Of a stretch of DNA of 64,000 bases, positions 1 to 64,000 are shown piece after piece. The DNA comes from Ornithinimicrobium cerasi (GTDB taxonomy: Bacteria > Actinomycetota > Actinomycetes > Actinomycetales > Dermatophilaceae): NCBI RefSeq assembly GCF_003702705.1, contig NZ_QZMN01000004.1, forward strand, positions 234,618 through 298,617, given 5' to 3'. The translations under genes were made by a program, and so were the position numbers. Numbering within the stretch: the stretch's first letter is position 1; every line of letters starts with the position of its first letter. The notes under the pieces are model-generated. The model did no database searches. It saw nothing but the letters and a program-made list of their open reading frames with translations, and was not told the DNA's origin.

Positions 1-449
1 AAGAGCTGGTCGCCGCCGCCCTCGTGGTCACGGCCACGCCAGAAGTGGTTGAAGCCGACCTCCCACAGCGTCGCCATCGAGGCGTAGCTGGAGATGTGGC
101 CGCCGACCGAGATGTCCGGGTGCTGGGCGCGGTGCACCATGACCGCCGCGTTCCACCGGATCCAGGCGCGGTAGCGGCGCTCCATGTCCTCGTCGCCGGG
201 GAACCAGGGCTCGCGCTCCGGCGGGATCGTGTTGATGTAGTCCGTGGTGGTGAGGGAGGGCAGGCCCACCTGGGAGTCACGGGCGCGTTCCAGCATCCGC
301 AGCATGAGGTACCGGGCACGCTGCCGACCACCCGCCTCGATGGCTGCGTCCAGGGAGTCGAGCCACTCCTGGGTCTCCTCGGGGTCGGTGTCCGGCACCT
401 GGCTGGGCAGACCGTTGAGGATCGGACCGACGGGGCGCTCCGTAGCCAT
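1..449 (-). CDS. aceE: Pyruvate dehydrogenase E1 component, homodimeric type, N-terminal part
   Basis: Partial gene running off the left edge; about 149 N-terminal codons are visible. The protein begins [17 protein letters not shown] and continues with an acidic [15 protein letters not shown] helix and the conserved stretch around [12 protein letters not shown]. Further on come [28 protein letters not shown] and [22 protein letters not shown]. This is the start of the homodimeric E1p that decarboxylates pyruvate with thiamine diphosphate and passes acetyl groups to E2. The ATG lies a few bases after a purine-rich AGGACTTCC stretch. It is divergent from the DUF3052 gene, an arrangement common in actinobacteria. 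The family is about 900 residues, so most of the gene lies outside the window. Confidence 0.93.
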
Positions 450-590
450 CAGGGAAGTCCTTTCGAACGGCGGGTGAACTCGCGGACAGTCTGTCACGCA
501 CCCCGGACCGACGTCGGGCGACCCTTCGCGGCGGCTCGCCGGGCCATCGCCTTTACAACCGACGGCGCGATCTAGTTGTGTAGGGGCACC

Positions 591-1022
591 ATGGCTACCG
601 AGAACGACACCGTTGACCCCTCCGACGCCGGCCCGCTGGGCGTCCCCCTCCGCAAGATGGGAGTCGCGCCCGGCCAGATCGTCATCGAGTACGGCTACGA
701 CGACGACGTCGACGAGGACGTGCGCGCGGCGATCGAGACCCTGGCCGAGGGACCCCTGGAGGACGAGGACTACGACGGGGTGGTGGACGTCGTGCTGCTG
801 TGGTGGCGCGAGGGAGACGGCGACCTGGCCGACGAGCTGATGGACTCCCTCACCACCATGGAGGAGGGCGGCTTCATCGCCCTCCTCACGCCGGGCGTCC
901 GCCGCCCGGACCGGGTGGCCGCCCACGACGTGCAGGAGGCCTGCGCGACCTGCTCCCTCACCGCCTCCGGGGCCGTGCCCCTGGGCGAGTGGGTCGGCCA
1001 GCGGCTCGTGGGTCGCAAGTGA
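591..1022 (+). CDS. DUF3052 family protein
   Basis: 143-residue acidic protein. Its C-terminal half carries [17 protein letters not shown] and the [19 protein letters not shown] stretch that is typical of DUF3052, an actinobacterial family of unknown biochemical role. The ATG at 591 follows GTAGGGGCACC; the frame is open from an in-frame ATG at 576, but the alignment-like start MATEND is preferred. It is divergent from aceE across about 140 bases. It overlaps the peroxiredoxin by four bases, so the two are probably co-translated. Mycobacteria have the same neighbours (aceE, DUF3052, ahpE). A possible -35/-10 pair is TTTACA (552-557) and TAGTTG (573-578), but spacing is short. Confidence 0.85.
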
Positions 1023-1477
1023 TCCTCGACGTCGGCTCGCGGGCCCCCGACCTCACCCTGCCGGACCAGCACCACGACCGGGTGTCCCTCTCCGGCCTGG
1101 TCGCGGACCGGCACGTCCTGCTCGTCTTCTTCCCCGCGGCGTTCTCCTCCATCTGCACCGGGGAGCTGCTGGAGATCCAGCTCAACATCGACGAGTTCGT
1201 GAACGACAAGGTGCAGGTGGTGGGGGTCTCCTGCGACCCTCTCGACGCGCTGCGGGCCTGGGCGGCCCTGGAGGGCTACCGGTTCCCGCTGCTGTCCGAC
1301 TTCTGGCCCCACGGCGAGGTGAGCCGCGCCTACGGCGTCCTCAACGAGTCCACCGGGGCGGCGACGCGAGGGACCTTCCTCGTCGACCCGACGATGACGG
1401 TGACGTGGAGCCTGGTCCACGGACCCGGCGAGGAGCGCCCGATAGGTCTCCTCCACGAGGCGGTCCGCGACCTCTGA
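1019..1477 (+). CDS. ahpE: AhpE-type one-cysteine peroxiredoxin
   Basis: 152-residue thioredoxin-fold peroxidase that reduces peroxides. The catalytic motif is [12 protein letters not shown], with peroxidatic Cys46 in the P-x3-T/S-x2-C signature. No resolving cysteine is visible near the C terminus, as in AhpE. Further family marks are [26 protein letters not shown] and RGTFLVDP. The GTG start at 1019 overlaps the DUF3052 TGA (GTGA) and gives the canonical N terminus [17 protein letters not shown]. It is the last gene before the tRNA-Val used as an integration target. An oxidative-stress role is inferred from the family. Confidence 0.9.
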
Positions 1478-1600
1478 GGCCACGTCGGCGCCGGCCGCCC
1501 CACCGGCCCGGGCCTCGTGTCGGCGGACCGCTCCGCGGGCTGGCACAATGGCACGCCGGACCCTGACGCCCTCGACCGAGGGGCGCCCGGTGTCCGGATG

Positions 1601-1673
1601 GGGCCTGTAGCTCAGCTGGTAGAGCGCCGCGTTTACACCGCGTAGGTCGTCGGTTCGAGCCCGGCCGGGCCCA
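1601..1673 (+). tRNA. tRNA-Val (anticodon TAC), left copy at attL
   Basis: 73-nt cloverleaf. Acceptor GGGCCTG (1601-1607) pairs with CGGGCCC (1666-1672) with one T-G wobble, and the discriminator is A1673. The D stem is GCTC/GAGC. The anticodon loop TTTACAC (1632-1638) carries TAC, reading GTA valine codons. The T arm is GTCGG-TTCGAGC-CCGGC. The anticodon stem CCGCG/CGCGT has a C-T mismatch at positions 27-43, which the second copy at 9797 lacks. The 3' half from 1628 is the left attachment core of the integrated element. CC follows the discriminator but no full CCA is encoded. Confidence 0.93.
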
Positions 1674-1674
1674 C
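1628..1674 (+). repeat. attL core, 47-bp direct repeat
   Basis: 47 bases spanning the anticodon loop, variable loop, T arm and acceptor 3' strand of tRNA-Val, identical to 9824-9870. Identity stops sharply on both sides. With an integrase gene 192 bases away, this is the left attachment site of a tRNA-targeting element. Confidence 0.93.
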
Positions 1675-1792
1675 CCATCACAGCAGGTCAGAAAACCGCA
1701 AAACACGAGGTCAAAGGGTGGTATTGCCCTTTTCAGACATTTGCTTGACGCTTCACCCACTCTGAGCAGCGATGCGAGACCCTGCCTACCCC

Positions 1793-1810
1793 GTTCGCAC
1801 GCCGTTCGCA
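1793..1810 (+). repeat. Left arm-type integrase site candidate
   Basis: Two copies of GTTCGCA (1793-1799 and 1804-1810). The 11-mer CGCCGTTCGCA at 1800-1810 recurs in the same orientation at 9731-9741 near attR. Short repeats close to both ends of an integrated element are what integrase arm-type sites look like; binding is inferred. Confidence 0.45.
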
Positions 1811-1829
1811 TCAGGGTACGATGACCTAA

Positions 1830-1843
1830 GCACATCGATGTGC
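1830..1843. promoter_or_regulatory. Perfect 14-bp palindrome upstream of the integrase
   Basis: GCACATCGATGTGC is fully self-complementary and lies 22 bases before the integrase ATG, flanked by TGAC and GTCA. Position and symmetry suggest an operator for a dimeric regulator or an integrase/excisionase site. No repressor gene is obvious in the element. Confidence 0.45.
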
Positions 1844-1865
1844 AAGTCATAGACGGGAGCAGGAC

Positions 1866-2948
1866 ATGGCATCGGTCCACCCGAGGGGCAAGACGTGGGT
1901 CGTTAGGTACAGGACGCCACAGGGCACCAACGCTCAGAAGACCTTCAAGGGGTACAGGGAGGCTCAGGCGTTCAAGGCAGAGGTCGAGACGCAGACCAAC
2001 AAAGGGACGCTGATCGATCCCACGTACAGACGCCTCACTTACGCCGACTGGCACGAGACGTGGATGACGCAGCGCCCAGACCTCAGGGAGAGCACCAGGG
2101 CGCGGGTGGAGGGGATCGCACGCGTCCACCTGCTGCCGACGTTCGGCCACCTGCCGGTGCAGCGCATCACGCAGCAGGACGTACAGACCTGGGTGACGAA
2201 ACAGCAGGTTGCGCCAGCCACAGTGAGACGCAACTATGGAGAACTGTCCAACTCGTTCACGGCGGCAGTGGCGGCAGGCATCATCACTGTCTCTCCCTGC
2301 CGGGGGATCAGGCTGCCCAAGGTGCCCAGGGCTGGAATGGCGATCCTCGACCACGAAGAGATAGAGGCGCTTGCCGCGTGCATCCTGCCCAGGTACAGGG
2401 CACTCGTCTACCTGTTGGCCTACGGAGGTCTGCGGATAGGGGAAGCGCTGGACCTCACCCCGGCTGACGTAGACCTGAAAAAGGGGACCGTGCGGGTTGA
2501 CAGCACACTGACGATGGGTGCTGACGGCAGCCAGACCTCTGGCCGTCCCAAGAGTGATGCAGGCATGAGAACAGTCCCACTGCCCAGCAAGATCGTCAGC
2601 GTTCTCGCAGAGCACATGCAGACCTATCCGGCTGACTACGTGTTCACAGGTGGCAGGGGAGCGCAGTTGCATGTGTCCAACTTCGGGGAACGCACGTTCA
2701 AGCAGGCAGTAGCCAAGTGGAACGCTGTCAGGGAGACCCAGGCTCTACCGCCGTTGAAGCCGCGTGTCCATGACCTACGGCATACCGCTATCACTCATTG
2801 GATACGGCTGGGAGCAGACCTGCCGCGAGTCAAGACCTGGGCGGGGCACACGAACGCAGCATTTACCCTGGACCGCTATGCGGGTTACTTCCCCCAGGAC
2901 GACAGCAAGTTCATGGACGCGCTTGACCAAGGCATCGGAGCGAGATAA
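1866..2948 (+). CDS. int: Tyrosine recombinase (phage-type integrase)
   Basis: 360-residue site-specific recombinase that would catalyse integration and excision at tRNA-Val. Residues 1-55 form an AP2-like arm-binding region (KTWVVRYRTPQGTNAQKTFKGY). Residues 60-150 form the SAM-like core-binding domain, and the catalytic domain follows from about 160. Catalytic residues are visible: Arg190 in GGLRIGEAL, Lys229 in RPKSD, His302 and Arg305 in HDLRHTA, His328 in WAGHT and nucleophile Tyr338 in LDRYAGY. AGCAGGAC sits just before the ATG. It starts 192 bases inside attL, the usual place for an integrase using a tRNA site. Its TAA overlaps the ATG of the next gene by one base. Confidence 0.96.
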   Translation: MASVHPRGKTWVVRYRTPQGTNAQKTFKGYREAQAFKAEVETQTNKGTLIDPTYRRLTYADWHETWMTQRPDLRESTRARVEGIARVHLLPTFGHLPVQRITQQDVQTWVTKQQVAPATVRRNYGELSNSFTAAVAAGIITVSPCRGIRLPKVPRAGMAILDHEEIEALAACILPRYRALVYLLAYGGLRIGEALDLTPADVDLKKGTVRVDSTLTMGADGSQTSGRPKSDAGMRTVPLPSKIVSVLAEHMQTYPADYVFTGGRGAQLHVSNFGERTFKQAVAKWNAVRETQALPPLKPRVHDLRHTAITHWIRLGADLPRVKTWAGHTNAAFTLDRYAGYFPQDDSKFMDALDQGIGAR

Positions 2949-3367
2949 TGGAGACAGCAATCATCGCAGCACTGGCAGCAGTGCTGGGCGTGGTAATCGG
3001 CTCGCTACTGACTGAGCGACGGGAGCACCGAACGTGGCTCAGAGACCAGAAGATGCAGGTCTACTCCGAACTCATTGGGTTGTCGGAATACGCCGACAAT
3101 ATCAGAAGTGACGTCTGGGACGTGGATCGATTTAGGGAATATCAACAGAGGCACAACGACCTCCTGGCCCGGATAAGTCTGATTGGTAGTCAAGAAATGG
3201 TGCTCGCGGCCGGTGACCTTCACCGACTGGGAGGGGAGGTCTACGCGAAGAAAGAAGAAGACTTGAAAAAGGCAGTTAATGCTTTCACGACACAACTGCT
3301 CAAAACAATTCAGATTGCGCGAAAAGAACTGGGCTTGCCTACTCACCGCATGCATTTTGACGAGTGA
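2948..3367 (+). CDS. Small membrane-anchored protein of unknown function
   Basis: 139 residues. One hydrophobic segment at about residues 4-20 (IIAALAAVLGVVIGSLL) is followed by a basic stretch and a long charged, helical, probably cytoplasmic region. The shape (N-terminal anchor, then a coiled-coil-like body with KKEEDLKKAV) is common in phage and plasmid accessory proteins. I do not recognise a family. It is coupled to the integrase by a TAATG overlap. A strong inverted repeat at 3430-3462 follows it. The body is richer in A and T than chromosomal genes here. Confidence 0.7.
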   Translation: METAIIAALAAVLGVVIGSLLTERREHRTWLRDQKMQVYSELIGLSEYADNIRSDVWDVDRFREYQQRHNDLLARISLIGSQEMVLAAGDLHRLGGEVYAKKEEDLKKAVNAFTTQLLKTIQIARKELGLPTHRMHFDE

Positions 3368-3429
3368 TGACGGCAGCAGCGGTATGCTCATGCTGCACTG
3401 CTCCTTGCGCAGCCCGTGCGGCCAGCGCC

Positions 3430-3462
3430 AGAGAACCCCTAGGTAATCCCTAGGGGTTCTCT
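3430..3462. terminator. Bidirectional terminator-like hairpin
   Basis: Perfect 14-bp inverted repeat: AGAGAACCCCTAGG, loop TAATC, then the exact complement. It sits between the convergent genes ending at 3367 and 3487. There is no long T run, so termination strength is uncertain. Confidence 0.7.
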
Positions 3463-3486
3463 GCATACTGAGGAATGCTATCGCGC

Positions 3487-3933
3487 TTATTCGCTCATGC
3501 CCTCTAATGCCTTGTCCAGATTCCGCCTGTCGTAAGCACCAATGAGGAAGTTGTCTGCCTGATAGGCGTGGAACTCTTCGCCTGCCGTGTAGTCAGGAAT
3601 GGCTACCTCGTCAGCAGACTGGAACACTAGAATCTCAATGTCCCCACAGTCCAGGTGACGCATCCCACCAATAGAGTCATGCTGGTCCGAACCCCAGGGG
3701 CACTCAGACAAACCAAGTTCCTTGGCCATGAGATTGGGTGAGTTCTCAAATGCACTCACATCAAGGTCCGTAGTGGCGTCCTCGTATGTCACGTCCCCAC
3801 CGAATGACTGTGTGATGTACCTGTCTCCACTTGACTCCGGTTCGGCTGCCGCTTCGGGTTCGTCGCTGCCCCCGCAACCCGTCAGGGCTGCCATGGAAAC
3901 CGTCACGAGTAGTGCCTTGAATGGCGCGTTCAC
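3487..3933 (-). CDS. Putative lipoprotein carried by the element
   Basis: 148 residues from the GTG at 3933, which has AAGGGG about eight bases upstream. The N terminus (NAPFKALLVTVSMAALTGCGG) is a lipoprotein signal with lipobox L17-T18-G19-C20, followed by an acidic low-complexity linker (EPEAAAEPESS). The mature part has two cysteines (SECPWG, LDCGD) that could form a disulphide. I recognise no enzymatic family. Surface lipoproteins on phages and satellites often alter host surfaces or exclude other phages; applying that here is inference. It is convergent with the integrase operon and divergent from the replication region. A longer in-frame extension upstream lacks a signal-like start. 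Confidence 0.68.
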   Translation of the reverse strand: MNAPFKALLVTVSMAALTGCGGSDEPEAAAEPESSGDRYITQSFGGDVTYEDATTDLDVSAFENSPNLMAKELGLSECPWGSDQHDSIGGMRHLDCGDIEILVFQSADEVAIPDYTAGEEFHAYQADNFLIGAYDRRNLDKALEGMSE

Positions 3934-4056
3934 GTCTGTCCCCTTTTCGTCGTCAATGACTGCTGTGCCCCACACTCTACAGGGCGGGGGTCTGGATGGT
4001 TCCCCACCGGCTGTATCAACCCAGAGCACCGGCCTAGCGCTCACCATCACGATCCC

Positions 4057-4359
4057 TGATGACTTGATGATAAGCCCGGTCTCATGCGGAACGGCTGATG
4101 ATAACGCTGATGACAAGTCTGATGACCTGATGATAAGACCGTGTCTCTGATGATAGAGGAAGCCCAGCAAAAGACTCAGAAGATAGTGATGTTAAAGAAG
4201 ATAGAAGAATATACACACATATATCTACAGATACATCATCATCTACAGACAGACCTTCCCTCTATCTTGTCATCACCTCTATCATCAACCTTCGGGGTCT
4301 GTCATCACTCTTATCATCAACAGTTCCCAGTGATACCGGACTTATCATCACTATCATCG
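4057..4359. repeat. Mirror-symmetric iteron-like array (TGATGAYAA)
   Basis: Seven copies of a TGATGATAA/TGATGACAA-like unit lie on the plus strand, starting at 4057, 4065, 4096, 4108, 4120, 4128 and 4148. Six copies lie in the opposite orientation, at 4267, 4279, 4299, 4311, 4342 and 4351. An AT-rich stretch at 4180-4250 separates the two sets. Counted outward, the distal spacings of both sets are near 12, 31 and 8-9 bases, so the layout itself is partly mirrored. Arrays of this kind beside a rep gene are typical of replication origins or of sites for a cooperative regulator. The RepA-like ATPase starts 400 bases downstream. Confidence 0.65.
4180..4250. other. AT-rich centre of the iteron array, possible unwinding element
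   Basis: About 70 bases dominated by A and T (TAAAGAAG, AGAAGAATATACACACAT, ATATATCTACAG) between the two inverted repeat sets. It is the most AT-rich stretch of the window. In iteron origins such a segment is where strands open; that role here is inferred. Confidence 0.5.
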
Positions 4360-4624
4360 TCATCTACCCCCGGTCGGGGTGATGAGAGAGTGTGCAGCCC
4401 GCTTATTCTCGCATTTCCGCGTGAGCAAGAAGGATTATTTTCGGCCGCTCCAGAATAGCGCCGGGTGTGATATACTATGGTGTAGAGGTTGGGAACCGAA
4501 CTATCGGCCCTGACGTCTAAGCAGTACAGGTCAGGAAATGACCACTTTCTCAATGAGTCCGTCAACACTCGGAGGCGTAAAACGGTTTAGATCTTGTTCA
4601 AAAGTTGAATTTCTGTTCTCACCG

Positions 4625-4666
4625 CCCTCTCCCCCTTGGTCTTGACGGACTCCCAGGGGGAGAGGG
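4625..4666 (+). terminator. 12-bp hairpin upstream of the replication operon
   Basis: CCCTCTCCCCCT (4625-4636) is complementary to AGGGGGAGAGGG (4655-4666), with an 18-base loop containing CTTGACGG. A few T-rich bases follow (TTCCTTG). It could end transcription from the iteron region or act as an attenuator before the leader ORF at 4720. Confidence 0.5.
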
Positions 4667-4719
4667 CACTTCCTTGTCTGAATACATTTAGTGCGATAGC
4701 ACAAGGAAGAGAGAACAGA

Positions 4720-4764
4720 ATGAACAACGAGAATAAGCAAGTATTGCCGGGTGATGAGTCATGA
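4720..4764 (+). CDS. 14-residue leader peptide coupled to the RepA-like gene
   Basis: The ORF reads MNNENKQVLPGDES and is preceded by ACAAGGAAGAGAG, a good ribosome binding site. Its TGA overlaps the ATG of the ATPase gene (ATGA, 4761-4764), and the ATPase has no comparable site of its own outside this ORF. The peptide probably serves to load ribosomes onto the next gene. No regulatory residue run (repeated rare codons or a stalling motif) is evident. Confidence 0.5.
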   Translation: MNNENKQVLPGDES

Positions 4765-5927
4765 ACCTTGACCTATTCACGATCAAGAACACACCCATCA
4801 GGAAGACGAAGTGGATCATCCCCGGGGTGATGGAGTCAGGACGCTACCACCTGATCTATGGGGACAAGGGCGCGGGAAAGACAACCTTCACATGCGGCTA
4901 CCTGATCCCAGAAGCAATGGACGGCGGGATAGAGCGCATCGTCTATATCTCGCCGGGTGAGGAAACGACAGCAGCAGACCTGCTGGTCTACGCAGCAGTT
5001 CACGGATACGATCCGTCACAGGTTCTTTATTTCAGCGACGGTGTGGAAATGTCATTCGCTGCTGGCACCGGCGATGAGATTGACGAATCCTCGGGAGTAC
5101 CGCAGTTCACCGGGGAAGGTAAAGAGCGAGAGAACGAACTCATCCGCCTGAACATGCACCCTGAGGCGCTGACGGACAAGAACAACGTCAACAGTCGGAA
5201 CAAATCCTTCTATTTCCCTGTGGACGTCCTGGCGCTGATGAAGAACATCCGTGATGATGTTCCCACCCTCTATATCGTTGAAGGACTTGACGAAGTTGTT
5301 GGTGCGGATGTTCTCAGGTCGTACGGAGGAACCGATACGGTGCAGAACCGTTCATGGAAGAACGTAATCCGTTATATTGAGAATCTGTTGAGCGACAACG
5401 ACGTGTTCATCGACGTGACGCACACCAAGAAGGGCGACGGTAGCCAGATTAAAGGTTCCACCGGACGTTTCGACAAGGCGCGCCACGCACTGCGTATCAA
5501 TGGTCATAACAAGACTGGTGAACGCTACACCACTGTCGTGGGAGAGGGTAACGCCACCGGCAGGGAATGGCGTAACGAGCAGATCATTCTGGTTCGTGAC
5601 GTGGAGGAGCAGGACATTCAAAAGGCGTTCGGTCATCCTGTCACACACCGCGTTCCCCAGAAGGTGTTCTCCGGGTTGGAGTCGGTAGCAACGGATATGA
5701 CCCTTCCTGATCTGCTCACCCTGGACTGGTCTGAGCCACGTTCGACCGCTGACATTGTTGTAGCCCTGGGGCTACGTGAGGAAAACGGCATCAAGGCAAA
5801 TGACGCACGCATGTGGGAGAAGGCACGCAAGAACCTTCCCGCGAACGTCCGAATCAGCAGCGTCAAGCGTGGTCTTTGGTCCTGGGAGAACTGGGCAGAG
5901 TTTCAGGATGAGGATGACGCAGCATGA
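4761..5927 (+). CDS. RepA/RecA-fold P-loop ATPase, probable replicative helicase
   Basis: 388 residues. Walker A is at residues 34-42 (GDKGAGKTT), just after GRYHLIY. The Walker B-like strand is PTLYIVEGLDEV. A following VFIDVTHTKKGDGSQIKGSTGR segment matches the conserved HTxK...GSxxx region of RSF1010 RepA-like and phage AAA ATPases. The C-terminal third (SEPRSTADIVVALGL, then KARKNLPANVRISSVKRGLWSW) looks like a small winged-helix domain. The family forms hexameric 5'-3' helicases that work with plasmid or phage origins. The neighbouring iteron-like array supports a replication role. It is coupled upstream to the 14-residue leader and downstream (ATGA) to the gene at 5924. A DNA-repair or packaging ATPase is less likely. 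Confidence 0.8.
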   Translation: MNLDLFTIKNTPIRKTKWIIPGVMESGRYHLIYGDKGAGKTTFTCGYLIPEAMDGGIERIVYISPGEETTAADLLVYAAVHGYDPSQVLYFSDGVEMSFAAGTGDEIDESSGVPQFTGEGKERENELIRLNMHPEALTDKNNVNSRNKSFYFPVDVLALMKNIRDDVPTLYIVEGLDEVVGADVLRSYGGTDTVQNRSWKNVIRYIENLLSDNDVFIDVTHTKKGDGSQIKGSTGRFDKARHALRINGHNKTGERYTTVVGEGNATGREWRNEQIILVRDVEEQDIQKAFGHPVTHRVPQKVFSGLESVATDMTLPDLLTLDWSEPRSTADIVVALGLREENGIKANDARMWEKARKNLPANVRISSVKRGLWSWENWAEFQDEDDAA

Positions 5928-6244
5928 CCGCCATCCAGTCAAGAGCGGTAGCGCCGCTGAGACGCACGGACAAATCTAGGCATCTTGGGACACTCTGGCA
6001 ATTGTTCAGACGCTCACAGAGGCACACAGACCCCGTACAGGGCACGTTTGCCGGGTGTCCAGGGTGTATGACAGCAGACGTTGCCGGGTACTGGAAGGAA
6101 GCAGCAGCCGGTGACCCTGAGGACGCTCTCTATGCAGGTCTGTCAGCACGATGGGCAGGCATGGAGGTCGGGCACGCAGCACACGACACAACTATGGCGA
6201 GAGCCGGAAAGGTAGGACGGAAATGGACAAGCACGAAGAATTGA
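5924..6244 (+). CDS. Small unknown protein with a CxxC pair
   Basis: 106 residues. The ATG overlaps the TGA of the ATPase gene, a strong sign that the ORF is translated. The N terminus is basic (RAVAPLRRTDKSRHLG), the centre holds GCPGC, and the C-terminal half is alanine-rich with KEAAAGDPEDALYAG. A single CxxC suggests partial metal binding or a redox pair. No family is recognised. By position it belongs to the replication operon of the element. Confidence 0.6.
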   Translation: MTAIQSRAVAPLRRTDKSRHLGTLWQLFRRSQRHTDPVQGTFAGCPGCMTADVAGYWKEAAAGDPEDALYAGLSARWAGMEVGHAAHDTTMARAGKVGRKWTSTKN

Positions 6245-6405
6245 TGCAAGCACACCTAGAGGCAGCGCGGATTCGCGTAGCAGGCCGAAAGTGGTACAGG
6301 GAGAAGTCCCTAGCAGCCCTGAAAGACCTAGAGGGCAAGCTCCATCCCAAGATCATCCAAGCCATACGTGAAGGGCTTGACGACGAAGGGGAGGAAGAGG
6401 AATGA
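6223..6405 (+). CDS. Small helical protein of the element
   Basis: 60 residues from the ATG at 6223, preceded by GGTAGGACGG. It is strongly helical and charged (HEELMQAHLEAARIRVAG, KWYREKSLAALKDLEGKL) with an acidic tail DDEGEEEE. It overlaps the end of the previous ORF and is coupled by ATGA to the next. No known domain; such proteins in phages are often DNA mimics or regulators, but nothing here proves that. Confidence 0.55.
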   Translation: MDKHEELMQAHLEAARIRVAGRKWYREKSLAALKDLEGKLHPKIIQAIREGLDDEGEEEE

Positions 6406-6587
6406 ACGAGAGCGAGCCAGTCGAAGCCCTGGATCAAATGATCTGGGACATGGAGCACGGTCATACCGAGGACTTCGGTCAGATCACCGGCACTGTGGTC
6501 GGGTCAACACCTATTGTCACGATGCAGGGCCATGAAATCTTCGCTTACGATATGCCTATCTTCGGATACTGGTCAGACTGCGAGTGA
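6402..6587 (+). CDS. Small acidic protein of the element
   Basis: 61 residues, start ATG overlapping the previous TGA (ATGA). Acidic N terminus (NESEPVEALDQMIWDMEHG), then a beta-rich part (GTVVGSTPIVTMQGHEIFAY). No family recognised. It is the last gene of the run of coupled ORFs starting at 4720 and is followed by a long untranslated, structured stretch. Confidence 0.55.
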   Translation: MNESEPVEALDQMIWDMEHGHTEDFGQITGTVVGSTPIVTMQGHEIFAYDMPIFGYWSDCE

Positions 6588-6599
6588 GGGATTTCCCTA

Positions 6600-6856
6600 A
6601 TGCGAACATGTGTGGGAAAATAGAGTAACAATTGCTGTCAGGCAATTTATGGATCGCCGTCTAATGTCAATAGCCCGGTGACTCCACGCCGGGGGTGGAA
6701 TGAAAGTTCTACCTCCGGCAAAACAAAGTCCACTCAGGACTCTAAACAGAGGTCAGGGCCAAGGAAGCCCATTGAATTTCCTGTGCACAGGTTCTTACCG
6801 AAGTCAGCCTTGAATGAATCGGGATACAGAGCGGATTGCAAGCCGCTTTTTTAAGT
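6600..6856 (+). ncRNA. Candidate structured RNA upstream of the capsid gene
   Basis: No ORF with coding character lies here, but several helices do. AATTGC-TGTCAG-GCAATT opens the region. A 13-bp hairpin at 6688-6719 (GCCGGGGGTGGAA, loop TGAAAG, TTCTACCTCCGGC) follows, then AGTCC-ACTCA-GGACT. A terminator-like stem AGCGG/CCGCT (6830-6847) runs into six T. The layout suits an independent small RNA ending near 6852, or a leader RNA with an attenuator. I recognise no Rfam-like family. Confidence 0.45.
6830..6852 (+). terminator. Rho-independent terminator
   Basis: Stem AGCGG (6830-6834) and CCGCT (6843-6847), 8-base loop, immediate T6 run to 6852. It separates the structured region from the capsid gene leader. 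Confidence 0.65.
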
Positions 6857-6936
6857 GACGCTGTAGCGTCCGTGTCCAGCGAGACACGTAACTAAACTAT
6901 TCATTTAAGGAACCCGTACGTAGGAAAACGTGCGGG
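6857..6936 (+). promoter_or_regulatory. Three hairpins in the capsid gene leader, one presenting AGGA in its loop
   Basis: GACGC-TGTA-GCGTC (6857-6870) is directly followed by CGTGTC-CAGCGA-GACACG (6871-6888). A third hairpin, CCCGTACGT-AGGAAA-ACGTGCGGG (6913-6936), has nine pairs including one wobble and carries the only Shine-Dalgarno-like AGGA in its loop. It ends four bases before the capsid ATG. This suggests RNA-level control of capsid synthesis. Confidence 0.5.
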
Positions 6937-6940
6937 ATGC

Positions 6941-7738
6941 ATGACACTAACAACTACAAATTCAGCTGAGGTTTTTCGTCCGAACGTGACTGCGTTCGTT
7001 GCCTCCGACGTTCTCAATGATGAACTGCTGACGAAGATCACCACCGTAGCCGGTGCAGTAGAGGGCGATGAGCCTTCACTTCTAGTCGGTTACACACCTG
7101 ACGTTGGAGCAGCCTTCTACGCAGAAGGTCAGGAAATCACCGCTCAGACCCCGACATTGGGGCAGTGGGAAGTCAAGACCCATAAGGTCGCTGCCCTGGT
7201 CAACGTCACCAACGAACTGGACAGGGCTGGCAACGCTGGCAACGTCCTGGCAGAGGGTATGCGTAGGGGACTTGCCCGTAAGGCAAATGAGGCACTGTTC
7301 AACAACGCTTCTGCTCCTACCGGCATCCTCAACGACAGCGACCTTGCAGCCGCTACCGCTCTAGGCACGTCCCTAGACTCGTTCAACACTGCCTACTGGT
7401 CCATTGCTGAGACTGGCGTAACCCCCAACTACATCGTGGGTTCGCCTTCCGCTATGGCTGCTCTGGGCAGCATCAAGGCTGCTACCGGCAGCAACCAGCC
7501 ACTGGTGGACGACATGACCGTCATGGGTCTGCCGGTGTACGTGAGTACGGCTATGGCTGCTGACCGATTCCTGATCGGCCACACCAGCGCTGTCGTCTCT
7601 GCTGTAGGTCCGTTGCGACTGGCTAAGAGTCAGGATGCAGCGTTCGCCTATGACGCCACCAGCCTGCGAGCAACGTGGCGCTTTGGTTGGGCTGTCGTAC
7701 AGCCTGACCGACTAGCAGTCATCAGCACCGCTGCCTGA
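6941..7738 (+). CDS. HK97-fold major capsid protein
   Basis: 265 residues, shorter than many HK97 capsid proteins because the usual cleaved N-terminal delta domain is missing. Family signs are the N-arm and P-domain region VGYTPDVGAAFYAEGQEITAQTPTL followed by WEVKTHKVAALVNVTNELDR, then RRGLARKANEALFNN with a GILN turn. PNYIVGSPSAMAAL, LPVYVSTAMAADRFLIGHTS and a C-terminal WRFGWAVVQPDRLAVI follow. It would form the icosahedral shell. No protease, scaffold, portal or terminase gene is nearby, so assembly presumably depends on a helper phage or on self-assembly into an encapsulin-like shell. The leader has an unusual hairpin with the ribosome site in its loop. Confidence 0.85.
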   Translation: MTLTTTNSAEVFRPNVTAFVASDVLNDELLTKITTVAGAVEGDEPSLLVGYTPDVGAAFYAEGQEITAQTPTLGQWEVKTHKVAALVNVTNELDRAGNAGNVLAEGMRRGLARKANEALFNNASAPTGILNDSDLAAATALGTSLDSFNTAYWSIAETGVTPNYIVGSPSAMAALGSIKAATGSNQPLVDDMTVMGLPVYVSTAMAADRFLIGHTSAVVSAVGPLRLAKSQDAAFAYDATSLRATWRFGWAVVQPDRLAVISTAA

Positions 7739-7766
7739 TATCTCCTTAGATATCAAACCCCGGTGT

Positions 7767-7802
7767 TCCCCACCCTCGCTACTCATCCGGTGGGGGTGGG
7801 GA
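7767..7802 (+). terminator. Weak terminator-like hairpin after the capsid gene
   Basis: TCCCCACCC (7767-7775) is complementary to GGGTGGGGA (7794-7802), with an 18-base loop and only A/T-mixed bases after it. Confidence 0.4.
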
Positions 7803-7829
7803 CTAAAACTACACGGATGAGAGAAGTGG

Positions 7830-8114
7830 ATGAGGTTTATGAATACCAAGATGTGCAGCCGCTGCAAGCAGAGCAAAGACCTGTCGGCATTCCATCGTGA
7901 CAAGCACAAGACAATGGGAGTGAGCAGCATGTGTGCTGACTGTAAGAACGCAACAGACAGGCAGAAGCGTGCAGAGCGTCCACCTAAACCACGACTGCCG
8001 GAAGAGCATGGAACCGTCAAGCAGTATGTCCGTGGTTGTAAATGTCACGGTTGCAGACGAGCCAAGCGTCAGCAGAACGCAATGCGCTATCTGGGTGGGC
8101 ACCCATCCCTCTGA
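7830..8114 (+). CDS. Small double zinc-knuckle protein, HNH-associated type
   Basis: 94 residues. CSRCKQSKDLSAFHRDKHK followed by MCADCKNATDRQKR is a CxxC...CxxC zinc-binding unit like the N-terminal part of phage HNH endonucleases. A second C-x-C-x2-C set lies in GCKCHGCRRAKRQ. The HNH catalytic core itself is absent or not recognisable, so this may be a DNA-binding or packaging accessory protein rather than a nuclease. Start ATG 7830 follows GAGAGAAGTGG; ATG 7839 is an alternative. It lies 91 bases after the capsid gene, where phages often place head-proximal HNH genes. Confidence 0.68.
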   Translation: MRFMNTKMCSRCKQSKDLSAFHRDKHKTMGVSSMCADCKNATDRQKRAERPPKPRLPEEHGTVKQYVRGCKCHGCRRAKRQQNAMRYLGGHPSL

Positions 8115-8499
8115 AACCTTGAAGCGGTCTCAACACGCCGAGGAGATCGGCACACCTCCCGGGCTGTATTCCACATGAATAGGACGCTACTGACGTTGTG
8201 AGGGCATTCTTATGCTCGACAGGACTCCATATCAGAGCCGATTTTCACAAACAGCCGTTTTGGCCCCTTGAAATCCGTTGTGCTGCAATAGTATTCAAGC
8301 ACCCAAAATGACCGTTTCTGTAGGAAATTCGTAGCGCCTCGCAGGGTGGAAATGTGCCTCTGGAATTTTTTGCCGTCTATATAAGATGACCGTCCTTGCG
8401 CTACAGCCTCTTCGGGCGCACTATCGTAATAGATGGTGACTCTTAGAGAAGCCGGTCTGTACGTGATAGAACGGTTTTATCATTTCAGTTGCTTGGAGG
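8115..8499. other. 385-bp non-coding stretch between convergent genes
   Basis: No ORF with convincing coding character. Near its left end GCCGA-GGAGA-TCGGC (8137-8151) forms a small hairpin. The rest is relatively AT-rich (GGAATTTTTTGCCGTCTATATAAG). A packaging (cos/pac) site or a small RNA is possible, but I see no diagnostic motif. Confidence 0.4.
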
Positions 8500-9402
8500 T
8501 CATCGGCGCTGGCTTAGCCTCTTCCTATTCCGATTCTTCAGGCGTCGAAGACGAGCATCCACGGGCAGGGTCTGGGCGGGAGGCCTCGCTAATTGCGATT
8601 GCAGGCGGCCGTCGTGATCGTACATGCTCAGTACAGCCAGGAAGTTGGCACGGCGAATTGTTATCTTCCGCATTTCGTATCTGCTGGCCACCATCTCTCG
8701 CTCGGTCAGGTACAGTTTCCTGAGTAGAGATTGGTGTTCCGCTCTGGTTTCGTCCATCCGGCGGAAGGTTTCAGCAACCGACACATCAGGCTGGCCCTCA
8801 GAACTGAGGGGACTTCGGGGCGGTTGCCATGCTGTAATCCATTCGTCCATTTCTTCGAGATACTTGGTGAGACGGCTTATGCGTTGTGCGTTTGCCAGCC
8901 GAGAATCTTCGGTTCGGGTCAGATGGGCAAGACTTGCGCGACCCCGTTCTCTGTCTGCGATGGCCTTCTCATACTGTTCTGCGAACCGGAGAACCATGGC
9001 ACGTTGCTTCTTGCTAATGGGCCGCCTGCGCCTCGGTTCGTATCGCCCGAGCGCCCAACGAAGGAACGGCATAGGGTTACGTGTCGTAAGCCACGCTACG
9101 GAATCACCAGCGGCCAACGCTACCGATGTAAAAGCAAAAGGGCCAATAATCCCGACGAGCATGTTTATCGCAGTGACAAAAGGTACCCAGCGAAAGCCGC
9201 TGACGTCCTGGCCCTGTAGTGACTGTTCGGTCAGGTAAAAGGTTCCCCATATCCCTGCAACGATTGCAAACGAAAACAAGCCTTGAAAAGTTCGTAAGGC
9301 GGGGTGCGCGGTTGACGCGACGTATAGTGTCTGACGCAGAACGAGCGTGTATGCAATAAGCAGGGTGGCCATGATGGTGGAATAGTAGATCCAGTGATCC
9401 AT
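8500..9402 (-). CDS. Membrane protein with cytoplasmic coiled-coil domain
   Basis: 300 residues from the ATG at 9402 (MDHWIYYSTIMATLLIAY), preceded by GAGAGTGAAGAT; a TTG at 9465 would add 21 residues. Three hydrophobic segments lie at about residues 8-25, 40-57 and 75-105. A long basic, helical region follows (RRRRPISKKQRAMVLRF, QYEKAIADRERG) with repeated heptad-like leucines, ending in a very basic tail. No family recognised. It is alone on the minus strand at the right end of the element, where satellites and prophages often carry accessory or defence genes. The function is unknown. Confidence 0.65.
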   Translation of the reverse strand: MDHWIYYSTIMATLLIAYTLVLRQTLYVASTAHPALRTFQGLFSFAIVAGIWGTFYLTEQSLQGQDVSGFRWVPFVTAINMLVGIIGPFAFTSVALAAGDSVAWLTTRNPMPFLRWALGRYEPRRRRPISKKQRAMVLRFAEQYEKAIADRERGRASLAHLTRTEDSRLANAQRISRLTKYLEEMDEWITAWQPPRSPLSSEGQPDVSVAETFRRMDETRAEHQSLLRKLYLTEREMVASRYEMRKITIRRANFLAVLSMYDHDGRLQSQLARPPAQTLPVDARLRRLKNRNRKRLSQRR

Positions 9403-9495
9403 ATCTTCACTCTCTGATGCGCTCGCAGGGCAGTATTCAGGTTCGACGTGCGTGAGTCCATGCAACGAGCCTCTCGCCCGTTTAGCATGCAGACC

Positions 9496-9657
9496 ATGGA
9501 ACTCTACTTCTGGTTCTACCTCATCGGCGCTGTGCTGGTCATCGTGGCTGTCCCGGCTGTCGTCCTGTTCCTCTGGCGGATCAGGCGCTCAACTGGACGT
9601 TCTGATCGAGCAGGGGTCGGGACCGAAGTGAAGCCTCCCCGATCTTCCTTCCGGTGA
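9496..9657 (+). CDS. Small single-pass membrane protein
   Basis: 53 residues from the ATG at 9496: a strongly hydrophobic N-terminal helix (FWFYLIGAVLVIVAVPAVVLFL), then a basic anchor WRIRRSTGRS and a polar tail. ATG 9487 is an alternative start. It is divergent from the membrane protein at 8500-9402, with its start 94 bases away. The size and charge pattern would suit a holin-like or small regulatory membrane protein; nothing decides between these. Confidence 0.45.
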   Translation: MELYFWFYLIGAVLVIVAVPAVVLFLWRIRRSTGRSDRAGVGTEVKPPRSSFR

Positions 9658-9730
9658 CCGGTTGGTCGGGTGTGACTGGCGTGTTCGCGACGGGGTAGGT
9701 TTGACCCCATATCAGCACCTCAGACGTGTG

Positions 9731-9741
9731 CGCCGTTCGCA
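9731..9741 (+). repeat. Right arm-type integrase site candidate
   Basis: CGCCGTTCGCA, identical and in the same orientation as 1800-1810; a related GCGTTCGCG lies at 9744. It is 83 bases left of the attR core. Confidence 0.45.
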
Positions 9742-9796
9742 AAGCGTTCGCGTTTTGGGGTCTAGACACTTGGCTGACGCGCGTAAGCGCAGGTCA

Positions 9797-9869
9797 GGGC
9801 CCGTGGCGCGGTTGGTAGCGCAGCGCGTTTACACCGCGTAGGTCGTCGGTTCGAGCCCGGCCGGGCCCA
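9797..9869 (+). tRNA. tRNA-Val (TAC), right copy with a different 5' half
   Basis: A complete 73-nt cloverleaf. Acceptor GGGCCCG (9797-9803) pairs perfectly with CGGGCCC (9862-9868). The D stem is GCGC/GCGC, and the anticodon stem GCGCG/CGCGT has only a G-T wobble around loop TTTACAC. The discriminator is A9869. The 3' half (9824-9869) is the attR core and identical to the left copy, while the 5' half differs at many positions. Pairing is better than in the left copy. Either the element supplies its own 5' half, or the chromosome had two tandem tRNA-Val genes before insertion. Confidence 0.8.
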
Positions 9870-9870
9870 C
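9824..9870 (+). repeat. attR core, 47-bp direct repeat
   Basis: Identical to 1628-1674. The chromosome resumes at 9871, where the Nif3-like reading frame begins with GTG. Confidence 0.93.
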
Positions 9871-10812
9871 GTGCAGAACAGCAGCGAGGACGCGTCCGCC
9901 GCGCCCGGCGTGGTCAGGGACGCGACCGGCGCGGGCTTCCCGACGCTCGCGGAGACCGTCGGCGTGCTGGAGCGGCTCTACCCGCCCGAGACCGCCCAGT
10001 CCTGGGACCGCGTTGGCCTGGTGGCCGGTGACCCGGAGCAGCAGGTCGCCCGCATCCTCCTCGCGGTCGACCCCACCCTGGCCGTCATCGCCGAGGCGGT
10101 CGCGCTCGGCGCCGACCTCGTCGTGACGCACCACCCCCTGCTGCTGCGCGGCATCCACTCGGTGGCCCCCACGACGGCCAAGGGGGCGGCGGTGACCGAC
10201 CTGGTCGTCAACGACGTCGCCCTGTACTGCGCGCACACCAACGCCGACGTCGCCGACCCGGGTGTGGGCCACGCGCTCGCCGCGGCCTGCGGGCTCTCGA
10301 CGACGGAGCCGCTGTCACTTCCGGAGGGCCAGGAGCTGGGACGGGTGGGCGACCTCGACGAGCCGGTGCCCCTCCGCCAGCTGGTGGAGCGGCTCGCTGC
10401 AGCGCTGCCCGCCACGGCCGGCGGGGTCCGGGTGTCCGGCAGCCCCGAGGCGCCGGTCAGGAGGGTCGCCGTGCTCGGCGGGGCGGGTGACGCGGAGTTC
10501 CCGGCCGTGGTCCGCAGCGGTGCCGACGTCTACGTGACCGCAGACCTGCGCCACCACCCCGCGCTGGAGGCGCGGGAGGAGGCGGTCGCCCGGGCCAGGC
10601 TGGGCGGCGCCCGCGCGGAGGCGCCGGCGACGCCATACCTCGTCGATGCCGGTCATTTCGCCAGCGAGTGGCTCTGGCTGCCCGTGCTGCGGGAGCGGCT
10701 GGCCGCGGGCCTGCCGGATAGCGTGAGCATCGCGATCTCGACCGTGCGCACCGACCCCTGGGACTTCGTGGTCGGTGCCGCCCCACCCACCGACCCAGGA
10801 GACCCCGCGTGA
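9871..10812 (+). CDS. Nif3-like dinuclear metal centre protein
   Basis: Up to 313 residues. Family marks are WDRVGLVAGDP near the N terminus, the metal ligands THHPLLLRG, CAHTNADVADPGVGHALA, and the C-terminal DAGHFASEW. The family (YbgI/Nif3, GTP cyclohydrolase I type 2-like) forms hexameric toroids with two metal ions; its substrate is unsettled. The GTG at 9871 directly abuts the tRNA/att core and has no ribosome site. A GTG at 9910 would start closer to the conserved N terminus, so the real start is uncertain. It overlaps the next gene by four bases. The same order with zinc-ribbon and RNase H genes occurs in mycobacteria. Confidence 0.88.
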   Translation: MQNSSEDASAAPGVVRDATGAGFPTLAETVGVLERLYPPETAQSWDRVGLVAGDPEQQVARILLAVDPTLAVIAEAVALGADLVVTHHPLLLRGIHSVAPTTAKGAAVTDLVVNDVALYCAHTNADVADPGVGHALAAACGLSTTEPLSLPEGQELGRVGDLDEPVPLRQLVERLAAALPATAGGVRVSGSPEAPVRRVAVLGGAGDAEFPAVVRSGADVYVTADLRHHPALEAREEAVARARLGGARAEAPATPYLVDAGHFASEWLWLPVLRERLAAGLPDSVSIAISTVRTDPWDFVVGAAPPTDPGDPA

Positions 10813-11546
10813 AGGCGACCCCCCAGATGCAGGCCCGGCTCCTCGACCTGCAGGAGCTCGACATCAGGCTCACCCAGCTCGACCACCAGGCGCGCTCCCT
10901 GCCCGAGCTCACCGACATCGCGCGGCTGGAGGCGCAGGAGGCGGACCTGCAGGCGGAGGTCGTGCGCACCGAGACCGCGGTGAGCGACCTGGAGCGTGAG
11001 GTGACCAGGGCGGAGGTGGCCGTGCAGCAGGTCCGCGACCGGGCCGCGCGGGACGAGGCGCGGCTCGCGTCCGGGACGGGGTCGGCCAAGGACCTGCAGG
11101 GTCTGCAGCACGAGCTGGCGTCGCTGAGCCGTCGCCAGGAGGTGCTCGAGGACGCCGAGCTGGAGGTGATGGAGCGGGTGGAGACCGCGCAGGCGCAGGC
11201 TCGGACCGCCGTGACGGCGAGGGACGAGCACGTCGCCCGCCTGGCGGGGCTGAGGTCGGCCCGGGACGCCAAGCTGGCCCGCATCGGGGCCGAGCGGGAG
11301 GAGGTCGCCTCGGGCCGACCGGCGGTGGCCGCCGACCTCTCGCCCGAGCTGCTGGCCCTCTACGAGCGGGTGCGCGCGCACAGCGGCACCGGCGCGGCGC
11401 CCCTCCTGCAGCGTCGGTGCGGGGGGTGCCGGCTGGAGATCAACGCCGTCGACCTGGGCCGGATCCGCGGGGCCGCCGAGGACGAGGTGCTGCGGTGCGA
11501 GGAGTGCGGCCGGGTCCTGGTGAGGACGCCGGAGTCAGGTCTGTGA
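10809..11546 (+). CDS. Coiled-coil protein with C4 zinc ribbon
   Basis: 245 residues. Residues 1-175 form a long antiparallel coiled coil (LEREVTRAEVAVQQVRDRA, LSRRQEVLEDAELEVMERV). The C-terminal zinc ribbon has CGGC and CEEC pairs. The family is widespread in actinobacteria, next to Nif3-like and RNase H/phosphatase genes, and is probably a nucleic-acid-binding protein; a precise role is not known. Coupled to both neighbours by 4-base overlaps (ATGA upstream, GTGA downstream). Confidence 0.88.
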   Translation: MKATPQMQARLLDLQELDIRLTQLDHQARSLPELTDIARLEAQEADLQAEVVRTETAVSDLEREVTRAEVAVQQVRDRAARDEARLASGTGSAKDLQGLQHELASLSRRQEVLEDAELEVMERVETAQAQARTAVTARDEHVARLAGLRSARDAKLARIGAEREEVASGRPAVAADLSPELLALYERVRAHSGTGAAPLLQRRCGGCRLEINAVDLGRIRGAAEDEVLRCEECGRVLVRTPESGL

Positions 11547-12826
11547 GCCTGCCCACGGCGCTGGTCGTCGAGGCGGACGGCGGGTCGCGGGGCAACCCCG
11601 GGGTGGCGGGCTACGGCGCGCTGGTCCGGGACGCGAGGACCGGCGAGGTGCTGGCCGAGCGCGCCGCACCCCTGGGACGGGCCTCCAACAACGTCGCGGA
11701 GTACGAGGGACTCGTGGCCGGTCTCCAGGCCGTCCTCGACCTGGACCTGGCCGCGGGGGCAGTGATCGAGGTCCGGATGGACTCCAAGCTGGTCGTCGAG
11801 CAGATGTCCGGGCGCTGGAAGATCAAGCACGCCGACATGCAGCGGCTCGCCCTGACGGCGCGCCGGCTCGTCGACCGAGTACAGGCCGAGGGGGGCTCGG
11901 TGGACTTCCGGTGGATCCCGCGCGAGCGCAACAAGGCGGCCGATGCCCTGTCGAACGTGGGCATGGACGGACGCACCGTGCGGCGCGACCTCCCTGCCAG
12001 GGTGGGAGACGCGGACGGGGTCGGCGGGGATGCCGGGGCCGGTCCTTCAGTCGGTGAGGCGGTCGGCGTGGGGGTTGGCGACGGCGACGGGGTCGGCGTC
12101 GGGTCCGGGACCGACCGCCCGACCTTCGGTGTGGGACGGGTGCCGCTCAGCGACGTCTACGTCTCGGACGAGACCGTCCCGACCCTGGAGGGCCAGACCC
12201 GCCTGATCCTCGTGCGCCACGGCGTGACCGACTTCACCGAGTCGCACCGGCTCGACGGTCGTGGGGGAGCCGACCCCGAGCTCAACGACACCGGCCTGCG
12301 GCAGGCGCGGGCCGCGGCTGCCGCCGTGGCCGAGCTGGTCGCCCGGTCCGAGGTCGGACCGGTGAGGGTCGTCTCCAGCTCGTTGCGCCGGGCCCGGCAG
12401 ACCGGCCAGGCGATCGCCGACGCGCTCGGCGTGGAACGGGAGCAGGACGCCGACTGGGACGAGCAGAGCTTCGGCAGCTGGGACGGACTCTCGATGGGGC
12501 AGCTGATGGGGTCCCGGCCCGAGGAGCTGCTCCGTCTGCGCAACGACCCCGAGTGGTCACCCGACGGCGGGGAGTCGCGGCGCCAGCTGGACGCCCGGGT
12601 CGGCGCGGCGCTGGGCCGGGCCATCGCGCGTGGGGGCACGGTCGTCGTGGCCACCCACCGGGTCGTCCTGATGTCGGTGCTGTGCCGCCTGCTCGACATC
12701 GACGCCAACCGTGCCTGGTCCGTCGCGACAGCCCCGACGTCCCTGACCGCGATCGAGGTCTGGCCCGACGGTGGGGTGCAGGTCGCCTTCGTCAACGACA
12801 CCCACCACCTCCTCGGTCTGGTCTGA
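11543..12826 (+). CDS. Bifunctional RNase H / histidine phosphatase
   Basis: 427 residues from the GTG at 11543, which overlaps the previous TGA. Residues 1-140 are an RNase HI domain: EADGGSRGNPG, NNVAEYEGL, MDSKLVVEQMSG and RNKAADALSN supply the acidic metal ligands. A glycine- and valine-rich linker follows (GVGVGDGDGVGVGSG). From about residue 210 a histidine-phosphatase domain begins with LILVRHGVTDFT (catalytic RHG) and ends with VVATHRVVL. Mycobacterial homologues degrade RNA-DNA hybrids and have acid phosphatase or alpha-ribazole phosphatase-like activity. The linker is longer and more repetitive than usual. The operon is nif3-like, zinc ribbon, this gene. Confidence 0.92.
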   Translation: MSLPTALVVEADGGSRGNPGVAGYGALVRDARTGEVLAERAAPLGRASNNVAEYEGLVAGLQAVLDLDLAAGAVIEVRMDSKLVVEQMSGRWKIKHADMQRLALTARRLVDRVQAEGGSVDFRWIPRERNKAADALSNVGMDGRTVRRDLPARVGDADGVGGDAGAGPSVGEAVGVGVGDGDGVGVGSGTDRPTFGVGRVPLSDVYVSDETVPTLEGQTRLILVRHGVTDFTESHRLDGRGGADPELNDTGLRQARAAAAAVAELVARSEVGPVRVVSSSLRRARQTGQAIADALGVEREQDADWDEQSFGSWDGLSMGQLMGSRPEELLRLRNDPEWSPDGGESRRQLDARVGAALGRAIARGGTVVVATHRVVLMSVLCRLLDIDANRAWSVATAPTSLTAIEVWPDGGVQVAFVNDTHHLLGLV

Positions 12827-12957
12827 CGCGGAAAGGGCGGCTCGGCGGCGCGGCGACCCCTCGCGGCGTTCGCTGTGCGATTCTGTTGTGCCACAACGGT
12901 TGCCAGCGTGACGATCGTGACACGACAGCGCCGCACAGGCATGGTGGGGGGGTGCGT

Positions 12958-13052
12958 GCAGGCGTAGAGGGGGGTGCAGGCCGGATGATGGGGCGGCGCA
13001 TGCAGGCGTAGCGGGGGCTGCCCGCAGGCGTGGAGGTAGCGGCGCGCAGGCG
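12958..13052. repeat. GCAGGCG repeats with about 22-bp period
   Basis: GCAGGCG occurs at 12958, 13002, 13024 and 13046, with a degenerate GCAGGCC at 12976. Spacings are 44, 22 and 22 bases. They lie between the convergent ends of the RNase H gene and yaaA; function unknown. Confidence 0.5.
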
Positions 13053-13086
13053 CCGTGAGGGTGCGCGGCGGGACGCACCGTCCCCC

Positions 13087-13833
13087 TCAGGCCGGCAGGA
13101 CGTCCAGGACCCAGGGCCGGCCGGGACGGGCCGGCTCGTGCAGCGTCACCTCGAACGACGGGCGGAGCAGCTCCACCAGCGCCGCCGGGCGCCGCGGGTC
13201 CGTAGCCTCCTCGGTCAGCGCCCGCGCCACGAGCCCGCGGGTGTGCTTGGCCATGTGCGTCGCCCCGGGCACGCGCACGGTGACCCAGCGCTCGGCGAGC
13301 GGACCCTGCGGGACCCAGGCGGCGGCATACGTGCTGGAGCGGCAGTCCACCACCAGCCCGCGCCCCGCCGCGGCGGGCAGCGCTGCCTCGAGGTGCGGGC
13401 GCCAGAAGCCGGCGAGCGGTCCCACACCGGGCAGGTTGACCCCCATCGACAGCCGGTAGGGCGCCACCCGGTCGGCGGGGCGCACGGCGCCGTACAGCGC
13501 CGAGATCACGAGCAGCCGACGCCGCGCGCGACGACCGGACTCGGCGTCCAGGCCGGAGAGGTCCAGCGCGTCGTAGAGCACCCCGGTGTAGAGCTCGCCC
13601 GCCGGCAGCGTCGGGGCGGTCGCCAGGCGGGTGTTGCGCGAGATCTCCTCCCCGAGAGCCGGACTGACGCCGAGGACGGCGGCGGCGTCCGGTCGGGCGC
13701 TCGCCCTGGCCAGCGCCCGGGCGACCTGCCCCCTCGGCGCCGTCAGGGTCTGGAAGGACAGCCGCTCCGCGCGCAACGGGGCACCACGGGAACGGGTCGC
13801 CTTGGACTCCGACGGCGGCAGGAGGATGAGCAC
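13087..13833 (-). CDS. yaaA: YaaA/DUF328 peroxide-stress family protein
   Basis: 248 residues. The protein begins LILLPPSESKATRSRGAPL, the family signature (LLPPSEgK), and continues with LSALYG-like ISALYGAVRPADRVAPYRLSM, LVVDCRSSTYAAAW and GATHMAKHTRGLVARAL. E. coli YaaA lowers free iron under peroxide stress and binds DNA with a helix-hairpin-helix-like fold; a similar role here is inferred. The GTG start at 13833 lies seven bases after TACCCT, suggesting a leaderless mRNA. It is divergent from the RNB nuclease with closely packed promoters. Confidence 0.9.
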   Translation of the reverse strand: MLILLPPSESKATRSRGAPLRAERLSFQTLTAPRGQVARALARASARPDAAAVLGVSPALGEEISRNTRLATAPTLPAGELYTGVLYDALDLSGLDAESGRRARRRLLVISALYGAVRPADRVAPYRLSMGVNLPGVGPLAGFWRPHLEAALPAAAGRGLVVDCRSSTYAAAWVPQGPLAERWVTVRVPGATHMAKHTRGLVARALTEEATDPRRPAALVELLRPSFEVTLHEPARPGRPWVLDVLPA

Positions 13834-13840
13834 GTCAGGC

Positions 13841-13859
13841 AGGGTAGGACACGTAGGGT
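13841..13859. promoter_or_regulatory. Divergent -10 boxes of yaaA and the RNB nuclease
   Basis: TACCCT on the minus strand (13841-13846) stands 7 bases before the yaaA GTG, and TAGGGT on the plus strand (13854-13859) stands 6 bases before the nuclease ATG. Both fit leaderless transcription, and the two polymerase sites would overlap, so the promoters may exclude each other. Confidence 0.5.
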
Positions 13860-13865
13860 GCTGCC

Positions 13866-15311
13866 ATGATCCAGCGCGCGACGAGGCTTGCCGGTGCCCC
13901 CACGTCGGAGACGGGCCAGCTCCTGGCGCGGGCGTTCGACGCGGCCCGCGCCGAGCAGGAGGTCCGGATCGACTTCCCCGACGAGGTCCTCGCCGAGGTC
14001 GAGGAGGCCCTGCGTTCCGTCGAGCTGCCGGACCGGGACGAGACGTCGGTCCCGTTCGTGACCATCGACCCGCCCGGGTCGATGGATCTGGACCAGGCCA
14101 TGCACCTGGAGCGCGACGGCGCCGGCTACCGCGTGCGCTACGCGATCGCCGACGTGCCGGCCCACGTGCGTCCGGGCGGTGCCGTGGACGCCGAGGCGCG
14201 GCTGCGCGGCCTGACGGTCTACTGCCCCGACCGCCGCGTCCCGCTCCACCCGCCGGCGCTCAGCGAGGGAGCCGCCAGCCTGCTGCCGGACGAGGTGCGT
14301 CCCGCCTACGTGTGGGACATCCGCCTCACCGACCAGGGGGAGCGCGCGTCGGCCGACCTCTACCGCGCCCGGGTCCGGTCCGTGCGGCGCTACACCTACG
14401 AGGAGGTCCAGGCGCTCGTCGACGGTGACGGGGCGGAGGAGACCCTCCTGCTGCTGAAGGAGGTGGGCGAGCTGCGCATCCGCCGCGAGGCGGACCGGGG
14501 CGGCGCCAGCCTGCCGATGCCCGAGCAGGAGGTCGAGGCCACCGAGGACGGGCACTACCGGCTGCGGCTGCGCCCGCTGCTGCCCGCCGAGGACTGGAAC
14601 GCCCAGATCTCCCTGCTCACCGGCATCGTCGCCGCGCAGCTCATGCTCGAGGGGGGTGTCGGCATCCTGCGCACCATGCCGGTCCCCCCGCGGGACGCCG
14701 TGCAGCGGTTCCGCCGGGAGGCGCGGGCGCTGGGCGCCGAGTGGCCGGAGGGTATGCCGTACGGCGAGTTCCTGCGCCGGCTCGACAAGTCCGACCCGGC
14801 TCACCTCGCGGTCGTCCAGGCGGCGACCGCGTTGTTCCGCGGCGCCGGCTACCGCGCCTTCGACGGCGAGCTCCCCCCGGAGGAGGAGCGGGTGCAGGCG
14901 GCGATCGCGGCGCCGTACGCCCACGTGACCGCGCCCCTGCGACGGCTCGTGGACCGGTTCGGTCTGGCCGTGTGCGAGGCGCTCTGCGCGGGGGCCTCGG
15001 TGCCTGACTGGGCGCGGTCGGCCCTGCCCGAGCTGCCCGCCGTGATGGCCGACGCCGACCGACGGGTCCGCGCGGTCGAGCGCGCGTGCGTCGGGGCCGT
15101 CGAGGCGGCCGTGCTCTCGGACCGGGTCGGGGAGGAGTTCGAGGCGGTGGTCGTCGACGGCACCTCCAAGGGTGTTGTCGTGCAGCTGACCGACCCGCCC
15201 GTCAGCGAGGACGCCCGGGGCACCGCCGAGCTGGGCAGCATGGTGTCGGTCCGCGTCGAGGCGGTCGACATCCTCGAGGGGGTCGTCGACCTGCAGGTCG
15301 TGGGGCGGTGA
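13866..15311 (+). CDS. RNB-domain ribonuclease (RNase II/R family)
   Basis: 481 residues, short compared with E. coli RNase R because the cold-shock domains are reduced and S1 is lacking or degenerate. The RNB catalytic core is clear: FVTIDPPGSMDLDQAMHLER supplies the metal-binding aspartates, followed by YAIADVPAHVRPGG, LYCPDRRVPLHPPALSEG-like residues and HVTAPLRRLVDRF near the C terminus. It would degrade RNA 3' to 5'. Actinobacteria often carry this compact form. It overlaps the HAD gene by GTGA. Confidence 0.9.
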   Translation: MIQRATRLAGAPTSETGQLLARAFDAARAEQEVRIDFPDEVLAEVEEALRSVELPDRDETSVPFVTIDPPGSMDLDQAMHLERDGAGYRVRYAIADVPAHVRPGGAVDAEARLRGLTVYCPDRRVPLHPPALSEGAASLLPDEVRPAYVWDIRLTDQGERASADLYRARVRSVRRYTYEEVQALVDGDGAEETLLLLKEVGELRIRREADRGGASLPMPEQEVEATEDGHYRLRLRPLLPAEDWNAQISLLTGIVAAQLMLEGGVGILRTMPVPPRDAVQRFRREARALGAEWPEGMPYGEFLRRLDKSDPAHLAVVQAATALFRGAGYRAFDGELPPEEERVQAAIAAPYAHVTAPLRRLVDRFGLAVCEALCAGASVPDWARSALPELPAVMADADRRVRAVERACVGAVEAAVLSDRVGEEFEAVVVDGTSKGVVVQLTDPPVSEDARGTAELGSMVSVRVEAVDILEGVVDLQVVGR

Positions 15312-16123
15312 CGCAGCACCCGCCGCCGCGCGTCGTGGCGACGGACTGCGACGGCACCCTCCTGCGCTCCGACGGCACCGTCTCGGCCTACACCCGCGAG
15401 GTCCTTCGTCGGGTCACGGGCGCCGGCGTCGGGGTCGTCCTGGTCACCGCCCGCCCGCCCCGCTGGATGGAGCCCCTCGCCGACCTGGGGGTCGACGGGC
15501 TCGCCCTGTGCGGCAACGGCGCCTTCACCTACGACCTGGCCAGCCGCACCGTCGTCTCCTCCCGCCTCCTCGAGCAGGAGGTGCTCGGTGAGCTGCTCGC
15601 GGACCTGCGCCGCGGCATACCCGGCATCCGTCTCGCCACGGAGGGGCTCGACGGGCACGCCCGCGAGCCCGGCTACGAGGGGGGTGCGCCCGACGACGGC
15701 GGGCTGGTCCGCGACGTCGAGGAGCTGGCCGGACGCGCGGTGGGGAAGGTGCTCGTGCGGCACGACCACCTGCACACCGAGGAGCTGACCGCCCTCGTCG
15801 CCGAGGTCGTGGGGGAGCGGGCCGAGGTGTCGCACTCGGGCGCGGTGCGGCTCACCGAGATCGGGCCGCGCGGGGTCACCAAGGCGGTGGCGCTCGCCGC
15901 CTGGTGCGCCGAGCAGGCGCCGCCGGTGGGGGCGCACGAGGTCTGGGCGTTCGGTGACATGCCCAACGACCTGCCGATGCTCTCCTGGGCGGGCCGATCG
16001 TTCGCGGTGGCCAACGCCCACCCGCACGTCCGGGCGGCGGCCAGCGACGCGGTCCCGGGCAACGACGAGGACGGCGTCGCGAGGACCCTCGCGGCGCTCC
16101 TCGGGCTCGGGGGTGCGGGGTGA
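15308..16123 (+). CDS. Cof-type HAD-superfamily hydrolase
   Basis: 271 residues from the GTG that overlaps the nuclease stop. HAD motif I is VATDCDGTLLRSDG (nucleophile Asp in DCDGT), motif II VLVTAR, motif III Lys in GVTKAVAL, and motif IV FGDMPNDLPML. Insertion of a C2 cap between motifs II and III places it in the Cof family of sugar-phosphate or nucleotide phosphatases. The substrate cannot be read from the sequence. Confidence 0.9.
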   Translation: MTQHPPPRVVATDCDGTLLRSDGTVSAYTREVLRRVTGAGVGVVLVTARPPRWMEPLADLGVDGLALCGNGAFTYDLASRTVVSSRLLEQEVLGELLADLRRGIPGIRLATEGLDGHAREPGYEGGAPDDGGLVRDVEELAGRAVGKVLVRHDHLHTEELTALVAEVVGERAEVSHSGAVRLTEIGPRGVTKAVALAAWCAEQAPPVGAHEVWAFGDMPNDLPMLSWAGRSFAVANAHPHVRAAASDAVPGNDEDGVARTLAALLGLGGAG

Positions 16124-16173
16124 GCCCGACCACGACCCACCCCTGACCGCCGGCCTCGACCGAAGGTGAACCG

Positions 16174-16611
16174 ATGGAGATGCACACCGGGCCGTGGCAG
16201 GGCACCTGCGGGTTCCGTCTGATGCCGGACGACGACCTCGCGGTCGCGCCCTCGAGCGCCCAGGTCGGCCCGGAGGCGACCAGGGCCGGCTGGTCGCTCC
16301 GGTACACCTGGGCCCATCCCCAGGACGGCGAGCAGGCCGGGGTGCTGCTGGTCGGAGGACCGGACGAGGAGGGGAGGATCACCGCCGCCTGGCTCGACAG
16401 CTGGCACCAGCGGCCGCAGGTCCGGCTCCTCGTCGGCACCACGACCATGCTCGAGACGGACTACGACGGCTGGGGGTGGCGGATCCTGGTCACGAGGTCC
16501 CCGGGCTCGCTGGGGCTCACCATGCACAACGTGGTCCCGGAGGGGAGCGAGGGGATGGACCCGGGACCCTACGTGGTCATGGAGGCCCGCTGGTCCCCGG
16601 TGGCCGGGTAA
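16174..16611 (+). CDS. Unknown protein, lipocalin-like (DUF1579 resemblance)
   Basis: 145 residues. Pattern of W-x-G (GPWQGTCGF), alternating beta strands, and a GWRILVTR...LGLTMHNV end resemble DUF1579-like lipocalin folds, but the match is only by eye. ATG 16174 follows AAGGTGA; ATG 16180 is an alternative. A G6/C6 hairpin follows the gene. Convergent with the YdhR-like gene. Confidence 0.65.
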   Translation: MEMHTGPWQGTCGFRLMPDDDLAVAPSSAQVGPEATRAGWSLRYTWAHPQDGEQAGVLLVGGPDEEGRITAAWLDSWHQRPQVRLLVGTTTMLETDYDGWGWRILVTRSPGSLGLTMHNVVPEGSEGMDPGPYVVMEARWSPVAG

Positions 16612-16612
16612 G

Positions 16613-16628
16613 CCCCCCCGGAGGGGGG
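16613..16628 (+). terminator. Short GC hairpin
   Basis: C6 (16613-16618) and G6 (16623-16628) with a 4-base loop directly after the stop codon at 16611; no T run. Confidence 0.45.
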
Positions 16629-16764
16629 TGGTGCAGAGCCGCCCGGTGTCCCGCCTCATCGTTCGCCGCGCGGGTCGGCGACGTGGGCGAGAATGAGGGT
16701 CCCCACCCGTGGTCGCTGATGCCGCCGCACCCACGCTCCACGGAGCCGGACCCTCGCAGGGCCG

Positions 16765-17073
16765 TCAGCGTCGGAGGACCGCCCGGGTGGTGGCGGAGAG
16801 CTCCTCGTTGACGGTGAACTCCTTGGCCACGATGTCGGTGATCCCGAAACCGGCCAGCCTCTCGGTGTGCTTCTCGACGTAGCGTGCCGCGGACCCGGCG
16901 TCCTCGAACAGGTAGACGCCACCCGCCGTCGACGTCTCGGGATGCTCCGTCCAGACCTTCCAGATCAGCCCGTCCTCGACCGAGATGTCCTGCGCCAGAG
17001 CCGCGTAGGCGGCGGCCGACTCCTGCCCGAACGGGCCCTCGGAGGGGAACTCGAAGTACAGCAGGGTGCTCAT
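16765..17073 (-). CDS. YdhR-like putative monooxygenase
   Basis: 102 residues with ferredoxin-like alpha/beta dimer features: LLYFEFPSEGPFG, EDGLIWKVWTEHPETSTAGGVYLFED and GITDIVAKEFTVNEELSATTRAVL. It matches the YdhR family of small putative cofactor-free monooxygenases. The ATG at 17073 is 81 bases downstream of the megasynthase stop on the same strand, so it could be the last gene of that operon and act on the product. Equally it may be an unrelated housekeeping gene. Confidence 0.75.
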   Translation of the reverse strand: MSTLLYFEFPSEGPFGQESAAAYAALAQDISVEDGLIWKVWTEHPETSTAGGVYLFEDAGSAARYVEKHTERLAGFGITDIVAKEFTVNEELSATTRAVLRR

Positions 17074-17154
17074 GGTGTCGCCCTTCGTGTCGGTCGTCCC
17101 AGTCTCGGGCAGGCCGAGCCGGCACGTCCACCGGCGCGCCTGGCGTGGCGCGGG

Positions 17155-20100
17155 TCAGCGCCCCCGGAAGGCCCGCAGGTATGACGTCGGCACCACCTCG
17201 TTCCCCAGGTGCAGCGGAGCCGCCGTGACCCCCGTCGACACCAGCGCGTCCCAGTAGGCGAGCGCGAGTGCCGGATCGACCACGCCGTGCACCAGGGGGA
17301 GGTCCGGGTGCCGGGACTGCAGCAACGACTCGAGCTGGCACGAGGGGATGCTGTCCGGGAGGCGCAGGCTCATCACCCCGGCACGCTGGGCGTCGTCGAG
17401 GACGCCTGCCACCGGCCGCCGCTCGACCGGTCCACAGCTCAGCAGACCCCCGCCGACGACGAGCACGTCGCCCGCCCCGGCCATGCGGCGCCGTGCGGCC
17501 CCCACGTCGAAGCAGTGCGGGAAGGAGTCGTCGACGACGACGGTGCCGGGGCGCAGACGGTCGACGTCGACCAGGTGCGGGCCGCCGCTGACGGCGCCGA
17601 CGATGAGGTCCGCCTCGTAGACCTCCGGGGCCGGCGACGGGTCCGTGCACGTCACGACGACCTGACCCGGGTAGCCGGCGCTCGTGAGCTCCGCGGCGCG
17701 CTCGGTCAGGTGCTCGCGCCGGCCGGGGACGTCGCACAGCACCAGGCGCGCGGGTGACCCCGCTCGGTCGAGGAGCAGCTGCAGGGAGGACCGTCCGATC
17801 GAGCCCAGGCCGACGACCGCCACGGTGCACCCGTCCAGGTCGACCCCGGCCTGCTCCAGGGCGGCGGCGGTCGTCATCACGACCGAGGCAGCGGTCGCCG
17901 CGTGGCCCGTGGACACCCGGACCGCCCTGCCGTCCAGCCGGCGGACCACCCCCAGGCCGTAGGCCGTGTGCGAGGGGATCATGCCCGCGAGCGAGACGCA
18001 CCGGGCACCCAGGTCGGCGGCGTGCTCGACCGCCCTGGCGGTCTCCGCCGACAGGGTTGTCCCTGCCCGGCCGGCGAGCTCGTCGGCGAACAGGGGAAGG
18101 CAGAGGAAACCGGAGCTCCCGAGCGGGGAGTCGATCTGCTCGAGGAGCCGCGCCCGCCCGTCGGTGAACAGGTGGGCGCGGATCGCCTCCCGCGAGGCGC
18201 GCGAGGACGGCATACCGACGTGGGCGAGGAGGTCGCCCGGCGCGGGCAGGTAGCCCACGATCGCCGCGTCGAGCACCCCGGACGGCACGCCCGGTCCCCG
18301 CTCTCCTCCGGCCTCCGCGGTCAGCGGGCCCCCAGCCCGCCCCGTACGGGGTGGGTGAGCAGCCATGGCGACCAGATCGCGACGGAGCCCCTCCGCCACC
18401 ACCTCGCACCTGTCCTCGCTCAGGACGTCGACGGCGGCGCGCAGGGTGACCCGTAGCCCGTCGTCGTGGGGACGTGCGCTGAGGAACAGGTCGGTGCCGA
18501 TCGGGGGCGGTTCCATGTCACCCCCCTCCGGGTCCCAGACGAGGCGCAGCGTGCGTCCGGTGATCGCGCCGAGCGAGCCGAAGTCCAGGTAGCTGAAGGC
18601 GAACTGCGCCCCGAAGGAGGACGGGCCGCCCCCGTGGGCGGCAGGCGCACCGACGAGGTCGTGCATCGTGGCCCCCCCGGTGCGCGCGCTGGTCACCGAC
18701 CGGCTGACGGCGCGCAGCTGCTCCCGGACGGTGCCCTCCCCGGCCAGGCGGACGGGCACGAGGTGCGCGAAGGGGCCGACGATCCGGGTGATGTCCCGCG
18801 ACGGGTGGTCGCGTCCGGTCGTCGCGACCCCCACCACGAGGTCCGGCTGGCCCGTGAGACGCGCCAACGCACGGAAGAAGGCGGTCAGCAGCGGGGCGTA
18901 CGGGGTCGCCCCCTCCTCCGTCGCCAGCCGGCGGAGCGCGCCGGCGGTGCTGCCGTCGAGGAGGAAGGTCCGCCGCAGGGGAGCCTTCCCCTCCGCGTCA
19001 CGGGGCGCGTCCGGGGAGCGTAGCCGGGGTGCGGCGTAGGGGGCCGACCCCGCACCCGCCAGCTCCGACCCTCCCGACCCGGTCTCCCCCCGGGCGAGGA
19101 GAGCGGCGTGGTCGCGGAACGTGCGGCGCAACGGGGGCAGCTCGGCGGGACTCCCTGTGGCGAGAGCGTCGTAGAGCGCCATGAGGTCCTTGGCCAGCAG
19201 GACGACGCTGTAGCCGTCCGCGACGGCGTGGTGGCCGTGCACGAGCAGCGCGTGCTCCTGCGGCGCCAGCTCAAGGAGGTGGAGGCGCACCAGGGGCCAG
19301 CCGGAGGGGTCGAACCGGTGGCGGCGCTCCTCGGCCACCCGTGACGCCAGGTGCTCGGGCTCGACCTGCTCCGTCCCGACGGTGATCGTGCACGGTTCAG
19401 GCACCTCCCGCTGCAGGGGCGGTCGACGGTCAGGCAGGAGAGCCGTGCGCAGCATGGGGTGGCGGGCCACCAGGAGGTCGGTCGCCCGCTGGAACAGCAC
19501 GGTGTCCAGGGGGCCGTGGACGCGGAAGCAGCTCACCCAGCTCGACCGGGCGTCGGGGGACAGCGCCTCGGCGAGCAGGAAGCCTCGTTGGGCCGGGGTC
19601 AGCGGGAAGGGCTCGAGGGGGTGGGTATGCCGTGACTCGCCGGCGTCGGGAGTCGGCACCGCGCCGCGCCCCCCGGTGGGGTCCCCCGCGTCGGTCGCGG
19701 AGGTGGCGACGCAGGCGTCGACGGCCGTCGCGAGGTCCGCGAGCCTGCGGTGGCGGTACATCAGCGTCGGCGCGGGGAGCACCGGGACGTGCGGCTCCAG
19801 CCGGGCGAAGACGTCGAGCACGGCGATCGAGTCCCCGCCGAGGGCGAAGAAGTCGTCGTCCCGGGACACCGCGACCCCGAGGACGGCACCCCACACGTCC
19901 GCGAGCAGCGCCTCGGTCGCGGTCAGCGCGAGGTCCGCACCTGTTCCCGCGCCGGCCGTGACGTCGAGCGCGTCGACGGCGGGCAGGGCTCCGCGGTCGA
20001 TCTTCCCGGCGGCCGTCAGCGGCAGGTCGTCGACCAGCCGGATCCGGGAGGGCACCATGTAGTCGGGCAGCAGTGCGGCGAGGTGCTCACGCAGGCCCTC

Positions 20101-23100
20101 GACGTCGACGTCACCCGCCCGACCGTTGTCCGAGGGTGCGCGTCGAGGCTGGACGTGGGCGACCAGCCTCGGCCCCCCGCCGGCGGCCACCGCCTCCGGC
20201 AGCACCGCAGCACGCTCGAGCCCGGGGTGCCCCTCCAGCACCGCCTCGATCTCGGCGGGCTCCACCCGGTGACCGCGGATCTTGACCTGCCGGTCCGTCC
20301 GTCCCAGGAGGTCCAGCCGCCCGTCGGCACGACGCACGACCCGGTCGCCGGTGCGGTAGAACCGGGTCCCGGACCGCTCGACGAATGCGCTCTCCGTCAG
20401 CTCCGGCTCGTCGAGGTAGCCGGCCGTCACCCCTGGACCGGCCAGGAGCAGCTCCCCCGGCTCCCCGGGCGGACAGCTGCTCCCGTCCGCCCCGACGACG
20501 TCGACCACGGTGCCTGCGACGGGCCGGCCGATCGGGATGCGGGTGACCGCGTCGTCGGGCCGTGCGTCGACGACCTCGTAGGTGGCGTTGATCGTGGCCT
20601 CGGTGGGGCCGTACAGGTTGACCACCCGGTGAGCGGTGCCGAAGAGGTCGAACCAGCGGCGCACCAGGTCGGCCGGGAGCGGCTCGCCCCCGACGTGGAC
20701 CCAGCGCAGCGAGCCCAGGTCCGGGGGGGACCCGGTGCCGGCCGCGCGGCGCTCGGAGGCGCGCAGGAGCTCGCGCCACAGGGTCGGCACCGAGCTCCAG
20801 ACGGTGACCCTGCGCCGCTCCACCTCCGCGAGGAGCGACTGCGGGTCGCGTAGCACGTCGGGTGCCATCACCTCGACCGTGGCGCCGACGAGGAGGGGGG
20901 CGAGCAGCTGCCGCACCGAGGCGTCGAAGCAGCTGCTGGCCGTGGCGGCCATCCGGTCCCCGGTGACGTACCCGAAGGTCCTGATGGCCCAGTCGAGGTA
21001 TGCCGTCAGGGCCCGGTGGGTCACGGGGACGCCCTTGGGCCGGCCCGTGGTGCCGGAGGTGAAGATGACGTAGGCCTCGTCCTCCGGTCGGACGGGGGCG
21101 TCCGGCAGGTCGGGGGACCCGGGTGCACCGTCGTCGGCGAGCTCGTCGAGGTCGACCACGGACACCGACGGGATCCCGTCGGCGAGCCGGCGCGTGGCCG
21201 CGTGGCAGACCACCGCCCGGGCGGCGGTGCGTGCAGCCTGGTCCGCGAGGCGGGGCGACGGGTGACGCGGGTCGAGCGGCACCCAGGACGCTCCGCAGCA
21301 CAGGATGCCGACGAGGCCCGCGACCGTGTCCGCACCGGGCGTGGTCAGCAGCACGACGCGGTCGCCCGGCCGCACCCCCTCACGGCGCAGACGCCGGGCG
21401 ACCCCGCGCGCGCGGTGCTCGAGCTCGGCGTAGCTCGTCGTCCCTTCGTCGCTCCGGACGGCCACCGCGTCGGGTGCCCGTCGGCACTGCTCGAGGATCC
21501 GGCCGGCCAGCCCCCACGGTGCCGCGCCAGCAGGAGCGAGCCCCGCCACGGAGGTCAGCCCGGCGAGCAGCTCGTCGGTGAGACGGTCGATGGTGGCCGG
21601 GGTGAACAGGCGCGCCGGGTAGTTCCACGAGAGGTGCAGGGAGCCGGCGAACTCCCAGCAGACCAGGCTCAGCCGGGTCGCGGCGGACGCGGTCCGCGCC
21701 GCGGTGGCGGTGACCCTGACCGGGCAGCCGGCGGGGGCCTGGAGGGGGAAGCGCGCGAAGCTGAAGCTGGCAGCCGCCGCCGTGCGCGGGACGGCGTCGA
21801 CCGCGGGCAGAGCCCTGGCCAGGTCGAGCGAGCTGACGCTGCCGTGCGTCTCGGTCTCCAGCCAGGCCCGGCGCACGCTCCGGGCCAGGTCCCCGGGGGC
21901 CTCGTCGTGCGTGATGGCCACGGTCAGGGGAAGGGTGTCCGCGAACGGCCCGACGACCCGGTCGATGCCGGGGAGGCGCGCGTCGCGCCCTGCCCGCGCC
22001 ACGTTGACGGTGACCTCGGGTCGGCCGGACAGGTCGGCCAGCAGCCGGACGTAGGCCGACAGCACCAGGTGGAAGAGCGAGACGTCGTGCTCCGCGGCCC
22101 GGACCCGCAGCGCGTCCGTGACCGCGGCCGGGAGGGCGAGCTGGGAGGCTCGCAGCGGCGGCGCCGGGTCGGCGGTCGGGTCCCCGTCGTACGGGAGGGG
22201 GGCCGGGGGAGTCGCTGCCCCGAGCCGCTCCCGCCAGTACGTCACGTCGGTGCGGAAGGCCTCCGAGCCGCGGCCCTGCGCGCTGACCCTGACCTGGTCC
22301 CGGAAAACCGACGACAGCGGGGGCAGGTCGGGTGGCCGTCCCTCGCCCAGCGCGGTGTAGACGTCCCAGAGCTCCTCGCACAGGACGTGCAGACTGCCTC
22401 CGTCCGCCGCGGCGTGGTGCACGACCACCACGAGGTGAGCACGCCCGGCGTCCTCCCGCAGGAGCGCGACGCGGATCGGCGGTTCGGTCCGGAGGTCGAA
22501 CGTGCGGTTGCAGAGCGCGTCCTCGACGTCCTCGACCGGACGGTCCAGGTCGGACACGGTGAACCACCCGGGGCGGACGTCCCCGGCAGGGGTCCCGATC
22601 AGCTGGTGCAGGTCGGCTCCGTCCGGGCGCAGCCGCATGCGCAGCATGGGGTGGCGGTCCTCCAGGACGGCGAGAGAGCGTGCCAGGAGCGTCTCGTCGG
22701 GCGGTCTCGACAGCGTGAGCCGCACGCAGGCGTAGGCGGCGACGCCAGGATGCAGCACCCCTGTCGTGTGGAACGCCTGCTGCACGGGCGTCACCCCGAA
22801 GGTCGCCTCCTCCCCCTCGTCCTCCTGCGCCCCCGCCTGCGGGTCCTGCCCGGCCGCAGCCCCGGCCGCCCGGGGCGCGGGGTCGTCGGACCGTCCCACC
22901 GGCCCTCCCCGGGGGAGCGGGGAGGACGAGAGGTATACCGTCAGCTCGGCGACCGAGGGGTGCTCGAAGAGCAGCGTCGTCGGGAGCGCACGACCCAGCA
23001 CCTCCTCGAGCCTCTTGACGAGGTCGACGGCGGTCAGCGAGTCCAGCCCCATCGTGAGGAAGGACGCGTCGTCGTCCAGCTCCTCGGGCCGTTGCCCGAT

Positions 23101-26100
23101 CTCGGGCGCGATCAGACCGGCGACCAGGTCGCGCACGCCCGGTTGGTCGGCTCCCGGTCCGGGCGCGGACCGCGTCCCGAGCGTGGCGACCGTGCCGGCC
23201 GGCCGGGCCGGCTCGGGCGGAGGTGGGCTCGACAGCTCGCCCGCCGCCCCCCGCTCGCGCGGGGCGGTGACGTGGGGCGCCCCACCCGCCGCCTCCAGGA
23301 CCAGGAGCTGCGCTGCCGTCACGGAGGGTGCGTCGCACAGTGCCCGGAGCGCGGCCTCGGGCACCAGCTGCGGCACCTCCCGCGTCCTGGTGGCCAGCGC
23401 GAAGAGCGGCGACCCAGCCATGCCGGTCCCCGTCCAGGCGGCGAAGTTCAGCGACTGCATCGGCCTGCCGGCCGCGCTCTCCGTCGCGGCGAAGGCGTCG
23501 AGGAAGGCGTTGGCAGCGGCATACGGAGCCTGGCCGCCCGCGTAGCCGGGCAGCGCGGAGCTGATGGAGGAGAAGAGCATGAAGGTCGACGGCCGCCGGC
23601 CGTGGCGATCGAGGGCGCGGGTGAGGAGCAGGGTGCCCCTGACCTTGGGTGCCAGGACCTCCTCGACGGCCTCGGCGGGCAGCGACCTCAGGGCCCCGGC
23701 GTGGGTGAGGCCGGCGGCGTGGAACACGCCGTCCAGGTCCGGGAGCCCGGCGACGAGCCGCTCGACGTCGGCCGGGGAGCCCAGGTCGGCGGAGACGTAG
23801 CGCGGGGAGGCACCCATGTGCTCCAGGTCCGCGAGGAGCCCCGGTCGGCAGGACGGCGACCGGCCGACCAGGACGATGCTCGGATGTCCTCGGGCGGCGA
23901 GGTGGCGGGCGACGGCCGAACCCACCCCTCCGGCGCCGCCCGTGATCAGGTACCGGCCGTCGACGGGCAGCCCCCCGTCCCGGTCGCGCCGGAGCGCCGT
24001 GCCAGCACGGGCCACCCTGGTCAGCCGCCGTCCACCCCGCCAGGCCACGGACTCGCCGTCCCCGGGGCGGGGGGCCGCGTCCACCTCCCGGACCAGCGCC
24101 TCGAGGCGGTCCGGGAGGTCGTCCAGCGAGGACAGGTCGACGACCCGGACCCCCTGGGAGTCGTCCTCCTCGGGCAGCGCCGTGGACAGCGCCGCCAGCA
24201 CCGACTGTCCCGGACGCGGACGTTCGACCGTCACGGCGGTCCGGACGACGTCCTCGGTGACGACGACCAGCGGCGTGGGCCGTCCGGCGAGATGACTGCT
24301 CACCGTCCGCAGGAGGGAGGACGCACCCTGCACGACGTCGTCCAGCACCTGCACGGTGTCGAGGTCGACGGCCGGACCCGCCAGCAGGACCATCACGGAG
24401 GCGGGAGGGCAGTCGGCCAGGGCCTCCACCGGGGGCCGGTGGACCGTCACTCCCCGGCGGGTCAGCCGGTCGGCGAGCGGCCCGGCCAGGTCGTCGTGAA
24501 CGCCCACGAGGCAGACGCTGTGCACGACCGTGCCGGCGGGGAGCGCCGCCTCCTGCCAGCCGAAGGGGTGCAGGAGGGCCGAGACCTGGGGCTCGGCACT
24601 GCCGTGGGCGGGAGCCTGGGGGAGAGGCTCGGGCAGCCAGTGGCGGCGTCGCTGGAAGGGGTAGGGGGGTACGTCGACGCGGGGACGCCCGGGAACGGCG
24701 GGGGGCGGGGCGACGGGGACACCGACCGCCCACAGGTGGCCCACCGTCCCGACCAGCTCCCGGGCGTCGGGGGTGGTGGGGCCCAGCAGGGGAAGGACCT
24801 CGACGTGACCGGGGGTGCCCAGGGCGCCGGCGACGGAGCTCACGGTGGCGCTGAGGGCCATCCCGGGACCCACCTCGACGAACGTGTCGTACCCCTCCTG
24901 CAGCAGGCGCTCGACAGCCGGACCGAACCGGACGGGCAGGCGGGCGTGGTCCGCCAGGTAGGCCGGGTCGAGGGTCGGCGACCACTCGCCCGTCACGGTG
25001 CTGAGCAACGGGACCTCGGGCGGTCCGGGCCCCAGGTCGCGGGCCGCCGCGCGCAGGGCGTCCAGCGCAGGGTCCATCATCGCGGAGTGGAAGGCACGGG
25101 AGACCCGGAGCCGCCGGACGCGGCAACCGCGGTCGACCCACAGCGCCGTGGCCGCCTCGACGGCCGCCGCGGTCCCCGAGACGACGAACCGGCCCGGCCC
25201 GTTGAGCGCCGCCAGCGAGAGGTCCCCGGCGGACCCGTCCACCACCGGCAGCACCTGGGCCTCCGCGCCGGACACCGCGACCATGGCTCCCGGGGCGCAG
25301 TCCCGCTGCATGGTCCGGCCGCGCTCCATCGCGAAGCGGACGGCCTCCGCGGGCGTCAGCGCGCCGGACACCCCCGCGGCGGCGAGCTCGCCGACGCTGT
25401 GCCCGAGCACGGCGTCGGCGCGGACGCCCCACGCGCGCAGCTGGTGCGCGAGGCAGATGCCGAAGGCGACGACGAGCGGCTGCGCGACCGCGGTGTCGGC
25501 CAGCTCCTCGGGGTCGGCGTCAGCGTCCAGGGACCACCCCAGCAGGTCCTGCCGCCCGACCGGCCCGGTCGCGGCGGACAGCTCCTCGAGGAGGGACCGG
25601 TAGGCCGGCTGCGACCCGTGGAGCCAGGCGCCCATGCCGGGGACCTGCGAGCCCTGCCCGGGGAAGAGGAGCGCCACCCGCGGCCGCCGGCGCGCCTCCA
25701 CCCCCACCGTGCCGCGCCCGAGGACCTCCTCCAGCCGCCAGGCGAGATCGCCCTGGACGGCGATCCCCAGCCGGTGCCGGGAGGGGTCCCGGGCGGTGGC
25801 GACGCTGCGGCAGACGTCGTCCTCGTCGAGGTCCGGGTGGCTGCGGACGTGGGCGGCCAGGTCCGCGGCCGCCACCCGCAGCGCACCCTCCGTCGCGGCC
25901 GAGAGCGTCAGCAGGTGGGGACCGGGGCTCGTGCCACCGTCGGCGGGCGGGGGCTCGTCGAGGGCCTGCTCCAGGATCACGTGCGCGTTGGTCCCCCCGA
26001 AGCCGAAGCTGTCGATGCCGGCGCGCAGGGGCGGCGGACCGGTCCACGGCCTGGGCTCGGTCACGACGGAGAGGCCGGCCGAGGCGAGGTCGAACTCCGG

Positions 26101-29100
26101 CGAGGGCCCGGAGTAGTGGAGGGACGGCGGGAGCCGGCGGTGGTGGAGAGAGAGCACCACCTTGAGCAGGCTCGGCATACCGGCCGCGTTGAGCAGGTGC
26201 CCGACGTTGGTCTTGACCGAGCCGATCCACCGCGGCCCGTCCGAGGCAGGGAAGCTGCGCATCAGGGACCGCGCCTCGATCGGGTCGCCGATCGCGGTGC
26301 CGGTCCCGTGGGCCTCGACGTAGCTGACGGTCGCGGGGTCGATGCCGGCGTCCCGGTATGCCGCCCCGATCACCGCCTCCTGCAGCAGCGGGTTTGGCGC
26401 CATCAGGCTCAGCGAGCGGCCGTCGTTGTTGACCGCGCTCCCGCGGACCAGCGCGAGCACCCGGTCGCCGGCGGCCCGTGCGTCCGGGAGGGGTTCGAGC
26501 ACGAGGGCAGCCGCGCCCTCGCCCGGCACGAAGCCGTCGGCCCCGGCGCTGAAGGCGCGGCTGCGGCCCGTCGGGGACAGCGCCTGCGCGGCCTCCAGCA
26601 GCTGGTGGGTCGTCGGCGTGAGGTTCAGGTGCACCCCGCCCACGACCGCCAGGTCGCACTCGCCGGCCTCCAGGCTGCGTCGCGCCTGGTGCAGCGCGAC
26701 GAGCGCGGACGAGCACGCCGTGTCCACCACCATGGCGGGTCCGGACAGGTCGAGGTGGTGAGCCACCCGGGCGGCGACCAGGTTGCGGAGGTTGCCCACG
26801 AGGGCTGCGGCGGAGGGCGCGAGCCCGTCGTCCAGCGCCCGGCGGAGCAGTTCCGGGTAGCCGCTCTCGCCCACCGCCACGAAGACGCCGATGCGACGGC
26901 CACGGCGGCGAGCCCCGGCATACCCGGCCCGTTCGAGCGCCTCGTGGGCGACCTCGAGCAGGAGGCGGGCGTGCGGGTCCGTCACCGCGGCCTCGGCGGG
27001 GGTGAGGCCGAAGTAGTCCGCGTCGAACCCGGCGACGTCGTCGAGGAACGCGCCCCAGCGGGCGCGAGCCCCATCCGGCACCTGCCAGCGGGAGGTCGGC
27101 ACCTCGGTGACGCTGTCCCGGCCGGCGACGAGGTTGGCCCAGAACTCCTCCGGCGAGTCCGCGTCCGGGAGACGGCACGCCAGCCCGACGACGGCCGCCG
27201 GTGACGCCACCGCCCGGTCGCGCGCCGGCCCGGCAGGAGCAGCGACCTCGGCAGGAGCAGGGACCTCGCCCCGGTCGGGGCCGGGAGCCCGGTCGCCCCG
27301 GTCGAGAAGATGGTCGGTGAGCGCGCCCACCGTGGCGCAGTCGCGGAGCAGGGCCGGCTCCAGCGGACCACCGAAGACCTCCTCGAGCCGACCGAGGACC
27401 TGCATCGCGGTGAGGGAGGAGCCGCCGATGGCCAGGAAGCGGTCGTCGGTCCCGATGATGCCGGCCGGCACCTGCAGGACCTGGGCCCAGATGTCGGTGA
27501 CGAGCGCCTCGACCTCCCCCCGGGCCGTCGGAGCGGCCGAGGTCGGGGGTGGGCCGGTGGTGCACGCGGCCGCCACGTCCTGCTCGAGCGTGACGAACTC
27601 GCCGGCCACCAGGAGCTCGCGCAGCCGGCCCCGGCGGATCTTGCCGCTCGTCGTGCGGGGGAAGGTCTCGGGCGGGACGGGGAGCACGAGCACGTCCGGG
27701 TGGGCCAGGGCCTCGCGCACCCGGGTCCGGACGGCCAGGAGGACCGCGCTCGCGGCGTCGAGGTCCGGAGCGCGGGCGGTGAGGAACACGGCGACCCGCT
27801 CCGAGGCGGTGATCGGGTCGGGGTAGCCCACGACGGCGACCCGGCCTGGGGGCACCCCGGGCGTCGCGGTGACGACCTGCTCCAGGTCGTGGGCGTGGAA
27901 CTTCTGCCCGTTGACGAAGAGCACGTCCTTGGCGCGACCGGTCACGCAGAGCCGTCCGGCTCGGAGAAAGCCGAGGTCGCCGGTGCGCAGCCAGCCGTCG
28001 ACGAAGGTCTCGGCCGTCTCCTGCGGTCGGTCGTGGTATCCGGCCGCGACGTTCGGGCCGCGGTACTCGATCTGCCCCACCACGGAGTCAGGGACGACGT
28101 TCCGGTCGTCGTCGACGATCCGCAGCTCGCCGCCGCGGACCGCGACGCCCACGTCCATGAGCTCCACGGGGTGCGCCCGGTGCTCGTCGGCGGGTGTCAG
28201 CTCCTCGCCCACGTCCACGTCCACGTCCACGTCGACGGCACGGCCGTCCGCGAGCGCCTGCCGGTCCAGGGCGAGCGGTTCTGCGAGCTCGCCCAGGGGA
28301 GGAAAGGTCACGGCGACCGTCGCCTCGGCGAGGCCGTACAGCGGCACGAGGGCCCAGGGGTCCAGGCCCGCGGGCCGCAGGTGCTCGCGGAAACGCCGCC
28401 AGGCGCGGGAGGGGATCGGCTCCGAACCGACCCCGACGAGCCGGACGGTGCTGAGGTCGAGCGCGGCGACCTGGTCGGCGGACACCCTCCGGAGCGTGAG
28501 GTCGAGCGCGAAGCTGGCCATCGGCAGCAGGGTGGCCCGGTGCCGGGTGGCGGTCTGGTACCACAGGACGGGGCGCTTGCCGAAGTCGGCGGCCCCCATC
28601 GTCACCTGCTTCATGCCGACCGCGAGCGGGGTCAGGTGGGCGCCGATGAGGCCCATGTCGTGGAAGTACGGCAGCCAGGTGACCAGGACGTCGTCCGCCC
28701 TCGCCGCCCCCGCGGTCCGAGCCTGCTCGATGTTGGCGAGGAGGTTGGCGTGCGTGAGCCGGACCCCCTTGGGTGTCCCCGTGCTGCCGGAGGAGAACTG
28801 GAGGAACGCGACGTCGGTCGGAGCGGCCACGTGCACGTCCGCGACCGGGGGCGAGGCCTGCAGCGTGGCGATGTCGAGCAGCGCCAGGCTCCCCTCCTCA
28901 CCGACTGTCAGGCCTCCCCCCAGCTGCGACCTCAGCGTGGCGTCCACGACGAGCGGCAGTCGGCCCAGGTGGCCCCACACGGGCAGGACCCTGTCCGGGA
29001 CGGGGGCCAGCGGCACGGGCAGGAGCCCGGCGGCCAGGGCACCCCAGAAGGCGGGCAGGAAGGACCCGGAGTCGGTCGGGAGGACGATGACGGGCGCACC

Positions 29101-29274
29101 GGGCGCCAGGCCGGCCGACATGAGGCCTCCGGCCACCCGGAGCGAGCTCTCGAGGAGCCCCCGGTGGGTCAGCGTGCGCTCGGCGCCCTCGCCGTCGACC
29201 TGCACGATGACCTGGTCCGCCCGGTCGCGTGCCGCGTCCAGGAGCAGGTCCAGGACGGTGCGCTCCCGGTTCAT
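17155..29274 (-). CDS. Hybrid FAAL-PKS-NRPS megasynthase with terminal acyl-ACP-reductase-like domain
   Basis: 4039 residues from the ATG at 29274, which overlaps the transferase stop (ATGA). Order: fatty acyl-AMP ligase (1-575; FSSGSTGTPKGV near 165); ACP (Ser620); ketosynthase (690-1100; Cys854 in DTACSSAL, His989, His1026); acyltransferase (1200-1490; Ser1293 in GHSVGE, RAFHS, so malonyl type); ketoreductase (1600-1950; GGAGGVGS, Tyr1918); ACP (Ser2079); condensation (2150-2580; HHAAADG); adenylation (2610-3080; FTSGTTGRPKG, NLYGPTEATIN, final GKIDR); PCP (Ser3149); second condensation (3215-3640; HHAVADG); reductase-like domain (3660-4039; VVGLGSIG, VSTGHAATA, Cys3979 in PSCQLES). No DH, ER or thioesterase. 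Inferred chemistry: a free fatty acid is activated, extended by malonate, ketoreduced, and joined to one amino acid. Release is probably reductive. The last domain aligns by eye with cyanobacterial acyl-ACP reductase. Confidence 0.9.
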   Translation of the reverse strand: MNRERTVLDLLLDAARDRADQVIVQVDGEGAERTLTHRGLLESSLRVAGGLMSAGLAPGAPVIVLPTDSGSFLPAFWGALAAGLLPVPLAPVPDRVLPVWGHLGRLPLVVDATLRSQLGGGLTVGEEGSLALLDIATLQASPPVADVHVAAPTDVAFLQFSSGSTGTPKGVRLTHANLLANIEQARTAGAARADDVLVTWLPYFHDMGLIGAHLTPLAVGMKQVTMGAADFGKRPVLWYQTATRHRATLLPMASFALDLTLRRVSADQVAALDLSTVRLVGVGSEPIPSRAWRRFREHLRPAGLDPWALVPLYGLAEATVAVTFPPLGELAEPLALDRQALADGRAVDVDVDVDVGEELTPADEHRAHPVELMDVGVAVRGGELRIVDDDRNVVPDSVVGQIEYRGPNVAAGYHDRPQETAETFVDGWLRTGDLGFLRAGRLCVTGRAKDVLFVNGQKFHAHDLEQVVTATPGVPPGRVAVVGYPDPITASERVAVFLTARAPDLDAASAVLLAVRTRVREALAHPDVLVLPVPPETFPRTTSGKIRRGRLRELLVAGEFVTLEQDVAAACTTGPPPTSAAPTARGEVEALVTDIWAQVLQVPAGIIGTDDRFLAIGGSSLTAMQVLGRLEEVFGGPLEPALLRDCATVGALTDHLLDRGDRAPGPDRGEVPAPAEVAAPAGPARDRAVASPAAVVGLACRLPDADSPEEFWANLVAGRDSVTEVPTSRWQVPDGARARWGAFLDDVAGFDADYFGLTPAEAAVTDPHARLLLEVAHEALERAGYAGARRRGRRIGVFVAVGESGYPELLRRALDDGLAPSAAALVGNLRNLVAARVAHHLDLSGPAMVVDTACSSALVALHQARRSLEAGECDLAVVGGVHLNLTPTTHQLLEAAQALSPTGRSRAFSAGADGFVPGEGAAALVLEPLPDARAAGDRVLALVRGSAVNNDGRSLSLMAPNPLLQEAVIGAAYRDAGIDPATVSYVEAHGTGTAIGDPIEARSLMRSFPASDGPRWIGSVKTNVGHLLNAAGMPSLLKVVLSLHHRRLPPSLHYSGPSPEFDLASAGLSVVTEPRPWTGPPPLRAGIDSFGFGGTNAHVILEQALDEPPPADGGTSPGPHLLTLSAATEGALRVAAADLAAHVRSHPDLDEDDVCRSVATARDPSRHRLGIAVQGDLAWRLEEVLGRGTVGVEARRRPRVALLFPGQGSQVPGMGAWLHGSQPAYRSLLEELSAATGPVGRQDLLGWSLDADADPEELADTAVAQPLVVAFGICLAHQLRAWGVRADAVLGHSVGELAAAGVSGALTPAEAVRFAMERGRTMQRDCAPGAMVAVSGAEAQVLPVVDGSAGDLSLAALNGPGRFVVSGTAAAVEAATALWVDRGCRVRRLRVSRAFHSAMMDPALDALRAAARDLGPGPPEVPLLSTVTGEWSPTLDPAYLADHARLPVRFGPAVERLLQEGYDTFVEVGPGMALSATVSSVAGALGTPGHVEVLPLLGPTTPDARELVGTVGHLWAVGVPVAPPPAVPGRPRVDVPPYPFQRRRHWLPEPLPQAPAHGSAEPQVSALLHPFGWQEAALPAGTVVHSVCLVGVHDDLAGPLADRLTRRGVTVHRPPVEALADCPPASVMVLLAGPAVDLDTVQVLDDVVQGASSLLRTVSSHLAGRPTPLVVVTEDVVRTAVTVERPRPGQSVLAALSTALPEEDDSQGVRVVDLSSLDDLPDRLEALVREVDAAPRPGDGESVAWRGGRRLTRVARAGTALRRDRDGGLPVDGRYLITGGAGGVGSAVARHLAARGHPSIVLVGRSPSCRPGLLADLEHMGASPRYVSADLGSPADVERLVAGLPDLDGVFHAAGLTHAGALRSLPAEAVEEVLAPKVRGTLLLTRALDRHGRRPSTFMLFSSISSALPGYAGGQAPYAAANAFLDAFAATESAAGRPMQSLNFAAWTGTGMAGSPLFALATRTREVPQLVPEAALRALCDAPSVTAAQLLVLEAAGGAPHVTAPRERGAAGELSSPPPPEPARPAGTVATLGTRSAPGPGADQPGVRDLVAGLIAPEIGQRPEELDDDASFLTMGLDSLTAVDLVKRLEEVLGRALPTTLLFEHPSVAELTVYLSSSPLPRGGPVGRSDDPAPRAAGAAAGQDPQAGAQEDEGEEATFGVTPVQQAFHTTGVLHPGVAAYACVRLTLSRPPDETLLARSLAVLEDRHPMLRMRLRPDGADLHQLIGTPAGDVRPGWFTVSDLDRPVEDVEDALCNRTFDLRTEPPIRVALLREDAGRAHLVVVVHHAAADGGSLHVLCEELWDVYTALGEGRPPDLPPLSSVFRDQVRVSAQGRGSEAFRTDVTYWRERLGAATPPAPLPYDGDPTADPAPPLRASQLALPAAVTDALRVRAAEHDVSLFHLVLSAYVRLLADLSGRPEVTVNVARAGRDARLPGIDRVVGPFADTLPLTVAITHDEAPGDLARSVRRAWLETETHGSVSSLDLARALPAVDAVPRTAAAASFSFARFPLQAPAGCPVRVTATAARTASAATRLSLVCWEFAGSLHLSWNYPARLFTPATIDRLTDELLAGLTSVAGLAPAGAAPWGLAGRILEQCRRAPDAVAVRSDEGTTSYAELEHRARGVARRLRREGVRPGDRVVLLTTPGADTVAGLVGILCCGASWVPLDPRHPSPRLADQAARTAARAVVCHAATRRLADGIPSVSVVDLDELADDGAPGSPDLPDAPVRPEDEAYVIFTSGTTGRPKGVPVTHRALTAYLDWAIRTFGYVTGDRMAATASSCFDASVRQLLAPLLVGATVEVMAPDVLRDPQSLLAEVERRRVTVWSSVPTLWRELLRASERRAAGTGSPPDLGSLRWVHVGGEPLPADLVRRWFDLFGTAHRVVNLYGPTEATINATYEVVDARPDDAVTRIPIGRPVAGTVVDVVGADGSSCPPGEPGELLLAGPGVTAGYLDEPELTESAFVERSGTRFYRTGDRVVRRADGRLDLLGRTDRQVKIRGHRVEPAEIEAVLEGHPGLERAAVLPEAVAAGGGPRLVAHVQPRRAPSDNGRAGDVDVEGLREHLAALLPDYMVPSRIRLVDDLPLTAAGKIDRGALPAVDALDVTAGAGTGADLALTATEALLADVWGAVLGVAVSRDDDFFALGGDSIAVLDVFARLEPHVPVLPAPTLMYRHRRLADLATAVDACVATSATDAGDPTGGRGAVPTPDAGESRHTHPLEPFPLTPAQRGFLLAEALSPDARSSWVSCFRVHGPLDTVLFQRATDLLVARHPMLRTALLPDRRPPLQREVPEPCTITVGTEQVEPEHLASRVAEERRHRFDPSGWPLVRLHLLELAPQEHALLVHGHHAVADGYSVVLLAKDLMALYDALATGSPAELPPLRRTFRDHAALLARGETGSGGSELAGAGSAPYAAPRLRSPDAPRDAEGKAPLRRTFLLDGSTAGALRRLATEEGATPYAPLLTAFFRALARLTGQPDLVVGVATTGRDHPSRDITRIVGPFAHLVPVRLAGEGTVREQLRAVSRSVTSARTGGATMHDLVGAPAAHGGGPSSFGAQFAFSYLDFGSLGAITGRTLRLVWDPEGGDMEPPPIGTDLFLSARPHDDGLRVTLRAAVDVLSEDRCEVVAEGLRRDLVAMAAHPPRTGRAGGPLTAEAGGERGPGVPSGVLDAAIVGYLPAPGDLLAHVGMPSSRASREAIRAHLFTDGRARLLEQIDSPLGSSGFLCLPLFADELAGRAGTTLSAETARAVEHAADLGARCVSLAGMIPSHTAYGLGVVRRLDGRAVRVSTGHAATAASVVMTTAAALEQAGVDLDGCTVAVVGLGSIGRSSLQLLLDRAGSPARLVLCDVPGRREHLTERAAELTSAGYPGQVVVTCTDPSPAPEVYEADLIVGAVSGGPHLVDVDRLRPGTVVVDDSFPHCFDVGAARRRMAGAGDVLVVGGGLLSCGPVERRPVAGVLDDAQRAGVMSLRLPDSIPSCQLESLLQSRHPDLPLVHGVVDPALALAYWDALVSTGVTAAPLHLGNEVVPTSYLRAFRGR

Positions 29275-29903
29275 GCGGGGCGCTCCGTGCAGACCGTGAC
29301 GAGGACGTCCCGGGCGGGGGAGGTGCTGGTGAGGGTCCACGAGCCGGCCAGCTCCCCGAGCAGTGCCGGTGCCGCCCCCGAGCAGTCGACGCCGACGGTC
29401 CTGGGGTCCTGGCCCAGCCCGGCACCGGTCGCCTTGAGGAAGGCCTCCTTGGCGGTCCACAGCCGGAAGAACCGGTGGTGCCACGCGGGACCGGCCGGGA
29501 CCTCGTCCACCCAGGACAGCTCGGGCGGCGACAGGCAGCGTCGGACGAGCGACGGGGAGACGGGGCGCACCGTCTCCAGGTCGATCCCCACGCGCCCGGC
29601 CGCGCTGAGCGCGGCTGCGACCCAGCCGCCGCTGTGCGACATCGAGACGTCGAGGGGAGGGTCGGTGCGGGGGCGGCCGTCCGGGCCCCGGCGCAGCGGC
29701 GCGCCCCGGCCCGCCGTCAGGTCCTGCATCAGGACCCAGCCGAGGGCGGACGCCAGACGGTCCTCGCGCCGCAGCAACGCGGCGACCCGCGACCGCTCGA
29801 CGGTCGGAAGACGTCGGACCAGCGCGTCCAGGGCGTCCACCGACAGGTCCGGGCAGCGTCGGACGCGGACGAGCGTGTCGGGATCCCCGGCACTCCTCGC
29901 CAT
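29271..29903 (-). CDS. 4'-phosphopantetheinyl transferase, Sfp type
   Basis: 210 residues. Magnesium and CoA motif GIDLE (Asp108, Glu110) and W149-T-A-K152-E153-A are present, with PLDVSMSHSGGW before them. It would load phosphopantetheine onto the two ACPs and the PCP of the adjacent megasynthase. The stop TGA overlaps the megasynthase ATG, so the two are co-translated, which ties their functions together. ATG 29903 is the start. rnpB lies upstream on the same strand; the promoter should lie in 29904-30025. Confidence 0.93.
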   Translation of the reverse strand: MARSAGDPDTLVRVRRCPDLSVDALDALVRRLPTVERSRVAALLRREDRLASALGWVLMQDLTAGRGAPLRRGPDGRPRTDPPLDVSMSHSGGWVAAALSAAGRVGIDLETVRPVSPSLVRRCLSPPELSWVDEVPAGPAWHHRFFRLWTAKEAFLKATGAGLGQDPRTVGVDCSGAAPALLGELAGSWTLTSTSPARDVLVTVCTERPA

Positions 29904-30025
29904 TGGTCAACCATTCGCCGCGGGGGGACCTGCCCCAGGCACGGTCCCGACGGTTGCTCGCTCGGACGAGAGCAACGTAGCGCAACGCCGACCTGACGGC
30001 CGAGCAGATTGGCAGGGGTGGTGTG
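29904..30025 (-). promoter_or_regulatory. Intergenic region between rnpB and the megasynthase operon
   Basis: Contains a 7-bp inverted repeat GTTGCTC (29953-29959) / GAGCAAC (29970-29976) with a 10-base loop, either an operator for the transferase-megasynthase operon or part of the rnpB end. No clear -35/-10 pair was read. Confidence 0.35.
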
Positions 30026-30410
30026 GATGAGTCGGCCGGTACGCCGGGTTCTGTCCCTCCGCGCCGTCACCGGCACTGCGGAGGTGGCGACCATCCATCT
30101 ACGACGACCGTTGCCGGTCGCCTCCAGCGGCCTACCCGTGCGCTCGGGCGGGCAGCCCTCGGACACGCACTGTCTGGCCTTGCTCCAGGTGGGGTTTACC
30201 GAGCCACGCCAGTCACCTGACGTGCTGGTGGTCTCTTACACCACCGTTTCACCCTGACCCACCGCCGGGGCGGTGGGCGGTCTGTTTTCTGTGGCACTGT
30301 CCCGCGGGTCACCCCGGGTGGCTGTTAGCCATCACCTCGCCCTGTGGAGCCCGGACGTTCCTCGGCGGGCACCCTCTCGGGGCCCGACGCGGCCGCCTGG
30401 CCGACTCATC
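30026..30410 (-). ncRNA. rnpB: RNase P RNA
   Basis: About 385 nt, bacterial type A. The RNA starts GATGAGTCGGCC and ends with the complement GGCCGACTCATC, forming helix P1. Conserved interior elements include the 5' GAGGAA-like stretch read in reverse near 30350 and the 3' CTTACACC-type and GGCAGTGC-type core around 30160-30240. It folds into the catalytic subunit that matures tRNA 5' ends. The exact ends are set from P1 pairing and may differ by a few bases. Confidence 0.93.
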
Positions 30411-30434
30411 CACGACCGCCCAGTCTAGCGCCGC

Positions 30435-31094
30435 TCAGAGCACCGTCGGGCCGGCGTCGCGCAGGTCGATCAGCTCGACCCCGCCGTCGGCGCCGTAGGC
30501 CTCGATGTGCTTCAGGTAGATCGCCCGCCCGGCGTCGACGAGGAGCCCGTCGTGGATGGGGACCACCCCCCGCGCCGGACCGATCCGCCGGACGAACTCG
30601 ATCGTCTCGGACACCTTGCCCCACGGGGCGCTGACCGGCACGCACAGCACGTCCACGTCGCCCGGCTCCCCGTCGAGCGCGTCGCCCGGGTGGTAGACCG
30701 AGGGCTCGCCCTCCGACCTGAGGACGACCCCGACGTTGCCGATCCGGTCGAGGTAGGGGTGGATCTCGGCGTGCACCTCGCCCACGGGCGTCACGCGGAG
30801 GTGACCGAGCTCGAGAACCTGGCCGGTCGACATACGCTCCGCCCGGTCGGCGAGGCCCTCCCGGGCGAGCACCTCCGCGGTCTGCGGCTCGACGAGCACG
30901 CGCGCCCGAGGGTTGGCGCGCAGCAGGGCCGGCAGCTGCTCGAGGTCGCAGTGGTCGGGGTGCTGGTGGGTGACGACGACGGCGGTCAGGTCACGCTGCC
31001 CGCCCACGTCGGAGAAGTTGCCGGGGTCGACCAGCACGCGCTGGTCGGCGGACTCGACGAGGAGGCAGGCGTGGCCGAGCGAGGTGAGCTGCAT
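30435..31094 (-). CDS. Metallo-beta-lactamase-fold hydrolase
   Basis: 219 residues from the ATG at 31094 (MQLTSLGHACLLVE). The metal motif is THQHPDHCD, further ligands are in GEVHAEIHPY and YHPGDAL, and PIHDGLLVD is near the C terminus. This is the UPF0173/UlaG-like branch of MBL hydrolases; the substrate is unknown. TACCGT at 31101-31106 (minus strand) stands six bases before the ATG, so transcription may be leaderless. Divergent from guaB1. Confidence 0.87.
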   Translation of the reverse strand: MQLTSLGHACLLVESADQRVLVDPGNFSDVGGQRDLTAVVVTHQHPDHCDLEQLPALLRANPRARVLVEPQTAEVLAREGLADRAERMSTGQVLELGHLRVTPVGEVHAEIHPYLDRIGNVGVVLRSEGEPSVYHPGDALDGEPGDVDVLCVPVSAPWGKVSETIEFVRRIGPARGVVPIHDGLLVDAGRAIYLKHIEAYGADGGVELIDLRDAGPTVL

Positions 31095-31154
31095 ACCCCG
31101 ACGGTATGCCGCCACCCACCGTCCGCGCGAGGGCTCGGCCCGTCCGGGGCCGGG

Positions 31155-31160
31155 TAGCGT
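31155..31160 (+). promoter_or_regulatory. -10 box of guaB1, leaderless type
   Basis: TAGCGT stands eight bases before the GTG at 31169; no ribosome binding site lies between. Confidence 0.4.
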
Positions 31161-31162
31161 AG

Positions 31163-32626
<1,464 letters not shown>

Positions 32627-32650
32627 GGGCGGGGCTGGGCAGTCCGCACC

Positions 32651-32692
32651 CACCGACGGGCCCGCACGGACACACCGACGGGCCCGCACGGA
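32651..32692 (+). repeat. 20-bp direct repeat
   Basis: CACCGACGGGCCCGCACGGA occurs at 32651-32670 and again at 32673-32692, between the convergent ends of guaB1 and ppgK. Confidence 0.8.
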
Positions 32693-32705
32693 CGGCGTCC
32701 GGGTG

Positions 32706-33461
32706 TCAGCCGAGGTGCTCGGCGTGCCAGGCGGCGCCGACGATGCCCGCCTCGTTCTTCAGCTCGGCCGGCACGATCGGGGCGCGCAGCGACAGCAGCG
32801 GCAGAAACTTGTCGGCCTTCTTCGACACCCCGCCACCGACGATGATCAGGTCGGGGGAGAAGAGCGCCTCCACCGTCTCGTAGTAGCGCTGCAGGCGCTT
32901 GGCCCACTCCTTCCACGAGAGGTCCTCGCGCTCCCGGGCGCTGCTGGCGGCCCGGCTCTCGGCGTCGTGCCCGTCGATCTCCAGGTGACCGAGCTCGGTG
33001 TTGGGCACGAGGACGCCCTCGACGAAGAGCGCCGAGCCGATACCGGTGCCGAGGGTGGTCAGCAGGACGACGCCCTTCTGGTCCCGCCCGGCTCCGTAGT
33101 GCACCTCGGCGACCCCGGCCGCGTCCGCGTCGTTGACCACGTGCACCGGCCGTCCCAGGCGCTCGGTGAACAGGGCGTCCGCGTCGGTGTCGATCCAGGA
33201 CCGGTCGATGTTGGCGGCGGAGCGCACGACGCCCCGCTGCACGACGGCGGGGAGGGTGATCCCGATGGGGGCCTTCTTCCCCACGTCGTCGGAGAACGCC
33301 GCGACCAGCTCCTCGACCACGTCTGCGACGTCGTCCGGGGTGGCTCCCTCCGGGGTCTCGACGCGGCGGCGCTCGGCCGCGAGCTCCCCCCCGCCGAGGT
33401 CGACAGGAGCTCCCTTGATCCCGCTGCCGCCGATGTCGATGCCGAGCACATGGTTGGCCAT
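32706..33461 (-). CDS. ppgK: Polyphosphate glucokinase (ROK family)
   Basis: 251 residues. [18 protein letters not shown] is the ATP/polyphosphate-binding start, [18 protein letters not shown] and [20 protein letters not shown] are the sugar-binding and phosphate loops, and ELGHLEIDG and [10 protein letters not shown] are characteristic of PpgK. It phosphorylates glucose with polyphosphate or ATP, a typical actinobacterial route. ATG 33461 stands seven bases after TACCCT on the minus strand (33469-33474), so transcription is probably leaderless. Confidence 0.94.
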
Positions 33462-33549
33462 GCCGGACAGGGTATGCCGTGCGCGCCCCCCTGTCCGCCC
33501 AGGTCCAGCCGGAGAGGGCCCAGGAGGGGACGCAGCGCCCGTCGTCGGA

Positions 33550-34410
33550 TCAGGGGAGGGTGAGGATCTCGGCGCCGTCGTCGGTGATGAGGATCGTGTG
33601 CTCGAACTGGGCCGAGGGGCGGCGGTCGGCGGTGACGACCGTCCAGCCGTCGTCCCACTCCTCCCACTCGTGGGTGCCCAGGTTGAGCATCGGCTCGATC
33701 GTGAACGTCATCCCCGGCTCGATGAGCGTGTCGTAGGCCGGGGCCGCGTCGTAGTGGGGGATGACGAGACCGGAGTGGAAGGCCTCCCCGACCCCGTGGC
33801 CGGTGAAGTCGCGCACGACGCCGTAGCCGAACCGGTCGGCGTAGCTCTCGATGACCCGGCCGATGACGTTGACCTGCCGCCCGGGTCGCGCAGCCCGGAT
33901 GGCCCGCCGGAGGGCCTCCTCCGTCCGCTCGACGAGCAGGCGCGTCTCCTCGGCGACCTCGCCGCAGAGGAAGGTCGCGTTGTTGTCACCGTGGACCCCG
34001 CCCAGGTAGGCGGTCACGTCGATGTTGCAGATGTCGCCCTCGCGCAGCTCCCGGTCGTCGGGGATGCCGTGGCAGATGACCTCGTTGACGGAGGTGCACA
34101 GCGACTTCGGGTAGCCGCGGTAGCCCAGCGTCGACGGGTAGGCCCCGTGGTCGAGGAGGAACTCGTGCCCCGCCCGGTCGATGGCGTCGGTGGTCACGCC
34201 CGGGCGCACCATCGAGCCGCACAGCTCCAGCGCCTGCGCCGCGACCCGGCCGGCGACCCGCATCCGCTCGACCGTCGCCGCGTCCTTGACCTCCGAGCCG
34301 CGGAACGGCGCCGGGGCCGGCCGGTCGACATACTCGGGCCGGGCGATCGAGGAGGGGACCTGCAGCCTCGGGCTGATCGTCCCGGGGGCGAGCGGGGTGA
34401 GGGTCGGCAT
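33550..34410 (-). CDS. map: Methionine aminopeptidase type I
   Basis: 286 residues with an N-terminal extension of about 40 residues rich in proline, as in mycobacterial MapB. Metal ligands are visible in [19 protein letters not shown] (two Asp), [10 protein letters not shown] (His), TIEPML (Glu) and QFEHTILIT (Glu). It removes initiator methionine from nascent proteins. TAGAAT on the minus strand (34418-34423) stands seven bases before the ATG, a clear leaderless-type promoter. Head to head with the small gene at 34471. Confidence 0.95.
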
Positions 34411-34470
34411 AGGGTGAATTCTAGGTGCCGTCCCCGACGGCCCCGGAGCGACAGGGAGCAGGTGTCAGGC

Positions 34471-34704
34471 ATGGAGTACTGGTTCAACACCAAGACCGGC
34501 CAGGTGGAGTCGGGCGGCGACCCGGGACGGGCGCGCAGCGGGGACCTCATGGGTCCCTACGCCACCGAGGACGAGGCCTCGCGCGCCTACGAGCTCGCCG
34601 CCGAGCGCACCGCCGCCTGGGACGAGGAGGAGCGTGCCGAGGGGGAGTGGGCGACCGGCGACCGCGACGCCGCCGGCTGGGACAACAACCCGCTCAACGG
34701 CTGA
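34471..34704 (+). CDS. Small conserved actinobacterial protein
   Basis: 77 residues: EYWFNTKTGQVESGG, then MGPYATEDEASRAYELAAER and an acidic DEEERAEGEW tail. The YWFNTKTGQVE plus GPY...EA pattern is familiar from short actinobacterial proteins of unknown role that resemble SPOR-like folds. AGGGAGCAGGTGTC precedes the ATG. It lies between map and the alkyltransferase-like gene. Confidence 0.72.
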   Translation: MEYWFNTKTGQVESGGDPGRARSGDLMGPYATEDEASRAYELAAERTAAWDEEERAEGEWATGDRDAAGWDNNPLNG

Positions 34705-34742
34705 CCCAGCCGACCCCCGACGACCGACCGACGGCGGCCCGC

Positions 34743-35096
34743 GTGGACGAGGTGCTGGTCGAGCGCGTGCTCCGGGCCGTCGAGCAGGTGCCGCGCGGGC
34801 GGGTCGTGTCCTACGGCGACGTGGCCGCCCTGGTCGGCATCGGGCCCCGGCACGTGGGCAACGTCCTGGCCGCGTGGGGCGGCGACGTGCCCTGGTGGCG
34901 GGTGACCAACGTCGCGGGGGTGCTGCCCCCCGACCTGCTGGCCCGAGCCCGTCCGCACTGGGACGAGGAGGGCATCGAGGTCCGTCCGGACGGACGGGGG
35001 TGCCGCATCACGGCATACCGCGCGGACCTGGAGCGGCTGGCGCGCGACCACGCCCGCGCCACCGCCGGGCTCGACGGGGGGCATGGGGCAGGATGA
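34743..35096 (+). CDS. Alkyltransferase-like (ATL) protein
   Basis: 117 residues of the MGMT C-terminal DNA-binding fold: RGRVVSYGDVAALVGIGPRHVGNVLAA (Tyr24, HTH and Arg36) followed by VPWWRVTN. At the position where O6-methylguanine methyltransferases have PCHR, this protein has P50-W51-W52-R53, so the acceptor cysteine is replaced by tryptophan. That defines ATL proteins, which bind O6-alkylguanine and hand lesions to nucleotide excision repair. The GTG start is inferred from the conserved N terminus. glnA starts four bases after its stop. Confidence 0.87.
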   Translation: MDEVLVERVLRAVEQVPRGRVVSYGDVAALVGIGPRHVGNVLAAWGGDVPWWRVTNVAGVLPPDLLARARPHWDEEGIEVRPDGRGCRITAYRADLERLARDHARATAGLDGGHGAG

Positions 35097-35100
35097 GCGC

Positions 35101-36429
35101 ATGAACCGCCAGCAGGAGTACGTCCTCCGCACGATCGAGGAGAGGGACATCCGGTTCGTCCGGCTCTGGTTCACCGACATCCTCGGCACCCTCAAGTCGG
35201 TCGCCGTCGCCCCCGCCGAGCTGGAGCAGGCCTTCACCGAGGGGATCGGCATCGACGGCAGCGTCATCGAGGGCTTCACCCGCGTCTACGAGGCCGACAT
35301 GGTGGTCCAGCCGGACGCCGACACCTTCCAGGTGCTGCCGTGGCGCGAGCGGACGGCGCGGATGTTCTGCGACATCCACATGCCCGACGGCACCCCGGCG
35401 GCCACCGACTCGCGGCACATCCTGCGGCGCGCGCTCGACTCCGCCAGCCGCGAGGGGTTCACCTTCTACACCCACCCCGAGATCGAGTTCTACCTCTTCA
35501 ACGAGCCCTACGACCCGAAGACCGGGCCGGTGCCGGTGGACCAGGCGGGCTACTTCGACCACGTGGCTCGCGGCGACGGGCACGACTTCCGCCGGGGCGC
35601 GATCGACACCCTGGAGCAGATGGGGATCAGCGTCGAGTTCAGCCACCACGAGGGCGGGCCCGGCCAGCAGGAGATCGACCTGCGCTACGCCGACGCCCTG
35701 TCGATGGCGGACAACATCATGACCTTCCGCACCGTGGTCCGGGAGGTGGCGCTGCAGCAGGGCGCGTTCGCCTCCTTCATGCCCAAGCCGCTCGCCCCGT
35801 GGCCGGGGTCGGGCATGCACACCCACGTGTCCCTCTTCGAGGGCGACACCAACGCGTTCTACGAGCCCGGTGCCGCCTACGAGCTGTCCCAGACGGGGCG
35901 ACGCTTCATGGCCGGGGTGCTGGCGCACAGCCGCGAGATCTGCGCGGTCACCAACCAGTGGGTGAACTCCTACAAGCGCCTCTGGGGCGGCGGTGAGGCG
36001 CCGGCCTACGTCTGCTGGGGCCACAACAACCGCTCGGCGCTGGCCCGCGTGCCGATGTACTCCATCGGCAAGGGCCACTCCCGCCGCGTCGAGGTGCGCT
36101 CGATCGACTCCGCCTGCAACCCCTACCTCACCTACGCCCTCATCCTGGCCTCGGGCCTGCGCGGCATCCGCGAGGGGTACGACCTGCCGCCCGAGGCCGA
36201 GGACGACGTGTGGGCGCTCACCGACGCCGAGCGGCGCGCCCTGGGCATCGACCCCCTTCCGCAGAGCCTGGGCGAGGCGGTCGCGGTGATGGAGGAGTCC
36301 GACCTCGTCGCCGAGGTGCTGGGCGAGCAGGTCTTCGACTTCTACCTGCGCAACAAGTGGCAGGAGTGGGGCCAGTACCGCTCCCAGGTCACCCAGTTCG
36401 AGCTCGACCGCTACCTGCTGCACCTCTGA
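35101..36429 (+). CDS. glnA: Glutamine synthetase type I
   Basis: 442 residues. The N terminus RFVRLWFTDILGTLKSVAV and GIDGSVIEGF, then PEIEFYLF, EFSHHEGGPGQQEIDLRYADAL, FMPKPLAPWPGSGMHTHVS, the ATP loop NSYKRL and RSIDSACNPYLTYALILASG are all present. Tyr360 in GYDLPPE stands where adenylylation occurs in regulated enzymes. It is the GlnA2-like form found beside glnE in actinobacteria; whether it is a glutamine synthetase or a gamma-glutamylpolyamine-type homologue cannot be fully excluded. ATG 35101 follows GGATGAGCGC. glnE begins 57 bases downstream. Confidence 0.93.
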   Translation: MNRQQEYVLRTIEERDIRFVRLWFTDILGTLKSVAVAPAELEQAFTEGIGIDGSVIEGFTRVYEADMVVQPDADTFQVLPWRERTARMFCDIHMPDGTPAATDSRHILRRALDSASREGFTFYTHPEIEFYLFNEPYDPKTGPVPVDQAGYFDHVARGDGHDFRRGAIDTLEQMGISVEFSHHEGGPGQQEIDLRYADALSMADNIMTFRTVVREVALQQGAFASFMPKPLAPWPGSGMHTHVSLFEGDTNAFYEPGAAYELSQTGRRFMAGVLAHSREICAVTNQWVNSYKRLWGGGEAPAYVCWGHNNRSALARVPMYSIGKGHSRRVEVRSIDSACNPYLTYALILASGLRGIREGYDLPPEAEDDVWALTDAERRALGIDPLPQSLGEAVAVMEESDLVAEVLGEQVFDFYLRNKWQEWGQYRSQVTQFELDRYLLHL

Positions 36430-36486
36430 TCCGGGGTATGCCGTGAGCGTCGCCGGCCCGTCCGCCAACCCCGGGACCGGCGCGTC

Positions 36487-39400
36487 GTGACCGTCGACCC
36501 GCGGGGTGCCCGCGCCCGGGGGACCCGCGCCGCCGGCGCCGGGGACCCGCCGGCGAGCGGGGTGGAGCTGGCCAGGGCCGGTCTGCAGGACACCGGCCGG
36601 GCGGGCCAGCTGCTGGCCGAGTTCCTCTCCCGACTGTCCGGCGACCTCGACGTGCCGGCCCTCCTGGCCGACCTCGCCTCGGCGGCGGACCCCGACGCCG
36701 CCCTGCTCGCGCTCGTCCGCCTCCTGGACCCCCGGACCACCGGCGCCGACGGCGGGAGGACGGACCGCCTCACGGCGCCGGTGGTGGAGGGCGGCGGGGA
36801 GCCGCGTCGTCGGCTGCTGGGACTCCTGGGGGGCTCGGTCGCGCTGGGAGAGCACCTGCAGCGCCACCCGGAGCACATCGCGGCCGTCGCCGAGGGAGCC
36901 GGCCCTCAGCCCTCGGCCGTCGTGGAGGCGGTGCGCGGGCTGGAGGGACGGGAGGGTGCGGACGCGCTGCGCGTGGCCTACCGCGGGCAGCTGGTCCGGG
37001 TCGCGACCACGGACCTGCTGAGCGAGGACCCCCTCGACCTGATGCCGACCGTCGGCGGCTGGCTGGCCGAGCTGGCGGGCGCCGCCCTCCAGGGCGCGCT
37101 GCTGCTCGCCCGGGCCGAGACGGAGGACGAGGGCACCTGCGACCTCGCGATCATCGGGATGGGCAAGACCGGGGGCTGCGAGCTCAACTACGTCAGCGAC
37201 GTCGACGTGATCTTCCTGGCCCGTCCCCGCGAGGGCGTCCCCGAGGAGCAGGGCATGCGGGTGGGCGCCCGGCTGGCGAGCGCGGTGATGCGGATCTGCG
37301 GGCAGTCCACCGCGGAGGGCGCGCTGTGGCCGGTGGACGCGGCCCTGCGGCCCGAGGGCAAGCACGGCCCGCTGGTGCGCTCCCTCGGCTCGCACCGGGA
37401 GTACTACGAGCGGTGGGCCAGCACGTGGGAGTTCCAGGCGTTGCTCAAGGCGCGGCACGTGGCCGGGGACGAGGACCTGGCGCAGGAGTGGCTGGACCTG
37501 GTGCGCCCCAGGGTGTGGGCCGCGTCGGCGCGGGAGAACTTCGTCGACGACGTGCAGGCCATGCGCCGCCGGGTCGAGGACAACGTCCGGCAGGCCGAGG
37601 CGGACCGCCAGATCAAGCTGGGGCCCGGGGGGTTGCGCGACATCGAGTTCAGCGTCCAGCTCCTCCAGCTCGTCCACGGCCGCGTCGACGAGTCGCTGCG
37701 CTCCGGCACGACCCTGGACGCCCTACAGGCCCTGACCGCCGGCGGCTACGTGGGACGGGACGACCTGCGCGTGCTCGACGAGGCCTACCGTCTGCTGCGG
37801 TGCCTGGAGCACCGGGTGCAGCTGCACCGGATGCGGCGCACGCACGTCATGCCGACGGCCGACCTGGAGCTGCGCCGCCTCGGTCGTGCCCTGGGGGAGC
37901 GGGGTGAGGCCGACCGGGCTGTGCTGCAGCGCTGGCGCGCGGTGCAGCGGGACGTGCGCCGGCTGCACGAGCGGCTGTTCTACCGACCGCTGCTGTCGGC
38001 GGTCGCCAGGCTCTCCTCCGACGAGGCGAGGCTGACGCCGGAGGCGGCGCGCGAGCGGCTCGCCGCCCTGGGTTTCCGCGACCCGGCGGGAGCGATGCGC
38101 CACCTCGAGGCCCTCACCGAGGGGGTGAGCCGTCGGGCCACGATCCAGCGTCACCTCCTACCGGTCATGCTGGCCTGGTTCGCCGACGGCGCCGACCCGG
38201 ACGCCGGCCTGCTGGCCTTCAGGCGGATCAGCGACGCGCTGGGGACCACGCACTGGTACCTCGGCATGCTCCGGGACGAGGGCACCGCCGCGCAGCGGCT
38301 CGCCCGGGTGCTCTCCTCGAGCCGGTATGCCGTCGACCTCCTCATCCGCTCGCCCGAGACCGTCTCGCTGCTGGGTGACGAGGCGGGTCTGGTGCCGCCG
38401 GACCGAGAGGCCCTCGTCGCGCGGATGCGGGCCGCCTCGACCCGCCAGAGCGGGGCGGACGAAGGCTTCCACGCGGTGCGCGCGGTCCGGGCCCGCGAGC
38501 TGGTCCGCATCGTGCTCGGCGACCTGGTCGGGGGGTGGGACGGCGGGCAGGTCCGGACCGCGCTGACCGAGGTGACCGACGCCTACCTCGAGAGCGCGCT
38601 CGAGGTGGCCGTCCGCTCGGTGCTGGGCCGACGCGGGGAGGAGCCTGCCACCGCCGTCCTCGTGGTCGGCATGGGGCGTCTCGGGGGTCGCGAGCTCGGC
38701 TACGCGAGCGACGCCGACGTCATGTACGTGCACGACCCGCTGCCCGGGGCCGACCCGGACACGGCCGCGACCCAGGCCGCCGCGGTCGTCACCGAGCTGC
38801 GCAGAGGGCTCGGCGGCTCCGGGCCGGACCCCACCCTCGAGCTCGACGCCGCCCTCCGCCCCGAGGGTCGCTCCGGGCCGCTCGTGCGCAGCCTCGAGGG
38901 TTACCGGTCCTACTACGAGCGGTGGTCCGCGGGCTGGGAGTCGCAGGCCCTCCTGCGGGCCCGGCCAGTCGCCGGCGACCCGGGGCTGGCGGAGCGGTTC
39001 ACCGAGCTCATCCGTCCGCTGCGCTGGCCCGCCGGCGGCATCGGGGAGCCTGCGGTGCGCGAGATCCGCAGGCTGAAGGCGCGGATGGAGTCCGAGCGGC
39101 TCCCTCGTGGCGCGGACCCGCGGACGCACCTCAAGCTCGGTCTCGGCGGTCTCTCGGACGTCGAGTGGGTGGTCCAGCTGCTGCAGCTGCGGCACGCCGA
39201 CGCCCATGAGGGCCTGCGGACGACGAGCACGGGCGAGGCGCTCGACGCCGCCGTGGCCGCCGGGTTGCTGGCGCCGGACGACGCCACCGAGCTGAGCACC
39301 GCCTGGCAGCTCGCCTCCCAGCTGCGCGACGCCGGCGTCGTCTGGCGGGGCCGGGCGGTGGACTCGGTGCCGAGCGACCTGCGCGACGCCGAGGGCATGG

Positions 39401-39720
39401 CCCGCATCATGGGCCGGGCGCCCGGCTCGGGCCACCAGCTGGCCGACGAGTGGCGCCGCGCTGCCCGGCACTCCCGCACGGTCGTCGAGCGGCTCCTCTA
39501 CGGCGACGCGCCACCCCGTCCCGGCCTGCGCGCCGAGCCGGCACCCCGCGTCGGGCTCCCCCGTCAGCGCCCGGGCCGGGCGGCCGGCTTCCGCCGTGAC
39601 ACCGGGCTGGTGAACCCGCCCCGGTCCGCCTCGCGCTTCCCCCCGCCACGGCCGGGCGCCCCCGGTCCGCGGGACGGCGAGGCGGGTCGTGAGGACGGCG
39701 GCAGGGGCGGGCGTCCGTAG
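36487..39720 (+). CDS. glnE: Glutamine synthetase adenylyltransferase/deadenylylase
   Basis: 1077 residues in two homologous halves. The N half has the nucleotidyltransferase motif GMGKTGGCELNYVSDVDVIFLA and LRPEGKHGPLVRSLGS; the C half repeats it as GMGRLGGRELGYASDADVMYVHD and LRPEGRSGPLVRSLEG. RDIEFSVQLLQLVHG and SDVEWVVQLLQLRHA follow in each half. The enzyme adds AMP to, or removes it from, glutamine synthetase in response to nitrogen status. GTG 36487 is the likely start. The C terminus after about residue 1015 is a proline- and arginine-rich tail beyond the usual end. The TAG stop overlaps a TAGGAT -10 box for the next gene. Confidence 0.95.
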   Translation: MTVDPRGARARGTRAAGAGDPPASGVELARAGLQDTGRAGQLLAEFLSRLSGDLDVPALLADLASAADPDAALLALVRLLDPRTTGADGGRTDRLTAPVVEGGGEPRRRLLGLLGGSVALGEHLQRHPEHIAAVAEGAGPQPSAVVEAVRGLEGREGADALRVAYRGQLVRVATTDLLSEDPLDLMPTVGGWLAELAGAALQGALLLARAETEDEGTCDLAIIGMGKTGGCELNYVSDVDVIFLARPREGVPEEQGMRVGARLASAVMRICGQSTAEGALWPVDAALRPEGKHGPLVRSLGSHREYYERWASTWEFQALLKARHVAGDEDLAQEWLDLVRPRVWAASARENFVDDVQAMRRRVEDNVRQAEADRQIKLGPGGLRDIEFSVQLLQLVHGRVDESLRSGTTLDALQALTAGGYVGRDDLRVLDEAYRLLRCLEHRVQLHRMRRTHVMPTADLELRRLGRALGERGEADRAVLQRWRAVQRDVRRLHERLFYRPLLSAVARLSSDEARLTPEAARERLAALGFRDPAGAMRHLEALTEGVSRRATIQRHLLPVMLAWFADGADPDAGLLAFRRISDALGTTHWYLGMLRDEGTAAQRLARVLSSSRYAVDLLIRSPETVSLLGDEAGLVPPDREALVARMRAASTRQSGADEGFHAVRAVRARELVRIVLGDLVGGWDGGQVRTALTEVTDAYLESALEVAVRSVLGRRGEEPATAVLVVGMGRLGGRELGYASDADVMYVHDPLPGADPDTAATQAAAVVTELRRGLGGSGPDPTLELDAALRPEGRSGPLVRSLEGYRSYYERWSAGWESQALLRARPVAGDPGLAERFTELIRPLRWPAGGIGEPAVREIRRLKARMESERLPRGADPRTHLKLGLGGLSDVEWVVQLLQLRHADAHEGLRTTSTGEALDAAVAAGLLAPDDATELSTAWQLASQLRDAGVVWRGRAVDSVPSDLRDAEGMARIMGRAPGSGHQLADEWRRAARHSRTVVERLLYGDAPPRPGLRAEPAPRVGLPRQRPGRAAGFRRDTGLVNPPRSASRFPPPRPGAPGPRDGEAGREDGGRGGRP

Positions 39721-39723
39721 GAT
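39718..39723 (+). promoter_or_regulatory. -10 box overlapping the glnE stop codon
   Basis: TAGGAT begins with the glnE TAG and stands six bases before the GTG at 39730, giving an independent leaderless transcript within an otherwise operon-like row. Confidence 0.4.
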
Positions 39724-39729
39724 GTCCCG

Positions 39730-40401
39730 GTGACCAGCTCGAGCGGACCGGGTACCGACGCGCCGACCTCGCAGCCACCCGCAGCCCTCGTCCCCCGCGG
39801 GCTCGTGCTCCTGGGCGGCGCTCCCGAGGAGGTCACCGCCTGGGCCGCCAGGACGGTGGTCCCCCTCGTCGTCGCCCCGGCCGCCCCCTGGATCGTGGCC
39901 GTCGTCGCGGGCGAGGCGCGGGTCGGAGCGCCCTACGACGATCCGGCCCTGCTCGTGGCCGGTCGGCCCGTGCCGGCCAAGGCCGGCCCCGCGCTGGGCT
40001 TCTTCGAGGTGGACGGGCGCGCCGTCATCACCGTGCAGGGTCCTGGCCGTCGCCGCGGCCCCCGCTGGGTCGTCTGGGAACCCGACCTCGGGCTCCTGCG
40101 CCCTCCCGGCCTCGAGCTGGCGGGGCCGGCCGAGCTGGTGCGGGTCGCCGGGGCGGACCCGGACGTGCGCGACGAGCTGGTCGACCTCCTCCACGAGACC
40201 CGGAGCCGACCGCTGCGCATGCTCCAGGCCGTCATGGCCACCCTGTCGCTGCCGCTGGCCCGCCTGCTGGGCGAGCCGGAGCGGGCCGACGCGCTGGACG
40301 GGGCGGTGCGCCACGAGCCGCAGGGCCGGGAGGTGGACCGGTTCGAGGACGGTGTCGCGGACTCCGTGCGGCTGCGGCGGGAGCTCGGCGCGCTGCCGTG
40401 A
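39730..40401 (+). CDS. Conserved protein of unknown function
   Basis: 223 residues, mostly alpha/beta, rich in valine, alanine and proline: GLVLLGGAPEEVTAWAART, VPLVVAPAAPWIVAVVAG, then PRWVVWEPDLGLLRPPGL and a helical C terminus with DELVDLLHETRS. No motif of a known enzyme family. The GTG overlap with priA (GTGA) suggests co-expression with histidine/tryptophan biosynthesis, but no role is implied. Confidence 0.68.
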   Translation: MTSSSGPGTDAPTSQPPAALVPRGLVLLGGAPEEVTAWAARTVVPLVVAPAAPWIVAVVAGEARVGAPYDDPALLVAGRPVPAKAGPALGFFEVDGRAVITVQGPGRRRGPRWVVWEPDLGLLRPPGLELAGPAELVRVAGADPDVRDELVDLLHETRSRPLRMLQAVMATLSLPLARLLGEPERADALDGAVRHEPQGREVDRFEDGVADSVRLRRELGALP

Positions 40402-41126
40402 CCCCCTCGCTCACGCTCCTGCCCGCCGTCGACGTGGCAGCCGGCCGGGCCGCCCAGGTGGTCGACGCCGACGGCCACCGCGACGGCGGAACGGCCGACC
40501 CCCACGACGTCGTCGCCCGCTGGGTCTCGGAGGGGGCCGGGTGGGTGCACCTGGTCGACCTCGACCGGGCGTTCGGGCGCGGCGACAACGCCGCGCTGAT
40601 GGCCGACCTGGTCAGCCGCTGCCCGGTCCGCGTGCAGCTCTCCGGGGGGCTCGCCGACGAGGTCGCGGTCGAGGAGGCCCTGGCGACGGGCGCGGACCGC
40701 GTGGTCCTCGCCAGCGCGCTCCTGGCCGACCCCGCCGCGCTCGGGCGGCTGGTCGAGCGGCACGGTGACCGGGTCGTCCCGGCGGTCGACGTCCGGGAGG
40801 GGCTGGTCGTCAGCCGCGGCACCAGCCTCACGCTCGGACCGGTGGCGGACGTGCTGCGCGCGACCCCGGTGCTGCGCGAGGTGCCGCTCCTCCTCGTCGC
40901 CGACGCCTCGCGCGACGGCACCCGCGCGGGCGCCGACCTCGACCTCTTCACCGGCGTCGCCGGGACGGCCGGTGTCGACGTCGTGGCCTCCGGCGGGATC
41001 GCCACCCTCGAGGACCTGCGCGCCCTGCGTGGCCTCACCTCCGTGGGCGTCGCCGGTGTGGTCCTGGGCGCAGCCCTCTACCACGGCGCCTTCACCCTCG
41101 CCGAGGCGCTCGAGGTCGCCCGGTGA
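40398..41126 (+). CDS. priA: Phosphoribosyl isomerase A (HisA/TrpF dual function)
   Basis: 242-residue TIM barrel. LLPAVDVAAGRAAQVVDAD carries the catalytic Asp12, RVQLSGGL and DRVVLASALL the phosphate-binding strand, VADASRDGTRAG the second acid region, and VVASGGIATLEDLRAL the final phosphate site. Actinobacteria use PriA for both the fourth step of histidine synthesis and the phosphoribosylanthranilate isomerase step of tryptophan synthesis. Whether this copy keeps both activities cannot be told. GTG overlaps the preceding stop. Confidence 0.92.
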   Translation: MTPSLTLLPAVDVAAGRAAQVVDADGHRDGGTADPHDVVARWVSEGAGWVHLVDLDRAFGRGDNAALMADLVSRCPVRVQLSGGLADEVAVEEALATGADRVVLASALLADPAALGRLVERHGDRVVPAVDVREGLVVSRGTSLTLGPVADVLRATPVLREVPLLLVADASRDGTRAGADLDLFTGVAGTAGVDVVASGGIATLEDLRALRGLTSVGVAGVVLGAALYHGAFTLAEALEVAR

Positions 41127-41175
41127 GGCCGTGCCGACGACCGGCCGGAGCGGCGACGCACGCGGGGAGCCCAGG

Positions 41176-41937
41176 ATGACGTCCCGGTTCTCCGGCCACG
41201 ACCCTGCCCGTGGGCACGACACGGGCGGGGTGCCCTGGCGCGGACGCACCCTCACCGGCACCGGGTTCGACGGCGACACGGGGGCTGCGGACGAGAGGCT
41301 CGCCGCCCTGCTCGCCGAGCCGTCCCCCGACCCCGCTGCGGTCGTGGAGGCGGTCGCCGGCGCCCGTCTCCTGGTGCCGGTCGTGGCCGTGCCGGGGGAG
41401 GTCGACCACAGCACCGGCCTGGCCGTCGACGCCACCAGCGACATGGCCTCGGTCACCCTCGTGGCGCCGGACGGGCAGCGCGCGCTGCCGGCGTTCACGA
41501 GCGTGGCGGCCCTGGCGTCCTGGAACCCGGACGCCCGCCCGGTCCCGGTGACGGCGCAGCGCGCCGCCCTGGCCGCGGTGCAGGAGGGGTGCGAGGTCAT
41601 CCTCGTCGACCTGCCGCCCCCGCCGGGGAGCCCTGTCTGCACCCTGCGGTCCTCGATGGTGTGGGCGCTGGCGATGGCCCGTCCCTGGCGCCCGGCCCAC
41701 GAGGACGAGCACGTCGCACTGGCCGTCGCGGCGGCGGTGGCCGCAGAGCCGTCCGTGGCGCGTCACGCGACGGGCGGCACCGGGGACGGAGGTCTGCGGG
41801 TGGAGCTCGCGCTGCTCCCCGGACTGACCCGGGACGAGGTGGCCGGGTTGCTCGCGCGCGTCGGGGAGCGGATCGCCTCCGACGGCGAGGCGCGGGCCCG
41901 GATCGACGCCCTCGCCTTTGCCGTCCGCCCCGCCTGA
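41176..41937 (+). CDS. SseB-family protein
   Basis: 253 residues from the ATG at 41176 (MTSRFSGHDPARGHDTGG), preceded by GGGGAGCCCAGG; a GTG at 41131 is an alternative. The family core is ARLLVPVVAVPGEVDH...DMASVTLVAPDGQRALPAFTS and LASWNPDARPVPVTAQRAALAAV. The C-terminal half is a second alpha/beta unit. SseB domain proteins are frequent in actinobacteria near priA and infC; their biochemical role is unknown. Confidence 0.85.
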   Translation: MTSRFSGHDPARGHDTGGVPWRGRTLTGTGFDGDTGAADERLAALLAEPSPDPAAVVEAVAGARLLVPVVAVPGEVDHSTGLAVDATSDMASVTLVAPDGQRALPAFTSVAALASWNPDARPVPVTAQRAALAAVQEGCEVILVDLPPPPGSPVCTLRSSMVWALAMARPWRPAHEDEHVALAVAAAVAAEPSVARHATGGTGDGGLRVELALLPGLTRDEVAGLLARVGERIASDGEARARIDALAFAVRPA

Positions 41938-41999
41938 ACCGCCGCACCGCCGCACCGGCGCCCGACGCACCGCCGCACCGCCGCACCGGCGCCCGAGGC
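41938..41999 (+). repeat. Tandem duplication of a 31-bp unit
   Basis: Two adjacent 31-bp units, 41938-41968 and 41969-41999, differ at one base (GACGC against GAGGC); each contains ACCGCCGC twice. They begin directly after the SseB stop codon. Confidence 0.85.
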
Positions 42000-42002
42000 A
42001 CG

Positions 42003-42034
42003 CGGCCCCGCACCGGAGAACCGGTGCGGGGCCG
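42003..42034. terminator. Strong bidirectional terminator hairpin
   Basis: CGGCCCCGCACCGG, loop AGAA, then the exact 14-base complement. It sits between the convergent sseB-like and catalase genes. Confidence 0.8.
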
Positions 42035-42073
42035 TGGCGCGCGACGTGCGGTCGCGCGGCATACCAGCGTGGG

Positions 42074-43669
42074 TCAGCGGTGGCCGGCGACCAGGTCGCC
42101 CGCCTCCTCGCGCAGGGGCGACACCTCGTCGGCCGACGCGTCGGCGGCGCCGGGGACGTCGACGGCCTCGCCGACGAGCGACTGCGCGGCGGCGGCGATG
42201 CGGTCACCGAGCTGCTGGTCCACGTTGCGCCAGTAGGTGTAGACCCGCTCGCGGACGTCCGGCTCGCAGGCGGGCATCATCCCGGCGACGGTCTGCACCA
42301 GACGCTCGCGCACCTCCTCGGAGTAGACCTCGCGCACGAGGGTGCCGGGCTGACCGAAGTCGTCGTCGTCCGGACGCAGCGTGTAGGCCTGCCGGACGAG
42401 CGCGCCGTCGGCCTCCCAGCCGTTCTCCGCCGGGCCCTCCCGGTCCGACCACGGGCGGCCGTAGGAGTTGGTCACGTAGGTCGGCTGGCTGCCCGAGTGC
42501 AGGTAGGCCATCGGCCCGTCGAACTGGTAGGCGTTGACCTGCACCTTGGGCTGGTTCACCGGCAGGTGGGTGAAGTTGGCGCCGATGCGGTGCCGCTGCG
42601 CGTCCGGGTAGGAGAACACGCGCGCCAGCAGCATCTTGTCGGGGGAGACCCCGGTGCCGGGCACCTGGTTGGAGGGGCTGAAGGCGACCTGCTCGATCTG
42701 GGCGAACCAGTTCTGCGGGTTGCGGTTCAGCGTCATGGTGCCGACCTTGTGCAAGGGGTAGTCGGCGTGCGGCCAGACCTTGGTCAGGTCGAACGGGTTG
42801 TACCGGTAGGACCCGGCCTCGTCGTAGGGCATGACCTGCACCGACAGCGTCCAGCTCGGGTGCTCGCCCCGCTCGATCGACTCGAAGAGGTCGCGGCGGT
42901 GGAAGTCGGCGTCCGTGCCGGCCAGCGCGGTGGCCTGCTCGTTGGTGAGGTTCTCCACGCCCTGGTTGCTGTGCCAGTGGTACTTGACGAAGAACCGCTC
43001 GCCCGCCGCGTTGACCCACATGTAGGTGTGCGAGCCGTAGCCGTTCATGTGGCGCCACGTCGTGGGCAGCCCGCGGTCACCCATGAGGTAGGTCACCTGG
43101 TGGGCCGACTCGGGGTTGTGGGTCCAGAAGTCCCACTGCATGTTGGGGGAGCGCAGGCCGCTGTCGGGCAGCCGCCGCTGCGAGCGGATGAAGTTGGGGA
43201 ACTTCATGGGGTCGCGCACGAAGAAGATCGGCGTGTTGTTGCCGACGATGTCGAGGTTGCCCTCGTCGGTGTAGAGGCGCACCGCGAAGCCGCGGACGTC
43301 GCGCCAGGTGTCCGGCGAGCCCTGCTCGCCGGCGACGGTCGAGAAGCGGGTGAGCACCTCGGTCGAGGCGCCCTTGGTGAAGACCGCCGCCCTGGTCCAC
43401 GCCGAGACGTCCTCGGTCGCCTCGAAGACGCCGAAGGCCCCCGAGCCCTTGGCGTGCGGCAGGCGCTCCGGCACCTTCTCGCGGTCGAAGTGGGCGAGGT
43501 TCTCGATGAGGGCGACGTCGTGCAGCAGCAGCGGGCCGTCGGGGCCGACCGAGAGGCTGTTGCGGTCGGAGTCGTTGGGGGCGCCGTTGCTCGTCGTCGA
43601 GCCGGTGGGCACGCTGCCTGCTCCTGAGTGCTCGGCGTTGACGTATCCGGGACGGGTGTCGTCGGACAT
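42074..43669 (-). CDS. katA: Monofunctional haem catalase
   Basis: 531 residues, small-subunit clade. Catalytic His72 lies in [13 protein letters not shown], followed by [23 protein letters not shown], the catalytic asparagine region [18 protein letters not shown], and the proximal haem ligand in [14 protein letters not shown] (Tyr). It disproportionates hydrogen peroxide. AAAGGAG is well placed before the ATG at 43669 and overlaps the TAA of the Fur-family gene upstream, so the two form an operon. A palindrome before the regulator probably controls both. Confidence 0.96.
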
Positions 43670-43681
43670 ACCTGTGCTCCT

Positions 43682-44185
43682 TTACTTCGGGGTGTGGTGG
43701 AGAGGGGTGGTCTGGGTGGGGGGGTGAGCCGCGCGGTCGGCGGCGCCGTGTGCGGCGCCGGCGTCCGCGCCCGCCTGGCAGCGGGGGCAGAGCCCCCAGT
43801 AGATGACCTCGGCCTCGTCGACCTGGAAGCCGAGGCCGGAGACCGGTCGGGGGTCCAGGCACGGGGCCGCGCCGGTGCCGCACGGGATGTCCACGAGCAC
43901 CTGGCAGGCACGGCAGACCGCGTGGTGGTGGTTGTCCCCGCGCTCGAGCTCGAAGCGGGCCGAGGAGCTGCCGGGCTGGATCCGGCGGATCAGGCCGTTC
44001 TCCGCCAGGATGGTCAGGACGTCGTAGACGCCCTGGACGGAGATCGTCGTGGTGCCCTCGCGGGTGCGGCGCAGCACCTCGGCCACGTCGGCGTGCGGGT
44101 GCTCGCGGAGGGTCTCCAGCACGGCGAGCCGTGGTGCGGTGACCCGCAGGCCGGCCTCGTGCAGCAGCTGCGAGGAGGAGGGCAT
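43682..44185 (-). CDS. Fur-family regulator of the catalase operon (FurA/CatR type)
   Basis: 167 residues from the ATG at 44185; a GTG at 44200 would add five residues but leave almost no leader. Winged helix: GLRVTAPRLAVLETLREHPHADVAEVL and TTTISVQGVYDVLTILAENGLIRRI. Metal sites: His86-His88 in DNHHHAVCRAC with Cys91 and Cys94, and a second CPRC pair near residue 145. The C-terminal tail after that pair is long and low complexity. Homologues repress their own operon with katG or katA and lose DNA binding on metal-catalysed oxidation. The 12-base gap to katA and the operator at 44205 support this. Confidence 0.92.
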   Translation of the reverse strand: MPSSSQLLHEAGLRVTAPRLAVLETLREHPHADVAEVLRRTREGTTTISVQGVYDVLTILAENGLIRRIQPGSSSARFELERGDNHHHAVCRACQVLVDIPCGTGAAPCLDPRPVSGLGFQVDEAEVIYWGLCPRCQAGADAGAAHGAADRAAHPPTQTTPLHHTPK

Positions 44186-44204
44186 GCCCCATACGACCAC
44201 GTTT

Positions 44205-44221
44205 ACTTGAACGGTTCAAGT
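44205..44221. promoter_or_regulatory. Perfect 17-bp palindrome, probable Fur-type operator
   Basis: ACTTGAACGGTTCAAGT, symmetric about 44213, lies 20-36 bases before the ATG of the regulator and within about 40 bases of the infC leader promoter region on the other strand. TTGAAC also resembles a -35 box. Autoregulation by the adjacent gene product is the simplest reading. Confidence 0.75.
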
Positions 44222-44245
44222 GCGTGGGGAGGGGGGCGCGTCTCT

Positions 44246-44513
44246 GCTACGATGGTTCATCGACCAGCCGGGCACCTGTGCCCGGCGTGCAAGAGGGGCC
44301 TCGCCCCCACCCGCGTCGACCCTCGGGTCGCCGGGTCCAGGTCCGCACCTCGGTCCGCCAGACCGAGGTGAGTGTATGACGTGGCCAGCCCACGGCATAC
44401 CCCGTCCGGCGCTGCCGGGTCGGGAGGACCGTGACTGAGGCCTCTTGCGCACCTCGTGCCAGGAGGCCTTTCTGGTGCCCGGGGTCCACACGGAACGACG
44501 AAGGAGCACCAAC
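44246..44513 (+). promoter_or_regulatory. Structured leader of the infC-rpmI-rplT operon
   Basis: A -10-like TACGAT lies at 44248-44253. Hairpins follow: GCCGGGCA/TGCCCGGC (44267-44286), CACCTCGGTC/GACCGAGGTG (44346-44370), and AGGCCTC/GAGGCCT (44438-44469). The last is followed by TTTCT like an attenuator, and its 3' arm covers an AGGAGG. Leaders of this operon are autoregulated by L20 or IF3 in other bacteria; the mechanism here is inferred from structure and position. Confidence 0.55.
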
Positions 44514-45188
44514 ATCGACGAGCCTCGCATCAATGACCGCATCCGGGTTCCGGAGGTGCGGTTGGTGGGCCCCAACGGCGAACAGGTCGGCATCGTGCGC
44601 GTCGAGGACGCGCTGCGGCTGGCGGCCGAGGCTGACCTCGACCTCGTCGAGGTGGCCCCGATGGCGCGTCCGCCGGTCGCCAAGCTCATGGACTACGGCA
44701 AGTACAAGTACGAAGCCGCCATGAAGGCCCGGGAGGCCCGGAAGAACCAGATCAACACGGTCATCAAGGAGATCAAGCTCCGCCCGAAGATCGACGCGCA
44801 CGACTACGGCACCAAGAAGGGCCACGTCGAGCGCTTCCTCAAGGCGGGGGACAAGGTCAAGGTGACCATCATGTTCCGCGGTCGCGAGCAGTCGCGCCCC
44901 GAGCTCGGCTTCCGCCTGCTGCAGCGGCTGGCCGAGGACGTCGCCGAGCTGGGCTTCGTGGAGAGCGCCCCGCGCCAGGACGGCCGCAACATGGTCATGG
45001 TGATCGGGCCCTCCAAGAAGAAGACCGCCGTCCGGCTCGAGAAGCGTCGCGACGCCGAGCGGGCCGCCGCCGAGTCCCACGGCGACACCCTCGTCGAGGA
45101 CGAGGGCACGACCGAGCTCGAGGGCACGACCGAGCTCGAGGCGGGCACGCCCGCCACCGAGGTCGAGGAGACCGCCGAGCAGCACTGA
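44514..45188 (+). CDS. infC: Translation initiation factor IF-3
   Basis: 224 residues. The conserved N terminus [18 protein letters not shown], then VKLMDYGK-like [34 protein letters not shown] and [20 protein letters not shown]-3 keeps 30S subunits free and checks start codons. No ATG, GTG or TTG is at the conserved start; ATC at 44514 stands seven bases after GAAGGAG and fits. An in-frame GTG at 44475, eight bases after AGGAGG, would add 13 residues and cannot be excluded. The C-terminal tail has a short repeat, [13 protein letters not shown], beyond the usual end. Confidence 0.93.
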
Positions 45189-45267
45189 ACCGGGGCCGCA
45201 GCCCCCTCGCGCAGCACACCCGACGCCCGTCGATGACGGGCGGAGAAACGACGAAGGAGATCGGCCC

Positions 45268-45462
45268 ATGCCGAAGATGAAGACCCACAGCGGTGCCAAG
45301 AAGCGCTTCCGCGTCACCGGCACCGGCAAGGTGATGCACCAGCGCGCCCGCCACGTGCACAAGTTCCAGGAGCGCCGCGCCTCGCAGGCCCGCCGCCTGG
45401 TCCTGGACAAGACCGTCGCCGGCAGCGACGTCCGCAAGGTCAGGAAGATGCTCGGCCTCTGA
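45268..45462 (+). CDS. rpmI: 50S ribosomal protein L35
   Basis: 64 residues, the normal length. PKMKTHSGAKKRFRVTGTGKV is the family signature, and ARHVHKFQ and RKVRKMLGL follow. AAGGAGATCGGCCC precedes the ATG. Second gene of the conserved infC-rpmI-rplT operon. Confidence 0.98.
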   Translation: MPKMKTHSGAKKRFRVTGTGKVMHQRARHVHKFQERRASQARRLVLDKTVAGSDVRKVRKMLGL

Positions 45463-45520
45463 GGCCGGACGTCTTCCCACACAGCAGCTTTCGACGCAGA
45501 ACTAGTCAAGGAGAACTCAC

Positions 45521-45901
45521 GTGGCACGCGTGAAGCGGGCGGTCAACGCCCACAAGAAGCGCCGGGTCGTCCTGGAGCGCGCCAGCGGTTACCGCGGGCA
45601 GCGCAGCCGGCTCTACCGCAAGGCGAAGGAGCAGGTCACCCACTCGCTCGTCTACAGCTACAACGACCGCAAGGCCCGCAAGGGTGACTTCCGTCGGCTG
45701 TGGATCCAGCGCATCAACGCCGGCGCCCGCGCCAACGGGATGACCTACAACCGGTTCATCCAGGGCCTGAAGATCGCCGGCATCGAGGTCGACCGCCGCA
45801 TGCTGGCCGAGCTGGCCGTCCACGACGAGGCGGCCTTCGCCGCGCTGGTCGAGATGGCCCGGGCCAACGTCCCCGCCGAGGGCGAGACCCCCGCGGCCTG
45901 A
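45521..45901 (+). CDS. rplT: 50S ribosomal protein L20
   Basis: 126 residues. [37 protein letters not shown] and [19 protein letters not shown] are diagnostic. L20 is needed for 50S assembly and in many bacteria represses its own operon through the leader. CAAGGAGAACTCAC precedes the start. Confidence 0.98.
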
Positions 45902-45932
45902 GGTCGGACACCTCCTCCCGACGCCCCAGCGC

Positions 45933-46745
45933 ATGACCGCCGTCGACACGTCCCTGCTGAGCAACCCGCGCAGCGACGGTGTCCGGCAGGTCGCCGCGCT
46001 GGGGCGTCGCGCTGCCCGCGACAGGCAGGGCCGCTTCCTGGTGGAGGGACCCCAGGCGGTCCGCGAGCTGCTCCGGTATGCCGCGCCCGCCGCCGACGCC
46101 CTCTACGTCACCGACGCCGCCGCCGCGCGGCATACCGACATCGGGCGGGCCGCGCGCGACGCGGGCCTGGAGCCGCGGCGGTGCACCGAGCAGGTCCTGG
46201 CCGCGATGGCCGACGCCGAGCACCCCCAGGGGGTGCTGGCCGTGGCACGCCGGGTGGACGTCCCGCTGGGGGAGGCGCTGGACGCGGTGGGGACGGACGG
46301 CTTCGCGGTGGTGCTGGCCCAGGTGCGTGACCCCGGCAACGCCGGCACGGTGCTGCGCGGGGCCGACGCCTTCGGGGCGTCGGCGGTGCTGGTGAGCGAC
46401 GCGTCCGTGGACGTGTACAACCCGAAGGTGGTGCGGTCCACGGTGGGGTCGCTCTTCCACCTGCCGGTGACCGTGGGCGTGCCGGTCGAGGAGCTGCTGG
46501 CGGCCTGCCGGTCGCGCGGGGTCCGGCTCCTCGCGGCCGACGGTTCAGGGCGGACGATGCTGCCGCACGCCGACCTCGGTCGCCCGCACGCGTGGGTCAT
46601 GGGCAACGAGGCGTGGGGGCTCGAGGAGTCCGTGCGCGCCCTCTGCGACGACGTCGTCGCCATCCCGATCCAGCGCGCGGAGTCGCTCAACCTCGCGATG
46701 GCCGCGACCGTCTGCCTGCACGCGTCGGCGTCGGCGCGGGCCTAG
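45933..46745 (+). CDS. TrmH/SpoU-family RNA methyltransferase
   Basis: 270 residues. The N-terminal substrate-binding part (RDRQGRFLVEGPQAVRELL) is followed by a SPOUT knot with DPGNAGTVLRGADAFG, VMGNEAWGLEESVRAL and IPIQRAESLNLAMAATVCL. It uses S-adenosylmethionine to 2'-O-methylate rRNA or tRNA ribose. It starts 31 bases after rplT, as in many actinobacteria, and so may share that transcript. Confidence 0.93.
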   Translation: MTAVDTSLLSNPRSDGVRQVAALGRRAARDRQGRFLVEGPQAVRELLRYAAPAADALYVTDAAAARHTDIGRAARDAGLEPRRCTEQVLAAMADAEHPQGVLAVARRVDVPLGEALDAVGTDGFAVVLAQVRDPGNAGTVLRGADAFGASAVLVSDASVDVYNPKVVRSTVGSLFHLPVTVGVPVEELLAACRSRGVRLLAADGSGRTMLPHADLGRPHAWVMGNEAWGLEESVRALCDDVVAIPIQRAESLNLAMAATVCLHASASARA

Positions 46746-46852
46746 CCTCGCCGGGGGCAGTGCTCGGGGGAGGGTGTATGTGACATCCCCTGAGCGCCGC
46801 GGAGCGTCGAGTGCAGCGCTTGTTGCCATATTGCGGCCGACGAGTGGCGACA

Positions 46853-46867
46853 ACCGGTGCACTGGTG
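46853..46867 (+). repeat. Left copy of a 15-bp direct repeat flanking the AbiEi-like gene
   Basis: ACCGGTGCACTGGTG, identical to 47948-47962; the flanking bases are also similar. It lies 69 bases before the chosen start of the enclosed gene. Confidence 0.8.
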
Positions 46868-46935
46868 CACGCTCCAGCGCCTGACCTGTGGACAACGTGG
46901 CGGGGGTCACCGTCGACGAGGGCACGCTGAGTGCC

Positions 46936-47880
46936 ATGGCTGTGCAGCCGACCGGTGCGGCGAGACCACCGGACCGAGGTCCAGGGCTGATGCCGTTCAC
47001 GCACCGGCAGGCCGGCGCCCTGGGCATCACCCGCCGTGAGCTGCAGTCGCGGGCCTACCGCAAGCTCCTGCGCGGCATCTACATCAGGGCCGAGGCGCCC
47101 GTGGGCCCCTACGAGGAGACCCGGGCCGCTCTGCTGGCGGCGAGCGACGGGGCGTTCGCCTCGCACCACACAGCCGCCCGGCTCTGGGGCGGGATCGTGC
47201 CCCACTCTGCCCGGGCGCACGTCAGCGTGCCGCGGGGGCGGCCACGCTCACCGCGCGAGGACCTGGCCGTCCACTCCTCCTCGCGGACCCCGACGAGCTT
47301 CCGCGGGCAGGCTGTGACCACCCCTCTCGACACGTTCCTGGACTGCGCGACGGCCCTGGACCTCCTCGATCTGGTGATCCTGGGGGACAGCCTGGTGAGG
47401 AAGCGCCGGATCACTCCGGCCGAGCTCCTGGAGGGGTGCGGACGGGCGACGGGGCGGGGAGCACGGCGCGCCAGGACCGCCGCAGCTCTCGTCCGGGAGG
47501 GTGTCGACTCGGCGATGGAGACGCGAGCACGCCTGCTCCGTGTGCTCTCGGGGCTGCCGGAGCTGGAGACGGACATCCGGTTCTACGACGAGCGGGGCCG
47601 GCTGCGTCGCCGGCTCGACGCCGGCGACCGGAAGACGCGCACCGCCGTCGAGTACGACGGTCGCCAGCACGTCGCCCGGGAGGAGCAGTGGGAGTCCGAC
47701 ATCGGTCGTCGCGAGGAGTTCGAGGACGAGACGTGGCGCATCGTCGTCCTCACGAGCAAGGACATCTACCGGACTCCCGGTGAGACCGTGGAACGGCTGC
47801 GCCGGATCCTGCGCGCGCGGGGGATGACGATCGGCCCGGCCAGGGACGACTGGAGACGGTACTTCCCGGGTCATCCGTGA
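46936..47880 (+). CDS. AbiEi-like / DUF559 protein, possible antitoxin-type regulator with nuclease-like domain
   Basis: 314 residues from ATG 46936; GTG 46888 or ATG 46990 are alternatives. The N terminus has a HTH-like segment (FTHRQAGALGITRRELQSRAYRKLLRGIYI) and HHTAARLWG, typical of AbiEi-like type IV antitoxins. The C-terminal third (RLDAGDRKTRTAVEYDGRQH, then DIGRREEFEDETWRIVVLTS) matches DUF559, a small Vsr-like PD-(D/E)xK nuclease fold. This combination is common as a lone gene in actinobacteria; no AbiEii toxin is next to it. Direct repeats at 46853 and 47948 bracket it. Function is uncertain. Confidence 0.77.
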   Translation: MAVQPTGAARPPDRGPGLMPFTHRQAGALGITRRELQSRAYRKLLRGIYIRAEAPVGPYEETRAALLAASDGAFASHHTAARLWGGIVPHSARAHVSVPRGRPRSPREDLAVHSSSRTPTSFRGQAVTTPLDTFLDCATALDLLDLVILGDSLVRKRRITPAELLEGCGRATGRGARRARTAAALVREGVDSAMETRARLLRVLSGLPELETDIRFYDERGRLRRRLDAGDRKTRTAVEYDGRQHVAREEQWESDIGRREEFEDETWRIVVLTSKDIYRTPGETVERLRRILRARGMTIGPARDDWRRYFPGHP

Positions 47881-47947
47881 CGACCGCGCGGCCGCGACCG
47901 CACGAGTGCACCGGTCCTGCACGCGATCGCCGGGTGGGGCGGCAACG

Positions 47948-47962
47948 ACCGGTGCACTGGTG
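47948..47962 (+). repeat. Right copy of the 15-bp direct repeat
   Basis: ACCGGTGCACTGGTG; a partial inverted copy, GTGCACCGGT, lies at 47906-47915. It lies between the AbiEi-like gene and pheS. Confidence 0.8.
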
Positions 47963-48011
47963 TGAGGACAGGGCGCGGCGGGCGCTGGTCGGACGCGGGC
48001 TCGCCCGTGCC

Positions 48012-48017
48012 TAGACT
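48012..48017 (+). promoter_or_regulatory. -10 box of pheST, leaderless type
   Basis: TAGACT stands seven bases before the GTG at 48025; a weak TCGGAC lies 17 bases upstream as -35. Confidence 0.45.
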
Positions 48018-48024
48018 TGCGCAG

Positions 48025-49119
48025 GTGTCAGGACCCAACACCAACTACGACCCCGTCGAGGTCGCCGCGCTCGCCCCGGCGGTGGTCGACACGGCTGTCA
48101 CCGAGGCGCTCGCCGCCATCGCGGCAGCGTCCGACCTCGACGAGCTCAAGGCGGCGCGGCTGGCCCACGCGGGGGAGCGGTCGCCGCTGGCCCTGGCCAA
48201 CCGCGAGATCGGCGCGCTGCCCCCCACCGCCAAGGCCGAGGCGGGCAAGCGCGTCGGCCAGGCCCGCGGCCGGGTCAACCAGGCCCTCGCCCTGCGCCAG
48301 ACCGAGCTGGAGGCGGAGCGCGACGAGCGCATCCTCGTGGACGAGGCGATGGACCTCACGGCCGTCCCGGCGCGCCGCCCGCTCGGTCGCAGGCACGTCC
48401 TGACCGTGACCGCCGAGCGGATGGCCGACGCCATGGTGGGCATGGGCTGGGAGATCGCCGAGGGCCCGGGCGTGGAGGCGGAGTGGTTCAACTTCGACGC
48501 GCTCAACTTCGACAAGGACCACCCGGCACGCCAGATGCAGGACACCTTCTTCGTCGAGCCGGCGGACGCCGGCCTGGTGCTGCGCACCCACACCTCGCCC
48601 GTCCAGGCCCGGTCGCTGCTGGAGCGCGGGGTGCCGCTCTACGTCGCCGTGCCCGGCAAGACCTTCCGCACCGACGAGCTGGACGCCACCCACACCCCCG
48701 TCTTCCACCAGCTCGAGGGACTGGCGGTCGACGAGGGCCTCACGATGGCCCACCTCAAGGGAACCCTCGACCGGCTCGCCGAGGCGATGTTCGGACCCGG
48801 CATCGTCAGCCGTCTGCGTCCCGCGTTCTTCCCCTTCACCGAGCCCAGCGCCGAGATGGACTTCCGCTGCTTCGTCTGCCGCGGTGAGGACGCGGCGTGC
48901 CGCACCTGCGGCGGCACCGGCTGGATCGAGTGGGGTGGCTGCGGGATGGTCAACCACAACGTCCTGCGGGCCTGCGGGGTCGACCCGGACCGCTACCAGG
49001 GCTTCGCGTTCGGGATGGGCGTGGAGCGGACAGCCATGTTCCGCCACGGCATCACCGACATGCGGGAGATGATCGAGGGTGACGTGCGCTTCAACGCGCA
49101 GTTCGGGATGGAGATCTGA
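48025..49119 (+). CDS. pheS: Phenylalanyl-tRNA synthetase alpha subunit
   Basis: 364 residues from the GTG at 48025. Residues 1-110 form the tRNA-binding coiled coil. The class II core has motif 2 region KTFRTDELDATHTPVFHQLEG, then FPFTEPSAEMDFRCFVC and motif 3 GFAFGMGVERTAMFRHGI. CFVCRGEDAACRTCGGTGW is an unusual cysteine-rich insertion that may bind zinc and is seen in some actinobacterial PheS. It charges tRNA-Phe together with PheT, with which it overlaps by one base (TGATG). Confidence 0.97.
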   Translation: MSGPNTNYDPVEVAALAPAVVDTAVTEALAAIAAASDLDELKAARLAHAGERSPLALANREIGALPPTAKAEAGKRVGQARGRVNQALALRQTELEAERDERILVDEAMDLTAVPARRPLGRRHVLTVTAERMADAMVGMGWEIAEGPGVEAEWFNFDALNFDKDHPARQMQDTFFVEPADAGLVLRTHTSPVQARSLLERGVPLYVAVPGKTFRTDELDATHTPVFHQLEGLAVDEGLTMAHLKGTLDRLAEAMFGPGIVSRLRPAFFPFTEPSAEMDFRCFVCRGEDAACRTCGGTGWIEWGGCGMVNHNVLRACGVDPDRYQGFAFGMGVERTAMFRHGITDMREMIEGDVRFNAQFGMEI

Positions 49120-51650
49120 TGCGGGTTCCGGTCGACTGGCTGGGCGACTACGTCGAGCTGCCGGACGGGGTGACCGGCGCGCAGATCGCCGCCGACCTCG
49201 TCGCCGTCGGGCTCGAGGAGGAGGGCCTGCACGGCGGTGACGTCACCGGACCCCTCGTCGTGGGCAGGGTCCTGGAGAAGCACCCCGAGCCCCAGAAGAA
49301 CGGGAGGACGATCAACTGGTGCCAGGTGGACGTCGGGGCGGCCAACGGCACCGGCGAGCCGCAGGGCATCGTCTGCGGTGCCGACAACTTCGACGTCGGT
49401 GACCTCGTCGCCGTCATCCTGCCCGGCGGCGTGCTGCCGGGTGATTTCCGCATCTCGGCCCGGAAGACCTACGGCCACGTCTCCTCCGGCATGATCTGCT
49501 CGGCCCGCGAGCTGGGGCTGGGGGAGGACCACGACGGGATCATCGTGCTGCCCCGCCTCCTCGGCGAGGACCACGCGGCGCAGCTGGAGCCGGGTGAGGA
49601 TCTCATCCCCGTCCTGGGCCTGGACCGTGAGGTCGTCGAGGTCAACGTCACCCCCGACCGCGGCTACTGCTTCAGCCTCCGCGGCATCGCCCGCGAGTAC
49701 TCGCACTCGACGGGTGCGGCATACTCCGACCCCGCCCTCCTGCCGGTCGACCCTCCCACGGGGGGAGGGTATGCCGTGGAGCTGGCCGACCCGGGGATCG
49801 CGCTGCTCGACGGGGTGCCGGGCTGCGACCGGTACGTCGCCCGGGTGGTGCGCGGGATCGACCTGACCCGGGAGACCCCGGACTGGATGCAGCGCCGGCT
49901 CCTCGAGGCCGGCATGCGTCCGATCAGCCTGGCCGTCGACGTGACCAACTACGTCATGCTCGCGCTCGGCCAGCCGCTCCACGCCTTCGACCTCGCCACC
50001 CTGCAGGGGCCGGTCGTCGTGCGCCGCGCCCGGCCGGGCGAACGGCTGCGGACCCTCGACGACGTCGACCGCGCCCTGGACCCCGAGGACCTGGTCATCA
50101 CCGACTCCGGAACCCGCGTGCTGGCGCTGGCGGGCGTCATGGGAGGCGAGGACGGCGAGGTCACCCCGGGGGTCACCACCGACGTGCTGGTGGAGTCGGC
50201 GCACTTCGACGCGCGGTCGGTCGCCCGGACCTCGCGGCGCCACCGGCTCACGAGCGAGGCGGCGAAACGTTTCGAACGCGGCGTCGACCCGGCCGTCACG
50301 GACGCCGCCGCGCAGCTCGCGGTCGACCTGCTCGTCGAGCTGGGTGGCGGCACCCCGGACCCGGCGGTCACCGACGTGGACCAGCGGGCGGCCAGGCGGG
50401 CCGTCGAGCTCGAGCTGACGATGCCCGCCCGCTACGTGGGCGTCGACTACGACCCCGGTCGGATCCGTGAGGTGCTGACGATGATCGGCTGCACCCTCGA
50501 GGAGGCCGGCGAGGGGTGGGTCTCCGTCACGCCGCCCAGCTGGCGTCCCGACCTCACCGACGCGCCGACGCTCGTCGAGGAGGTCGCGCGGGTCGACGGC
50601 TACGACAAGATCCCCTCGGAGGTGCCGCGCGTCGTCGGCGGTCGTGGTCTCACGCACGCCCAGCGCTCGCGCCGCGCGGTCGCGGGGGCGCTCGCGGGCC
50701 TGGGCCTGCACGAGGTGCTGACCTACCCCTTCGTCGGGCCGGACCGATTCGACGAGCTGGGTCTTCCCGCCGACGACGTGCGGCGCGACGCGCTGCGGCT
50801 GGCGAACCCGCTCTCCGACGAAGCCCCCCTCATGCGCACCGAGCTCCTGCAGACCCTGCCGGAGTCGCTGCGCCGCAACATCTCCCGTGGGATGCGCGAC
50901 GTGGCCATCTTCGAGGTCGACACCGTCACCCGACCCTTGACGGGGCTGCGTGCGCCCGTGCCGGGGGTGGGCGCCCGTCCTGAGGACGAGACGCTCGACG
51001 CCATCAGGGCGGCGGTGCCGCACCAGCCCTGGCACGTCGCGATCGTCGCCGCCGGGCAGGCCGAGCGGTCCGGCTGGTGGGGGAGCGGGCGGCCGGTCGA
51101 CGTGACGGACGTCGTGGCCTGGGCCCACGCGATCGCCGACACGCTCGGCGTCCGCGTCGACCGGCGGCCCTCCGACCGCGCCCCGTTCCACCCCGGTCGC
51201 TGCGTGGAGCTGACGCTGGCGGACGGGACGCTTGTCGGGTGGGCAGGTGAGCTGCACCCCCAGGTGGTGCAGCGCCTCGGACTACCCGCCCGCACCGGCG
51301 CCGCCGAGCTCGACCTCGACGTGCTGATCTCCGCCAGCGACCACCGCACCCAGGTCGCGCCGCTGTCCACGCACCCCATGGCCACCTCGGACGTGGCCCT
51401 CGTGGTCACCCGCGACGTGCGTTTCGGCGACGTCGAGGAGTCGTTGCGGGCCGGCGCCGGCGAGCTCCTCGAGAGCGTGGAGCTCTTCGACGTCTACGTC
51501 GGTGACCAGCTGGGCGCCGACCAGCAGTCCCTCGCGTTCCGGATGCACTTCCGGGCGCCGGACCGCACCCTGACCACGCAGGAGGTCAACGCCGCGCGGT
51601 CCGCGGCGGTGACCCGGGCGGCGCGGGCCCACGGGGCGGTGCAGCGGTGA
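49119..51650 (+). CDS. pheT: Phenylalanyl-tRNA synthetase beta subunit
   Basis: 843 residues. RVPVDWLGDYVELP starts the B1 region, followed by an EMAP-like tRNA-binding part (VGRVLEKHPEP), the B3/4 editing domain with NYVMLALGQPLHAFDLATL, the B5 domain, the catalytic-like core (VEEVARVDGYDKIPSEVP) and a C-terminal anticodon-binding FDX domain (STHPMATSDVALVV). Forms the (alpha-beta)2 enzyme with PheS. Confidence 0.97.
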   Translation: MRVPVDWLGDYVELPDGVTGAQIAADLVAVGLEEEGLHGGDVTGPLVVGRVLEKHPEPQKNGRTINWCQVDVGAANGTGEPQGIVCGADNFDVGDLVAVILPGGVLPGDFRISARKTYGHVSSGMICSARELGLGEDHDGIIVLPRLLGEDHAAQLEPGEDLIPVLGLDREVVEVNVTPDRGYCFSLRGIAREYSHSTGAAYSDPALLPVDPPTGGGYAVELADPGIALLDGVPGCDRYVARVVRGIDLTRETPDWMQRRLLEAGMRPISLAVDVTNYVMLALGQPLHAFDLATLQGPVVVRRARPGERLRTLDDVDRALDPEDLVITDSGTRVLALAGVMGGEDGEVTPGVTTDVLVESAHFDARSVARTSRRHRLTSEAAKRFERGVDPAVTDAAAQLAVDLLVELGGGTPDPAVTDVDQRAARRAVELELTMPARYVGVDYDPGRIREVLTMIGCTLEEAGEGWVSVTPPSWRPDLTDAPTLVEEVARVDGYDKIPSEVPRVVGGRGLTHAQRSRRAVAGALAGLGLHEVLTYPFVGPDRFDELGLPADDVRRDALRLANPLSDEAPLMRTELLQTLPESLRRNISRGMRDVAIFEVDTVTRPLTGLRAPVPGVGARPEDETLDAIRAAVPHQPWHVAIVAAGQAERSGWWGSGRPVDVTDVVAWAHAIADTLGVRVDRRPSDRAPFHPGRCVELTLADGTLVGWAGELHPQVVQRLGLPARTGAAELDLDVLISASDHRTQVAPLSTHPMATSDVALVVTRDVRFGDVEESLRAGAGELLESVELFDVYVGDQLGADQQSLAFRMHFRAPDRTLTTQEVNAARSAAVTRAARAHGAVQR

Positions 51651-52432
51651 GCGCGACGACCGACCGGCGACGCGTGGCCCTCGTCACGGGCGCCTCGCGC
51701 GGCATCGGCGCGCACCTCGTCCGCGCCCTCGTGGGAGCGGGGTGGCAGGTCGTGGGTCTCTCCCGCTCCGGCGAGGTCCCCGACGGCACGGAGGGTATGC
51801 CGTGCGACGTCACCGACGCGGAGGCGGTCGATCATGCCGTGGCCGAGGTGGTGTCACGGCACGGGCGCATCGACCTGCTCGTCAACAACGCCGGGCTCAT
51901 CGAGCCCGAGCGCCCGCTGTGGGAGGCGGACGTGGACGAGTGGTGGCAGGTGCTCGTCACCAACGTCCGTGGCCCCTTCCTGCTCACCCGCGCCGTGGTG
52001 CCGCACATGATCGCCGCCGGCGGTGGGCGTGTCGTCAACCTCAACTCCGGAGCCGGGACCCGGGAGCGGCACGACCTCACCGCCTACTGCGCCTCCAAGT
52101 CCGCGCTGGCCCGCCTCACCGGGGGCACCGCACTGGCCGGCGCCGAGCACGGTGTGCGCGCCTTCGACCTCGCGCCGGGCGTGGTCGAGACGGACATGAC
52201 CCACTCGATGGACATGCACTCCGGGCGCACGGAGTGGACCGCGCCCGAGGACGTCGCGGCACTGCTGGTCGCGATGGCGGAGGGTGAGCTGGACGGCTTC
52301 TCCGGACGGATGGTGCGTGCAGGGGCCGACGACCTCGACGAGCTGCGACGCCGATCCCAGGCGGGTCTCGGCGACGGTGACCGCATGCTGCGCCTGCGCC
52401 CCTGGGGGCCGGACGACCCGCTCGCCGGGTGA
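51647..52432 (+). CDS. Short-chain dehydrogenase/reductase
   Basis: 261 residues from the GTG that overlaps the pheT stop. NAD(P) motif VTGASRGIGAHLV, the Asp in CDVTDAEAV, LVNNAGLIEPE, catalytic NLNSGAG (Ser) and YCASKSALARL (Tyr-x3-Lys). The substrate is not evident. The overlap with pheT probably reflects compact packing rather than a shared pathway. Confidence 0.88.
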   Translation: MSATTDRRRVALVTGASRGIGAHLVRALVGAGWQVVGLSRSGEVPDGTEGMPCDVTDAEAVDHAVAEVVSRHGRIDLLVNNAGLIEPERPLWEADVDEWWQVLVTNVRGPFLLTRAVVPHMIAAGGGRVVNLNSGAGTRERHDLTAYCASKSALARLTGGTALAGAEHGVRAFDLAPGVVETDMTHSMDMHSGRTEWTAPEDVAALLVAMAEGELDGFSGRMVRAGADDLDELRRRSQAGLGDGDRMLRLRPWGPDDPLAG

Positions 52433-52439
52433 GGCGGGG

Positions 52440-53357
52440 GTGCACGGCTCACGTCTCACCTGGGAGGAGCTGCCCGCGGCGCTCCACGCGTGGGTCGCGC
52501 GGGTCCTCGGCGGCCCGGTCGTGCACGCCGCGTCCCAGCCGGGAGGCTTCTCGCCGGGCACGGCGGACCGCGTCGTCACGGTGCACGGGCGGCGGGCCTT
52601 CGTCAAGGCGGTGAGCCCGGCGCAGAACCCGGACACGCCGTCCCTCCACCGCCGCGAGGTCGGCGTGCTGCGGACGCTCGCGGACCTGGCCGTCGTCCCC
52701 CGCCTCCTCGACAGCTACGACGACGGGTGCTGGGTCGCCCTCGTCGTGGAGGACGTCGACGGTCGGCACCCGCACCTCCCGTGGACGGCCGAGGAGCTGC
52801 GGCGCACCCTCGAGACCCTGGCCGACCTGGGAAAGGTCCCCGCACCGCCCTCGTGGCCCGCGCTGGAGGAGGAGCTCGTCGCGGAGATGGGGTGCTGGGG
52901 ACGGGTGCGCGACGACGGGATGTCGGGGCTCGACCCCTGGGTGGTCGACCGCCTGAGGACCCTGCACGACCTTGCCCTGCGCACGCTGCCCCGGCTCGCC
53001 GGCCGTGCGGTCGTGCACAGCGACATGCGTGCCGACAACCTGCTGGTCCAGCCGGACGGCCGGGTGCGCCCCGTCGACTGGCCGTGGGCCAGCCAGGGTG
53101 CTCCCTGGTTCGACGCCGTCTCCCTGCTCCTCGACGTCCGCTGGTCAGGCGGGCTCGACGTCCGCCCGCACCTGCCCGTCGTCCGGTCGCTGGGTGCGAC
53201 CGACGAGGACATCCTCGGCCTGCTCGCTGGTCTGACCGGGTTCCTGACCCACGCGTCCGGCCGTCCCCCCGCGCCAGGTCTGCCGACCTTGCGGCGCTTC
53301 CAGGCCGAGCAGGCCGCAGCCGGGGTGGTGCTGCTGCGGGAGCTCTGGCCCGCCTGA
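52440..53357 (+). CDS. Aminoglycoside phosphotransferase-family kinase
   Basis: 305 residues from the GTG at 52440. Catalytic loop RAVVHSDMRADNLLVQ (H-x-D-x4-N) and the metal site VRPVDWPWASQG, with DW in place of DF/DL. The nucleotide-binding N lobe has FVKAVSP (Lys) and VVEDVDGRHP. Members phosphorylate small molecules; a resistance role should not be assumed. Starts seven bases after the SDR stop. Confidence 0.85.
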   Translation: MHGSRLTWEELPAALHAWVARVLGGPVVHAASQPGGFSPGTADRVVTVHGRRAFVKAVSPAQNPDTPSLHRREVGVLRTLADLAVVPRLLDSYDDGCWVALVVEDVDGRHPHLPWTAEELRRTLETLADLGKVPAPPSWPALEEELVAEMGCWGRVRDDGMSGLDPWVVDRLRTLHDLALRTLPRLAGRAVVHSDMRADNLLVQPDGRVRPVDWPWASQGAPWFDAVSLLLDVRWSGGLDVRPHLPVVRSLGATDEDILGLLAGLTGFLTHASGRPPAPGLPTLRRFQAEQAAAGVVLLRELWPA

Positions 53358-53450
53358 GGGCACGACGCAAGGATCGCGCAAGGTGCCCCAGGCAACCTGT
53401 CACGAGGGGCTGCGGTCACCGGCCCCACGTCCGTGAGGGATGGAGCCGAG

Positions 53451-56400
53451 ATGGACCACGACCCGACATCGCGCCGGATGCTCACGCTCGCGTCGCTGCT
53501 GGGGTTCGGGGGAGCGCTCTGGCTCGCCCTCGCCCACGCCGGGCTGCGCCCGGAGGGTGAGCGGGTGGGGGTTCTGCTGGTCGGGGTGTTCCTGGTTGGT
53601 GCGCTCAGCCTCCCCCCGCTGATCGTGGCCCTGAGCCTGGTCCGGCGGGCTCCTGCTGCGCGCAGCGCCCGGGAGCCGGCGCTCTGCGCCCTCCTCGGTA
53701 CCGCCGTCGTCGCCTCCGCCCACGCTGCCTACGCCACCGTCGTGGGCGGGGCGGTGCCCGGGACCGTGACCCTGGTCGTCGCGACGCAGGACGCTCTCAT
53801 GGTGCTCGGGCTGAGCCTGGTCATCTCGGTCCTCCACACGGCAGCCACCCGCCCGCGCGGACGGCAGGGTCGGCCAACCTCCGCCGCGAGTCGTCCGTCG
53901 GCCCGCCCGGGGCAGCGGGGGCCGGGACGGGTCAGGGGGGCGATGCCCCGGCCCGCCGCGGTCGCCGCCTCCGGGCTGGCGGTCCTGCTCGCGGCCACCG
54001 CCGCGCCCGTGTCCGCCGCGCCGGTGGTCACTGCGCTCCCGGCCGCCCCCGCGGGGACGGGGGTCTGCGGGGCGGCGACCCGGACCATCTCCTACGACGT
54101 CGAGGCCCTCCAGCTCGACCTGCCGCTGAACGGGTGGGGCGACCACGTGCCCGACGGGCTGATGTACGCGCTGTCCAACGAGGACGCCCTGGTCGGTGCC
54201 GACGACGTCCGGGCCGAGCCCGGACGCGCCACACCGCTCGTCCTGCGTGCACGGGTGGGGGACTGCGTGAGGGTCACCTTCTCCAACTCGATCTCCGACC
54301 TGCGCGTGGGGATGCACGTGGACGGCCTCGCCAAGGAGGTCACCGGGCCGGGGGCCAGCGACGGTGCCCGCATCGGCCGCAACGACGACTCGACGGTGGC
54401 GCCCGGGCAGCGGCGCACCTACACCTGGTTCGCCGGGCGGGCCGGTCAGTTCACCATCAACGACTACGGGTCGGGCACCAGCTTCGGGCCGGGCCCCTCG
54501 AAGGACACGACGAGCCGCGGGCTCTACGGCGCGTTCGTGGTGCTGCCCGCCGGCTACACGTGGCACGACGAGCGGACCGGGCAGGACCTGCTCACCCCCG
54601 ACGGCCGGGGGATCGGCGCCCCCGTCTTCGCCGACGCACGAGGGCCCGCTGCCGGCGACGACTTCCGCGACCTCGCCCTCCTGTTCCTGGACCAGCCAGA
54701 GGGCGTGGTGGACCGGCAGGGCCGGACGCCGGTCTTCCCCCACACGGGCATCGAGGACCCGTCCTTCGGCTTCAACTACCGTGCGGAGCCGCTGCGCAAC
54801 CGCCTCCGGGCCGTCATCGACCACCGGGACGGCAAGACGGTGACGCTGCCCAACGGCACGGTGATCCTGCCGGAGGACCGGTTCTGCGACGGCTGGACCA
54901 CGGACCAGACCTCGACCGAGAACCTCGAGCGGCTGGCCAGGGACCGCGGCACCTCCAGCTGCCACGGCGAGGAGTCGCACCTGCAGTCGTGGCCCTTCGG
55001 TGACCCCGGCAAGATGACGACGGCCGTGGACGAGACGGACATCCTTGAGCTGAGCGCGGGCGGCGGGACCTTCACCCTGACCCTCGAGGACCCGACCATG
55101 ATGCGTCCGCTCGGCGAGGACCTGACCACCCTCGACGAGGCCGCCCCCCAGTTCGCCGGCGCTCGCACCACCACCGAACCGCTGCCCTTCGACGCCGGTG
55201 CGGAGCAGATCCAGGCCGCCCTGACGGGCCTCAAGGTCCTGCCCTTGGCCGACCTCGCCCCGGGTGACGTCACCGTCACCGCCCTGGAGCCCGGTCGCTT
55301 CTCCATCGCCTTCGCCCAGCACTTCGCCGGGCGCGACGTCGAGCTGACCGTCGACGGGACCGGGTTGCTGCCCCTCCCGACGCCGGGGGACGACGCGACG
55401 ACGACCGCGGGCGGTGAGGGCGGGTCCACCGGTGAGGCCGCAGGTGCCGTCGTCTCCGACACCGTGGAGGGCGCGACCAAGGGCCGCATCGAGGTCCTCA
55501 GCGACGCCCTCATCCCGCACGCCTACCGCGGTGACCCTGTCCGGGTGCGGCTGATCCACCCGGGCGTCAAGGAGACGCACCCGTTCCACCAGCACACCAA
55601 CCGCTGGCGGCAGGAGTCGGAGGACCCCGACTCGACCCGCCTGGACGTCCAGTCCATCGGACCCGGTCAGGTGGCGGACCTCGTCTACGAGGGCGGCGCC
55701 GGTGAGGCGATCACCTCCGACCCGGCCAGGCCGGACCTGGGTGCGCGCTCGGCGGCGGAGTGGCTCACCCTGGGCCGTCCGGACATGGCCGCCCGGGCGA
55801 TCACCACGGCGAGCAACGGCGACCAGATCTTCCACTGCCACCTCTACCCGCACTTCGCCCAGGGGTTCTGGGGCATGCTGCGCGTCTTCGACCGGCAGCG
55901 TCCGGCGGACCCCGGCCTCTGGCCGGAGGGCGTGCCGCGCACCTACCCGGACGGCACCCCCGTCGAGCCGCTCGTCCTCCTGCCGGACCTCGACCTCACC
56001 GCGACCCACCCGACGACCGGGGAACCGGTGCCCATGACACCGATGCCGGACGTCGCCCACCCCGGCTTCCCGCTGTTCGTCAAGGGCGAGTACGGCCAGC
56101 GCGCCTTCCGACCCCCGGGGTCGGTCGTGGCGGACGAGTTCGGCGACCCCGCGCTCAACTGGCGCCGCCCCGGGGACACGGTCCGTGGTTACGCGTCAGG
56201 GACGACGACCAACCTGGAGCGCGCCAACATGGTCACCACGGGCGAGGGCGGTGCTCGCGAGGCCGTGCCCGGGTCGTTCTTCATCGACCCCTGCCCCACG
56301 GGGGTCCCGGTGCGCCGGTACTACCCGGCGGCCGTCGACGCCAGGATCGTCTACAACGACGCGGGCTGGCACGACCCGGGAGGCAAGCTCTACGTGGAGG

Positions 56401-59072
56401 CCCCACCCTCCGACGCCGGGGACGCGCTGTCCGCCGTCGACGTCGCCGCGCAGATCCGCGAGCGCATCGAGGCGGGTGAGGTGGAGACCGAGCCCTACAA
56501 CATGCGCGCCAACCTCGGTGAGTGCGTGATCATGCAGTCGACCAACGCCACGCACCTGGACAACGACAGGGGGGTCCCCGCGGACGTGCACGACGGGCAG
56601 CTCGGGGGCGGCGGTGAGCACGGGCTCACGGGCGGCAACGCGTTCCACGCCGCCAGCCTGATGAGCGAGCTGAGCACCCACGTGCACCTCGTCCGCTTCG
56701 ACGAGCTCGCCACGGACGGTACGTCCGTGGGGTGGAACTACGTGCAGGCCCCGATGGTGGGCCAGACGTACTCCTACCGGTGGTTCGTCGACGTCCCGCT
56801 GCGCACGATCTACTTCCACGACCACCAGAACCCCAACACCCACCAGCAGCACGGGCTGTGGGCGGCGATGAACGTGGAGCCCGCGACCTCGGTGTGGCAC
56901 AGCCCGACGACCGGGGCACCCGTGGCCCCCGCCTACTGCGACGGGCTGGGGCTGCCCTCCTCCGGCGAGCAGCCGGCCTGCTACGGGGTCGGGTCGGTCG
57001 CCGACATCAAGGTGCCCGGGTCCAAACCCGGCACCTGGTCGGCCAGCTTCCGTGAGTTCACCGTGAACTACTCCGACTTCGTGCCGCTCCTCGACGCGGC
57101 AGGCGTCCCGATCAACCCGCCCGGCGCCCCCGACGACTACGGCCGGGACCAGGGCGGGATGGCCATCAACTACCGCAACGAGCCCTTCCCCACCCGGATC
57201 AACTCGGGGACCAGCGGCGCCCAGGCCGAGCCCGCCCACGTGTTCAGCTCCGCCGTGCACGGCGACCCCTCGACGCCGGTCTTCCGCGCCTATCCCGGTG
57301 ACCCGGTGATCTTCCGGTTCATGGGTGGTGCCCACGAGGAGGGCCACAACTTCACCCTGTCCGGGCACCGGTGGCTGCACGAGCCCGACGACCCCGACTC
57401 CAACCTCTACGACAGCCAGTTCGTGATGATCGCCGAGTTCTTCAACTTCGAGATCAGCGGGACGCAGGTCGTGCGGCGGGGCACCAGGAACGACGCCGTG
57501 GAGAAGGCCCGGGAGGCCACCTCGACGGAGTCCGGGAGCACGATGATCCTGCCGACCGGAGCCGGGGCCGCCGGTGACTACCTCTACTCGTCCCAACCGC
57601 TGAACGACCTCTGGCTGGGGATGTGGGGCATCTTCCGGGTGCAGTCCGCCCGCACCACCGACCTGCAACCGCTGCCCACCCGCACCGCCCTGCCCCTGGC
57701 CAAGGCCGGCTCGCAGTGGCCCGCGGTCAAGCCGGGTGCGGCGCTCACACCGCCGACGGACAACCCCAAGCCGTGCCCGACGACCGCGACCCAGCGCACC
57801 TACAACATCAGCCTGGTCAGGACCCGGATCGACTACAACGCCTACGGGGACCACGACCCGAACGGTGTCGCCTACGTCCTCGACCAGGAGCTCGACTCCG
57901 CCGGCCGGCCGAAGGCGGGGAGCAAGCTCAAGCCGTTGTTCATCCGCGCGGTGGAGGGCGAGTGTTTGAACCTGGTGCTCACGAACAGGCTCCCGCAGGC
58001 GGGGATCAGCCTGGGCGAGGGCGACCCGGTCAACCCCGTCGAGCGCATCGGTTCCCTCGGCACCTCTCACGTCACCAACCTCGTCGACGGTCGGCCCCGC
58101 ACGGTCACCCCCGCGTGGCCCGCCGGCAACCGCGCCTCGATCCACCCGTCGGGCCTGGTGCGCTACTACGTGACGGCGGGTGACGGGTCCGCGGTCGGGT
58201 ACAACTTCGACTCCACCGCGGCCCCCGGGCAGCGGTACACCTACAAGTACCTGGTCGACAGCAAGAACATCGGGGTGGCCAACCTCGGTGACTGGGGCAA
58301 CCTGCGGACCACCCGGCACCACGGTGCCTGGGGAGCCGTGATCGTGGAGCCCAAGGGTGCGACGTTCCTCGAGCCGCAGAAGCTGGGGCCGCTCCCGCTC
58401 GGCGCGGGGGAGCAGGCGGTGATCCGCTACACCGACCCGAGCGGGACCGTGCGGGCGTACCGTGAGTTCGTCCTCGACATCCAGGACGGTCTCAACCTCT
58501 TCGACGCCCAGGGGCGCCCGATCGTCGACCAGATCGACGTGCCCGGGGGGCAGGGCGACCTGCAGGACATGGGCGAGGTGGGGATCAACTACCGCAGCGA
58601 ACCCTTCGCCCGACGTCTCGCGGCCGGCGGCGCCCTCGCCGACGTGCTGAGCTCCACGGTCCACGGCGACCCGGCCACCCCTCTGCTGCGCGCCTATCCG
58701 GACGACCCGACGATCGTGCGCATCCTCAACAGCCAGGACCTGCCCCGGGTGCACACCTTCGGGATGAGCGGGCACAGCTGGAGGTACGAGCAGAACGACC
58801 CGACCAGCACCGTCGTGACCAGCCAGGGCGGGCTCAACACGGGGCGGACGTTCAACGCCGGCATCTGCGCCGGGTCGGTGACACCCCTGCAGAACACCCA
58901 GGGTGCGGCACGGTGCGCCCAGGACGCCGTGCCGGGAGACTTCCTGTACAACGACCGCAACTTCTTCCACATGTTCGACGGTGGTGCCTGGGGTCTGCTC
59001 CGGGTCCACGGCACCGCACAGGCGGACCTGGCGCCGCTGTCGGCCGCCCTGGCCCCACCCAGGAAGAAGTAG
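53451..59072 (+). CDS. Giant multicopper oxidase, Mn(II)-oxidase-like (MnxG/MofA-like)
   Basis: 1873 residues from the ATG at 53451, which has GGATGGAGCCGAG upstream. Residues 1-135 hold three to four membrane helices. A signal-peptide-like stretch ends near residue 190 (LAVLLAATAAPVSAAPV). The remaining about 1680 residues form several cupredoxin domains with copper motifs HPFHQHTNRW (about 710), FHCHLYPHF (793), THVHLVRF (1077), YFHDHQNPNTHQQHG (1121), EEGHNFTLSGHRWLHE (1296) and HTFGMSGHSWRYE (1767). Length and the repeated HxH plan resemble Mn-oxidising enzymes, but the substrate is inferred. ATG 53943 (codon 165) could be a separate start with its own signal peptide, giving 1709 residues. 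Confidence 0.87.
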   Translation: MDHDPTSRRMLTLASLLGFGGALWLALAHAGLRPEGERVGVLLVGVFLVGALSLPPLIVALSLVRRAPAARSAREPALCALLGTAVVASAHAAYATVVGGAVPGTVTLVVATQDALMVLGLSLVISVLHTAATRPRGRQGRPTSAASRPSARPGQRGPGRVRGAMPRPAAVAASGLAVLLAATAAPVSAAPVVTALPAAPAGTGVCGAATRTISYDVEALQLDLPLNGWGDHVPDGLMYALSNEDALVGADDVRAEPGRATPLVLRARVGDCVRVTFSNSISDLRVGMHVDGLAKEVTGPGASDGARIGRNDDSTVAPGQRRTYTWFAGRAGQFTINDYGSGTSFGPGPSKDTTSRGLYGAFVVLPAGYTWHDERTGQDLLTPDGRGIGAPVFADARGPAAGDDFRDLALLFLDQPEGVVDRQGRTPVFPHTGIEDPSFGFNYRAEPLRNRLRAVIDHRDGKTVTLPNGTVILPEDRFCDGWTTDQTSTENLERLARDRGTSSCHGEESHLQSWPFGDPGKMTTAVDETDILELSAGGGTFTLTLEDPTMMRPLGEDLTTLDEAAPQFAGARTTTEPLPFDAGAEQIQAALTGLKVLPLADLAPGDVTVTALEPGRFSIAFAQHFAGRDVELTVDGTGLLPLPTPGDDATTTAGGEGGSTGEAAGAVVSDTVEGATKGRIEVLSDALIPHAYRGDPVRVRLIHPGVKETHPFHQHTNRWRQESEDPDSTRLDVQSIGPGQVADLVYEGGAGEAITSDPARPDLGARSAAEWLTLGRPDMAARAITTASNGDQIFHCHLYPHFAQGFWGMLRVFDRQRPADPGLWPEGVPRTYPDGTPVEPLVLLPDLDLTATHPTTGEPVPMTPMPDVAHPGFPLFVKGEYGQRAFRPPGSVVADEFGDPALNWRRPGDTVRGYASGTTTNLERANMVTTGEGGAREAVPGSFFIDPCPTGVPVRRYYPAAVDARIVYNDAGWHDPGGKLYVEAPPSDAGDALSAVDVAAQIRERIEAGEVETEPYNMRANLGECVIMQSTNATHLDNDRGVPADVHDGQLGGGGEHGLTGGNAFHAASLMSELSTHVHLVRFDELATDGTSVGWNYVQAPMVGQTYSYRWFVDVPLRTIYFHDHQNPNTHQQHGLWAAMNVEPATSVWHSPTTGAPVAPAYCDGLGLPSSGEQPACYGVGSVADIKVPGSKPGTWSASFREFTVNYSDFVPLLDAAGVPINPPGAPDDYGRDQGGMAINYRNEPFPTRINSGTSGAQAEPAHVFSSAVHGDPSTPVFRAYPGDPVIFRFMGGAHEEGHNFTLSGHRWLHEPDDPDSNLYDSQFVMIAEFFNFEISGTQVVRRGTRNDAVEKAREATSTESGSTMILPTGAGAAGDYLYSSQPLNDLWLGMWGIFRVQSARTTDLQPLPTRTALPLAKAGSQWPAVKPGAALTPPTDNPKPCPTTATQRTYNISLVRTRIDYNAYGDHDPNGVAYVLDQELDSAGRPKAGSKLKPLFIRAVEGECLNLVLTNRLPQAGISLGEGDPVNPVERIGSLGTSHVTNLVDGRPRTVTPAWPAGNRASIHPSGLVRYYVTAGDGSAVGYNFDSTAAPGQRYTYKYLVDSKNIGVANLGDWGNLRTTRHHGAWGAVIVEPKGATFLEPQKLGPLPLGAGEQAVIRYTDPSGTVRAYREFVLDIQDGLNLFDAQGRPIVDQIDVPGGQGDLQDMGEVGINYRSEPFARRLAAGGALADVLSSTVHGDPATPLLRAYPDDPTIVRILNSQDLPRVHTFGMSGHSWRYEQNDPTSTVVTSQGGLNTGRTFNAGICAGSVTPLQNTQGAARCAQDAVPGDFLYNDRNFFHMFDGGAWGLLRVHGTAQADLAPLSAALAPPRKK

Positions 59073-59081
59073 GCTCGCGCC

Positions 59082-59681
59082 GTGAGCAGACCGGCCACCG
59101 CGCCTGCCGCCCGGGGGGACGTCCTCCCGGGGACACGCCGGCCGCGCACCGGGAGTGTGCTCATGGTGGCGGTCGTGGCCCTGTCCCTCGTCGGTCTGGT
59201 GGTGGCCGCGGTCTTCGTCGCCGGGGTGCGCGCACGCCCTGTCGTCGTGGGGATCGGCAGCCCGGTCGGCACGTCCGGGGGCTCCGTGGTGGTCACCCGC
59301 GTGGGGACTACCTTCGTCCCCACCACCCAGGGACCCCCCACCGCGGCGCGGATGGCCGGGACGGAGGGTCTGGACCAGCTGCAGGTCTGGGTGGAGCTGA
59401 CCGCGACAGCCCGGGGCGGCCTGGAGTACTCCGAGGGCGACTTCCGCCTCGTCACCGCAGCGGGGGAGGCCCGGACCCCGGACGGGTCGACCCTCGGCGA
59501 CGGGCTGCTGCCACGGGGCGGGTCGGTCTCGGGCCAGGTCTGGTTCGACGACGTGCCGGGGGTGTCCGACGGCTGGGTGGAGTACGACGACCCGGACGGG
59601 CGCGCGGTGCGGGTCGCCCTGACCCCGGAGGAGGTCGTGCCGGTCCCCGCCGAGGAGGACGGCGGCACGCACCACGGCTGA
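59082..59681 (+). CDS. Membrane-anchored DUF4352-like protein next to the oxidase
   Basis: 199 residues from the GTG at 59082, nine bases after the oxidase stop. One N-terminal membrane segment ([21 protein letters not shown]), then an immunoglobulin-like beta domain with [36 protein letters not shown] and a DLRLV-like [16 protein letters not shown]. The C-terminal part ends in an acidic and histidine tail (EEDGGTHHG). Probably exported and tethered outside the membrane; a partner of the oxidase by position. Confidence 0.75.
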
Positions 59682-59718
59682 CACGCACGACGTCCCCCAC
59701 GAGGGGGCCGCGTTCACG

Positions 59719-59744
59719 CATAGTCATGCATCCTCTTGTATAGT
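59719..59744 (+). promoter_or_regulatory. argR promoter with probable ARG-box-like operator
   Basis: TATAGT (59739-59744) is the -10 box, seven bases before the GTG at 59752, so the mRNA is probably leaderless. Upstream, CATAGTCATGCATCC and GTATAGTCA give two TAGTCA repeats and an ATGCAT/GTATA pair resembling arginine-repressor boxes of actinobacteria. Autoregulation is inferred. Confidence 0.5.
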
Positions 59745-59751
59745 CACGCGG

Positions 59752-62385
<2,634 letters not shown>

Positions 62386-62436
62386 GCTAGAGCCGGCCAG
62401 TCGCCATACCCCGAGCACAGGAAGAGATCCCTGGAC

Positions 62437-63708
62437 GTGAGCACCGGACCGACCATCCTCGACGAGCTGGAGTGGCGAGGACTGCTCGCGCAGACCACCG
62501 ACGACGCGGCCCTGCGCGACCACTTCGCGTCGGGCCCCGTGACCGTCTACTGCGGGTTCGACCCGACGGCCCCGAGCCTGCACTTCGGCAACCTCGTGCA
62601 GCTCGTGGTGCTGCGCCGCATGCAGCGTGCGGGTCACCGTGTGATCGTGCTCGTCGGAGGGTCCACCGGCCAGATCGGTGACCCGAAGCCGACCGCGGAG
62701 CGGGTGCTGAAGACCAAGGACCAGACGGCCGCGAACGTCGCGAGGATCAAGAGCCTCGTCACGCCGTTCCTCGACTTCGCCGGTGACAACGCGGCCATCC
62801 TCGTCGACAACCTGGACTGGACGGCCCCGTTGTCCGCGTTGGACTTCCTGCGCGACGTCGGGCAGCACTTCCGGGTGAACCAGATGATCCGCAAGGAGTC
62901 GGTGGCGGCCCGGCTCAACAGCGAGATCGGCATCTCCTACACCGAGTTCAGCTACCAGATCCTCCAGGCGATGGACTTCCTGCACCTGTTCCGCACCCTG
63001 GGGTGCACCGTCCAGACCGGTGGGCAGGACCAGTGGGGCAACCTGACCGCCGGGGTCGACCTCATCCACCGGGTCGAGGGGCGGTCGGCGCACGTCATCA
63101 CCACCCCCCTGCTGACGGACGAGCACGGCAACAAGTTCGGCAAGTCGGAGGGCAACGCGGTCTGGCTGTCCTCGGACATGACCAGCCCCTACGCCTTCTA
63201 CCAGTACTGGATCAACATCGCCGACTCCCAGGTGGGCCGCCTGCTCAGGGTCTTCACGGACCGGACGGCGGAGGAGATCGAGGCGCTGGAGAGGGCTACC
63301 GCGGAGACTCCCCACCTCCGCGCGGCCCAGCGGGTGCTCGCCGCCGACGTGACGACGCTCGTGCACGGGCCGACGGCCACCGAGCAGGTCGAGCACGCCA
63401 GCAGGGTCCTCTTCGGCAAGGGCGACCCGGCCGCCCTCGACGCCGGCACGCTGCGTGACGCCACGGCCGAGCTGGCCGGCGGGACGGTGGACCCGGGGAG
63501 CACGGTGGTCGACGCCCTGGTCGCGACCGGTCTGGCGGACAGCCGGGGCGCTGCCCGGCGCCTGATCGGCGAGGGAGGCGTGAGCGTCAACAACGTCAAG
63601 GTCACCGACGTGGAGCACGTGCTGGGGGCCGGGGACTTCCTGCACGACGAGGTCGCCCTCGTCCGGCGCGGGCGCAAGCACCTCGCGGCCGCGCGCAAGG
63701 CCTCCTGA
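62437..63708 (+). CDS. tyrS: Tyrosyl-tRNA synthetase
   Basis: 423 residues, TyrRS bacterial class. CGFDPTAPSLHFGNLV holds the HIGH-like HFGN, QAMDFLHLF and GGQDQWGNLTAG form the tyrosine pocket, and FGKSEGNAVWL is the KMSKS-equivalent KFGKS. A C-terminal S4-like RNA-binding domain (DSRGAARRLIGEGGVSVNN) is present. GTG 62437 follows AGGAAGAGATCCCTGGAC. An rRNA operon promoter lies downstream. Confidence 0.97.
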   Translation: MSTGPTILDELEWRGLLAQTTDDAALRDHFASGPVTVYCGFDPTAPSLHFGNLVQLVVLRRMQRAGHRVIVLVGGSTGQIGDPKPTAERVLKTKDQTAANVARIKSLVTPFLDFAGDNAAILVDNLDWTAPLSALDFLRDVGQHFRVNQMIRKESVAARLNSEIGISYTEFSYQILQAMDFLHLFRTLGCTVQTGGQDQWGNLTAGVDLIHRVEGRSAHVITTPLLTDEHGNKFGKSEGNAVWLSSDMTSPYAFYQYWINIADSQVGRLLRVFTDRTAEEIEALERATAETPHLRAAQRVLAADVTTLVHGPTATEQVEHASRVLFGKGDPAALDAGTLRDATAELAGGTVDPGSTVVDALVATGLADSRGAARRLIGEGGVSVNNVKVTDVEHVLGAGDFLHDEVALVRRGRKHLAAARKAS

Positions 63709-63849
63709 CCAGCAGATTTGTGTTTCGGCGGCACCGTGACCTAGTGTTTCACCTCGCCGCTCCGACAGGGAGGCACGGACACCGAGAGGTGGCCGGTCCC
63801 GGGCGCGGATCACCTTCGGACAGGAACGCTTCTTCAGCGGGCCGCGGAT

Positions 63850-63879
63850 TTGACTCCGGAAAGTCGCGAAGGTTAATCT
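63850..63879 (+). promoter_or_regulatory. Probable rRNA operon promoter
   Basis: TTGACT (63850-63855) and TAATCT (63874-63879), 18 bases apart, the best sigma70-like pair in the region. Confidence 0.75.
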
Positions 63880-64000
63880 AGACGAGGTTGCCCCGCAGAA
63901 TGCAGAGCCACGAGCTCCCGCTTCTGAGGTGTGCGTCCGATCCTTGAGAACTCAACAGCGTGTCAGATATTGATGCCAATGTATTGTTTTGTTGTGCCAC
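63880..64000 (+). other. Leader of a 16S rRNA operon, gene itself outside the window
   Basis: The stretch CCTTGAGAACTCAACAGCGTG at about 63942-63962 is the familiar actinobacterial 16S leader element (box A/processing region). The last bases become AT-rich. The rRNA gene would start shortly beyond 64000. Confidence 0.75.

Follow-up and report, generated by a model that had tools for sequence, protein, structure and literature searches.

The window analysed here, a stretch of 64,000 nucleotides from Ornithinimicrobium cerasi, contains a megasynthase gene on its minus strand (17155..29274; 4039 amino acids plus stop), and the encoded protein displays the domain order FAAL-ACP-KS-AT-KR-ACP-C-A-PCP-C-TAD. 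This order was assigned by Pfam and NCBIfam models and, for the terminal domain, which we call TAD-type after its closest solved relative, the TAD of the carmabin biosynthetic pathway, by PDB matches, fold and motifs. The frame is real and lies on the minus strand; the plus strand is interrupted by stops. A longer version with a TTG start (17155..29985, minus strand) also appears among the open frames, and the ATG at 29274 chosen in the original prediction overlaps the stop codon of an upstream 4'-phosphopantetheinyl transferase (PPTase) gene (29271..29903, minus strand; ATGA), which had not been mentioned there and whose product is the probable activating partner of the megasynthase. On the other side, a YdhR-family gene (16765..17073, minus strand) follows 81 bp downstream on the same strand and is a possible member of the operon. 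The neighbouring genes in the window are of the housekeeping kind, namely RNase II, HAD, IMPDH, ROK, M24 peptidase, GlnA and GlnE. Further away, the block 4001-8000 has a GC content of 0.538, compared with 0.64-0.76 in the other blocks, and possibly constitutes a foreign stretch.

The protein starts with the FAAL (residues 1-560; 27595..29274, minus strand like all domains below), to which fatty acyl-AMP ligase models of NCBIfam are closest, with PRK09192 on top (E 8.6e-99, 331 bits, under the full-length cut-off of 600 bits), and which would activate a free fatty acid as acyl-AMP in order to load ACP1 (residues 585-660; 27295..27522), the first of three PP-binding stretches recognised by Pfam (GGSSL). 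Elongation may then proceed via the KS (residues 690-1165; 25780..27207; Pfam ketoacyl-synt N and C, DTACSS and both His motifs), the AT (residues 1200-1530; 24685..25677; Pfam, GHSVGE and RAFH) and the KR (residues 1560-2010; 23245..24597; Pfam, Tyr motif present, LDD motif absent), which together would add malonate and perform one reduction to leave a 3-hydroxyacyl chain on ACP2 (residues 2040-2115; 22930..23157; Pfam and motif). Judging from its two motifs, we take the AT to be malonyl-type, and the type of the KR is likewise presumed from motif rules. Subsequently, the condensation domain C1 (residues 2155-2580; 21535..22812; Pfam, HHAAADG), the adenylation domain (residues 2590-3100; 19975..21507; Pfam) and the PCP (residues 3110-3190; 19705..19947; Pfam, GGDSI) would couple one amino acid, picked by a near-invariant pocket whose code, DARSHGLIN, yielded no reliable prediction of the residue. 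A second condensation domain, C2 (residues 3200-3620; 18415..19677), with an intact HHAVADG motif and likewise absent from the original prediction, is placed between the PCP and the TAD-type release domain (residues 3640-4039; 17158..18357).

Genome mining for FAAL-NRPS proteins with the same end, which the original prediction had suggested, revealed a whole family. A scan of genome contigs was evaluated for the best 80 of 128 relatives, and in 76 of these loci C2 and the TAD follow each other in order, the exceptions being L006, L048 and L058, which are cut by a contig end, and L077, which is disrupted. Where at least 9.9 kb of upstream DNA is available, the order KS-AT-KR-ACP-C-A-PCP-C-TAD is found in 63 of 67 loci (exceptions L077, L027, L019 and L008), and a FAAL was seen in 48 of the 67, the remaining 19 possibly including loci whose flanks end before the FAAL. 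The code of the adenylation domain reads DARSHGLIN in 61 of 73 sequences, DARSHGLVN in 11 and DARSQGLIN in one; owing to this near-uniformity, a single kind of amino acid is probably activated throughout the family. The relatives belong to Streptomyces, Kineococcus, Herbidospora, Nonomuraea, Microtetraspora, Actinoplanes, Couchioplanes, Ornithinimicrobium and Nocardioidaceae. Interrupted frames occur in the homologues L077, L003, L027, L031 and L121/L123, reflecting either sequencing error or decay.

Matches to the release domain were counted at several taxonomic levels. Among 59 related genomes, that of the window counted in, four have a match, which for two of the four is a weak one, and among 31 other genomes of the same genus a single one, an Ornithinimicrobium MAG (G025, which carries locus L002), has the domain. 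Within Streptomyces, 199 genomes were sampled, and 30 of these gave a match at E 1e-10. In 27 the E value is below 1e-160; of the remaining three, one is a different protein and two are broken or partial copies. The class-level sample gave 11 of 394 genomes at E 1e-15, and the phylum-level sample 17 of 396 at E 1e-8, made up of four strong matches and 13 distant stand-alone proteins.

Comparison of the surroundings did not disclose conserved neighbours among the loci compared, and the idea of a conserved biosynthetic cluster around the megasynthase gene was dropped. Downstream, no ORF family (antisense ORFs included) is present in more than 13 of the 73 loci with at least 4 kb of sequence, and upstream no family is common to more than two of ten loci, whose flanks extend for about 9-10 kb in four cases, 5.4 kb in one and less than 0.6 kb in five. 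When the PPTase and YdhR genes were sought in 81 loci, most of which stop short of the gene start, the sole match was the window's own YdhR gene. A homologue on a Streptomyces fungicidicus plasmid has no further PKS or NRPS gene within 9 kb before and 20 kb after it. Moreover, the HAD and metallo-hydrolase genes lie 14.3 kb apart in the window (16123-30435), as compared with about 0.65 kb (L126), 1.65 kb (L147), 1.9 kb (L148), 2.3 kb (L149) and 5.8-5.9 kb (L145 and L146) in six genomes of the same genus, none of which gave a release-domain match; in L150 the HAD gene was not found within the stretch examined, in L142 RNase II is close by, and the other loci compared are too short. The megasynthase gene occupies a variable site and was probably acquired.

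The release domain itself reaches no Pfam cut-off over the last 400 residues of the protein. The original prediction had assigned the last about 380 residues to the plan of cyanobacterial acyl-ACP reductase (AAR) on account of four motifs, GFLCLPLFADELAG, VSTGHAATAAS, VVGLGSIGRSS and PSCQLESLL, all of which are present exactly, with the cysteine of the last at residue 3979 as numbered there. An end devoid of thioesterase and SDR-type reductase had also been claimed correctly, as no such match exists among the Pfam and NCBIfam results for the C-terminal part. The reductase (R) domains of NRPSs are of the SDR type; here, SDR-like models match the internal KR only, and no SDR domain appears at the C-terminus.

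A single-sequence PDB search with the C-terminal 400 residues returned 9e4x and 9e4s at the top (E 1.1e-42 and 1.3e-42), chains that are named 'Amino acid adenylation domain protein' in the PDB. These belong to the carmabin TAD entries (9e4s, 9e4u, 9e4x, 9e50 and 9e56), the titles of which name complexes with NAD and NADH. By the same search, AAR (E 0.0013-0.0014) ranked no better than a FolD chain (0.0015), with glutamate dehydrogenases starting from 0.013, and Pfam gave sub-threshold matches to THF_DHG_CYH_C (25.4 of 27 bits), ELFV_dehydrog and 2-Hacid_dh_C; hence a plain amino-acid dehydrogenase or FolD-like domain had to be considered. Yet when a profile of 35 rows was searched against the PDB, the carmabin TAD chains (3.4e-61), PigE (4ppm; 2.3e-9) and AAR (1.2e-5) were the only matches at E 0.001. 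Likewise, in a Foldseek search with an AlphaFold2 model of the domain (mean pLDDT 90.7), ranks 1-10 were all entitled 'TAD from Carmabin Biosynthetic Pathway' (TM by query 0.85-0.88, E 4e-35 to 1e-32; 376-388 columns, which is the whole domain), followed at ranks 11-17 by AAR chains (0.61-0.66) and then by dehydrogenases, which score 0.27-0.39 among the matches listed. A dehydrogenase or FolD-like domain, tied with AAR by single sequence but rejected by profile and fold, is consequently very improbable. The resemblance to AAR, in turn, is upheld by the profile search, from which FolD has vanished, and by the fold. The checks by HMM and structure that the original prediction had outlined against AAR, SDR and dehydrogenase families therefore bore out the AAR fold but placed the carmabin TAD first. 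Identity alone is not decisive, being 28-31% to the carmabin TAD and, by alignment, 31% to a TAD stretch (319 columns) and 27% to an AAR fragment (193 columns).

The relation to both relatives was examined in an alignment of 27 sequences, comprising eight members of the window family, the carmabin stretch, one Pantoea protein (L083), two Streptomyces proteins (L113 and L084), AAR, PigE and 13 stand-alone actinobacterial proteins. A set of TAD-side motifs, derived in this alignment and not from a published definition, is found in all 12 rows of that side: GH (TGH in 11 rows, IGH in L021), GxGS(I/V)G, an Asp after beta2 and DDSxP(H/Y)C(F/W). Three of these, GH, the Asp and DDSxP(H/Y)C, are present in 12 of 12 TAD-side rows against none of the 15 AAR-side rows, which have GN (13) or GS (2) instead of GH and lack both the Asp at the beta2 position and the HC insert throughout. 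Their nucleotide loop has an extra residue (GATGSIG-like) in 14 of 15, with the short form in L105, and GGFTS appears in seven, replaced by variants elsewhere (G(G/A/M)(F/L)T). The window domain carries the TAD-side set, that is TGHAAT (residues 3789-3794; 17893..17910), the loop GLGSIG (residues 3822-3827; 17794..17811), Asp3848 after beta2 (LCD; 17731..17733; invariant in 35 aligned rows), DDSFPHCFD (residues 3915-3923; 17506..17532) and Cys3979 (17338..17340), and within the 27-row alignment shows none of the AAR-side motifs GGFTS, TGN and GATGxIG. The column of Cys3979 holds a cysteine in all 25 rows that reach it (12 TAD-side rows and the 13 stand-alone proteins of the AAR side; the AAR fragment ends short of it), and among the 73 long rows of the family, including the window, this cysteine is present in 73 and DDSFPHCF in 72. 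The original placement of Cys3979 in the cysteine column of the superfamily therefore stands.

A maximum-likelihood tree split the two sides with a support of 100/98, with the window domain on the TAD side, and the split persisted (100/99 and 100/100) when the long rows of either side were omitted. As far as these sequences go, the tree shows a separation of sides and not strictly a clade, given that the groups were named from motifs beforehand, the window's own family supplies eight of the 12 TAD-side rows, the AAR row is partial (46% of columns), a long-branch warning was raised and rooting was by midpoint only.

Several related proteins were encountered alongside. The 13 stand-alone ones of the AAR side (L093-L105) measure about 363-458 amino acids and come mostly from small actinobacterial genomes. 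A stand-alone TAD-side protein on a Pantoea stewartii plasmid (L083, NZ_CP046586.1, 9692-10981) is 44% identical to the carmabin TAD stretch. Its gene is flanked by genes for a PKS, a luciferase-like monooxygenase and NRPSs, and TAD chemistry may perhaps operate in trans there. Another, on a Streptomyces plasmid (L084, NZ_CP107890.1, 11842-13038), is close to ACP and KS genes, while a 611-residue TAD-side protein of Streptomyces (L113, 4677-6512, minus strand) has a different setting with AMP-binding, GcvT-like and PLP-dependent genes. A further stand-alone relative (L144, 6041-7234, minus strand), not placed on either side, neighbours a protein kinase/periplasmic-binding fusion and an alpha/beta hydrolase, with none of the other megasynthase domains matched nearby.

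NAD(H) is usually the cofactor selected where beta2 ends in an acidic residue, and Asp3848 is accordingly expected, from its position in the alignment, to favour it. The titles of the carmabin TAD entries further report that Cys2238 forms a disulfide with dephospho-CoA, so that this cysteine is reachable by a pantetheine-like thiol; Cys3979 aligns with chain position 334 of 9e4x, one of seven cysteines in the stretch that may be the Cys2238 of the title. Besides fold, TAD-side motifs, cysteine and NAD-type loop, the carmabin TAD shares with the window domain its being part of an NRPS protein, although it differs by its low identity and its cyanobacterial pathway, and in the window protein the domain is preceded by C2 and the assembly line opens with a FAAL-PKS part. 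The product of the carmabin pathway, carmabin A, bears a C-terminal amide (PMC6164609), as do hectoramide B and vatiamides E/F (PMC10949194), and the 434-residue domain after the PCP of hectoramide HcaD and vatiamide VatR is believed to do the terminal amidation (PMC10949194). From entry titles, position and product we infer that TAD denotes a terminal amidation domain and equals the 'amidotransferase' domain of hectoramide. Ammonolysis is the hypothesis of those authors, who state that mechanism and enzymology 'have not been studied' (PMC10949194, 2024). Because these products are C-terminally amidated, the window domain most likely makes an amide by analogy, and aldehyde release becomes a rival instead of the favourite. 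We thus consider it moderately probable that this single gene encodes a complete synthase of a lipo-amino acid that ends in a TAD-type release domain. The PCP-bound chain would pass to Cys3979, the putative acyl-accepting residue of an NAD(H)-binding TAD, where ammonia would most likely attack it and free it as an amide. Among the genes adjoining the megasynthase, none was recognised as a supplier of ammonia.

Alternatively, NADH could reduce the thioester on Cys3979 to an aldehyde or further to an alcohol, which is the AAR-type reductive release conceived in the original prediction. It would be in keeping with the AAR superfamily fold, the shared cysteine and the NCBIfam matches to PigE (E 1.5e-13) and AAR (E 1.9e-4), both of which are far under cut-off (20.9 bits against a curated 449.7 for the AAR model TIGR04058). 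Nevertheless, we regard it as unlikely, since TAD is far closer than AAR by sequence, profile and fold, the AAR-side motifs are missing, Asp3848 points to NAD(H), whereas NADPH is the cofactor in an AAR structure (title of 6jzy), and no aldehyde-handling neighbour stands out, nor any widely shared downstream family. AAR (6jzq, 6jzu, 6jzy and 6jzz) is moreover unfused to a megasynthase, and PigE, albeit an AAR-side domain within a larger natural-product enzyme, is joined to an aminotransferase. Hence the observed AAR resemblance was right, but a fused, aldehyde-forming AAR-type module of unseen kind is not the best reading of it. Among other candidates, the reductase of nostocyclopeptide NcpB likewise releases C-terminally without a thioesterase (PMC12184294), but the window protein has no SDR match at its end, and the available text gives no sign of a TAD-kind domain in NcpB. 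Neither did the available text on the solanimycin system show a relation to TAD, nor did a partial literature search support a columbamide/serinol route.

The main puzzle of the assembly line is C2, which is intact and sited where HcaD, according to the available description, has nothing. The HcaD/VatR domain resembles the window domain in that about 430 residues follow the last PCP and replace a thioesterase (a likeness by description; PMC10949194), but those proteins have an N-methyl-valine module and no C domain in between (PMC10949194). The TAD of the window is C-terminal without directly following the PCP, so that substrate or chemistry may differ. HHxxxDG is intact in C2 of all 73 long rows, and C2 is conserved about as well as C1, with a mean identity to the window of 47% versus 50% (56 rows). 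This conservation, together with the adjacency of C2 and TAD in 76 of the best 80 of 128 relatives, would also suit a scenario in which C2 itself releases the chain by means of a soluble amine, or else links chains, leaving the TAD-like domain to carry out some other NAD-linked step, e.g., to liberate ammonia from an amino acid or to oxidise a bound intermediate. We judge this improbable, as the cysteine is invariant in the family and the disulfide of the carmabin TAD with dephospho-CoA fits direct handling of a carrier-bound chain. Under the preferred amide-forming reading, our guess is that C2 acts before release, either to attach a second unit or to link two chains, for instance via the 3-hydroxyl. 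A more specific proposal, which we put forward tentatively and with considerable doubt, is that the actinobacterial one-gene synthases feature a new C2 plus TAD release, with C2 as the last condensation and the NAD(H)-binding TAD taking the chain on Cys3979 and amidating it. If true, such an ending would differ both from release by a thioesterase, an SDR reductase or AAR and from the PCP-TAD order of hectoramide.

As far as searched, the novelty lies in one-gene FAAL-PKS-NRPS synthases of actinobacteria that end in a TAD-type domain and carry an intact C domain between it and the PCP, and in how widely these are spread, and a partial literature search recognised no paper on an actinobacterial TAD megasynthase or on TAD structures. 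If the proteins do form a TAD family, they would provide one-gene Streptomyces systems for a direct test of the release chemistry and of the C-TAD arrangement, and would point to a class of lipids, made by common actinomycetes, whose products are as yet unassigned. The value of the family would lie in the enzymology of terminal amidation in such NRPS pathways, which is unstudied according to the available text of PMC10949194.
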